This document shows, one piece after another, positions 1 to 36,367 of a stretch of DNA of 36,367 nucleotides (position 1 is the first letter of the stretch; the number at the start of each line of letters is the position of its first letter). Source of the DNA: Bacillota bacterium (GTDB taxonomy: Bacteria > Bacillota > DTU030); NCBI GenBank assembly GCA_012523785.1, contig JAAYTH010000044.1, forward strand, positions 1-36,367. Reading direction: 5' to 3'. Below the pieces are notes generated by a model. The model was not told the origin of the DNA and did no database searches. It saw nothing but the letters and a program-made list of their open reading frames with translations. The position numbers were made by a program, and so were the translations under genes.

Positions 1-60
1 ATTGGTTCCCCCGCTTCTTAAATTAATAAGAATTCAGCGTTACTTTCTTAAGTTTGCAAA
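1..60 (-). promoter_or_regulatory. 5' part of a second ydaO-type riboswitch, truncated by the window edge
   Basis: Sequence 1-38 nearly identical to 1509-1546, i.e. the GCGGGGGAACCAAT start of the riboswitch on the minus strand. Confidence 0.65.
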
Positions 61-84
61 GCCTTTACCCTAGGTACGCTGTGG

Positions 85-113
85 AGTATAACATAGGCCC
101 AAGTGTTTTGCAA
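85..113 (-). promoter_or_regulatory. Second copy of the same SigA-type promoter, pointing out of the window
   Basis: Minus-strand TTGCAA (108-113), 17 nt, TATACT (85-90). Confidence 0.6.
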
Positions 114-240
114 ACACGCCAAATAACTAGGGGGTGGGAAATATATAGGCTCAAGCCCGGAAGGGTCTACTTATACGAACCATTCGCCCAAATTATCCCA
201 GATACTGCCCCATGATAGGTAAGACGCCATCTGGCTATAA

Positions 241-306
241 AACAGGGGATATAAGGGGAGACGGATCCCCGTTTTATTAAAAAATAGAACAGAAATCCGC
301 CCCTAG
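241..306. repeat. Interspersed palindromic repeat, family A copy 1 (diverged)
   Basis: aacagggg..gacggatccccgtttt..aacagaaatccgccccta. Confidence 0.55.
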
Positions 307-311
307 TTTCA

Positions 312-1316
312 TTACTGACTTAAAAAACTCCTCATGCTTTCAGCATCTTCCGACCCTAACCAGGCGTCTAATAATTCATCATGTTCCTTGAGGAACCACT
401 TGGCAACTTCAATATAATCTTCAGTCCCGGTTTCTTGCATAAAGGCCAGGGCTTCTGATGTTAGGGCACTTGAGGTTTTATATTTACGAAGGAATTCTAT
501 AAACTCTTCATTGTCTTCATTATCGGCAAAATTATTACTGGCACTTATGGTTACCCGCATTGGGGGTACCTCGCATTCGCCCTTTAGGTAAAGTTCCTCC
601 TCATAGGGCTCATCTTCCAACAATACCATGTCATACATACCCAGTAGCCAGGTGGGTTCCCAATAATAGGCGGCAATAGGTTCGCCCTTGTCATAAGCAG
701 ACATTATAGCCGTCTGTAGGGCCGGATCAGAACCGGGCCTAAAGTAGATGAAATTCTCATCAAGGCCAAAGAAGAGGTATTTATTGTATAAGACGTCATC
801 TATTTCCCAGCCCGGTATAGAACCATACATTCTCCCCTTGCCCGGATTTTCATCATCGGGAAATACTTCCGGATAGTCCTTCAAATCCCAGATGTACTTT
901 AGATCCGGTGCCAAAGCCTCAATGCCCCTTTCAGCATCACCTTCAATTACATATCGGGGGACATAGATCCCCTGAAAGTTGTCATCGAAATTTACACTCA
1001 ACTCCTTAAATCTACCGGCCGCAAGATCATCGGCATAGGGTTCGATATTGTCGGTCCAGCACTCCATATGCACATCTACTTCCCCCGTCAATTGGCCCTC
1101 ATACATGACGGCTGTGGTACCGGTAACCTCTTTCCAACTATAGCCGAAGATTTCTTCTGCTATTAGCCCCGCAACTGCATTATGAAACATCATACTTTCC
1201 CAACCGGCGTTGGCGAAAATAATCTCTTTACCCCCGGTATCTCCTGCACCCCCACAAGCCGTCAGGGCTAGGGCCAGAAGACTAAATAATACCACTGTAC
1301 TTACAATTTTTTTCAA
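312..1316 (-). CDS. Glycine betaine/proline-type ABC transporter substrate-binding lipoprotein (OpuAC/ProX-like)
   Basis: Lipobox LALTACGG; OpuAC-like pattern (FANAGWESMMFHNAVAGLIAEEIFGY, EGQLTGEVDVHMECW, YYWEPTWLLG); lies downstream of a c-di-AMP riboswitch, consistent with osmolyte transport. Confidence 0.87.
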   Translation of the reverse strand: MKKIVSTVVLFSLLALALTACGGAGDTGGKEIIFANAGWESMMFHNAVAGLIAEEIFGYSWKEVTGTTAVMYEGQLTGEVDVHMECWTDNIEPYADDLAAGRFKELSVNFDDNFQGIYVPRYVIEGDAERGIEALAPDLKYIWDLKDYPEVFPDDENPGKGRMYGSIPGWEIDDVLYNKYLFFGLDENFIYFRPGSDPALQTAIMSAYDKGEPIAAYYWEPTWLLGMYDMVLLEDEPYEEELYLKGECEVPPMRVTISASNNFADNEDNEEFIEFLRKYKTSSALTSEALAFMQETGTEDYIEVAKWFLKEHDELLDAWLGSEDAESMRSFLSQ

Positions 1317-1374
1317 CTTTTATACACTCCTTAATGTCTTTCCCATAGAGCTGCTGCTCATGATTTTGCCCAGC

Positions 1375-1399
1375 AAAAAGACTATGGTATACCATAGTC
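1375..1399 (-). terminator. Intrinsic terminator between riboswitch and OpuAC-like gene
   Basis: Perfect 20-nt palindrome GACTATGGTATACCATAGTC (1380-1399) followed on the minus strand by TTTTT. Confidence 0.6.
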
Positions 1400-1434
1400 T
1401 GTACCAAAATCTAAACAATTACATATCAAAACTC

Positions 1435-1550
1435 CCTTCAATCGCTTACGGGGTTAGCTGTCGGGTTAGAGCTAAGGGTGGCTCTTCAAAATGATTCACC
1501 CCAAAATAATTGGTTCCCCCGCTTCTTAAATAAATAAGAATTCAGCACTA
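1435..1550 (-). promoter_or_regulatory. ydaO-type (c-di-AMP) riboswitch, minus strand, upstream of the OpuAC-like gene
   Basis: Minus strand reads GCGGGGGAACCAATTATTTTGGGGTGAATC...CCCGACAGCTAACCCCGTAAGCG, matching recalled ydaO signatures (GCGGGGGA.CCA, GGGGUGAAUC, CCCGACAGCUAAC.CCGUA.GC) in the right order; correctly positioned 5' of the gene. Confidence 0.85.
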
Positions 1551-1738
1551 GTTTCCCAGGTTTGTAAAAACTGGACTCAGGTACGCTGTGGAGTATAACA
1601 TAGGCTTAAATCTATTGCAAAGCCAGCAAACAGGGGCAATAAGTGAAATGAGCGGTCTAGGAAATTACCTAGCCTATTTATATAAACCATTCGGCGAAAT
1701 GATTCCAGATGCTTCTCCATTGTGGGGAAAACATTCAT
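1509..1738. repeat. Direct repeat copy 2
   Basis: See copy 1 at 1-230. Confidence 0.75.
1592..1620 (-). promoter_or_regulatory. SigA-type promoter for riboswitch/OpuAC transcript
   Basis: Minus-strand TTGCAA (1615-1620), 17 nt, TATACT (1592-1597); the same arrangement is conserved in the copy at 85-113. Confidence 0.65.
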
Positions 1739-1899
1739 TGGGAAGTTAAATCAGTAGAGGGCATTGACACTTCGGCCCAGCGGATAGACCGGAAACAGCC
1801 CCCGCTGCTTTCAAACAAAGGTCCATCCCCTGTCTGACGCGGCTATCGCCGCATAGTAACCTAGTAGAAAAATCTTCGCTCCATTGGTTAAATTCCATA

Positions 1900-1928
1900 T
1901 AGACACTAGCCCAATATTCTGATATAAT
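1900..1928 (+). promoter_or_regulatory. Promoter of aldehyde oxidoreductase gene
   Basis: TAGACA (1900-1905), 17 nt, TATAAT (1923-1928); RBS aaggaggg before ATG 1962. Confidence 0.6.
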
Positions 1929-1961
1929 GGAAGAGACAATATCTTCAAAAGGAGGGACGAA

Positions 1962-4682
1962 ATGTTAATCAAGAGGACTGTCAATCTCAATGGTGTGAAG
2001 AAAGTTATGGTAGCCGACCCGGAAACCTCATTGGCTAAGGTGATAAGGGAACAGTTGGGCCTTACGGGAACTAAGATCGGCTGTAACCAGGGTCAATGTG
2101 GTGCTTGTTCGGTGTTGTTGGATGGTAAAGTTGTCAGATCTTGTACTTATAAGATGAAGAGATTAAAGGATGGCGCCGCTATTACTACTATTGAAGGAAT
2201 CGGTACTCCCCAAAATCTACATGCCATCCAACTAGCTTGGATCAAGCACGGCGGAGCCCAGTGTGGATACTGTACACCGGGCTTTATTGTGTCCGCCAAA
2301 GCGCTCCTGGATGAGAACCAGAATCCCACCCGGGAGGAGATCCGGGATTGGTTCCAAGCCCACCTCAATGCCTGCCGCTGCACCGGCTACATCCAATTGG
2401 TAGATGCAGTAACAGATGCGGCCAAAGTAATCCGGGGAGAAATGAAAGCGGAAGAACTGCTCTTTGAAATGCCCGCCGATGGGCGTATATGGGGCAGCAG
2501 ATATCCCCGGCCATCTTCGGTGGCCAAGGTAACAGGAACCTGTGATTATGGTGCTGACCTGGGACTGAAACTACCGGCCAATGCCCTGCACATGAAGTTG
2601 GTCCAGGCCCAGATCTCCCATGCCAACATTTTATCCATCGACACAAGGGAAGCAGAAAAAATGCCCGGAGTTTTCAAGGTCATTACCCACAAGGACGTCA
2701 AGGGCAAAAACAGAATCACCGGCCTCATCACCTTCCCCACCAACAAGGGAGATGGCTGGGACAGGCCTATATTGTGTGACGAAAAGGTATTCCAATATGG
2801 TGACGCACTGGCGATTGTCTGTGCTGATACGGAAGAAAATGCTCTTAAGGCCGTGGAAAAGGTGAAGGTGGAATTGGAACCCCTACCAGCCTATATGAGT
2901 GCTCCGGCGGCCATGGCTGATGATGCCATGGAAATCCACCCCGGAACACCCAACATCTATTTCACCCAAAAAATAGCAAAGGGTGGAGAAACCGGCCCCT
3001 TAATGGAAAGTGCCGACGTTACGGTGGAGGGGGACTATTATGTGGGCCGCCAGCCCCATATGCCCATCGAACCGGATGTTGGCTTTGCCTATTATGATGA
3101 CGAGGGACGGCTGACCATTCATTCCAAGAGTATCGGTATTCACCTCCACCATGCCATGATTGCCCCGGGCCTGGGGGTAGAACCGGAGAAGTTGAGACTG
3201 GTACAAAACCCGGCTGGTGGCACCTTTGGCTACAAATTTAGCCCCACCATTGAAGCCCTCCTGGGGGTGGCCGCCATGGCCACAGAACGCCCGGTCTTCT
3301 TAAACTTCAACTGGCACCAACAGCTCACCTATACTGGTAAGCGCTCACCCTTCTTTGTCAACCTTAAATATGGCGCTGACAAGGATGGCAAAATCATTGC
3401 CATGGAAAACGACTGGTCCGTTGACCACGGCCCTTATTCGGAATTTGGTGACCTGCTGACCCTGCGGGGGGCCCAGTTTATGGGAGCGGGCTATGGTATT
3501 CCCAATATCCGCGGCGAAGGCAGGACCGTCTGCACAAACCATACTTGGGGCTCGGCCTTTAGGGCCTACGGCTCTCCCCAGGCGGAGTTTTCCTCCGAGG
3601 TTTTAATGGACGAATTAGCAGAAAAACTGGGAATGGACCCCTTGGAGCTAAGGTATAAGAATGTCTACCGCCCCGGTGATACAACTCCCAACGGCTGTCC
3701 TCCCGATGTCTACAGCCTACCGGAAATGATAGATAAACTCCGGCCCCTCTATAAAGAAGCCAAGGAAAAAGCCAAGGCCAAATCCACAGCCGACAAAAAG
3801 TATGGTGTCGGTGTATCCATCGGTATTTACGGCTGCGGCCTAGACGGCCCGGACAGTTCGGAGGTTTGGGTGGAGCTGACGGAAAAAGGCGTTACGGTGG
3901 GAGCATCCTGGGAAGACCACGGGCAAGGTGCGGATATGGGTACCCTAGGCACGGCCCACGAAGCCCTACGGCCCCTGGGTCTCAAACCGGAAGAGATAAG
4001 GTTGGTCATGAATGATACTGCCATTACTCCCAACACCGGCCCCGCCGGCGGCAGCCGCTCCCAGGTTATGGCCGGCCAGGCCATCAAAAACGGCTGTGAA
4101 GCACTGATTGAGGCTATGAAGAAGGAGGATGGCACCTTCAGGACCTACGAAGAAATGGTTGCGGAGGAGCTCCCCCTGAGGTATATGGGCCAATGGACGG
4201 CCATTGACTGCACCAACTGTGATGAAAACGCCCAGGGCAACCCCTTCTCCACCTATCAGTATGGCCTCTTCATGTTTGAGGTCGAAGTGGATGTTAATAC
4301 CGGCAAAGTAATGGTGGAAAAAATAACCTGTGTGGCCGATGTGGGAGTTGTGGGCAATAAGCTCCTGGTGGATGGACAGATCTACGGTGGCCTGGCCCAG
4401 GGTATTGGCCTGGCGCTGAGTGAAGACTTTGAAGATCTGGATAAACATAAGGATATGATCTCCTGCGGCTTCCCCTACATTAAAGACACCCCCGATGATG
4501 TGGAGATCATTTATGTGGAAACACCCCGGCCCCTGGGGCCCTTCGGTGCCTCGGGTGTAGGTGAAATGCCCTTGACATCCTCCCATGCTGCCGTAATCAA
4601 CGCCATTTACGATGCCTGCGGAGTCCGTATCCGGGAATTGCCGGCCCTGCCGGAAAAGGTATTGGCCGAGTTGAAAAAATAA
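1962..4682 (+). CDS. mop: Mop-type aldehyde oxidoreductase / xanthine dehydrogenase-family molybdenum hydroxylase (single-chain, 2x[2Fe-2S] plus Moco domains)
   Basis: GCNQGQCGACSVLLDG...RSC and QCGYCTPGFIVSA...ACRCTGY Fe-S motifs; C-terminal GASGVGEMPLTSSHAAVINAIYDA; no FAD domain. Confidence 0.93.
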   Translation: MLIKRTVNLNGVKKVMVADPETSLAKVIREQLGLTGTKIGCNQGQCGACSVLLDGKVVRSCTYKMKRLKDGAAITTIEGIGTPQNLHAIQLAWIKHGGAQCGYCTPGFIVSAKALLDENQNPTREEIRDWFQAHLNACRCTGYIQLVDAVTDAAKVIRGEMKAEELLFEMPADGRIWGSRYPRPSSVAKVTGTCDYGADLGLKLPANALHMKLVQAQISHANILSIDTREAEKMPGVFKVITHKDVKGKNRITGLITFPTNKGDGWDRPILCDEKVFQYGDALAIVCADTEENALKAVEKVKVELEPLPAYMSAPAAMADDAMEIHPGTPNIYFTQKIAKGGETGPLMESADVTVEGDYYVGRQPHMPIEPDVGFAYYDDEGRLTIHSKSIGIHLHHAMIAPGLGVEPEKLRLVQNPAGGTFGYKFSPTIEALLGVAAMATERPVFLNFNWHQQLTYTGKRSPFFVNLKYGADKDGKIIAMENDWSVDHGPYSEFGDLLTLRGAQFMGAGYGIPNIRGEGRTVCTNHTWGSAFRAYGSPQAEFSSEVLMDELAEKLGMDPLELRYKNVYRPGDTTPNGCPPDVYSLPEMIDKLRPLYKEAKEKAKAKSTADKKYGVGVSIGIYGCGLDGPDSSEVWVELTEKGVTVGASWEDHGQGADMGTLGTAHEALRPLGLKPEEIRLVMNDTAITPNTGPAGGSRSQVMAGQAIKNGCEALIEAMKKEDGTFRTYEEMVAEELPLRYMGQWTAIDCTNCDENAQGNPFSTYQYGLFMFEVEVDVNTGKVMVEKITCVADVGVVGNKLLVDGQIYGGLAQGIGLALSEDFEDLDKHKDMISCGFPYIKDTPDDVEIIYVETPRPLGPFGASGVGEMPLTSSHAAVINAIYDACGVRIRELPALPEKVLAELKK

Positions 4683-4716
4683 GGGGTATATAGTAGGATA
4701 AATTCTATAACATGTT

Positions 4717-4746
4717 GAATAGGGGGCTTTCCCAAGCCCCCTATTC
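4717..4746. terminator. Strong hairpin between mop and the downstream oxidoreductase (partial terminator or processing element)
   Basis: 13-bp perfect stem GAATAGGGGGCTT-tccc-AAGCCCCCTATTC with only a weak T-tract following. Confidence 0.5.
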
Positions 4747-4782
4747 TAAAATTTGGATATAACTGACAAAGGTGGTGTAGAC

Positions 4783-7074
4783 ATGGACCAAAAACAGCTC
4801 CGGGAACTGGAGGCCAAGTGTATACAAGAGGAACCACCGGAATGTACTGCCGCCTGCCCCGTTCATGTGGATGTCAAGGGCTTTATCAAAGCCCTGCGGG
4901 ATGATAATTTATCCACCGCCTTCAACATCCTGGCTAAAGCAACGGTTTTCCCCCGGATCATCGGCCATATATGCCACCATCCCTGTGAAAACCACTGCAA
5001 GAGAAGGGAAGTTGAGGCCCCTATATCTATCCATGAACTGGAAAGGTACTGTGTTAAAAATGCAGTCAGCAAGAAAAGATCCCTGCGGATAAAAAGGTCC
5101 ACCACTAAGGTGGCTGTAGTAGGAGCAGGTTTATGTGGCCTCTCCGCCGCCGTGGAACTGACCCGCAAGGGTTATCTGGTCACCCTCATCGAGGCCCGGG
5201 CTAAATTAGGCGGAAGGCTCCTCAGTTTACCCGCAGATATACTTCCCCGGGCCATTTTACAGGAGGAGCTAGAAATAATAAGCACCCTGGATATAGATGT
5301 TCTCTATAACCGAAGGATAGGATCCTTACAGGAGATCAAGGAAATAAAAAACGATTACGCAGCAGTTTTTATTGCCTGCAATGGGGTTGCTGCCGAAGCC
5401 CCCAGCACCCAGAACCCGACGACCCTAGCCACTTCCCTGGAGGGGGTATTTGCCCGGGACCCCCGGATAGCGGCGGGTTCTTTCATTGATTTCGTGGCCC
5501 AGGGTAAAAAAGCCGCCCTGTCCATGGAACGATATATCCAGAAGGTGTCCCAGGAGGCCGGGCGGGAAAGGGAAGGCCCCTTTGCCACCCGCCTTTATAC
5601 AAATACTGCTGGCCTGGAACCAATTCCAGCGGTAAAACCCCAGGACAAGCAAGGGGGCTATACCCGGGAAGAAGCCCGGAAAGAAGCCGAGAGGTGCCTG
5701 CTGTGTGAATGCCTAGAGTGTGTCAAGGCCTGTGAATACCTGCGGGCCTTCGGCTCTTATCCCAAAAGGTACCTGCGGGAAATCTACAACAATGAGGCCA
5801 TTGTCATGGGGCCCCGCCTGGCCAACAACCTCATCAATTCCTGCAGCCTCTGTGGATTGTGTAAAGAGGTGTGCCCCAATGGTTTAGACATGGGGGCGGT
5901 TATTAAAAAGGCCCGGGAAGGCATGGTTTTGAGGGGTAAAATGCCCCCCTCGCCCCACGATTTCCCCTTGGCTGATATGAACTTCAGCAATGGCCCCCAC
6001 TTCTCCCTTCTGAAAAATGCCCCCGGCACAGAAAACAGCCGCTACCTGTATTTTCCCGGCTGCCAATTATGTGCCACTATGCCCCCCTACGTGGAATTAT
6101 CCTATGATTACCTCCGCCGCACCTTTGCAGATGTGGGCTTATTCTTGGGCTGCTGCGGTGCTCCGGCCGATTGGGTGGGGCAAAGGGAACTCTTCGACCA
6201 GGCCCGGGGCAAAATTCTTCAGGGCCTCCGGTCCTTTGGTAATCCCACCCTGATATTGGCCTGCTCCACTTGCTATGATATTTTCCAGGCCCATTACCCG
6301 GAGCTGGATATCATATCCCTCTATGAGGTCTACGACCAATACGGCTTTCCCAGCGATAACCTGCTGCAGTTAAAGGGAGAAATAGCCATCCACGACGCCT
6401 GCACCGCCCGGCATGCAAATTTCCAGCAGCAGGCCATCAGAGGTATTTTGAAAAAACTCCGCCTCCCCTACCACGAATTAGCCTTCAGCAAGAATAAAAC
6501 CACCTGCTGTGGTTTTGGCGGCTTGATGACCTTTGCCAACCAGGATGTGGCCACGGCAGCCATCGACAGGCGCATTAAAGAAAGCCAGCATCCCTACCTG
6601 GTCTACTGCGCCATGTGCAAGGATAGATTTTCCTGGCGCAGCAAGGAAACCTATCATGTTTTAGACCTTATTTATGGCGGCATTTACCAGGAGGACCGGG
6701 AAAAGTTAAATACCACTAAGAACCTTGGCTTTTCCCAGAAAAGGGAAAATAGGGCCCGATTAAAGGAAAAGATGCTGAGAGACTTATGGGGTGAAGACAT
6801 GACTATTAGCGGACTATCGTATCCTTATGAGTTGGAAATCACTGCCGAAGCCCGGGAAAAGATGGAAGAACGGCTAATACTAAAAGAAGATATCCTCAAG
6901 GTAATTCATCATGCCGAAACTAGTGGCAACAAATTACTGCGGGAGGATTCCGGACACTTTTTAGCCTACTACCAACCGGTCAGTGTGACCTATTGGGTGG
7001 AATACACCCAGAAGGACAACACCTTCAAGATACACAATGTCTACAGCCATAGAATGGAAATTGGGGAGGGTTAG
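4783..7074 (+). CDS. Fe-S flavoprotein: GltD-like pyridine nucleotide-disulfide oxidoreductase fused to a dicluster ferredoxin and heterodisulfide-reductase-like CCG domains
   Basis: ECTAACPVHVDVKGFI, GAGLCGLSAAVELTRKGY (FAD/NAD), CSLCGLCKEVCPNG, LFLGCCGAPADW and TTCCGFGGL CCG motifs; start chosen at MDQKQLREL. Confidence 0.85.
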   Translation: MDQKQLRELEAKCIQEEPPECTAACPVHVDVKGFIKALRDDNLSTAFNILAKATVFPRIIGHICHHPCENHCKRREVEAPISIHELERYCVKNAVSKKRSLRIKRSTTKVAVVGAGLCGLSAAVELTRKGYLVTLIEARAKLGGRLLSLPADILPRAILQEELEIISTLDIDVLYNRRIGSLQEIKEIKNDYAAVFIACNGVAAEAPSTQNPTTLATSLEGVFARDPRIAAGSFIDFVAQGKKAALSMERYIQKVSQEAGREREGPFATRLYTNTAGLEPIPAVKPQDKQGGYTREEARKEAERCLLCECLECVKACEYLRAFGSYPKRYLREIYNNEAIVMGPRLANNLINSCSLCGLCKEVCPNGLDMGAVIKKAREGMVLRGKMPPSPHDFPLADMNFSNGPHFSLLKNAPGTENSRYLYFPGCQLCATMPPYVELSYDYLRRTFADVGLFLGCCGAPADWVGQRELFDQARGKILQGLRSFGNPTLILACSTCYDIFQAHYPELDIISLYEVYDQYGFPSDNLLQLKGEIAIHDACTARHANFQQQAIRGILKKLRLPYHELAFSKNKTTCCGFGGLMTFANQDVATAAIDRRIKESQHPYLVYCAMCKDRFSWRSKETYHVLDLIYGGIYQEDREKLNTTKNLGFSQKRENRARLKEKMLRDLWGEDMTISGLSYPYELEITAEAREKMEERLILKEDILKVIHHAETSGNKLLREDSGHFLAYYQPVSVTYWVEYTQKDNTFKIHNVYSHRMEIGEG

Positions 7075-7078
7075 TAGC

Positions 7079-7264
7079 ATGGCCCGTATTGTCTGTGCAA
7101 AATGCAATATCCCCTTGGAAAAGAGCAAGGTAACCATCTCCTATCTGGGAAACAGTTTTCCAGTGGACTTGTTGAAGTGTCCCCAGTGTAATTTGGTTTT
7201 TATCCCCGAGGACCTGGCCCTGGGTAAAATGCTGCAGGTGGAAAAGGCTTTAGAAGATAAATGA
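7079..7264 (+). CDS. Small CxxC redox/zinc-ribbon protein (DVU_1557-like)
   Basis: CAKCNIPLEKSKVTISYLG...LLKCPQCNLVF; between oxidoreductase and methyltransferase; start at MARIVCAKC. Confidence 0.65.
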   Translation: MARIVCAKCNIPLEKSKVTISYLGNSFPVDLLKCPQCNLVFIPEDLALGKMLQVEKALEDK

Positions 7265-7280
7265 AGATTGGGGATGTCCT

Positions 7281-8006
7281 ATGAGCTGCGGCAAACCTTA
7301 TGAAAACCCTCTACTCCATGCCGTAACGGGGGAAACCATCCGGCCCGGAGGGTTAACCCTTACCGAGAGGGCCCTGGAATATTGTGCCTTTCCTCCCGGG
7401 GCCCATCTTTTGGATGTGGGCTGTGGCTTGGGGGCTACGGTGGAACACCTGACGGACAAATACAAATTTGATGCCCGGGGTGTAGATCCCTCGGCTCTGC
7501 TCCTGGCCCAGAAAAAAAACCTTCGCCCTGATCTACAACTCCTCCATGGTAGGGCGGAGGATCTCCCGGTGGATACTGATAGCATAGATGGGGTCATCTG
7601 TGAATGCACCTTCTCCCTGCTGCCGGATCAAGGGCAGGCCCTGGGCGAATTTTGGCGGGTACTAAAAAATAAGGGCTTTTTAATCATCAGTGATATGTAT
7701 GTGAAAAACTTACCGGGGCCGGGACAACGGCACCCAGCAGCTGAAGGATGCTGCCTAGCCGGGGCCAAATCTATACCCGAATTTATCCTTCTCCTCCAAA
7801 GCAAGGGCTTTGAACTAATTTTTTGGGAGGATCATTCCAACTGTCTGGCGGTCTTGACGGCCAAACTGATCCTGGCCGATTTTCCCCTTAAGGAGTTTTT
7901 CCCTGGTTGGGGTTGTGACCCCGGCCCAGGCCCCGGTGAAATAGAAAAAAGGCTGCAAACCACCCGCCTGGGTTACTTTTTGCTCGGGGCCAAGAAAAGA
8001 AAATGA
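7281..8006 (+). CDS. SAM-dependent class I methyltransferase (DVU_1556-like)
   Basis: LLDVGCGLGATVEHL motif I; GVICECTFSLLPDQGQALGEFWRVLKNKGFLIISD. Confidence 0.8.
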   Translation: MSCGKPYENPLLHAVTGETIRPGGLTLTERALEYCAFPPGAHLLDVGCGLGATVEHLTDKYKFDARGVDPSALLLAQKKNLRPDLQLLHGRAEDLPVDTDSIDGVICECTFSLLPDQGQALGEFWRVLKNKGFLIISDMYVKNLPGPGQRHPAAEGCCLAGAKSIPEFILLLQSKGFELIFWEDHSNCLAVLTAKLILADFPLKEFFPGWGCDPGPGPGEIEKRLQTTRLGYFLLGAKKRK

Positions 8007-8018
8007 GGAGGTAGGGCA

Positions 8019-8480
8019 ATGTTGAATGATGATGCCTTTAGGATGTTTGAACTATATAATCAGGGTTTTACCTGTAGTCAAATCCTTCTCACCCTGGGAC
8101 TGGAAGCCCGAGGAGAGACAAATCCTTCTTTGGTCCGGGCCGTCCACGGCCTGGCCGGGGGTATTGGTTACAGTGGCAAAGTATGTGGAGCTCTGACGGG
8201 GGGTGCCTGCCTCATCGGTTTATACGCTGGCCGGGGCCGTGCTGAAGAGGAAGCAGATGAAGATTTTCGTCAAATGATAAAAACCCTGGTCCAGTGGTTC
8301 AAGGAGGAATATGGGGAAGAAAACAACAGTATCGACTGCTATGACATTCTGGGGGAAAAACCCGGCCCCCAATCCTTCACTGCCAAGTGTGCTACCATTG
8401 TCACCCAGGTCTATGAAAAGGTACAGGAGATATTAGCAGATTATAACTACCCAATGTCAGGGGGCGGGGATAATGAATAA
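8019..8480 (+). CDS. C-GCAxxG-C-C family protein (DVU_1555-like)
   Basis: GFTCSQILLTLGLE...GGIGYSGKVCGALTGGACLIGLYAGRG...C. Confidence 0.8.
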   Translation: MLNDDAFRMFELYNQGFTCSQILLTLGLEARGETNPSLVRAVHGLAGGIGYSGKVCGALTGGACLIGLYAGRGRAEEEADEDFRQMIKTLVQWFKEEYGEENNSIDCYDILGEKPGPQSFTAKCATIVTQVYEKVQEILADYNYPMSGGGDNE

Positions 8481-9819
8481 CAAGCAGACGGAGAGCCTCT
8501 GCCCCCACTGTTTCCGGAAAATACCAGCCCGAATTGTGCCCCGGGGAAAGAAAGTCTATATGGAGAAGACCTGCCCAGAGCACGGCAGCTTCAGAACCAT
8601 CCTCTGGCGGGGAGAGCCGGCCATGAATACTTGGCAGCGGCCCAAGATACCGGCCCCCATCCATTACCCAAACACAGAAGTTGTGAAGGGCTGCCCCTAT
8701 GACTGTGGCATTTGCCCCGAACACCGGCAGCACACCTGTACGGCCCTTTTGGAAATTACCCTGGACTGCAACATCCGCTGCCCGGTGTGCTTTGCCGACG
8801 GCGGTCGCCCCGGAGGAGACCCCAGCCTGGATACCATAGAGTCCTGGTACCAAACGCTTTTGGATTCCGGTGGCCCTTACAATATTCAACTTTCTGGCGG
8901 TGAACCCACCCTGCGGGACGACCTCCCCGACATCATCACCCGGGGCCGCCGCCTGGGATTTGACTTTATTCAGGTAAATACCAATGGGATTAGATTTTAT
9001 GAAGAACCGAACTTTTTAAAAAGTTCTATTGATGCCGGCCTGGCATCCCTCTTTTTGCAGTTCGATGGGATGACCGGTGATGTCTATGAAAAACTGCGGG
9101 GCGCCGATTATCTGAAGATTAAGTTGGGCCTGATTGAATTATGTGCAGAAATGGATCTGGGGGTCATTCTGGTACCCACGGTTGTGCCCGGCGTAAATGA
9201 CCACCAACTGGGGGATATAATTGCCTTTGCCCTCAAAAACATGCCCACCATCCGGGGGGTCCATTTTCAGCCCATCAGCTATTTCGGCCGCTACCCCTCG
9301 GCACCGGCGGACAGTATGCGCATAACCTTGCCCGAAGTAATGCAAAAGATTGAAAACCAAACAGGTGGGGAAATTAAAACTACTAATTTTGCCCCCCCGG
9401 GCTGCGAAAACTCCCTCTGCTCCTTCCATGGCAATTTTGTCCTCATGCCCAGCGATAAGTTGGTACCCCTCACCAAAAGAGATGCGGCTGCCTGCAGTTG
9501 TCAGGAGGCCCAACCGGCGGAAGAAGGGGCAGCGGCGGCCCGGCGCTTTGTGGCTCAAAACTGGCGCCGCCGCTCCTGCTGCTGTGGGAATGAAACCGCC
9601 GGAGAAAGCAAAGTCAGCGACAGCCTAGATATCTTCCTGGAGAGGATCAAGACCCACAAGTTCTGCCTTTCGGCCATGGCCTTCCAGGATGTGTGGAATA
9701 TCAATCTAGAACGGCTGCGGGACTGCTGTATTCACGTGGTGTCACCGGAGGGAAGACGGATCCCCTTTTGTGCCTACAACCTGACCAATAGGGAAGGAGT
9801 GCCCCTTTATAGGGTCTAA
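8473..9819 (+). CDS. trsS: Radical SAM protein, TrsS-like
   Basis: KGCPYDCGICPEHRQHTCTALLEITLDCNIRCPVCFADGG (CxxxCxxC) and QLSGGEPTLRDDL; synteny with methyltransferase/C-GCAxxG-C-C genes. Confidence 0.78.
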   Translation: MNNKQTESLCPHCFRKIPARIVPRGKKVYMEKTCPEHGSFRTILWRGEPAMNTWQRPKIPAPIHYPNTEVVKGCPYDCGICPEHRQHTCTALLEITLDCNIRCPVCFADGGRPGGDPSLDTIESWYQTLLDSGGPYNIQLSGGEPTLRDDLPDIITRGRRLGFDFIQVNTNGIRFYEEPNFLKSSIDAGLASLFLQFDGMTGDVYEKLRGADYLKIKLGLIELCAEMDLGVILVPTVVPGVNDHQLGDIIAFALKNMPTIRGVHFQPISYFGRYPSAPADSMRITLPEVMQKIENQTGGEIKTTNFAPPGCENSLCSFHGNFVLMPSDKLVPLTKRDAAACSCQEAQPAEEGAAAARRFVAQNWRRRSCCCGNETAGESKVSDSLDIFLERIKTHKFCLSAMAFQDVWNINLERLRDCCIHVVSPEGRRIPFCAYNLTNREGVPLYRV

Positions 9820-9826
9820 AGTTAAG

Positions 9827-11128
9827 ATGAAAAAAACACCTTTGGAAAGCTGGACAGATGAAAAAATTAAACCCTATTCCCAGCTCCGCTCCTATCAACT
9901 GGCCAAATTGAAGGAGACTGTAGGCCACGCTAAAGCCCACAGCCCCTTTTACCGCTGGCGGCTGGCCGGGTACTGTGAGGAGGATATAGGGAGTCTGGAG
10001 GATTTTAAAAGTCTTCCCTTCACCACTGGCGCTGATTTGGCCACCGACCCCCTACGTTTTTTGGCCGTCAGCCAGGATGAAATTAAGAGAATTGTTACCC
10101 TGGAGACCTCCGGAACGACGGGGCTAGGCAAAAGAGTCTTCTTCACCGAAGCAGATCTGGAAAGCACCATTGATTTTTTCCAGTGGGGGATGTCCACCCT
10201 GGTGGAAAGAGGCGACAAGGTCCTTATCCTCCTTCCCGGAGAACGACCCGGAGGCGTGGGGGATCTCTTGGCCCAGGGCCTTAGCAAAATGGGTGCTACC
10301 CCCATCCCCCACGGCCCCATTACAGACTTTGGCCAGATGGCGGCCCTCATTACCCGCAAGGGCATTACTTCCCTGGTCGGCATCCCCACCCAGGTCCTGG
10401 GGCTGGCCAGGTACATAGAAGCTCTTTCCCCCACCTTTCAAAGCCCCCTCCGGAGCATGCTCCTAACCACCGATTATGTTTCCCCCGCCTTGCTGAACTT
10501 CGTGGAAAATATTTTTACCTGCCGGGTCTTTAACCATTATGGCATGACAGAAATGGGCTTCGGTGGGGGGGTGGATTGTGCAGCCCGGGGGGGCTATCAT
10601 CTGCGGGAAGTAGATCTTTATTGGGAGATTGTCGATCCGACCACCGGTACACCAGTATCCCCCGGCACCAGGGGGGAAATAGTTTTCTCAACCCTAACCC
10701 GCCGGGGGATGCCCCTTATTAGGTATAAAACCGGGGATGAAGCCCACTTTGTTGCCGAATCCTGCCCCTGTAGGACCTACCTGCAAAGAATAGCCTATGT
10801 AAAGGATCGCCTGCCAGGACGGATTGCCCTTCCCGAGGGAGACAGCCTTTCCCTATCCCAGCTGGATGACATTTTATTTTCCCTTCCCCATGTGGCCGAC
10901 TTTGATGCCACTGTTTATTTTAATGCTACTAATGTAGGGATAGAACTTATACTTTACCTCCCCCTTCCGCCTCCCACGGGTTTCCTTCACCAGACCCGGG
11001 AAGCAGTTTTGGGAACACTGCCTTCTATTTCCCAGCTCTTCCTGGAAGCCAGAGTGATAACTTGTCCCCGCCCGGTGGGGAAAAGGATGCTAAAATGGGG
11101 TAATTTTCTGTTGCCGACCAGGAACTGA
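9827..11128 (+). CDS. AMP-dependent CoA ligase, phenylacetate-CoA ligase-like (DVU_1553-like)
   Basis: LETSGTTGLGKRVFFT, FNHYGMTEMGFGGGVDCAARGGYH, GEIVFSTLTRRGMPLIRYKTGDEA. Confidence 0.8.
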   Translation: MKKTPLESWTDEKIKPYSQLRSYQLAKLKETVGHAKAHSPFYRWRLAGYCEEDIGSLEDFKSLPFTTGADLATDPLRFLAVSQDEIKRIVTLETSGTTGLGKRVFFTEADLESTIDFFQWGMSTLVERGDKVLILLPGERPGGVGDLLAQGLSKMGATPIPHGPITDFGQMAALITRKGITSLVGIPTQVLGLARYIEALSPTFQSPLRSMLLTTDYVSPALLNFVENIFTCRVFNHYGMTEMGFGGGVDCAARGGYHLREVDLYWEIVDPTTGTPVSPGTRGEIVFSTLTRRGMPLIRYKTGDEAHFVAESCPCRTYLQRIAYVKDRLPGRIALPEGDSLSLSQLDDILFSLPHVADFDATVYFNATNVGIELILYLPLPPPTGFLHQTREAVLGTLPSISQLFLEARVITCPRPVGKRMLKWGNFLLPTRN

Positions 11129-11133
11129 TATGG

Positions 11134-11139
11134 TATAAT
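11134..11139 (+). promoter_or_regulatory. Candidate -10 (TATAAT) with TTGCCG at 11111-11116, 17-nt spacer
   Basis: Sequence match; immediately downstream of the CoA ligase stop. Confidence 0.4.
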
Positions 11140-11189
11140 AATTAGCAGTTAGACATAGTTAAACGGCTGGGAATCTTTATTTTGGCCTT

Positions 11190-11213
11190 CGTTATTCTTA
11201 ATCAAACATAACG
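11190..11213. promoter_or_regulatory. Candidate ModE-like operator
   Basis: Inverted repeat CGTTATtcttaatcaaacATAACG resembling the recalled ModE CGTTATATA..TATAACG architecture; upstream of an ABC importer with a ModE-like gene in the same cluster. Confidence 0.5.
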
Positions 11214-11252
11214 CGGGGTTAGGCAAAAATTCATTGGAGGGGGTTTTACCTT

Positions 11253-12269
11253 ATGGCGAAAACTGTATTCCGGGTGGTGGCTGTCATTCTTATCTTGGCA
11301 ATGGGGTTTGGTGCTGTGGGCTGTTCAGCCCCAATAGTGGACAACCCTACCAGAACTGTGAAAGACCAATTGGAGAGGGAAGTGGAGGTACCTGAGAAAG
11401 TTGAAAGCATTATATCTACCTATTATATAAGTACCTCCATGGTGCTGGCCCTGGGGGCCGGTGATCGCTTGGTGGGGATAGAAATGAAGGCCGACACCCG
11501 CCCCCTTTACCAGTACGTAAAACCGGAAATAATGGAGCTGCCTCAAGTGGGCAGTGCCAAGGCCCTAAATATAGAAGAAATACTGCGTTTGGAACCCGAT
11601 CTGCTTATACTGCCCATTCGACTTCAGGATTCTGTGGAACAGCTGGAGGAACTGGGCCTTACTGTCATTGTCATCGACCCGGAGGACCTGGATTCCCTAC
11701 TAGCTGCCTTCTTGCTCTTGGGGGAAGCCCTGGGCTGTGAAGAAAAGGCCCAGGAATTGGTCACCTATTATGAGGAAAAAATCGCCCTGGTGGAGGGTCT
11801 GGCAGCCCAGGCAAAGGATAAGCCCCGGGTCTACCTGGCCGGCAGTGAACTTTTGCGTACCTCTACCCAGGAAATGTATCAACATGATGTCATCACTTTG
11901 GCCGGGGGGGATAATGTGGCCGATGGCATTGAAACAGGCTATTGGGCCAACATATCCCTAGAACAAGTCCTCTCTTGGGATCCGGAGGTAATACTTTTGG
12001 CCGAATATAATGATGCCCAGGCCCAGGAATTGGCCCAGGATGAGAAATGGCAAGGGGTGGCGGCAGTGCAAAATAAGCAAGTTTATCGTTTCCCCTCCCC
12101 CATCGAACCCTGGGATTCGCCGGGGCCGGCGGCCATACAGGGGATTTTGTGGCTGGCCCATGTTCTGCACCCGGATGCCTACAGCGCAGCCGAATTAGAA
12201 CAGGAAGTAGAGTATTTCTATGGGCACTTTTATGGGGCCCAGATAGAAGTGGAGGATTTTAGCCTATGA
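11253..12269 (+). CDS. FecB/BtuF-type ABC transporter substrate-binding lipoprotein (candidate molybdate/tungstate importer)
   Basis: Lipobox GFGAVGCSAP; VESIISTYYISTSMVLALGAGDRLVGIE, EILRLEPDLLIL periplasmic-binding pattern. Confidence 0.82.
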   Translation: MAKTVFRVVAVILILAMGFGAVGCSAPIVDNPTRTVKDQLEREVEVPEKVESIISTYYISTSMVLALGAGDRLVGIEMKADTRPLYQYVKPEIMELPQVGSAKALNIEEILRLEPDLLILPIRLQDSVEQLEELGLTVIVIDPEDLDSLLAAFLLLGEALGCEEKAQELVTYYEEKIALVEGLAAQAKDKPRVYLAGSELLRTSTQEMYQHDVITLAGGDNVADGIETGYWANISLEQVLSWDPEVILLAEYNDAQAQELAQDEKWQGVAAVQNKQVYRFPSPIEPWDSPGPAAIQGILWLAHVLHPDAYSAAELEQEVEYFYGHFYGAQIEVEDFSL

Positions 12270-13291
12270 GTCGTAACCCCACGGCAGCCCGGCGCTGGTC
12301 CTGGTCACCCCCAAATATCATAACCGGCGGTCTGGTCCTTTCCTTGGCCCTACTCCTTTTCTCCTTATGTGTAGGCCGCTACCCCCTTTCCTGGTCCCAA
12401 TTAATGGGCATCATTACCGGGGGAGCCGACACCGGGGCCCAGCGTATTTTCTGGTATGTCCGCCTACCCCGGGCCCTGTTGGTACTGGTGGCAGGGGGGG
12501 GCCTGGCCTTGGCCGGGACGGTCCTGCAGGGCATAATGCAAAATCCCCTAATTTCCCCCGACATAATTGGTGTTTCGGCCGGGGCTTCCCTGGGGGCCGC
12601 TGTGGCCATAGTGATGATGGGTGCCGATCCAAAGACAATCCAGCTCCTGGCCTTCGTCGGGGGCATAACAGCCACCCTTACGGCTTATTTCCTTTCCCGG
12701 GCCACCGGGGGTAGTATCATTAGCTTGGTTTTATCGGGGATTATAATTAACGCCCTGGCCCAGGCCGGGGTCTCCCTGCTAAAATATATCGCCGATCCCC
12801 TCCAGGAGTTGCCCAGTTTAGAGTTTTGGCTCCTGGGGGGCTTCTACACCGCCGATTGGAAACGGCTGTTGAGCATCCTACCCGCCCTGGTCCTGGGCTG
12901 TGCTGTCATCATCGTACTCCGCTGGCAGGTAAATGTCCTCTCCCAGGGGGAGGAGGAGGCCCTGGCCCTGGGCGCACCGGTCTCCATCCTGCGGCTGGTA
13001 TTGGTGGCCGCGGCGGCACTGCTGGTGGCAGCGGTGGTATCGGTGGCGGGTATAGTGGGCTGGATCGGCCTGGTGGCTCCCCACATAGCCCGGCTTTTGG
13101 TGGGAAACAACCATAAACTCACCCTGCCCCTCTCCTTTTCCGCCGGTGGCAGTCTCCTTTTATTGGCTGACACCTTGGCCCGTACCCTGACCCGGGCCGA
13201 GATACCGGTAAGTGTAGTGACGGCCCTGGTGGGGGCACCTTTTTTAGCTTATCTACTTTGGAAAGTGGGGGAAGAACCATGGAATCGTTGA
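12266..13291 (+). CDS. FecCD-type ABC transporter permease
   Basis: RLPRALLVLVAGGGLALAGTVLQGIMQNPLISPDIIGVSAGASLGA; SVAGIVGWIGLVAPHIARLLVGNNH. Confidence 0.93.
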   Translation: MSRNPTAARRWSWSPPNIITGGLVLSLALLLFSLCVGRYPLSWSQLMGIITGGADTGAQRIFWYVRLPRALLVLVAGGGLALAGTVLQGIMQNPLISPDIIGVSAGASLGAAVAIVMMGADPKTIQLLAFVGGITATLTAYFLSRATGGSIISLVLSGIIINALAQAGVSLLKYIADPLQELPSLEFWLLGGFYTADWKRLLSILPALVLGCAVIIVLRWQVNVLSQGEEEALALGAPVSILRLVLVAAAALLVAAVVSVAGIVGWIGLVAPHIARLLVGNNHKLTLPLSFSAGGSLLLLADTLARTLTRAEIPVSVVTALVGAPFLAYLLWKVGEEPWNR

Positions 13292-14109
13292 CCAGGTCCT
13301 TGGCTCCGGCTCTAGAACCCCTTCCCTGTTTACCAACCCTGGAGTTGGATGGGGTGTCCATTTCCCTGGGGGGACGGCCCATTTTGAAAGATACAAGTTT
13401 CGCCATCCAACCGGGAAAGATGTGTATTTTACTGGGGCCCAACGGTGTCGGTAAAACCACTCTTTTGAGGGCCATTGATGGTCTCATCCCCCCGACCGCG
13501 GGCCAAATACGGGTTCTGGGCCAAGATATTAAAACCCTCAGTCGGCGGGAACTTTCCCGCTCCCTGGCCTATGTCCCCCAAATACATCAGGGCACCTTCT
13601 CCTATCCGGTCCTGGATTTTGTGCTGCTGGGGCGGGCCCCCTATCTGCCTTGGTTTGGTTCCCCCAACAGCCAAGACCATGCCTTGGTGGAAAGAATCCT
13701 TCGCTGGTTAGGCATCGAAGGCTTGGCCCGGCGCAACTACCTACAGCTGAGTGGGGGGGAAAGACAGTTGGTGCTTTTAGCCCGGGGCTTGGCCCAAGAA
13801 GCGGCGGTGATGCTGCTGGATGAACCCACGGCCCATTTGGATTTTTCCCACCGGCATCATATTATGGGCATAATAAAGAAATTAGTCCGGGAAAGGAACT
13901 TGGCGGCCCTGGTATCCCTTCATGATCCTAACCTGGCTCTAGAGTATGGGGATCAGATAGTCCTGCTCGACGGGGATACAGTGGCAGCCGATCTTAAGCG
14001 CGAAGATGCTGCTTTTCTCCCCCGCCTGGAGACAATGTTAAAACGGGTTTACGATGCGGGGATCAAGGTAAGGCGTGTTTCCGATCAGGCAGTGGTGGTC
14101 CGGGGTTGA
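13279..14109 (+). CDS. ABC transporter ATPase (FecE/BtuD-type)
   Basis: Walker A GPNGVGKTTLL, signature LSGGERQL, Walker B VMLLDEPTAHLD; start overlaps permease end. Confidence 0.92.
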   Translation: MESLTRSLAPALEPLPCLPTLELDGVSISLGGRPILKDTSFAIQPGKMCILLGPNGVGKTTLLRAIDGLIPPTAGQIRVLGQDIKTLSRRELSRSLAYVPQIHQGTFSYPVLDFVLLGRAPYLPWFGSPNSQDHALVERILRWLGIEGLARRNYLQLSGGERQLVLLARGLAQEAAVMLLDEPTAHLDFSHRHHIMGIIKKLVRERNLAALVSLHDPNLALEYGDQIVLLDGDTVAADLKREDAAFLPRLETMLKRVYDAGIKVRRVSDQAVVVRG

Positions 14110-14122
14110 GGGGGGCGGTCCG

Positions 14123-14464
14123 ATGGAATTTCAATATCGTATTTGGCTGACTAAAAACGGCAAGGCCTTTGGCAAGGGGCCCTATGAACTGCTGATGGCA
14201 GTATCAAGGCACGGCTCCCTGAATGAGGCTGCCAAAAAAATGGGTATGTCCTACAGCAAGGCCTGGAAAACCATCAACATGGTGGAAGAGCGTTTGGGTT
14301 TTAGCCTCCTTTACCGGGAAGCCGGGGGCAGTGGGGGTGGAGGTTCCCAATTGACTGTGGAAGCAGAAGACTTTTTGCGAAAATACCGCCATTTTCTGGC
14401 CGCCGCCGATGAGGCTTTGACCACTCTGTTCCAAAAACATTTTACTAGGGAGGATTTGCCATGA
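14123..14464 (+). CDS. ModE N-terminal-like winged HTH regulator (LysR-type fold), lacking a Mop/TOBE domain
   Basis: GPYELLMAVSRHGSLNEAAKKMGMSYSKAWKTINMVEERLGFSLL; about 113 aa. Confidence 0.8.
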   Translation: MEFQYRIWLTKNGKAFGKGPYELLMAVSRHGSLNEAAKKMGMSYSKAWKTINMVEERLGFSLLYREAGGSGGGGSQLTVEAEDFLRKYRHFLAAADEALTTLFQKHFTREDLP

Positions 14465-15186
14465 AACTCATTGCCGATATCATAGCTGGCATCGAAGGGG
14501 ATGCCCCGGTAAAAGAAGTCCGGATCGGGCCCTTTTGGACCGGTGTGGAAAGCCGTTATTGCGGCCTGGCCACAACTACATATACCCACGATCCCCTGGG
14601 CCCCTATCCAGTTTCCGAGTCCGGTTTTTTAACTGAGAAAAGTGGCCTTGAGCTCTGCCAGTATGCTTTTTCCGATAGCCTTCTGGAGGCCAGTGTGGGT
14701 TTGGCGACCATTAATTCCATGTTAGATGTGGATATGGATCACTGCAAAGACATCAATGCTGGCCAGGTTTTGGAAGAAGAGGGTGCAGGCAAAAAGGTGG
14801 TGGTGGTGGGGCATTTTCCCTTTGTAGAAAAACTGAAGGCAATAGCCGGGAGGCTGTGGGTTTTGGAGAGGAGGCCCCAGAGTGGGGACCTTCCCGCTGA
14901 CCAAGCAGAACGGGTCATCCCCCAGGCCGATGTGGTAGCCATAACCGGCACCGCCCTCATCAACGGTACCATGGAGGGCCTTCTTAAACTGTGTCGCCCG
15001 GATAGCCTGGTGATGGTTTTGGGCCCCACAACACCCCTTACACCCCTCTGGTTTGACTACGGGGTGGATATAGTTTCCGGAACCCGGGTTGTCGATCCGG
15101 CAAAGGTGCTGCGGTTTGTCAGCCAAGGGATCGTCTTTAAGCAGCTCCGGGGCCGGGGGGTAAGGCTCTTGTCCATGGCCCGATAG
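14461..15186 (+). CDS. DUF364/DUF4213-like Rossmann protein
   Basis: VKEVRIGPFWTGVESRYCGLATT, VVVVGHFPFVEKL, DVVAITGTALINGTMEGLL, VMVLGPTTPLTPLWFDYGVDIVSGTRV. Confidence 0.75.
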   Translation: MKLIADIIAGIEGDAPVKEVRIGPFWTGVESRYCGLATTTYTHDPLGPYPVSESGFLTEKSGLELCQYAFSDSLLEASVGLATINSMLDVDMDHCKDINAGQVLEEEGAGKKVVVVGHFPFVEKLKAIAGRLWVLERRPQSGDLPADQAERVIPQADVVAITGTALINGTMEGLLKLCRPDSLVMVLGPTTPLTPLWFDYGVDIVSGTRVVDPAKVLRFVSQGIVFKQLRGRGVRLLSMAR

Positions 15187-15231
15187 AAAGGGGCGGGATG
15201 TGACCGGGAAAAATAAATGGAGGTCGGGAAG

Positions 15232-16383
15232 ATGGCAAAAAACAATATTCAACCCTATCCTTTGGCCCTAGCCACCTGTATAGAAACCGGCAATATGTCC
15301 CCGGCCTATATAGGGCAAAAGATGGCCTTTTTTACCAAGGGCCGGCGGGGTACATTGGGGGCATCCTGGTTGGATGATAAGGTAGAGGAGCTGCTGCCGA
15401 CGGAAGTTACCGGTGGCTGCACCCTCCAAAAGATAAGGGGGCCCCAAAATAGCTGGGCCCGGATTTTGTGGGAAATATATGGCCCCCAAAGAGAGTTGAT
15501 CATCCTGGGTGCCGGACATATCTCCAAAAAGCTGGCCCGGCTGGGAAACTTCTTAAACTACAAAGTGACGGTGGCGGATAATCGGCCTGAGTATGCCGTC
15601 TCCGGGGATTTTTACCCGGATACCAGGGTCATCTGTTGCCCTTACTCTAAGGTGGACAAATATGTCGCCTTCGGTGACCATACTAGCGTTGTCGTAGCCA
15701 CCTATGGGCACCTGCACGATTTGGAATGCCTAGAAGTAGTTTTAAGGTATAATTTGCCCTACATCGGTGTGGTGGGTAGCCAGCACCGCCGGGCCCTGGT
15801 AGAGGAAAACCTGGGAGCCGCCAATATTCCCCCCGATAAAGTAAAAGGCATCCACATGCCCGTAGGATTAGATATCGGCGCTGGAACTCCAGCCGAGGTG
15901 GCCTTGAGTATTGGGGCAGAAATCCTGGCCCAGGGTCGCCGGCGCCCGGGAACTCCCTTAAGTGCCGAAAGGGCCTCCGGCGAGCCTGGGGGGAAGGGAA
16001 ACACCCCTTTAGATGAGGCTCCGGATATAAAGCTCCTGCAACAAGCCCGACGCTTTCAGCAAGAAGGAAAAGCCGGTGTTGTAGCCACGGTGGTAGGGGC
16101 CAGTGTTTCCACCCCCCGTAAATCCGGTGCCAAAATGATAATCTCGACAGATGGTAGCCGGACTGGGACCATCGGCGGCGGCTTGGTCGAGGCTAACATT
16201 ATTGCAGAGGCCCGGAAGATCATATCCCGACCCCGCTTAGTTCTGAGGAAATTTTCCCTCCAACCCGACCCGGAGCAGGATGCTATGCTTTGTGGCGGAG
16301 AGATGGAGGTGTTCCTGGAACCCTTGGCGGCCCTGGGAACCTTGTTGAGGGAGGTGGATTGGAGTAATGCGAAATTGTTCTGA
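15232..16383 (+). CDS. XdhC/CoxI family molybdenum hydroxylase maturation protein
   Basis: Rossmann LIILGAGHISKKLARLGNFLNYKVTVADNRPEYA; XdhC_CoxI VVATVVGASVSTPRKSGAKMII...GTIGGGLVEA; RBS ggaggt before MAKNN. Confidence 0.85.
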   Translation: MAKNNIQPYPLALATCIETGNMSPAYIGQKMAFFTKGRRGTLGASWLDDKVEELLPTEVTGGCTLQKIRGPQNSWARILWEIYGPQRELIILGAGHISKKLARLGNFLNYKVTVADNRPEYAVSGDFYPDTRVICCPYSKVDKYVAFGDHTSVVVATYGHLHDLECLEVVLRYNLPYIGVVGSQHRRALVEENLGAANIPPDKVKGIHMPVGLDIGAGTPAEVALSIGAEILAQGRRRPGTPLSAERASGEPGGKGNTPLDEAPDIKLLQQARRFQQEGKAGVVATVVGASVSTPRKSGAKMIISTDGSRTGTIGGGLVEANIIAEARKIISRPRLVLRKFSLQPDPEQDAMLCGGEMEVFLEPLAALGTLLREVDWSNAKLF

Positions 16384-17197
16384 GGACTGGGCAGTGGTAA
16401 AGGGTGTTGGTGATCTGGGTACCGGGGTAGCCTATTCCCTACTTAAGGCGGGCTTTAGGGTCCTGGCCACTGAAATTTCCCGACCCCTGGTGGTACGCCG
16501 GACCGTGTCCTTTGCCCAGGCTATTTACAGCGGTTGGGTAAATGTGCAAGATGTTAAGGCCCAGATGGTAGAAAATATAGAAGAAGCCTGGGCCCTAGCC
16601 CAGCAAGGGATTGTACCGGTATTGGTCGACCCCCAGGCCCATGTTATTAGCCAGCTAAAACCGGTCCTGGTGGTGGATGCCATTATGGCCAAGAGAAACA
16701 CCGGCACAGCCCAAAGCGATGCCCCGGTGGTAATTGGCCTAGGTCCCGGCCTGATGGCCGGTAAGGATGTCCACGCCGTGATAGAAACCTGTCGGGGACC
16801 AAACCTGGGCCAGATTATCTACAGGGGCAGGGCCCAGGCCGATTCCAAGGTCCCCGGGGCCATTGATGGCCATACCTGGGAACGTCTCCTGCGGGCCCCG
16901 GCCACCGGCATAGTATCGGCCCGGGTGGAAATCGGGAACTTGGTATCTAAAGGCCAGATTCTAGCCCTGGTGGAGGATGTACCGGTCAAATCCAATCTGG
17001 ACGGCGTTCTCCGGGGCATGATTCAGCCGGGCTTGTATGTCAAGGAGGGCACCAAAATTGGTGATGTGGATTCCCGGCGGGATCGGAGCCTGTGCTATAA
17101 AATTTCGGACAAGGCGCTAAAGGTAGGCGAGGGCACTGTTCGGGCTGCCCTAAAACTCCGGGGAAAAATAAATCCTTCCAACCAGGAAGGAGTATAA
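16367..17197 (+). CDS. yqeB: Selenium-dependent molybdenum hydroxylase accessory protein YqeB (EF2563 family)
   Basis: AVVKGVGDLGTGVAYSLLKAGFRVLATEISRPLVVRRTVSFAQAIYSG; PVVIGLGPGLMAGKDVHAVIETCRG. Confidence 0.87.
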   Translation: MRNCSEDWAVVKGVGDLGTGVAYSLLKAGFRVLATEISRPLVVRRTVSFAQAIYSGWVNVQDVKAQMVENIEEAWALAQQGIVPVLVDPQAHVISQLKPVLVVDAIMAKRNTGTAQSDAPVVIGLGPGLMAGKDVHAVIETCRGPNLGQIIYRGRAQADSKVPGAIDGHTWERLLRAPATGIVSARVEIGNLVSKGQILALVEDVPVKSNLDGVLRGMIQPGLYVKEGTKIGDVDSRRDRSLCYKISDKALKVGEGTVRAALKLRGKINPSNQEGV

Positions 17198-17201
17198 CAC
17201 C

Positions 17202-17969
17202 ATGGCCCGGAAACTAAAGGATGCCTTGGAGCTAGGGCGGAGAGAAATCATTTCCCTGGTGGGGGGCGGAGGCAAGACAACCTTGCTCTATTGGCTGGCA
17301 GAAGAACTCCGGCAACAGGGAGTAATCCTTACCACCAGCACCAAAATGTGGTATCCCCCGCCTGCCGTTCCCTTAATCCTGTGGCAAGACCCGGAGCAGG
17401 TAAAAATAGAACTAAAGGCCCGGCTGGCAGCAGGACAAACACCTCTTTTAGCCGCCGCCGACCTTCCCCAACTAGAAAAAGTGGCTGGCCTTAACCAGGA
17501 ACAACTGCGGGAATTGGCCGGGTGGGGACTGCCGGCCACCATTGTGATCGAGGCCGATGGAGCCAAGGGACGGCCCCTCAAGGGTTATCGGGATTTTGAG
17601 CCGGTTTTAACCCCCACGACCAGCCTTTTGTTACAGGTGGTGGGGGCTGATGCCATCGGCCAAAGGTTAAGCGACCGTTTCGCCCACTGCCCGGAAAAAA
17701 TAGCCGCCGGAGCCGGACTACAGATGGGTGCCCCTTTGGACACCCCCAGCCTGGCAGCAGCCCTCCTCTATCCCCACCGTTCTTGGGAAAAAGTATTACC
17801 GGGGGTCCGTAAAATTGCCGTTGTAAATAAAGTAGATCTTTTGGATGATATAACACCCGCCCAAGACCTGGCCCGCAAACTACTGGAAAGTGGATACTTT
17901 GCTAAAGCCCTCCTTACAGGACAAGAGGGATATTTCTCCTCTCCCGCCCTTTTTCTTTCCTTGGCCTAG
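17202..17969 (+). CDS. yqeC: Selenium-dependent molybdenum cofactor biosynthesis protein YqeC
   Basis: ISLVGGGGKTTLLYWLAEEL, LTTSTKMWYP, IEADGAKGRPLKGY. Confidence 0.87.
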   Translation: MARKLKDALELGRREIISLVGGGGKTTLLYWLAEELRQQGVILTTSTKMWYPPPAVPLILWQDPEQVKIELKARLAAGQTPLLAAADLPQLEKVAGLNQEQLRELAGWGLPATIVIEADGAKGRPLKGYRDFEPVLTPTTSLLLQVVGADAIGQRLSDRFAHCPEKIAAGAGLQMGAPLDTPSLAAALLYPHRSWEKVLPGVRKIAVVNKVDLLDDITPAQDLARKLLESGYFAKALLTGQEGYFSSPALFLSLA

Positions 17970-18028
17970 GTTTCTTGGCCGCTTCCTCCCCTATCCTTGC
18001 TGCCCTTTGATTAGAACAGGGGACGTAG

Positions 18029-18082
18029 AACAGGGGACGGAGCTCTGTTTTAAAGATGGAACAGAGATCCGTCCCCCGTTTT
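18029..18082. repeat. Family A palindromic repeat copy 2
   Basis: aacaggggacggagctctgttttaaagatggaacagagatccgtcccccgtttt. Confidence 0.8.
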
Positions 18083-18086
18083 ATGC

Positions 18087-18653
18087 TCACCTCAAATCAT
18101 CCGGGGTATCGATATCAAAAATAATGGCCGGGTCATCTACCTCCAGATCCAGAACTTGATCCCCCCATGATGCTAAAAGGGAGCGGGCCCCTTGGTCACC
18201 TGATAAGGCCTCCAATTGGGGCCGTAGGGTGGCTTTAATTATTACCGGATGCCCCGGCCTTCCGCGATAGTTGGGCCGCAGGGCCAGGGGCCAAGTTTGC
18301 TGATAAACAGCCAACAATCTGCCAATGAGGGAGGCCGTCACCAAGGGCTGGTCGGCCAAAAGAAACACCAAGGCCGCCGCCCTGGGGGAGGCCGCCCGGA
18401 CCCCGGCTGCCAGGGAGCTGCCCTGGCCGCTGGCATAGGCAGGATTAAAAACTAATTTGACCGGCAGCCCCTTGAGGGCTGCCTGCACTTTTTGCGCCTG
18501 GCAACCGGTAACCACCACCACTTCATCGACCGGTGCCGCCACGGCCGCTTCCGCCGCTATTCGCACCAAGGGTTTATCCCCATAGAACAACAATTGCTTA
18601 CAACGGCCCATCCGCTCAGAAGTACCGGCGGCCAAAAGCACAGCGGTTATCAC
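18087..18653 (-). CDS. MocA/MobA-like nucleotidyltransferase (molybdenum cofactor cytidylyltransferase or DVU_1551-like)
   Basis: ITAVLLAAGTSERMGRCKQLLFYGDKPLV; LVFLLADQPLVT; RPGHPVII. Confidence 0.82.
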   Translation of the reverse strand: MITAVLLAAGTSERMGRCKQLLFYGDKPLVRIAAEAAVAAPVDEVVVVTGCQAQKVQAALKGLPVKLVFNPAYASGQGSSLAAGVRAASPRAAALVFLLADQPLVTASLIGRLLAVYQQTWPLALRPNYRGRPGHPVIIKATLRPQLEALSGDQGARSLLASWGDQVLDLEVDDPAIIFDIDTPDDLR

Positions 18654-18847
18654 GGCAACACACCTCCGAACTCATCCCTTTTGTATTTCCCCTTAATTAT
18701 ACCATTATGACCGGCCCTAGGCACTTGGCCCCCAAAAAAAAGACCCCCTTCCATGGGGCCGGGGACAGGAACCCCTAGATTTCTTCCGCATTAGGGCAAG
18801 CCTGGGGGAATAATATAAGATAAGAAACCTTACAGGAGGTGTGACCA

Positions 18848-19501
18848 ATGTTAAATATCCTGGCCCTGGGGGGATACCTGGGTTTGTTGGTGTATACCTT
18901 TTTGCTTTTGAAAAAAAGCAGGAGTGAGCTAAGGGCTATAACTCAATTTCGCAACTATAGTCGGGAGATAACCACCGCCAGCCTGTTGGCTGCCCTGGCG
19001 GCCCTTCTCCATGCAGCACCGGTTTATCTTCCCCTTGTTGGTATGGCCCTATCGCCTTTAAGCAGCATACCCATAATCATCGGTGTATTGCTCTTTGCCG
19101 ACGGGGCCCTGGCCATGTTTTTGGCTGCTGCCCTTCTTTTGTTCTTCATTAATGTGGAAGAGGCAATGATCTTTTCCTTGGCCACCGGGCCCTTGGGGTT
19201 GGCAACTGCCCTGGCGGCCATCCCCAATATCCCCCTATGGAAAAAGATTGCTATTCCCACTGTACTCTTAACCTGTGGTATTCTTCTTTTGGCCTTTTTA
19301 GTGGGTGTGCCTGGAATACAGAGCCTTATCGGCACCTTCACTCTTTTTGGTCTCGCCTTGATCCTTGCTTTTAGTCTGTTGTATTCCCTATTATTTATGG
19401 GCCTTGCCCGGCTTAGCCACCGGCGCCTGTTGTCCTTCTTTTTTGCTCGGGATCATGATGAAGAAACACTTAAGCCCGAGGCCGAACCGGTCCAGAAATA
19501 G
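18848..19501 (+). CDS. Predicted multi-pass membrane protein of unknown function
   Basis: Several hydrophobic helices; RBS ggaggt before the start; no confident family. Confidence 0.6.
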   Translation: MLNILALGGYLGLLVYTFLLLKKSRSELRAITQFRNYSREITTASLLAALAALLHAAPVYLPLVGMALSPLSSIPIIIGVLLFADGALAMFLAAALLLFFINVEEAMIFSLATGPLGLATALAAIPNIPLWKKIAIPTVLLTCGILLLAFLVGVPGIQSLIGTFTLFGLALILAFSLLYSLLFMGLARLSHRRLLSFFFARDHDEETLKPEAEPVQK

Positions 19502-19517
19502 AAATACAATCGATATT

Positions 19518-21320
19518 TTAGCCTTCCTCCGGGGTTATCTCCCATAACACCCCCGATTTGGGGATGGCACTGGGGGCCATATCGGCAAACTCCCAGACCC
19601 CAAAATCTAACACATACAGTGTTTTGCCATCGGGACTGAATTTAACATCAATGGCCCTTTTGAAGCCATCCCCCAGGCGCCCGGCCCGGGCCTTATGTTT
19701 ACTTTTGGCAAACCAATCGTACTTCCCGGTTTCGGGATCAACGATCATTACCCCACTGGGGAGCTGTCTCTCCAGATCCTGGGTCAGGGGCTGCCCATCG
19801 GCAAAGATGGCCACGAAAATTCCCTGCTGGGGGAATTCCTCCGGAGCATAGGCTATCTTCATGGGGGAGTAGTGGGAAGGCAAAGAAGATAAAGGGGGAG
19901 TAACCTCCGGGGGATCTTGAATTATGGGGTTGCGGTTAATGCCCCTTTCCGAGGCAAAGCGATCATCGCCCAAGGGAATAGTACCTACAAAATCCGGCCA
20001 ACCGTACCAGGCACCCTCCTCCAGTTTCATAATCCAGTCTGGTGAGTTGGTAGAAGCCCTAACCCCCCGATCATCATAGCCCAGGACACTGGCATAAATA
20101 TTTCCTTCCGGATCCTGGGTGAGACCGTAAGGATTACGCAGGCCATCGGCATAGATAGAGAGACTTTCATCCTCCATATCAAAGCGATGGACGGCTCCGC
20201 TGGCCGGGACCTCCCCCTTAACCTTTTCACCTGCCTCCCGGGTCTGTCCAAAGGGGGCAAAGGCCCCGGTGGTCTTTTTAGTTGTAGGATCAGTGCTTTT
20301 CAGATCCAGGGAGGTGTAGTTTTCTCCCGTAAGGGTAAAATCTCGGGAGGGGACATCGTGAAATTCCGGATGGCGGTCGGCCCAGGCATAGACAAAATTA
20401 TCCGAACCGACTACCCCGGCATTAGTCGCCGTACCCTGGCCAAAATATAGGGCCCCATCGGGGCCAAACATAAGATCCCCATTTTGATGATCTCCCAGGG
20501 AGGGCAGGTTGGTAACCAGATCCCGCCTTTTTCCCGACTGCAATTCCAGTTCCGTAATCCGCCCCCGGTGGGAAACATACAAGTTGCCATCTTTATAGGT
20601 TAGGCCACCAATGGGGCCTTCAAACTTATCGGCAATTTTCGCCAACTTGCCCCCCTCCTTTACCTTGAGAATCTGGGCTACAGTGGTTTTGGGACCATAG
20701 GAAAAGCCCGATTCGGCCACATAAATTACCCCCTCCTCATCAAGGGCCAGACTGGTGGGGTAAGTTAAATCCTTAGCAATGACCTGGGCCCGATACCCGG
20801 CCGGCAGCTCCAGGTTTTCCGGGTCCGTACTCACGGCCCCGTGTAAAAGCAAGGGTGTAGCCACCATGGCCAAAAGGACTAAACTAATTCCATATCCTAG
20901 GCTCTTACTGGGACCCCCGGCACCTAACCTCTGGTAAAAAAAGGCCAAGGCCAGACCATAAATTATAAAAATAACCAATGTTGCCATATGGTCTTGGGGG
21001 CTTTTTAGGGAAGGGGGAAATCCCAACATTATGGGTACCAGGGTGAGAACCCCACCCAACCAGAAAACAACTCCCACAATGAATCCCGCCAAAACCCTGT
21101 TTATGACACTAAGCCTTCGATCCCTAATAATTAAACCATAAAGTAAACCACCAATTACCCCCAGGAGGGCCACGACTATAGTCCCATTAATGAGATCCAC
21201 CCGGGTAAGAAGCAGGCCCAAGGAGGGTAACAACCATATCCCCCAAAAGGCAAAGAGTAATACAAGGCTGGCAAACAACCCGGAAATAAGGCCTCCGAAA
21301 AGAAAATTCCTGCTGGACAT
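19518..21320 (-). CDS. PQQ-dependent sugar/sorbosone dehydrogenase-like beta-propeller with N-terminal transmembrane domain
   Basis: LPAGYRAQVIAKDLTYPTSLALDEEGVIYVAESG, GDLMFGPDGALYFGQGT, YADGLRNPYGLTQDPEGNIYAS; several N-terminal TM segments. Confidence 0.75.
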   Translation of the reverse strand: MSSRNFLFGGLISGLFASLVLLFAFWGIWLLPSLGLLLTRVDLINGTIVVALLGVIGGLLYGLIIRDRRLSVINRVLAGFIVGVVFWLGGVLTLVPIMLGFPPSLKSPQDHMATLVIFIIYGLALAFFYQRLGAGGPSKSLGYGISLVLLAMVATPLLLHGAVSTDPENLELPAGYRAQVIAKDLTYPTSLALDEEGVIYVAESGFSYGPKTTVAQILKVKEGGKLAKIADKFEGPIGGLTYKDGNLYVSHRGRITELELQSGKRRDLVTNLPSLGDHQNGDLMFGPDGALYFGQGTATNAGVVGSDNFVYAWADRHPEFHDVPSRDFTLTGENYTSLDLKSTDPTTKKTTGAFAPFGQTREAGEKVKGEVPASGAVHRFDMEDESLSIYADGLRNPYGLTQDPEGNIYASVLGYDDRGVRASTNSPDWIMKLEEGAWYGWPDFVGTIPLGDDRFASERGINRNPIIQDPPEVTPPLSSLPSHYSPMKIAYAPEEFPQQGIFVAIFADGQPLTQDLERQLPSGVMIVDPETGKYDWFAKSKHKARAGRLGDGFKRAIDVKFSPDGKTLYVLDFGVWEFADMAPSAIPKSGVLWEITPEEG

Positions 21321-21471
21321 ATTGATACTCCCCTCTGTCTTTGGTTATAGGGTTAGTTTGCCCCACACAAAAAAAATCAATCCCCGGACAAAAGAGAGAA
21401 ATGCACCGGGTCCGATTATCCCGCTGCATTCACCGACAACCTTTACTTTTATCTCCATGATAGACAGGTGT

Positions 21472-22053
21472 TTATTCTAAACGGGAAAAGCCCCAACCAT
21501 CCCACTTCCACAGGGTCAGCCGCAATTCTCGGCCATCCGCATAGGAACCTTCCAGAGCCAGTAATTCCAGCTCCCCATCACCGTTACTGTCAATTAGAGC
21601 GGCCCGGTAGTTGGGACGGGAGAGGTTGGAGGACTGCCAGAGGGGTTTGAATTTACCATCTGCTAAATTGAAGATAAACAGATGGTTTTTAATACTGTCA
21701 TCCTCTTCTTCTAACCAAAGGGGTTTGTGGCGACCGAAAGAACCCGCCTTCCAGACTAGAAGGTTCAGTTCATCTAGACCGTCATTGTTGGCATCACCCA
21801 AAAAGAAGTAGTCCACCCACCAGTCTACGGGAGATTCGTAGATGAGGCGGGAATCCTCCCAGACCCGCAAACGGCCATCCTCTAGGATGTACTCCTCTAT
21901 AGTGCCGTCTCCGTCCAAATCGTAATCCTTCTTCTTGACTAGTTTAGTTTTTGCCAGGGTAGATTGTGAATCCGGCCACAACTCCCCTTCTGGGCTTGGG
22001 GACAGAACCACAGTGGCAGCAACCTCCCCTGGCCCACCCTCAAGCAGGCCCAA
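21472..22053 (-). CDS. VCBS/FG-GAP-like protein, probably lacking its N-terminus
   Basis: DYDLDGDGTIEEYILEDGRL, FLGDANNDGLDELNLLVW, ALIDSNGDGELELLALEG; no signal peptide. Confidence 0.5.
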   Translation of the reverse strand: MGLLEGGPGEVAATVVLSPSPEGELWPDSQSTLAKTKLVKKKDYDLDGDGTIEEYILEDGRLRVWEDSRLIYESPVDWWVDYFFLGDANNDGLDELNLLVWKAGSFGRHKPLWLEEEDDSIKNHLFIFNLADGKFKPLWQSSNLSRPNYRAALIDSNGDGELELLALEGSYADGRELRLTLWKWDGWGFSRLE

Positions 22054-22058
22054 TTCCT

Positions 22059-23528
22059 TCAGCTCCTCCCCCGCCAGCCCCAGTAGAGGTTTTGAGTCCA
22101 GGTCTCCAGGCCCAAGCCGGCGCTGTATTCCTGCAGCCTGCCCATATTATCTTCATAACCCCGATAGTCTGTTTCACCTTCTTCAGTCAGGATAGCCAGG
22201 GCTTCTTCAGAACCCAGGGCAGCAGGAATATCCAAGGCCCGGGGCAGCATCCGCCGCTGCCCTTCCTTGTTTTCCCCCACCTCCCGGTAGAGCAAGCGCT
22301 GGAAAATAGCCGCATCCAGGGTGAAACGCTGGCCCAGGAAACGAAAACCCCTTATCTCCTGACCGCCATCTGGCTGAATTGTTTCCTCAAAGATAGGAAT
22401 AGAGTTTATAAGCGGTGGCCGCAAGTTTACCGCCTTCCGCAAGAAGGCCTCCCATTTATCTTCAGCACCAGCAACTTCCTCCAGCCCCGCTCCCTCGCCG
22501 TAGATTTCCGTCAGCAGTTCCCGGTATTCATGGTAGGAAAGATCATCACTGCGGCCCACAAAAAAGGCGGTGGGCTGGTAAATTTGATCCCACTGGTGGG
22601 CATTGTCATCCTGACTTAGGGCCAGGGTCAAAAGGAGCGCCGAGCGGGTTTCATCCTCACTCTTGAAGCGGAAGGTCATGCGGCCATACCACATCATGGC
22701 CTTAAAATAGGCTTCCAGCTCTTGGCTGCTGTCGTAATGGCCCCGGGGTATGTATTGGGAGTAGTCTTCCAAAAGTGCATCCAGCACCCCCAGATCCTGT
22801 CCCCAATTCATGAGGGGGGAGGGCTGGATACCGGCCTGGGCCTCAATAAGCCTTAATTCCTCTGCCACCACATCCTGCACCACTCCCGGCACCGGGAAAT
22901 CGGCATTTAAGAGCCTGCCGCCTACAGCGAAAAAGCCCATATTACGGGCAGCGGCATTTTCCCAGGGGGTGCCCTTGAGGATCTCATACTGCCTTTGGGA
23001 TTCGGCCAACATGGCCTGGGTCAGATCATACAGGGCCGGGGCCAGCTTCTCCTTCTCCGTCACCCGTAAAAGATGGCTAAAAAACAAGTGGAAATTGTGG
23101 AGCATAGAATCGGTGGTAATAAAGCTGGGTACGGGTTCATAACGGTTCATCTCATAAAGGCCAAAGAATTCTCGGTAGGCATTGGGTACCACCACAAAAC
23201 CGTTCCTCACCAGCAACTCTTCCGCCGCCGGGGAGAAATGAAAGGGATCTCGGTTGCTTATATTGGCCAGGCCCGGTCCCACCTGGTAGGCTGCCAAGGA
23301 GGGGGAAATATCAACCGGCACCTCCCTGTAGTGGGCAAACACCTTCTCAGCAAAGAAGGGCGGTTCCAGCAGGTCCCCTGTTTGGCCATCCTCAGCCTCC
23401 ATACCATTATCTCCACCATCACTGCCACATCCCATCACAGCGGCCAAAAAAAGAAAAAAGCAGAGCAGTGGGACGCGCAAAACCTTTTTAACCCCTTCAT
23501 TATAGGCATTATACATTCCCCCCTCCAT
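22059..23528 (-). pseudogene. DUF3160-family lipoprotein, apparently truncated at its C-terminus
   Basis: Lipobox AAVMGCGS; VPSFITTDSMLHNFHLFFSHLLR; ORF stops right after ETWTQNLYWGW, where family members are recalled to continue. Confidence 0.55.
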
Positions 23529-23585
23529 ATCCTTTGACTATCTAAAGGCCGTCATTGTTCCAAACGAGCTAAAGGGGCACCTTTC

Positions 23586-23837
23586 CTATTTATATATTCC
23601 CCCGCGCGGACCAATTTCAATAACATATATGACCAGCTCTTTATCATCCTTATAAAATATAATGCGAAAACTACCCACCCTGAGCCTATAATTTCCCTTA
23701 TCGCTTTGGAGCCTCTTCACATCCCCAAATGGTAGATTATTTATTGCCCTGATAATCCTAATTTGATTATTTCTAGTAAGCCTTTTTAGATATTTATAGC
23801 ATCTTTTCTCATATTTTATACTATATTTCATCTTCAC
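23586..23837 (-). CDS. RelE/ParE-family toxin
   Basis: YSIKYEKRCYKYLKRL...GDVKRLQSDKGNYRLRVGSFRIIFYKDDKELVIYVIEIGPRGGIYK. Confidence 0.85.
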   Translation of the reverse strand: MKMKYSIKYEKRCYKYLKRLTRNNQIRIIRAINNLPFGDVKRLQSDKGNYRLRVGSFRIIFYKDDKELVIYVIEIGPRGGIYK

Positions 23838-24081
23838 CTATCCCGAGATCCTTCAACAAGGCACCCTGCTCAATAAATTCACCCTCTGCCTTTTTTTTCT
23901 CTATCCGCAAATGCTCCTCCTCTGATATATACTCGCCATCTTCTTCATTGATTTTATTCCATATATTATGTTCTTCTTTAAATTTTAAGAACTCGGCCAT
24001 ATCAATGACTGTCTTGATATTTTCCGGTTTTAGCTCTCTTTTTAGTGCTTCTTTTATTTTTTTTGCCAATGTCATACCCAT
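23821..24081 (-). CDS. Cognate antitoxin of the RelE-like toxin
   Basis: Small acidic protein immediately upstream and overlapping the toxin. Confidence 0.7.
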   Translation of the reverse strand: MGMTLAKKIKEALKRELKPENIKTVIDMAEFLKFKEEHNIWNKINEEDGEYISEEEHLRIEKKKAEGEFIEQGALLKDLGIGEDEI

Positions 24082-24296
24082 CCCCTCCGTTCTCGCTTAT
24101 TTACATTTTAATTATAGCATTAGCACCCAACAAAGGCACCTTAAAATAGAAAAATCCGCCCTTTTCTCACCCAGGCCACAGTGGAGGTAAAACCCGCAGA
24201 CTCTTATGTTAGCAGTATTTATGAGATCCTAGCCTTCGCTTAAAGCAGGCGGGATAGAATGCAGGCTCTAGCAGTAATCTTGGACAGGTCCTTGTT

Positions 24297-25448
24297 TTAG
24301 GCGGGTCTAATTTTTATTAGACTCAAAAGCCAACGGAAAAAACGCAGCAATATGTTGGCCCGGGCCACATCCTCCGCCGCAACTAATTCTGTTTCCGCCA
24401 AGACTTGACCAGCCTGTTTTATTTGCAGCCTGCCCAGGGGATCCCCCACCTTGATGGGGGCCCTTACATCGCCAACCGCTATTACCTCCTGCTCCAGTTC
24501 CGCCATCCGTCTTCTTTCAATAGCCAGGGCCATCCTGGAGGCCGTTTTTACCGGCACGGATAATTTTCGGCCCTTGTCCACAGGCACATCCCCTATTACT
24601 TCCCCTTCTGGAATCTCATATAGTCTAAAATTAGCAAAACCATAATCCAAAAGTTCTTCCGCCGCAGTGAGTCTTTCCTTTTCGCTGGGGGTATTTAAGA
24701 TAACACCGATGAGCCGCAGGCCCTCCCTTTGGGCAGTGGCCGCCAGGCAAAAACCCGCCTCCTCAGTCCAGCCGGTTTTTAAACCATCGGCTCCCTCATA
24801 CCTACCGATTAAAGGGTTTCTATTGTATTGCCTGATCCCATTGTAGGTAAATTCCCTTTGGGATTCAAATTCCAGTACTCCAGGATAATTGGTCAACAGG
24901 TGGCGCGACAATACCACAATATCCATAGGGCTCATGACATGGCCCTCTGCTGGAAGGCCGGTGGCATTCTTAAAGGTGGTGTGTTGAAGGCCGAGCTGGC
25001 CAGCCCTTTCATTCATAACCCCGACAAAGGCCCCTTCACTGCCCGCCAGATGTTCCGCCACCACCACACAGGCATCATTGGCCGAGACAACAGAGATGCC
25101 GGTAATAAGATCCCTAAAGGTTACCTCCTGCCCAATCTCCAAAAACATCTGGGAACCACCCATTCGCCAAGCCGCTTCGGAAACGGTCAGGGGGGTCTCC
25201 CAGGTGACATCACCATCTTCCAGGGCCTCAAAGGCCAAGAGGAGGGTCATCAGTTTAGTAATACTGGCCGGAGGCTTGGCCTGGGCGGCATTTTTTTCAT
25301 AGAGCACATTACCGGTAAAGTAATCCTGCAAAACCGCAGCCTCTGCCGCAGATTCAAAGGCAGCCTGGGCAGGAAGGCCCAGCAGTAGCACTAAAACCAT
25401 AGTAAAGGCAATAATAGGCGACCACCTATTTTTTATCAACACTAGCAA
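24297..25448 (-). CDS. D-alanyl-D-alanine carboxypeptidase (DacF/PBP5-like)
   Basis: SITKLMT (SxxK), SAND (SxN), DGLKTGWTEEAGFCLAATA (KTG); signal peptide. Confidence 0.92.
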   Translation of the reverse strand: MLVLIKNRWSPIIAFTMVLVLLLGLPAQAAFESAAEAAVLQDYFTGNVLYEKNAAQAKPPASITKLMTLLLAFEALEDGDVTWETPLTVSEAAWRMGGSQMFLEIGQEVTFRDLITGISVVSANDACVVVAEHLAGSEGAFVGVMNERAGQLGLQHTTFKNATGLPAEGHVMSPMDIVVLSRHLLTNYPGVLEFESQREFTYNGIRQYNRNPLIGRYEGADGLKTGWTEEAGFCLAATAQREGLRLIGVILNTPSEKERLTAAEELLDYGFANFRLYEIPEGEVIGDVPVDKGRKLSVPVKTASRMALAIERRRMAELEQEVIAVGDVRAPIKVGDPLGRLQIKQAGQVLAETELVAAEDVARANILLRFFRWLLSLIKIRPA

Positions 25449-25587
25449 TGGTAGATGCTCCTTTCCCAGGCCATCTTGAGAACAACATCTATAGTATTCA
25501 CTTTTACCCCTAATTTAATTGCCATCCAAGGGCACTTTTAACCTGTTTCATAATTGCCGATTTTCCCCCAATAATTCGCACCCTTTT

Positions 25588-26418
25588 TTACCTATTTCCC
25601 CCGGACCGCCATAGCCACTCATAAAAATCTTCCTTGACCGGAGGGTACAAGATAGCCTCTATATTTTCACGCATTTTAGGGGCAAATTTTCTTTCCTCCA
25701 GTAGGGTTTCTAAAGGTTCTTGTATTTCTTCATGGGGACACTTGCCCAGGTATTCTAGTATTTTCCTTATCCATTGTCTGGTAGTGTTATTGGAGGGAAT
25801 GACATGTAACTCCTCTATCAGTAGGGGGATGACTTCTGCCCTTCGTTCAGGGGTGTCCCGGTGGGCAGCAAGTTCAAGAGCCTTTATTTTTATGTGAACA
25901 TCTTCTATTCTTTCCGGAAGGGGAAGTGCCCGCAGGCAGGAAAACAAAGCCCGATCGGCATCCCTGTTCCCCAAATACATCCGGTGCCCCAACTGTTCAA
26001 GAATACTGTCCCGCTGTTCCCCATCAGCCTGAATAAAATCTTCCAGATCGAATTTAATGGGGGAATATTCCCTTATAATATCCTCGGGTTCCTTGCTCAA
26101 AAAGTCATTGAGTAATTCCTTTCTTTCTCTTTCATCTCTTTTGGCATATTCATGGAACAACTTCCCCACGAAGCTGTCATCTTCTATCTCAATTATTTCC
26201 GCTGGCTCAAACTTTTCACAGGCTTCCCTCTCCCCTAGAAACTTCCTGGTATCAATTATATCCTGGTAGGGGGCGAAGTTGAAATTTTCCAAAATATCGT
26301 CTACAAAGGGTTCCAATACATCATCACTAAGACAAATACCATATTCAGTTGCCTCATTACTGGCTGGGAAATAATAGCCACAATTGAAACAAATCCGTTC
26401 CATTTCCTCCTTGGCCAT
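25588..26418 (-). CDS. HEAT-like repeat protein with N-terminal CxxC segment
   Basis: MAKEEMERICFNCGYYF start with RBS ggaggtg; helical repeats in the C-terminal half. Confidence 0.55.
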   Translation of the reverse strand: MAKEEMERICFNCGYYFPASNEATEYGICLSDDVLEPFVDDILENFNFAPYQDIIDTRKFLGEREACEKFEPAEIIEIEDDSFVGKLFHEYAKRDERERKELLNDFLSKEPEDIIREYSPIKFDLEDFIQADGEQRDSILEQLGHRMYLGNRDADRALFSCLRALPLPERIEDVHIKIKALELAAHRDTPERRAEVIPLLIEELHVIPSNNTTRQWIRKILEYLGKCPHEEIQEPLETLLEERKFAPKMRENIEAILYPPVKEDFYEWLWRSGGNR

Positions 26419-26600
26419 GCTGCACACCTCCCTGTTTATTGGCATATCCTTTTCCAAGGCCGAACCCAGCGGCTACAAAGGCTCAGGCACCACTTCCTCT
26501 CCAATGGATTATTCACTCCAAATTTAAATTCAACCACGGATAAGAAATACCTTTAATTTAAAATTGGAAAGGAGAAAATCCGCAGCCTTCCGAAAGCCAA
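26378..26600. repeat. Duplicated leader region, copy X (upstream of HEAT-like gene)
   Basis: Shares ccacaattgaaacaaatccgttccatttcctcctt, aaatttaaattcaacca and gaaatacctttaattta blocks with 31323-31550. Confidence 0.75.
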
Positions 26601-26606
26601 GGGATT

Positions 26607-26660
26607 AAACAGGGGACGAGGCTCTGCTTGCTTTATAAAACAGAACTCCGTCCCCTGTTA
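26607..26660. repeat. Family A palindromic repeat copy 3
   Basis: aaacaggggacgaggctctgcttgctttataaaacagaactccgtcccctgtta. Confidence 0.85.
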
Positions 26661-26733
26661 CGCATGTATAACAAAACAAATTACTTAACCCGACCGTGCA
26701 TTTTGAAGTAGGATGTTTTTCCCTTTTGTGATC

Positions 26734-26762
26734 TTGACAAAAGAAAATTATTGTTATATTAT
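26734..26762 (+). promoter_or_regulatory. Promoter of GntR-ABC operon
   Basis: TTGACA (26734-26739), 17 nt, TATTAT (26757-26762). Confidence 0.75.
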
Positions 26763-26784
26763 TGTATTAGGCAATTAATACAAT
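26761..26784. promoter_or_regulatory. Perfect operator palindrome for the YtrA-like regulator
   Basis: ATTGTATTA-ggcaat-TAATACAAT, 9-bp arms, overlapping the -10/+1 region. Confidence 0.7.
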
Positions 26785-26802
26785 GACACAGGTGGTGATG
26801 TT

Positions 26803-27174
26803 GTGGCTTGGAATTTCGATCCTAATCGGCCTATATACCTACAGCTGGCGGAAAAGATCGAAACTTTTATCCTCTCCGGCACCTATCCCGCCGGAGCAAA
26901 GATCCCATCAGTACGGGACTTGGCCAAAGAGGCCGCGGTAAATCCCAATACCATGCAGCGGGCCTTGACCAAATTAGAAGAAGATGGATTGTTAATTACC
27001 CAACGCACCAGTGGACGCTTTGTAACCAAGGATTTGGGGAAAATTAATAAAGCCCGCCATAGACTTGTTCAGGATCAAACAGCAGAATTTATGATGAAAA
27101 TGCGGCAACTGGGTATCGAAAAAGAAGAAGTGTTGGAGGCCATCAATATGCTGTCTGAGGAGATGAAAAGATGA
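26803..27174 (+). CDS. GntR-family regulator, YtrA subfamily (GTG start)
   Basis: DPNRPIYLQLAEKIETFILSGTYPAGAKIPSVRDLAKEAAVNPNTMQRAL. Confidence 0.92.
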   Translation: MAWNFDPNRPIYLQLAEKIETFILSGTYPAGAKIPSVRDLAKEAAVNPNTMQRALTKLEEDGLLITQRTSGRFVTKDLGKINKARHRLVQDQTAEFMMKMRQLGIEKEEVLEAINMLSEEMKR

Positions 27175-27869
27175 AAGCAATTTTGGAATGCAAGGGTCTA
27201 AGCAAGGCCTTTGGTAGAAAAAGGGTTTTAAGGAACATTGATTTAGAGTTGGAAAGGGGGAAAATCATCGGCCTTTTGGGGCCCAATGCCAGTGGTAAAA
27301 CTACCTTCCTAAAACTGGCCAATGATTTACTGACACCCAGTGCCGGGAAAATATATATTGATGGATTTACCCCCGGCCTGGAATCAAAAAAAATCATATC
27401 CTATTTGCCGGAAAAAACCTACCTGAACGAATGGATGCGAATAGAACAACTGGTCCAATTCTTTGCTGATTTCTATGAAGATTTCAGCGTTGAAAAAGCC
27501 TACGACATGCTTAAAAGACTGCAGGTGAATCCCCGGGATAGGCTAAAAACCTTATCCAAAGGCACCAAGGAAAAGGTACAGCTCTGTCTAGTCATGGCCC
27601 GGCAGGCAAAATTATACCTTTTGGATGAACCCATCGGTGGTGTAGACCCGGCCGCAAGGGACTTCATTTTGGAAACCATTATCAATAACTACCAGGAAGA
27701 TGCAACCATTGTCATCTCCACCCATCTTATTGCCGACATAGAAAAGGTTTTAGATTATGTTATCTTCCTCAAAGAAGGGGAAATAGCCCTGACATCATCG
27801 GTGGATGAAATAAGAACTCAACATGGCAAATCGGTTGATTCACTCTTTAGGGAGGTCTTTAAATGCTAA
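27171..27869 (+). CDS. ABC transporter ATPase
   Basis: GLLGPNASGKTTFLKL; LSKGTKEKVQL; LYLLDEPIGGVDPAARD. Confidence 0.92.
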   Translation: MKAILECKGLSKAFGRKRVLRNIDLELERGKIIGLLGPNASGKTTFLKLANDLLTPSAGKIYIDGFTPGLESKKIISYLPEKTYLNEWMRIEQLVQFFADFYEDFSVEKAYDMLKRLQVNPRDRLKTLSKGTKEKVQLCLVMARQAKLYLLDEPIGGVDPAARDFILETIINNYQEDATIVISTHLIADIEKVLDYVIFLKEGEIALTSSVDEIRTQHGKSVDSLFREVFKC

Positions 27870-28681
27870 AAAAGTTATTAAAATATGATCTTCAGGCCAC
27901 TCTGCGGATATTTTTACCCCTTTATGCCATATTAATTTCCGTGGCGGTTATTAACAAGCTAATTTCTATTATTCTGCCCCTGCAAGTACAGGCGCCAAAA
28001 ATAATGGCCATGATAATTTATATCACAATCATGGTAGGGATGTTTGTCATTACCTTCATTATGATGCTGCAGCGCTTTTATAAAAACCTGCTTTCCGAAG
28101 AAGGCTACCTCATGTTTACCTTACCCACCCAGCCCTGGAAACTGATCGCCAGCAAACTGCTAGTGGCCATACTCTGGACGGCCGCCAGCGCCTTGGCCGC
28201 CTATATATCCATCTTCATTATCGTTTTTCAGCGGGGCAATTTCGGGGCTTTTATTATTGCCTTAAAGGAGACTGCTACCAGCTTATATGCCTTCCTGGGC
28301 CCCTCAATGTTTTTGTTCATCATAGAAGTTTTACTGGGGGGAGTCCTTAGTCTAGCGGCGGGTATACTGCTGGTCTATGCCTCCATGGCCCTGGGACACC
28401 TTTGCAACCGCCACAGAATTTTAGCATCAGTAGGGGCCTTTATTGCCCTAAATGCCCTAACCCAGATACTTTTCTTCCAGCTAGTACGGCTTATTGCCGC
28501 TCCCTTGTCCCGGAACATGCAGGCGCTGCTTTCAAAGGCCGGTGGCTACCTTAGCACACTAAACGGTGTACAACTATTCCATGGTGTCATGTGGTTTGGC
28601 CTAGCAGCCACTGGTATCTTGGCCGCTGGCTATTTTGCCATTACAAATTATGTTTTGAGCAGGCGCTTGAATCTAGAATAG
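27863..28681 (+). CDS. ABC-2-like transporter permease subunit
   Basis: Six or more hydrophobic segments; LLSEEGYLMFTLPTQPWKLIASKLL; follows ATPase. Confidence 0.78.
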   Translation: MLKKLLKYDLQATLRIFLPLYAILISVAVINKLISIILPLQVQAPKIMAMIIYITIMVGMFVITFIMMLQRFYKNLLSEEGYLMFTLPTQPWKLIASKLLVAILWTAASALAAYISIFIIVFQRGNFGAFIIALKETATSLYAFLGPSMFLFIIEVLLGGVLSLAAGILLVYASMALGHLCNRHRILASVGAFIALNALTQILFFQLVRLIAAPLSRNMQALLSKAGGYLSTLNGVQLFHGVMWFGLAATGILAAGYFAITNYVLSRRLNLE

Positions 28682-28732
28682 AAAGTCGAAGGATCTGCTC
28701 CTTTAGCGAAAAAAATACCCCAATTATAAATC

Positions 28733-28786
28733 AAACAGGGGACGGGGCTCTGCTTGCTTTATAAAACAGAACTCCGTCCCCTATTA
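28733..28786. repeat. Family A palindromic repeat copy 4
   Basis: aaacaggggacggggctctgcttgctttataaaacagaactccgtcccctatta. Confidence 0.85.
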
Positions 28787-28805
28787 CATAGCACCTAATT
28801 TATTA

Positions 28806-29537
28806 TTAGTAAAGGGTGGCCAACAATTCCGCAAAGTCGGCTATTACCTCTGTCTCCGTATCTCTTTCTTCCGGAATGGATGGTGCCTCTTTTTCCTTTC
28901 TCCCGTCATCCCCCTCATTTTCATCCACATCATAACCATATTTCTTCCATACCTCATACAAGGCCCGGTAGTCCCCTTCCTTAAGCTGTTCCCTTATCCT
29001 TGCCAGCAGAAGCAGCAACGGATCCTTTGTCACAGCGGAGGGAAAATCGGGGGCAAAAATATCGTCCTCCCCGTAATCACCATCATAGCCATAACCGTCA
29101 TACAGGTCCCAATCCTTAAGGGCATATACCCCAAAATCAAGGCAGCAATGAATACCTACAATAACCCTTTCACCATAAATGCTAATATAAACCCCTAACT
29201 CATTTATACCCGTAAATTCATACTGCAAAATTTCCTCCTGCTGCTTGGGCGACAACGGAAAGGCCATGGCCAAAAACCACCAATCATAGCTTTCCGAATA
29301 CATGACATCATAATAATCCTTCATAAGGGGCAGCCAGCCATTAGGGATATCATAACCTTCGGCATGATAAATAAAACTAACCCGGCGATCAGTGGGAACC
29401 GCCCGGCTGGACAATGATGCTACAGCAGCCCGGGCCTCTTTGCCTAGGGGTTGATCCACAGCCAAAAACTCATAAGAAGTTGAACTGTGATCCGAAGCAA
29501 AACCGGTACGAACACTAATTATTTTCAAATTAAACAC
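28806..29537 (-). CDS. Conserved protein of unknown function with FASDHSSTSYEF motif (radical SAM partner)
   Basis: N-terminal RTGFASDHSSTSYEFLA; internal DLYDGYGYDGDYGEDD; 6 nt after the rSAM gene. Confidence 0.55.
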   Translation of the reverse strand: MFNLKIISVRTGFASDHSSTSYEFLAVDQPLGKEARAAVASLSSRAVPTDRRVSFIYHAEGYDIPNGWLPLMKDYYDVMYSESYDWWFLAMAFPLSPKQQEEILQYEFTGINELGVYISIYGERVIVGIHCCLDFGVYALKDWDLYDGYGYDGDYGEDDIFAPDFPSAVTKDPLLLLLARIREQLKEGDYRALYEVWKKYGYDVDENEGDDGRKEKEAPSIPEERDTETEVIADFAELLATLY

Positions 29538-29543
29538 CCCTTC

Positions 29544-31292
29544 TTATAACAGCTCCATTAGTGGATCCCGTCTATCCCCCCCGGGGAGCAGCCAGCGGGG
29601 ATAATCGTGCCCCGGTTCCTCCAGCCAGGTGGAAATCTCCTCTCTAGAAACAAAGGGAGCTCCCCCCGGGGTACAACCGATCAGGTCCTGGATCTCATAG
29701 AGCTGGTAAGTATCAATTTTAATATAATATTCCCTTTCCTTTTCAACTATCACCTTCTTCGGCATCAGCCAATCGGTATTTCTCAATTCCTTGACCGCCC
29801 TCCTCCGTCCAACCCGGAAGTGTTCCATATACTTTTCTATACTGATATAGGAGTTATTTTCAAAATAGGCCCGTAAAGCTGCTTTACGGCCACTAGGCCC
29901 CAAATGCTGCACCCTAGGCAGGAGGGGTTTTCCACAACCCGGATCCTCCCCCAAGGCGTCATGGGCAAAAACCCGGCAGCCTCCACAATGTTCCCGGGCC
30001 AAACAAGTCCCACAATATGTTTCACGAAAGGAAGCCTTTTCCCGAAAAAGGCGATATTTCTTCATTTGCTTGCTGTTCCAAAGGGTGTGGCAATCTTCAC
30101 TGATAATATGTCCAGCCCTAAATCTGGTATCCATAAGCTGGGAACAAGGATAAGCAAAGCCATCGGCGGCCAGGGCCAACACCCGGCTAGCGGCAACACA
30201 GCCCCGCAGGCCAGCCGCCAGGGCCCCTTGCGGTTTTAGATCCCGCTGTAGGAAACTTAGGGCACAGTCCAGCCGGAGCTCAATATGGGGGTAGATCATT
30301 TTTATCCGGGGCAATACAGCAGCAACCCTTGTATAGGCCTGGGGAGAAGAGCTTTCTGCTAGCCAGCGGTCAAGATCAGAAGGAGGTTTATAGCGTAGCA
30401 GAATGATCCGCTTAAAGCCAACTTCAACCAAGGCCCTCATAATCTGGCCAAAATGTTTCAGGACTGTATTGCAAAGAATCAAGTTGGCCCCTATCCTTAG
30501 CCCCATTGCTTCTGCGGCATCTACCACCCGCCCCAAGGATACCATCTCCCCCCGGGTATCCTCCAGAAGGCGGTCGTGTTTGATGCCGATGTGCAATGAT
30601 TTCACCGCCGGAGCCAGCCGCTCAAGGAGTTTAATATCCAGGTCTGCAATTAAACCGGTGGTAATATGCACAACCAAGCCGCTGTCCTTGGCCGCCTTGA
30701 CCAGGAGGGGAAGATCAGGCCGCAGCAATGGCTCCCCACCACCCAAGGCCAGTTGAAAAACCCCCCAGCGGGCCAGTTTTTCAATAACCCGCAGCGCACC
30801 GGCGGTATTAAGTTCCTTAACCCCCTGATCACTATAGCGCCGGGCATAACAATCAGGGCAGTTCTGATTACAGGCAAAGGTTATGGCCCAATGGACTGTT
30901 TCCGGCGCAGAAAGATGGTACTTTCCCGGTGAAGGCCGGGCCTTCGCTGGCTGGAATAAGCATGCTTGGTCAATAAGGCTATCCTCCGGAAAGCTATTGA
31001 CCAAGCCCAAATCAACTAGCTTCTGTAAAACTGCAATAGTGTCAGCCCGCAGTTTAGATACGGATTTCTCCCCTTCCCCCTTTTTAGCCAGAACCGTTAG
31101 CAGATCATTCAAGCCCACAGCCTGTTTTTCCTTCAGATGGGAAAGCAAGGAAAATGCCCCTTTACCAAGATCCACCACCATACCATTGCCCCGGTGGAAG
31201 GCAATCCCACCCCACAACTCTTCCCGCAAACGGATCCCCTCTGCCAGATGGACCTTTACTTTCTCCACCGCTTCGTCATCTGTATAATTCAT
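29544..31292 (-). CDS. Radical SAM/SPASM protein with PqqD-like N-terminus and C-terminal HTH-like extension
   Basis: FACNQNCPDCYARRY; LALGGGEPLLRPDL; Cys-rich SPASM-like YCGTCLAREHCGGC; start re-assigned to MNYTDDEAVEK with RBS AAGGAAG. Confidence 0.78.
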   Translation of the reverse strand: MNYTDDEAVEKVKVHLAEGIRLREELWGGIAFHRGNGMVVDLGKGAFSLLSHLKEKQAVGLNDLLTVLAKKGEGEKSVSKLRADTIAVLQKLVDLGLVNSFPEDSLIDQACLFQPAKARPSPGKYHLSAPETVHWAITFACNQNCPDCYARRYSDQGVKELNTAGALRVIEKLARWGVFQLALGGGEPLLRPDLPLLVKAAKDSGLVVHITTGLIADLDIKLLERLAPAVKSLHIGIKHDRLLEDTRGEMVSLGRVVDAAEAMGLRIGANLILCNTVLKHFGQIMRALVEVGFKRIILLRYKPPSDLDRWLAESSSPQAYTRVAAVLPRIKMIYPHIELRLDCALSFLQRDLKPQGALAAGLRGCVAASRVLALAADGFAYPCSQLMDTRFRAGHIISEDCHTLWNSKQMKKYRLFREKASFRETYCGTCLAREHCGGCRVFAHDALGEDPGCGKPLLPRVQHLGPSGRKAALRAYFENNSYISIEKYMEHFRVGRRRAVKELRNTDWLMPKKVIVEKEREYYIKIDTYQLYEIQDLIGCTPGGAPFVSREEISTWLEEPGHDYPRWLLPGGDRRDPLMELL

Positions 31293-31363
31293 ACAAACAC
31301 TTCCTTCTGGCTGCCGCTTATCCCACAATTGAAACAAATCCGTTCCATTTCCTCCTTTGTCAT
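31289..31363 (-). CDS. 24-aa ORF MTKEEMERICFNCGISGSQKEVFV overlapping the rSAM start (ATGA): leader-peptide remnant or small peptide
   Basis: Near-identical to the N-terminus of the HEAT-like protein at 26418; translationally coupled overlap. Confidence 0.4.
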   Translation of the reverse strand: MTKEEMERICFNCGISGSQKEVFV

Positions 31364-31550
31364 ACTGCACACCCCCCGTATGGTCGGCCAATCTCTTTTC
31401 TAAATTGAACTTAGCAGTTGCGCGGGTTCAAGCACCGTTTCCCCTCCACGGGATGATCCAATTCAAATTTAAATTCAACCATAGTTAGGAAATACCTTTA
31501 ATTTAAATTGGAAGGGAGGAAAATCTGCTGCCTTTCGGAAGCCAAGGCCA
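31323..31550. repeat. Duplicated leader region, copy Y (upstream of radical SAM gene)
   Basis: See copy X. Confidence 0.75.
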
Positions 31551-31589
31551 AAAATTGAAACGGGGATGAAAATTGAACAAAGGGCAATT

Positions 31590-31643
31590 AAACCGGGGAC
31601 GGAGTGCTGTTTGCTATTTAGAATAGAATTCCCTCCCCTATTT
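31590..31643. repeat. Family A palindromic repeat copy 5
   Basis: aaaccggggacggagtgctgtttgctatttagaatagaattccctcccctattt. Confidence 0.75.
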
Positions 31644-31784
31644 CGCGCTGTTTCGCATATTTCCAGTCTTTTGGGCAGGAAATTGATGGATTAAAGTCGA
31701 AAAGAGGATACATTGAAAAATGGTTGGGTAAAAATCCCTTAACAAAATAAGCAAATGCCTTTAAATTAAGGAGCATGTATATTT

Positions 31785-34295
31785 ATGAGTATTACAACTG
31801 CACAAATCGCAAAGAGATTATCAATTTCACCGCAAGAGGCAATGAGGCTGCTGCAAAAATATGGGATTGAGGTGACGGATGTCAATGCAGTGCTGGACAA
31901 ATCGGATTTGCAGAAAATAAGACATGCCATCCAGAAGATTAAAAAACAAGATCGTAAAAGAACAACTCCTTCTTTAGCTGAAAAGGCCCGCAAGGATTTG
32001 AGGCACTGCCTTACACACTACAAGGTTTTTATTGATACCTGCAGCCTACTAAATGATACTGCGGCTCAATTTTGGAGTAATGCTGTGCCATTGCTTGAGG
32101 AAACAGGAAATAAGATAATTATTACTACTAAGGTTGTTGAAGAACTGGAAAAACATTACCGAAACCAAAACAATCCCCCCCTAGCCAAAAAAGCGGCCAC
32201 AGCATTGGAATATATCAATGTGTTACTGAAAAGCCAATTAGTTGTCATCCAAGGGGAACAAAGCGATGTTTTTGCTGATAATGTTTTTCAGGTAGTTTTC
32301 ACTAAATTTAGAATGACGGAGAGACTGCTGCTTATTACCCAAGACCAGGATCTGGCTACAGATATTCTAAACCTCAACAATAATAAATCGGTTAGAGCCA
32401 ATAGGGTATATGTAAAAAGGATCAATCAATTTGGTTACCTTAGCTATTTTTCCCTTAAAAAGAGAAAAGCCGAACTAGCACCTAGACTTCGGGCGGAGGA
32501 AAAGTTTTCTTTAAGTAAGAATTTAACAACCATACCCGCCGAGCTACTCATAACTGCCAAGATTCCCACTGAAGGCGAGGTGGTATATGCTCGACACGAA
32601 ACCCAAGAGGGCCCAGTCCAATTGCTGGAGGAAATGGCTTCCGGTGGTGAAGGAAGAATATTTACAACTAATACCCCCTACCTGGCCAAGATTTATAAAG
32701 AAGGGAAGTTAAGCCAAAGGAAATACGAAAAAATAAAATTGATGCTGAGCAAGAAAATTAACTGTACGGGTATTTGCTATCCTCAGGCCTGTTTATATAA
32801 TAAAGACAAGCAGTTTGTTGGATATTTGATGCCCCGGGCCCAGGGAAAGGAACTACAAAAATGCCTTTTTATCAAGCCCCTGCTCTTCAAAAACTTCCCC
32901 CATTGGAAAAAACGGGATACAGTAGAGCTCTGTATAACCATTCTGGAAAAAATAAAGTATTTACATAGCCGCAACATTATCATTGGAGATATAAACCCGG
33001 CCAATATCCTCCTAGTTTCCCCAACCGAAGTTTATTTTGTTGATACAGACAGTTATCAAATTGAAGGTTTCCCCTGCCCCGTCGGTACAATAAATTACAC
33101 CGCTCCCGAAATACAAAGAAAGACCTTTGCCACTTTTTTAAGATCATACGGCAATGAGTATTTCGCCGTAGCCACCCTGCTCTTTATGATCATGCTGCCG
33201 GGAAAACCACCCTATTCCCAGCAAGGTGGGGAAAACCCCATTGATAATATAATCAAAATGGACTTCTCATACCCCCTGGGGGATCTCTCCAATAAAAAAA
33301 CCCCCGACGGCCCCTGGCGGTTTATCTGGAGCCATTTACCCTTTGACATTAAGAGTGGATTCTATCACACATTCCGAAGGGGTGGTGATTATAGCACAGA
33401 AAATAATCGGCTAAATGTCGAGAAATGGCTGAACATGTTCCAGTACTACTTACAATTGCTTGATAGCGGCAAGTACGGTATGCGGGACAAAATGTCGGAA
33501 GACCTGTTTCCGACCCGGTACCAGAGACATCCCGATGTCACCTATGCTCGCTGCAAGTTATGTGGAAAAGAGGTCCCCGCAAATACATGCCGGGAAGGCA
33601 TCTGCCCCGATTGTCTAAATACTGGAGAGGTCCATCATTGTAGGCGCTGTGGCAAAGAAATACTTTTTACCAATTACCAAAAATATATTAGAAGGGTAAA
33701 ACCCCACAGCCTATGCCCGGAATGTTATTCCCATGGCAAAAAAGTCTATGCCAGGGTAAGATGCATAAACTGTGGGAGGTATTTTCAAATTACCAATAGT
33801 GAGTATGAATATTTTCGTTCCAAAAATTTACACCTTCCCAAACGATGTAAACAATGCCGCAAGCTCGCCAACAGGACATATTCACCACCCAGAAGAACAT
33901 ATCCCACACCGACCAGGAGAACACCAACAGGGCCTGGCAAAGGTTCCTTGTGCTTTCTTACCACAGCCATATGTAACTACTTGCAAAAAGAAGACAATTG
34001 TTATGAGCTGACAATCCTAAGAAAATTTAGGGATGACTGGCTGCAAAAACAGCCAGGGGGACATCGCTTAATCACAGAATACTATTTTATAGCACCGGAT
34101 ATCGTATGTACATTGGCAGCTTCTCCGTCAAAAGACAAGATCTATAATAGGCTCTGGCGAAGGTACATCAAACCCTGTGTGGCCTATATTGAAACCGGAG
34201 AATTCACTGCCTGTAAGAAAAAGTATATGGCCATGGTTAGATATCTAGAGAGGGTTTTGCCAATAAAAGAAAGGTGGAATAAATATGCAAGATAA
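31785..34295 (+). CDS. Multidomain protein: IF2N-like HTH, PIN-like nuclease, serine/threonine kinase-like domain, zinc ribbons, CFI-box C-terminus
   Basis: ITTAQIAKRLSISPQEAMRLLQKYGIEV; VFIDTCSLLND..TTKVVEELEKH..LLLITQDQDLATDIL; LHSRNIIIGDINPANILL...VYFVDTDSY, APEI; multiple CxxC pairs; CFLTTAICNYLQKEDNCYELTILRKFRDDWL. Confidence 0.78.
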   Translation: MSITTAQIAKRLSISPQEAMRLLQKYGIEVTDVNAVLDKSDLQKIRHAIQKIKKQDRKRTTPSLAEKARKDLRHCLTHYKVFIDTCSLLNDTAAQFWSNAVPLLEETGNKIIITTKVVEELEKHYRNQNNPPLAKKAATALEYINVLLKSQLVVIQGEQSDVFADNVFQVVFTKFRMTERLLLITQDQDLATDILNLNNNKSVRANRVYVKRINQFGYLSYFSLKKRKAELAPRLRAEEKFSLSKNLTTIPAELLITAKIPTEGEVVYARHETQEGPVQLLEEMASGGEGRIFTTNTPYLAKIYKEGKLSQRKYEKIKLMLSKKINCTGICYPQACLYNKDKQFVGYLMPRAQGKELQKCLFIKPLLFKNFPHWKKRDTVELCITILEKIKYLHSRNIIIGDINPANILLVSPTEVYFVDTDSYQIEGFPCPVGTINYTAPEIQRKTFATFLRSYGNEYFAVATLLFMIMLPGKPPYSQQGGENPIDNIIKMDFSYPLGDLSNKKTPDGPWRFIWSHLPFDIKSGFYHTFRRGGDYSTENNRLNVEKWLNMFQYYLQLLDSGKYGMRDKMSEDLFPTRYQRHPDVTYARCKLCGKEVPANTCREGICPDCLNTGEVHHCRRCGKEILFTNYQKYIRRVKPHSLCPECYSHGKKVYARVRCINCGRYFQITNSEYEYFRSKNLHLPKRCKQCRKLANRTYSPPRRTYPTPTRRTPTGPGKGSLCFLTTAICNYLQKEDNCYELTILRKFRDDWLQKQPGGHRLITEYYFIAPDIVCTLAASPSKDKIYNRLWRRYIKPCVAYIETGEFTACKKKYMAMVRYLERVLPIKERWNKYAR

Positions 34296-34971
34296 CTTGT
34301 TAGTAAGGCTGGAGGATTTAGTCAATAACCCAACTCCCCGAGTACCTGTTTGCCTATGCTTAGATACCAGTGGCTCTATGCAGGGTAAGCCCATTGATGA
34401 ACTCAATGAAGGGGTCAAGATGTTTTATAAGGCCATCCGTGAGGATGAAACCGCAATGTATTCGGCGGAAATTAGCATTGTCACTTTTGGCGGGACTGCA
34501 GAACTAATCGCAGATTTTGCCAACATTGATAGGCAGTCTGAACCAACTCTAACGGCCAGTGGCACAACTCCCATGGGGGAAGCAGTAAACATGGCTCTAG
34601 ACTGTTTGGAAAAAAGAAAGGAAGAATATAAGGATAAGGGCGTGGATTATTACCAACCATGGCTGGTACTGATGACTGACGGTGCACCCTACGGCGGTTC
34701 CGCCGATGAAGTTACCCGTGCCATTTCCAGAACAGTTGAAATGGCCCAAAACAAAAAACTAACCGTGTTTCCCATTGGAATTGGTAGTGGTGCAGACATG
34801 AAGGTATTAGAACAATTCTCCCCCCAAAGGGAACCCCTCAGGCTGCAGGGTCTTAAATTCCGGGAGCTCTTCGCTTGGCTAAGTGAGAGTATTTCAAGAA
34901 CATCCCAATCGACACCCGGTGAAAGGGTTGAACTGAATGTGGAGGGTATTAAGGGTTGGGCCGAGATATAA
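34285..34971 (+). CDS. TerY-like von Willebrand factor A domain protein
   Basis: MIDAS CLDTSGSM, SGTTPMGEA, LMTDGAPYGG. Confidence 0.9.
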   Translation: MQDNLLVRLEDLVNNPTPRVPVCLCLDTSGSMQGKPIDELNEGVKMFYKAIREDETAMYSAEISIVTFGGTAELIADFANIDRQSEPTLTASGTTPMGEAVNMALDCLEKRKEEYKDKGVDYYQPWLVLMTDGAPYGGSADEVTRAISRTVEMAQNKKLTVFPIGIGSGADMKVLEQFSPQREPLRLQGLKFRELFAWLSESISRTSQSTPGERVELNVEGIKGWAEI

Positions 34972-35117
34972 AGGCAAAGTAACTACTCGGCTGCACCTAC
35001 AAACCCTGTCTTGTCGGCTTTCCCGATACATCCCAAAACATCTTGCTTGTCACCCCGCCCGTCCAGAGCCCAGCGGAGGGAGGCCAGTGGCCCAAGGATC
35101 TCTGCAGTCTAATGCCT

Positions 35118-35168
35118 AGGATCCTTCGCTTGGCTTAGGATGACACTATGAGTTGCTGCTGAATAGTT
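35118..35168. repeat. Family B extragenic repeat copy 1
   Basis: aggatccttcgcttggcttaggatgacactatgagttgctgctgaatagtt. Confidence 0.65.
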
Positions 35169-35224
35169 GCAAGACAAAAATTCTTTCTAAAGGGATATAA
35201 ATAATTCCCCGGCTCAAAAACTAG

Positions 35225-36235
35225 ATGGGATTGATGAATATGTGGAAATCAATTAATTATGAGGTGTGTGGGAGAAGTCATAGCCAATCTTCCACCCCCT
35301 GCCAAGACAAAACCAAAGCCTGCACTATCAACGCTGTTAAAATAATTGCCTTGGCCGATGGCGCCGGCTCACAGCCGCTATCCCATTTTGGTGCAGCAGT
35401 TGTCACCGATTCAATATGCCAATATTTAGCCCAACATTTCGACCGGCTGCTGGGGGACCCCGATGGAAAACAAGCCAAAAAAGATATTTTAGCCCACTTG
35501 CTGGGCCGACTCAGGGTTAAAAGTGAGAAGCTTTCCTGTAATATCCGGGAATTAGCCTCTACCTTATTGGCGGTAGCAGTAAAGGGGAATATGTTCCTTA
35601 TGCTCCATATTGGCGATGGAGTTATCGGCTGCCTAAAAAATAAGGAACTTAAGGTTGTATCGGACCCGGAAAATGGAGAATTCGCCAACACTACCAGCTT
35701 TGTTACTTCAAGGGAAGCCATCTATGTAATGAAGCTTTTTAAGGGGTCAACAACCGATATAGCCGGTTTTGTCCTGATGTCAGATGGAACAGCCGAAAGT
35801 CTATATCATAAAAAGCATAATAAATTTGCCCATGTTTTATTTAAGCTAATGCATAGAACAGCGATTCTAGATTCTGATAAAATGTATGAATTCATTAAAG
35901 AAAGTTTTGACCGGGTTCTGGTTTTAAATACCCAGGATGATTGCAGTATCGCGTTGCTGTGCCGCCAGAAGGGGCCCTTGTGTAAATATGCCGATATGAC
36001 CCTGGGGCAAAAATGTGACTTGTTAAATATCACAGCCTACGACCGGGCTGCCAAAAGAAGGGTAAAACGTTTTGATGATATTATGTACTATTTGGAAGAG
36101 GGGAAAACATTAAAGCAATTGTCTAAACTATTGTACCTAAAGGAGAAATATACCCGCCGTCATTTAAAACGGCTCGAAGGGCTTGGCCTGGTATCAAGGA
36201 AGGGAAAAACCTATTCTAAAATCGTAACTGCTTAA
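35225..36235 (+). CDS. PP2C-like phosphatase with C-terminal helix-turn-helix
   Basis: CQDKTKAC..ALADGAGSQPLSHFGAAVVTD; ASTLLAVAVKGNMFLMLHIGDGVIG; FVLMSDGTAESL; NTQDDCSIALL; C-terminal TLKQLSKLLYLKEKYTRRHLKRLEGLGLVSRKGKTY. Confidence 0.82.
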   Translation: MGLMNMWKSINYEVCGRSHSQSSTPCQDKTKACTINAVKIIALADGAGSQPLSHFGAAVVTDSICQYLAQHFDRLLGDPDGKQAKKDILAHLLGRLRVKSEKLSCNIRELASTLLAVAVKGNMFLMLHIGDGVIGCLKNKELKVVSDPENGEFANTTSFVTSREAIYVMKLFKGSTTDIAGFVLMSDGTAESLYHKKHNKFAHVLFKLMHRTAILDSDKMYEFIKESFDRVLVLNTQDDCSIALLCRQKGPLCKYADMTLGQKCDLLNITAYDRAAKRRVKRFDDIMYYLEEGKTLKQLSKLLYLKEKYTRRHLKRLEGLGLVSRKGKTYSKIVTA

Positions 36236-36251
36236 CAGCCACCTTTAGTTA

Positions 36252-36304
36252 GTGTCATCCTGAGCGAAACGAAGGATGGCACTATGAGTTGTTGCTCAAT
36301 AGTT
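36252..36304. repeat. Family B extragenic repeat copy 2
   Basis: tgtcatcctgagcgaaacgaaggatggcactatgagttgttgctcaatagtt; the final 32 nt match 35137-35168 at 29/32 by eye. Confidence 0.65.
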
Positions 36305-36367
36305 ACTATATAAGTTAAAAGCCAAAAGCGAGGTGCAGGGACTTGTATACTTGGGAAAATGTAACCG

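Follow-up and report, generated by a model that had tools for sequence, protein, structure and literature searches.

The window analysed here, a stretch of 36,367 nucleotides from a Bacillota bacterium, carries on its minus strand two open reading frames (29544-31391 and 28806-29537) that the initial annotation had read as a radical SAM/SPASM enzyme and a partner protein, possibly its substrate. Both reading frames are real, but the end coordinate given to the unit, 31363, belongs to an ATG that is out of the enzyme frame and opens a 24-aa ORF, MTKEEMERICFNCGISGSQKEVFV (31289..31363, minus strand), which shares an ATGA overlap with the start of the enzyme. The most likely start codon of the enzyme itself is ATG 31292, giving a protein of 582 aa (29544..31292, minus strand) with Pfam Radical_SAM and SPASM domains, a putative PqqD-like (RRE-like) N-terminal domain and a C-terminal extension. 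For the partner, a length of 243 aa and a gap of 6 nt had been derived from an upstream GTG. Since every homologue with an intact N-terminus opens with M/V-K/R-I/V-I-S, and since an AGAAGG-like ribosome site fits TTG 29528, the start is probably this TTG instead. The candidate substrate, delineated by alignment A1 and by its co-occurrence and adjacency with the enzyme, would then be a protein of 240 aa (28806..29528, minus strand) separated from the enzyme by 15 nt.

The enzyme is a member of the radical SAM superfamily: the CxxxCxxC motif (C141/C145/C148) and GGGEP are invariant in eight members of the subfamily, and Pfam identifies the domain with an E-value of 3.7e-12. It is also a SPASM-domain protein, with seven cysteines (C365, C383, C427, C430, C436, C439 and C453) invariant in the same members and a Pfam SPASM match in all eight (6e-7 for the window enzyme). 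Both of the window enzyme's matches exceed the curated cut-offs and confirm the identity first assigned to it. The PqqD-like N-terminus that had been proposed is supported indirectly: residues 1-111 are matched by MftB in all eight members (best E 2.5e-5) and by PqqD_rel_X in three (best E 3.3e-5), and the best PDB match of the region is SuiB (E 0.013), but the window enzyme scores below the curated cut-offs of both models. Pfam PqqD itself does not match this domain.

Comparison with characterised enzymes places the protein among known types while setting it apart from each of them. The best solved match of the core and SPASM domain is PqqE (PDB 6c8v, E 4.8e-18), which works with a separate PqqD recognition protein, whereas here the PqqD-like domain is fused to the enzyme; the PqqE model scores 62 bits against a cut-off of 381, and there is no PqqA-like peptide. 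With the streptide synthase SuiB (PDB 5v1q) the family profile aligns from the PqqD-like N-terminus through the core and SPASM domain (E 4.7e-16), but SuiB acts on a short precursor peptide and the candidate substrate here is a protein of about 240 aa. None of the equivalogs among the 25 best NCBIfam families listed reaches its cut-off. The best match of the window enzyme, the radical SAM/SPASM maturase of GDL-motif peptides (TIGR03913), gives 79 bits, far below its cut-off of 592, and has another partner, while a KxxxW-type maturase model matches weakly in one member and in the N-terminal domain only (E 0.041). An AlphaFold model of the enzyme, built from two sequences, is poor (pLDDT 40.6). 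In these comparisons neither the enzyme subfamily nor the partner nor their pairing corresponds to a named family, although the type of enzyme, which usually introduces cross-links into peptides, and its logic are already known.

Co-occurrence of the two genes was assessed in 399 Bacillota genomes with a profile of the enzyme (A2, threshold E<=1e-40) and one of the partner (A1). The enzyme subfamily is matched in exactly eight genomes, and the partner profile finds the same eight together with decayed fragments in two more (G307 and G309) and a distant relative from a broader family in a third (G373). We estimate the chance of picking the same 8 of 399 at about 1 in 10^16, a figure that assumes independent genomes, which these are not. 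The genes adjoin on the same strand in seven of the eight; in the remaining one (G074) the enzyme reaches the end of a contig and the contig of the partner opens with the enzyme C-terminus just upstream of it, a split by assembly that is consistent with adjacency across the contig break. A ninth pair (L001) comes from another collection. Intergenic gaps range from -20 to +103 nt, and the pairwise distances of enzyme and partner are correlated (r=0.70, a value equalled or exceeded in 158 of 40320 permutations), the pairs with an intact-looking enzyme numbering only nine.

The eight genomes represent eight families. The pair is missing from the other genomes sampled in the genus and family to which the window belongs, and it is therefore a patchy, accessory unit. 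Plasmids searched with the window partner and viral contigs searched with the partner profile gave no relatives, Rfam gave no RNA near the pair, and in the neighbourhoods read no third gene lies constantly beside it, the upstream neighbours being variable. Enzyme and partner constitute a genuine, conserved and nearly contiguous same-strand two-gene unit in scattered Bacillota. Homologues of the two genes are thus neighbours elsewhere as well, not separated, as the initial annotation had reasoned they might be if its proposal were wrong; because of this an enzyme-substrate pair is our leading reading, though not a proven one.

What the partner is can be approached through its conservation. Intact partners measure 213-257 aa and belong to no Pfam or NCBIfam family; a search of solved structures with the partner profile gave nothing significant (best E 0.31), and an AlphaFold model from three sequences is poor (pLDDT 38.9). 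The best-conserved part is residues 1-21 (mean 0.89, against 0.46-0.79 elsewhere), the N-terminal extension MKIISVRTGFASDHSSTSYEF (29466..29528, minus strand), which is near-invariant in enzyme-linked partners as MKIISxRxGFxxDHSSTSYEF and may hold both a recognition strand and a modification motif. In homologues with no radical SAM gene beside them, residues 3-18 are either missing or of another sequence. The N-terminal FASDHSSTSYEF to which attention had been drawn is present and, because it is nearly invariant across the partner family, reflects more than chance. A second branch-specific invariant block is the aromatic YDVMYSESYDWW at residues 73-84 (29277..29312, minus strand), in which Y73, D74, M76, Y77, E79, Y81, W83 and W84 are invariant in ten members. 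The compositionally odd DLYDGYGYDGDYGEDD is likewise present, but it lost its claim to be a special feature: it sits in a variable acidic linker (residues ~131-168; 29025..29138, minus strand) with the lowest conservation in the protein, 0.46, and this acidic DYG stretch is unlikely to be the target of a modification. No cysteine is conserved in all partners (L019 has a valine in place of C128), which makes Cys-based cross-links unlikely.

The N-terminus had also been likened to the FVTNSSSSSF starts of many clostridial proteins. We could not corroborate this resemblance: a degenerate DNA pattern for the string occurs in 9 of the 399 genomes, which is not above the reversed control in a test of low power (other codons, other clades), and the clostridial genomes to which the comparison referred may not be among those sampled. 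The matches that were read are not protein N-termini, a single viral match lies inside a protein of 1758 aa, and the string found no mention in the literature searched.

Although no database entry covers the partner, its ancestry is not wholly unknown, as had been supposed. Profile-profile comparison joins residues ~18-238 to a broad 'MSEYQYYEFQALDRPL' family (hhalign probability 99.4%, E 9.4e-22, 181 columns), and on this sequence evidence the partner is a branch of that unnamed family, which is found in Actinomycetota, Cyanobacteriota, Pseudomonadota and Bacteroidota. The two differ in several places. Where the enzyme-linked branch has MKIISxRxGFxxDHSS, the broad family has MSEYQ; at the place of the aromatic block it has FDAxLYxANWGTRR, so that the residues of SESYDWW are absent, among them E79, Y81, W83 and W84. 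The acidic linker is longer in the enzyme-linked branch. Most members of the broad family carry an extra C-terminal module, and among the records that carry annotation, none shows a radical SAM gene near a broad-family member. Phages searched with a broad-family protein gave no match.

The distant relative in G373, a single Bacillota genome, is longer than the partner and starts with EYQYYEFQSLDRRLS. Its homologues lie on plasmids of Streptomyces, Rhodococcus, Nonomuraea, Sinorhizobium, Paraburkholderia, Acinetobacter, Nostoc, Trichormus and Haliscomenobacter, annotated as hypothetical proteins. More generally, hypothetical proteins of about 370-400 aa with a 'MSEYQYYEFQALDRPL' start and no Pfam or NCBIfam entry are widespread (L033 7558-9057; L043-L048, L066, L068 and L069). 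The C-terminal module of the family also scores in other Bacillota proteins, some of which carry a CxCPxGxxCxH signature like that of SWIM zinc fingers.

Following up on these observations, we favour a scheme, to which we assign a probability of a little under 0.6, in which the PqqD-like domain of the enzyme binds the partner, the enzyme modifies the conserved motif at the N-terminus, and the partner stays full-length. The PqqD-like domain would capture the partner, probably via the N-terminal segment MKIISxR, and the radical SAM/SPASM core would then use a 5'-deoxyadenosyl radical and two auxiliary Fe-S clusters on the near-invariant GFxxDHSSTSYEF motif or, less likely, on the YSESYDWW block. 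The modification might for instance be an intramolecular cross-link, as in SuiB and PqqE. SuiB forms a Lys-Trp cross-link in its peptide and PqqE a Glu-Tyr cross-link. The active product would be the modified protein itself, with its broad-family body of about 200 residues, and would require neither leader cleavage nor export. The analysis shows the co-occurrence and adjacency of the genes, the catalytic residues and the branch-specific conservation; the role of the partner as substrate, the site, the chemistry and the biological role are inferred. In favour of the scheme are, besides co-occurrence and adjacency, the correlated distances of the two proteins, the loss of the partner's N-terminus where the enzyme is lost or broken, the resemblance of the enzyme's N-terminal domain to PqqD and MftB, and the lack of a constant third gene. 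What sets enzyme-linked partners apart from the broad family is mainly the N-terminal extension and the aromatic block, and the nearest solved enzymes, PqqE and SuiB, both modify peptides. Against it counts that the substrates of SPASM/RRE enzymes are usually short precursors and the candidate partner is domain-sized; the conserved N-terminal motif could also be a docking surface rather than the site of modification.

A more ambitious form of the same scheme is conceivable, although the odds are against it. A SPASM enzyme with a PqqD-like domain might make a permanent change to the N-terminal tail of a non-RiPP protein the size of a domain and thereby switch a widespread fold to a new functional state, for example by forming a cross-link or cofactor from the protein itself, as part of a mobile module associated with defence. 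If the enzyme-substrate reading is true, RRE-SPASM machinery, known mainly from short peptides, would be extended to a protein-sized substrate. Enzyme and 21-residue motif would also offer a first experimental handle on a family that occurs in at least five bacterial phyla and has no Pfam or NCBIfam entry.

The main rival, which we judge unlikely but serious, assigns the partner the part of an accessory, scaffold or carrier subunit, comparable to PqqD for PqqE, with the true substrate (a peptide, a protein or a small molecule) encoded elsewhere. The size of the partner would suit such a subunit, as would the constant presence of the whole unit, and the lack of annotated radical SAM neighbours in the broad family implies a basic function that needs no modification. 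Yet the enzyme has its own PqqD-like domain, which would make a separate recognition protein unnecessary, the pair has no further conserved small ORF or gene beside it, and the branch-specific conservation is placed in a short N-terminal tail, as expected of a modified segment.

We regard it as distinctly less probable that the partner serves as a conventional RiPP precursor, from one end of which, N- or C-terminal, a short piece would be modified, cleaved off and exported. An RRE-like and SPASM enzyme beside a candidate substrate, with SuiB and PqqE as nearest solved relatives, speaks for this reading, but the partner, at 213-257 aa and with a conserved broad-family body, shows no hypervariable core and is not a short precursor with a leader and a variable core. 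Nor does a constant protease or exporter stand beside the pair in the neighbourhoods read. The FxSxx peptide/SPASM radical SAM systems, known from actinobacterial conflict operons (PMC7159879), likewise combine a SPASM radical SAM enzyme with an F-x-S-motif protein in a conflict-system setting; there, however, the motif belongs to a peptide at the C-terminus that a metallopeptidase cleaves, while in the partner it is N-terminal. Its serine is moreover replaced by alanine in 3 of 9 members, and no FxSxx-type metallopeptidase was seen.

Two further alternatives can be set aside. That the enzyme is viperin-like and antiviral and acts on nucleotides, the partner being a regulator, was suggested by PADLOC pVip models that match the enzyme core (E 5.7e-13) and by several loci near restriction or toxin-antitoxin genes; we consider it very improbable and reject it, since the match covers the generic radical SAM core only, the seven-cysteine SPASM and PqqD-like domains are features of peptide-modifying enzymes, and the viperin model of NCBIfam gives 43 bits where its cut-off is 180. 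The 24-aa ORF, which contains a CxxC besides overlapping the enzyme start, is scarcely credible as the real substrate peptide: it duplicates, in truncated form, the 5' end of another gene of the window (25588-26457), the duplication spanning ~158 bp at 77.5% identity (31323-31480 and 26378-26535) and comprising the upstream region and first codons of that gene, now also found upstream of the radical SAM gene, and in L001 and L015 a full-length SEC-C protein fills the same slot and overlaps the enzyme start.

Decayed and disrupted loci bear on the enzyme-substrate reading in both directions. In four remnants (G307, G309, G412 and L002) the N-terminus of the partner is missing, and in the first three the enzyme is lost or broken as well: a deletion in G412 fuses the C-terminal part of the enzyme to partner residue ~52, and just broken pieces of enzyme and partner are left in G309. 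In L002 the partner has lost its start close to a reading frame on the opposite strand. The argument from joint decay is weakened because any deletion of the 3' end of the enzyme gene automatically puts the start of the partner gene at risk. In G009 an MNT/HEPN module cuts the partner ORF to 151 aa while the enzyme is intact, which counts against an enzyme-substrate pair. The interrupting module, of the MNT/HEPN nucleotidyltransferase type, lies at L018 8918-9981; in G307, which belongs to the same genus, what survives of the partner is a C-terminal piece that likewise adjoins an MNT/HEPN module (L020 10225-10765).

The surroundings of the pair contain hints that it sits in genomic islands with defence genes, in that restriction or toxin-antitoxin neighbours occur in several loci. 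A type III restriction subunit, together with its methylase, lies 14 nt upstream of the pair in G012; GmrSD accompanies the MNT/HEPN module in G009, and McrB-like and PD-(D/E)XK proteins are neighbours in G300. No neighbours of the restriction or toxin-antitoxin type were noticed in G356. An accessory role in such islands is our secondary guess.

In the window itself the genes running divergently from the pair encode a kinase-PIN protein, a VWA protein and a PP2C phosphatase. This three-gene set (31785-36235, plus strand) resembles TerY-type kinase/VWA/phosphatase triads; its 836-aa protein combines IF2_N-like, PIN-like, protein-kinase, zinc-finger-like and CFI-box C-terminal parts, and the phosphatase carries a C-terminal HTH. 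At the other end of the window a c-di-AMP riboswitch (1427-1557, minus strand, 88.7 bits) lies upstream of a substrate-binding protein gene (312-1316).

A TPR-like protein stands upstream of the pair in G009. Members of about 550 aa with 41-49% identity occur at L018 11645-13300, L016 7040-8749, L073 2544-4250 and L084 8078-9769, adjoining the pair in G009 and G012 and placed elsewhere in the G074 assembly. As a third component the protein was rejected, being absent from the genome of the window and from most others, and a C-terminus shared between it and the broad family is poorly supported (hhalign E 0.012, probability 3.5%). In G032, which has no pair, it lies downstream of a short SWIM-like ORF. 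G080 encodes two CxxCxxCC-type proteins (L015 12981-13655 and L074 8363-10545): one, with SEC-C, overlaps the radical SAM start, and the other lies 5 nt before a distant relative of the TPR-like protein elsewhere in the genome.

Follow-up and report, generated by a model that had tools for sequence, protein, structure and literature searches.

A TerY-P-like gene triad whose kinase is fused to a PIN nuclease domain as a candidate stand-alone conflict module

In the literature covered, the validated TerY-P systems consist of a kinase and a phosphatase plus a vWA protein, and none of these stands out as the effector that would kill or block phages. The TerY-P triad consists of a TerY vWA protein, a PP2C phosphatase and a Ser/Thr kinase (cited as Anantharaman 2012 and Gao 2020 in PMC11090510 and PMC7699616). 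It was first linked to tellurite and stress responses, according to work cited in PMC11090510, and is active against T7-like phages, according to PMC7699616, which reports Gao et al. 2020; protection of P. aeruginosa against Autographiviridae has also been reported (PMC10889362). Three genes near the end of a 36,367-nucleotide stretch of Bacillota DNA (hereafter the window) raise the question of whether a related triad carries its effector within the kinase. The original prediction described them as consecutive plus-strand genes for a kinase, a vWA protein and a PP2C phosphatase, which the open reading frames bear out:

31785..34295, plus strand: PIN-kinase fusion gene, 836 aa (ORF list, profile scans, AF2 model)
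31800..31931, plus strand: IF2_N-like N-terminal helical domain, aa 6-49 (Pfam IF2_N)
32016..32441, plus strand: PIN nuclease domain, about aa 78-219, with acids D84, E120, D165 and D187 (profile, conservation, fold)
32616..33524, plus strand: Ser/Thr kinase-like domain, about aa 278-580 (Pkinase above cut-off)
33543..33863, plus strand: zinc-ribbon block with CxxC pairs, about aa 587-693, zf_Tbcl/DZR-like (profiles)
33951..34169, plus strand: CFI-box C-terminal domain, aa 723-795 (NCBIfam CFI_box_CTERM)
34285..34971, plus strand: TerY-like vWA gene, 228 aa (ORF list, Pfam, motif conservation)
35225..36235, plus strand: gene for PP2C with a C-terminal winged HTH, 336 aa (Pfam)

The start of the vWA ORF overlaps the stop of the PIN-kinase gene, with 11 bases shared. 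The other genes of the window around the triad are housekeeping genes, and an Rfam search of positions 24000-36367 returned zero matches. Within the 836-aa protein, the anticipated order of IF2N, PIN, kinase, zinc ribbon and CFI-box was recovered by Pfam and NCBIfam profiles; a full-length AF2 model of the protein reached pLDDT 89.2 and pTM 0.55. The IF2_N match falls marginally below its Pfam cut-off (24.4 versus 25.3 bits) and is profile-detectable in the nearest relatives only. CFI_box_CTERM (NCBIfam NF041770) scored 54.9 bits against a cut-off of 40, and the zinc-ribbon block is matched by a family profile at 30/45 loci. The Pfam Pkinase match covers residues 343-491, and the kinase residues Lys302, Asp402, Asn407 and Asp420 are invariant across the alignment. 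The 228-aa protein matches vWA above the Pfam cut-off, has an intact MIDAS motif (D27-S29-S31..T95..D132, each residue kept in 66-68 of 69) and ends in the tail GWAEI. The third protein matches PP2C_2 at aa 7-245 (Pfam, E 8.8e-48, above cut-off), with metal-binding acids that are conserved across relatives, and HTH_5 above cut-off at aa 262-330, which is the winged HTH. This winged HTH was absent from the original prediction, as were the family-wide conservation, HTH-pseudoPIN partner, split PIN of Actinomycetota and GW tail described below.

The region expected to be PIN-like on the basis of its acidic residues is a PIN domain by profile, fold and conservation. PIN_4 at residues 83-161 was marginally below the curated Pfam cut-off when all 836 aa were scanned, whereas the isolated PIN segment scored 27.1 against a cut-off of 21.9, and PIN_4 was matched in 36/41 relatives. 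For an AlphaFold model (pLDDT 89), the top PDB matches found with Foldseek are PIN nucleases, with human SMG6 first; the matches include AF0591, Utp24 and VapC, and the fold is nearer to SMG6 and Utp24 than to VapC. Among 47 fused PIN-kinase proteins, the catalytic acids are present at D84 in 45, E120 in 44 and D187 in 46, the full DEDD set is present in 41, and all four acids belong to the best-conserved sites in the domain. The fourth acid, in addition to those named originally, is D165 (43/47). Fold comparison and alignment returned neither a non-PIN fold nor unconserved acids, and together they rule out the PIN domain as a product of chance or misannotation. The domain has an intact four-acid active site and is predicted to have RNase activity.

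The PIN-kinase fusion is a conserved family found in many phyla. The survey of homologues found vWA and PP2C genes beside the PIN-kinase gene in 39/39 loci with at least 2.5 kb of downstream sequence, which excludes a chance arrangement and leaves no homologue in this set without both partners. Intact PIN and kinase domains, zinc ribbons, vWA adaptor and PP2C constitute one conserved gene block. The relatives were recovered with an alignment query, unlike single-protein queries of genome contigs and viral contigs, which gave zero matches. Occurrence is patchy, at 6/399 genomes of the phylum and 1/16 of Megasphaera, and the triad was not found in the four genomes of the family that were checked. 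A search for empty sites in close relatives showed that the flanking DNA matched none of the family genomes. Cultured relatives with a triad include Lysinibacillus capsici (locus L004) and Bacillus niameyensis (L035). Two triads lie on plasmids (L004, at 9001-13345 on pFN9B of L. capsici, and L005) and one in a prophage, between a tail lysozyme and an integrase (L016); further searches of viral sequences recovered L016 again and otherwise weak matches confined to the kinase. Around the loci, raw PADLOC and Pfam tallies over 113 neighbours gave scattered matches only, with no clear defence-island signal. In Actinomycetota, the PIN is encoded by a separate gene immediately before the kinase gene and retains its catalytic acids. 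Several other branches of the kinase family have no PIN or carry other domains, such as Ppx/GppA (L062) or RQC (L054), so the PIN is dispensable to the module; of all parts the kinase is the best conserved, and it is retained in the PIN-less branches.

The proposed match to TerY-P held as a likeness and failed as strict membership by PADLOC. The same three protein classes occur contiguously in one gene block, the Ser/Thr kinase has the C-terminal zinc ribbon that, like an OB-fold, is a criterion for TerY-P, and a W in the vWA tail is conserved in both the TerY-P and PIN-kinase sets. The succession of kinase and zinc ribbons is also that of the TerY-P found in Type II/III-A CoCoNuT operons (PMC11090510). 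CnuB/McrB, CnuC and CnuH-type genes were absent by Pfam from the scanned window proteins, although the contig ends at 36367 and a downstream operon is possible. The kinase matched no PADLOC TerY-P kinase model, only PD-T4-6-type kinases, and the vWA protein reached E 0.009 against the PADLOC TerY model. A triad with the order vWA-PP2C-kinase (L006) was likewise unrecognised, which suggests that the PADLOC TerY-P models may be narrow. In contrast to TerY-P, in which the kinase gene is last, the PIN-kinase gene comes first, and its loci add the N-terminal PIN fusion, the CFI-box and the PP2C-wHTH. In a kinase tree, a well-supported branch separates the PIN-kinase clade from three sampled relatives with vWA-PP2C-kinase order. 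Gene order, PIN fusion and the lack of a PADLOC match set the triad apart from known TerY-P. As anticipated, the window contains no Ter genes, and this extends past the window, since TerD (PF02342) had no match across the whole 97%-complete assembly; TerD genes are not required for stand-alone TerY-P systems. We found no description of a PIN-kinase fusion in the literature covered, which excludes the founding TerY-P papers (Anantharaman 2012, Gao 2020).

Other systems share parts of this architecture. VapBC and related PIN toxin-antitoxin pairs resemble it in having a PIN nuclease with conserved acids and, in some PIN-kinase relatives, an HTH partner. However, the PIN studied here is fused to a kinase and folds more like SMG6 and Utp24, and the window contains no VapBC-like adjacent antitoxin gene. 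IRE1 and RNase L are eukaryotic fusions of a kinase fold and an endoRNase that act as stress or antiviral sensors. The likeness is a works-like analogy only, as the PIN-kinase protein is bacterial and its RNase is a PIN rather than HEPN/KEN fold, placed N-terminally rather than C-terminally. In E. coli, YegL is the vWA member of a set whose kinase, YegI, is membrane-bound, unlike the PIN-kinase protein, and has to our knowledge no described PIN domain. This YegI-PphC(YegK)-YegL set likewise has a kinase and a PP2C with a vWA gene nearby, and the two enzymes act on each other, according to PMC13232886 citing Rajagopalan 2018, 2020.

Relatives of the triad also point to a possible regulator. At 13/45 loci, an upstream gene encodes a kinase-less PIN protein, usually XRE-HTH-pseudoPIN; the active site of the HTH-PIN partner is degenerate (complete DEDD in 0/12). 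Loci L019 and L031 are among those that encode an HTH-pseudoPIN. No HTH-pseudoPIN gene occurs in the window or the rest of its genome, which means that control of the triad there has to work in its absence. On a Paenarthrobacter plasmid, a gene for an HTH_17 protein overlaps the PIN-kinase gene by 4 bases. A C-terminal "GW" tail is common to the vWA and HTH-PIN proteins of relatives. As a general feature of adjacent genes this tail was not clearly enriched (2/23 near versus 7/230 far), and we therefore limit the claim to these two proteins.

We give roughly even chances to the reading that the triad works alone as a mobile conflict module of the TerY-P-like kind, with the PIN RNase built into the kinase as its effector. 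The PIN fold with its catalytic acids, the invariant kinase residues, the conserved vWA and PP2C motifs, the constant linkage of the three genes, the split PIN gene with retained acids and the degenerate HTH-PIN partner speak for it. Patchy occurrence, plasmid and prophage carriage and the published anti-phage activity of TerY-P support this reading indirectly; the lack of a PADLOC TerY-P kinase match, the absence of a clear defence-island signal, the housekeeping neighbours, the missing HTH-pseudoPIN and the PIN-less kinase branches count against it. Cleavage of RNA by the PIN, its gating by phosphorylation and a role against phages are predictions, which run as follows. In a resting cell, a phosphorylation state set by the kinase and PP2C, which the vWA protein would bridge, would keep the PIN RNase inactive. 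The zinc-ribbon, CFI-box and IF2N parts may sense a cue of infection or stress, such as foreign or stalled RNA, and the resulting change in phosphorylation would release the PIN to cleave RNA, either phage mRNA or, as a means of arresting growth, RNA of the host, until the phosphatase resets the switch. Where present, the HTH-pseudoPIN may act like an antitoxin, by pairing with the active PIN and by repressing the operon.

The same parts could instead form an IRE1-like switch for RNA decay or translation control under metal, oxidative or ribosome stress, which we consider rather unlikely. The closeness of the PIN fold to the RNA-decay and processing nucleases SMG6 and Utp24, the potential of the IF2_N-like domain and zinc ribbons to bind RNA or ribosomes, the early association of TerY-P with tellurite and stress (cited in PMC11090510) and the lack of a clear defence island are consistent with such a switch, but a very patchy distribution with plasmid and prophage carriage is unlike a core stress pathway. 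It is improbable that the PIN is a toxin held in check by a neighbouring HTH protein, with the kinase, PP2C and vWA as add-on regulators: although the degenerate upstream partners and the overlapping HTH_17 gene would fit, such a partner gene is missing from the majority of loci, among them that of the window, whereas vWA and PP2C are invariant. We assign a similarly low probability to a PIN that serves as a non-cleaving RNA- or protein-binding platform for a kinase effector that phosphorylates phage or host proteins. The strong conservation of the kinase and its retention in PIN-less branches favour this idea, but conservation of all four acids would be superfluous for a mere platform, and the HTH-PIN paralogue shows how a decayed PIN looks.

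A broader extension of the conflict-module reading is possible, if doubtful: a distinct immune switch of the kinase-RNase type, widespread in bacteria and functionally a PIN-based counterpart of IRE1 and RNase L. In such a switch, the kinase, PP2C and vWA would gate the RNase, the DNA-binding pseudo-nuclease would serve as antitoxin and autorepressor, and the GW tails of the vWA and pseudo-nuclease would dock at the same site. The decayed HTH-PIN paralogue and the GW tail that it shares with the vWA protein suggest a specific mechanism of control that can be checked. Since the candidate effector can be recognised in the sequence and its catalytic residues can be named, the TerY-P effector question becomes directly testable with four point mutations, and the module, if the conflict-module reading is true, would be a bacterial example of a kinase-RNase fusion under phosphatase control.

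Examination of the ORFs in the window bore out the positions of the three genes in the original prediction, and profile searches assigned domains to all three products.

31785-34295, plus strand: PIN-kinase, an 836-aa protein with, in order, an IF2_N-like segment, a PIN_4 domain, a protein kinase domain, zinc ribbons in series and a CFI-box C-terminus.
34285-34971, plus strand: vWA protein (228 aa); its gene starts inside the 3' end of the kinase gene, with an overlap of 11 bases.
35225-36235, plus strand: PP2C (336 aa) with a C-terminal winged HTH (wHTH), a feature absent from the original prediction.

The window is one entire 36-kb contig of a 1.68-Mb, 227-contig assembly that is 97% complete, and the lack of TerD noted for the window extends to this whole assembly, which encodes none. 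The remaining nameable genes of the window are housekeeping or metabolic, e.g., molybdenum hydroxylase, XdhC/YqeC and FecCD transporter. Divergent to the triad, 28806-31391 encodes a possible peptide-maturation pair: a 615-aa radical SAM/SPASM protein and a second protein, acidic and 243 aa long, that matched no Pfam family. The wide vWA-PP2C gap (34972-35224) contains a 41-nt repeat at 35137-35177, with a second copy at 36273-36313 in the 36236-36367 stretch; this pair may reflect small mobile or REP-like elements on either side of the PP2C gene. Located 5' of the kinase gene (31323-31644) and again at 26378 (26378-26661) is a direct repeat of 225 nt (76%), after which comes a 58-nt GGGGACGG...CCGTCCCC element. 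Both 225-nt copies overlap the starts of minus-strand ORFs, and the 58-nt element has a third copy at 28730.

The PIN_4 match fell narrowly below cut-off when the full-length protein was scanned (21.8 versus 21.9 bits) and exceeded it once the PIN region was scanned as a separate segment. PIN_4 was matched in 36/41 relatives, and a prophage relative scored 29.7 bits in a whole-protein scan. An AlphaFold2 model of the region, built from an alignment of 41 sequences, reached a pLDDT of 89.3, and Foldseek against PDB returned PIN structures from the first rank, including human SMG6/EST1A (E 2e-4), AF0591, pre-ribosome PIN subunits such as Utp24 and Utp23, MJ1533 and VapC. The predicted structure thus makes the PIN fold clear but not the subfamily, because TM-scores were moderate (about 0.5). 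The three acidic motifs originally proposed for this domain were correct: among 47 kinase-fused proteins, D84 is kept in 45, E120 in 44 and D187 in 46. A fourth acid, D165 within FADN, is kept in 43; the full set occurs in 41, and T185 is invariant.

We examined this architecture in 60 loci that a single alignment-based scan recovered from GTDB species genomes, with two plasmids, a Fusobacterium record and an IMG/VR contig added for profile mapping. Gene order is nearly fixed as [HTH-PIN]-PIN-kinase-vWA (one or two)-PP2C, and the PP2C often bears a wHTH. As predicted, the fusion lies beside both partners in homologues: of 45 fused loci, 39 had at least 2.5 kb of downstream sequence, and all 39 encode vWA and PP2C, a linkage not built into the sample, since kinase motifs had served as the seed of the scan. 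Kinase residues K302, D402, N407 and D420 are among the invariant ones, and >90% of sequences retain the MIDAS residues in vWA and the acids in PP2C. In the kinase tree, whose deep forks frequently lack support, a well-supported branch parts the main body (many phyla) from three long-branched relatives with the order vWA-PP2C-kinase (L006, L073, L074).

Members of the group vary. The PIN is its own gene abutting the kinase, with catalytic residues kept, in three Actinomycetota loci (L052, L057, L058); it is undetectable by profile in some kinases; one kinase carries RQC (L054); and kinase motifs are decayed in two members (L068, L069). A same-group kinase beside vWA and PP2C bears a C-terminal Ppx/GppA domain (L062, 680-2707), which we read as an alternative output. 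Megasphaera locus L022 (6356-10883) encodes two tandem PIN-kinases, of which the first lacks both zinc ribbon and CFI-box. In Bacilli versions, PP2C is followed by a fourth gene that is conserved and encodes about 220 aa (L004 13345-14001, L035 12346-13005, L037 12367-13038), with a weak C-terminal DnaJ match in L004, and HerA/DUF87-type ATPases (about 1000 aa) immediately follow PP2C in L030 (12113-15115) and L036 (7056-10043). The CFI-box also ends many other Selenomonadaceae proteins (L087-L099) and occurs in a phage protein near a portal gene (L007, 4001-4327).

A second, kinase-less PIN protein, usually XRE-HTH plus PIN, lies 5' of the PIN-kinase in 13/45 fused loci (directly so at L003 8581-9489, L019 7590-8579, L043 6662-7969 and others, most with a GW tail); this partner was not found in the window's own genome. 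None of 12 HTH-PIN proteins with a complete PIN region has all four acids in the aligned columns, and allowing a shift of one column raises this to one protein at most; of the kinase-fused PINs, 41/47 have the full set. A GW[DE]x-type C-terminal tail, a pattern spotted by eye before counting, ends 8/13 HTH-PIN and 41/71 vWA proteins versus 4/1686 other ORFs of the same loci; Fisher p-values for these HTH-PIN and GW-tail comparisons overstate certainty because shared descent is ignored and the background includes spurious ORFs. Since vWA and HTH-PIN are unrelated protein classes and the tail follows linkers of widely differing length, the tail may be a short docking motif.

The system is sporadic, occurring in 6/399 genomes of the phylum sample (kinase or PIN part in five, CFI-box alone in one), 1/16 Megasphaera genomes and about 7/121 Selenomonadaceae, where most remaining matches are CFI-box proteins only; it was not found in a congener genome or three same-family genomes. 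Transposases accompany the Lysinibacillus plasmid copy, and a Mu-type transposase gene the copy on a Paenarthrobacter conjugative plasmid. The IMG/VR copy (L016) sits between tail/lysozyme genes and an integrase, a usual position of prophage cargo. We conclude that the system is mobile and do not claim defence-island enrichment, because PADLOC matches among flanking genes were scattered and were tallied with no matched background set for comparison.

The window system would work like TerY-P and comprises the same three protein classes (PMC11090510, PMC7699616), but differs in gene order, PIN fusion, and CFI-box and wHTH additions. PADLOC TerY-P models recognized neither the window system nor the L006 triad. 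A full-text literature search, which did not reach the two founding TerY-P papers, found no PIN-kinase TerY-P, and an earlier description may exist; NCBI annotators had already named single genes 'CFI-box-CTERM' and 'PIN domain-containing'. We consider the system a variant of the TerY-P-like kind.

The PIN domain would likely act as an RNase, and gating of this activity by phosphorylation is plausible, given that kinase and phosphatase invariably occur together; the zinc ribbons, CFI-box and IF2N would do the sensing. In P. aeruginosa, TerY-P gives protection against Autographiviridae and most of the cells survive (PMC10889362); by analogy the system would have an anti-phage role. We give about an even chance that this whole chain, from sensing through a phosphorylation-gated PIN RNase to phage defence, describes how the family functions.
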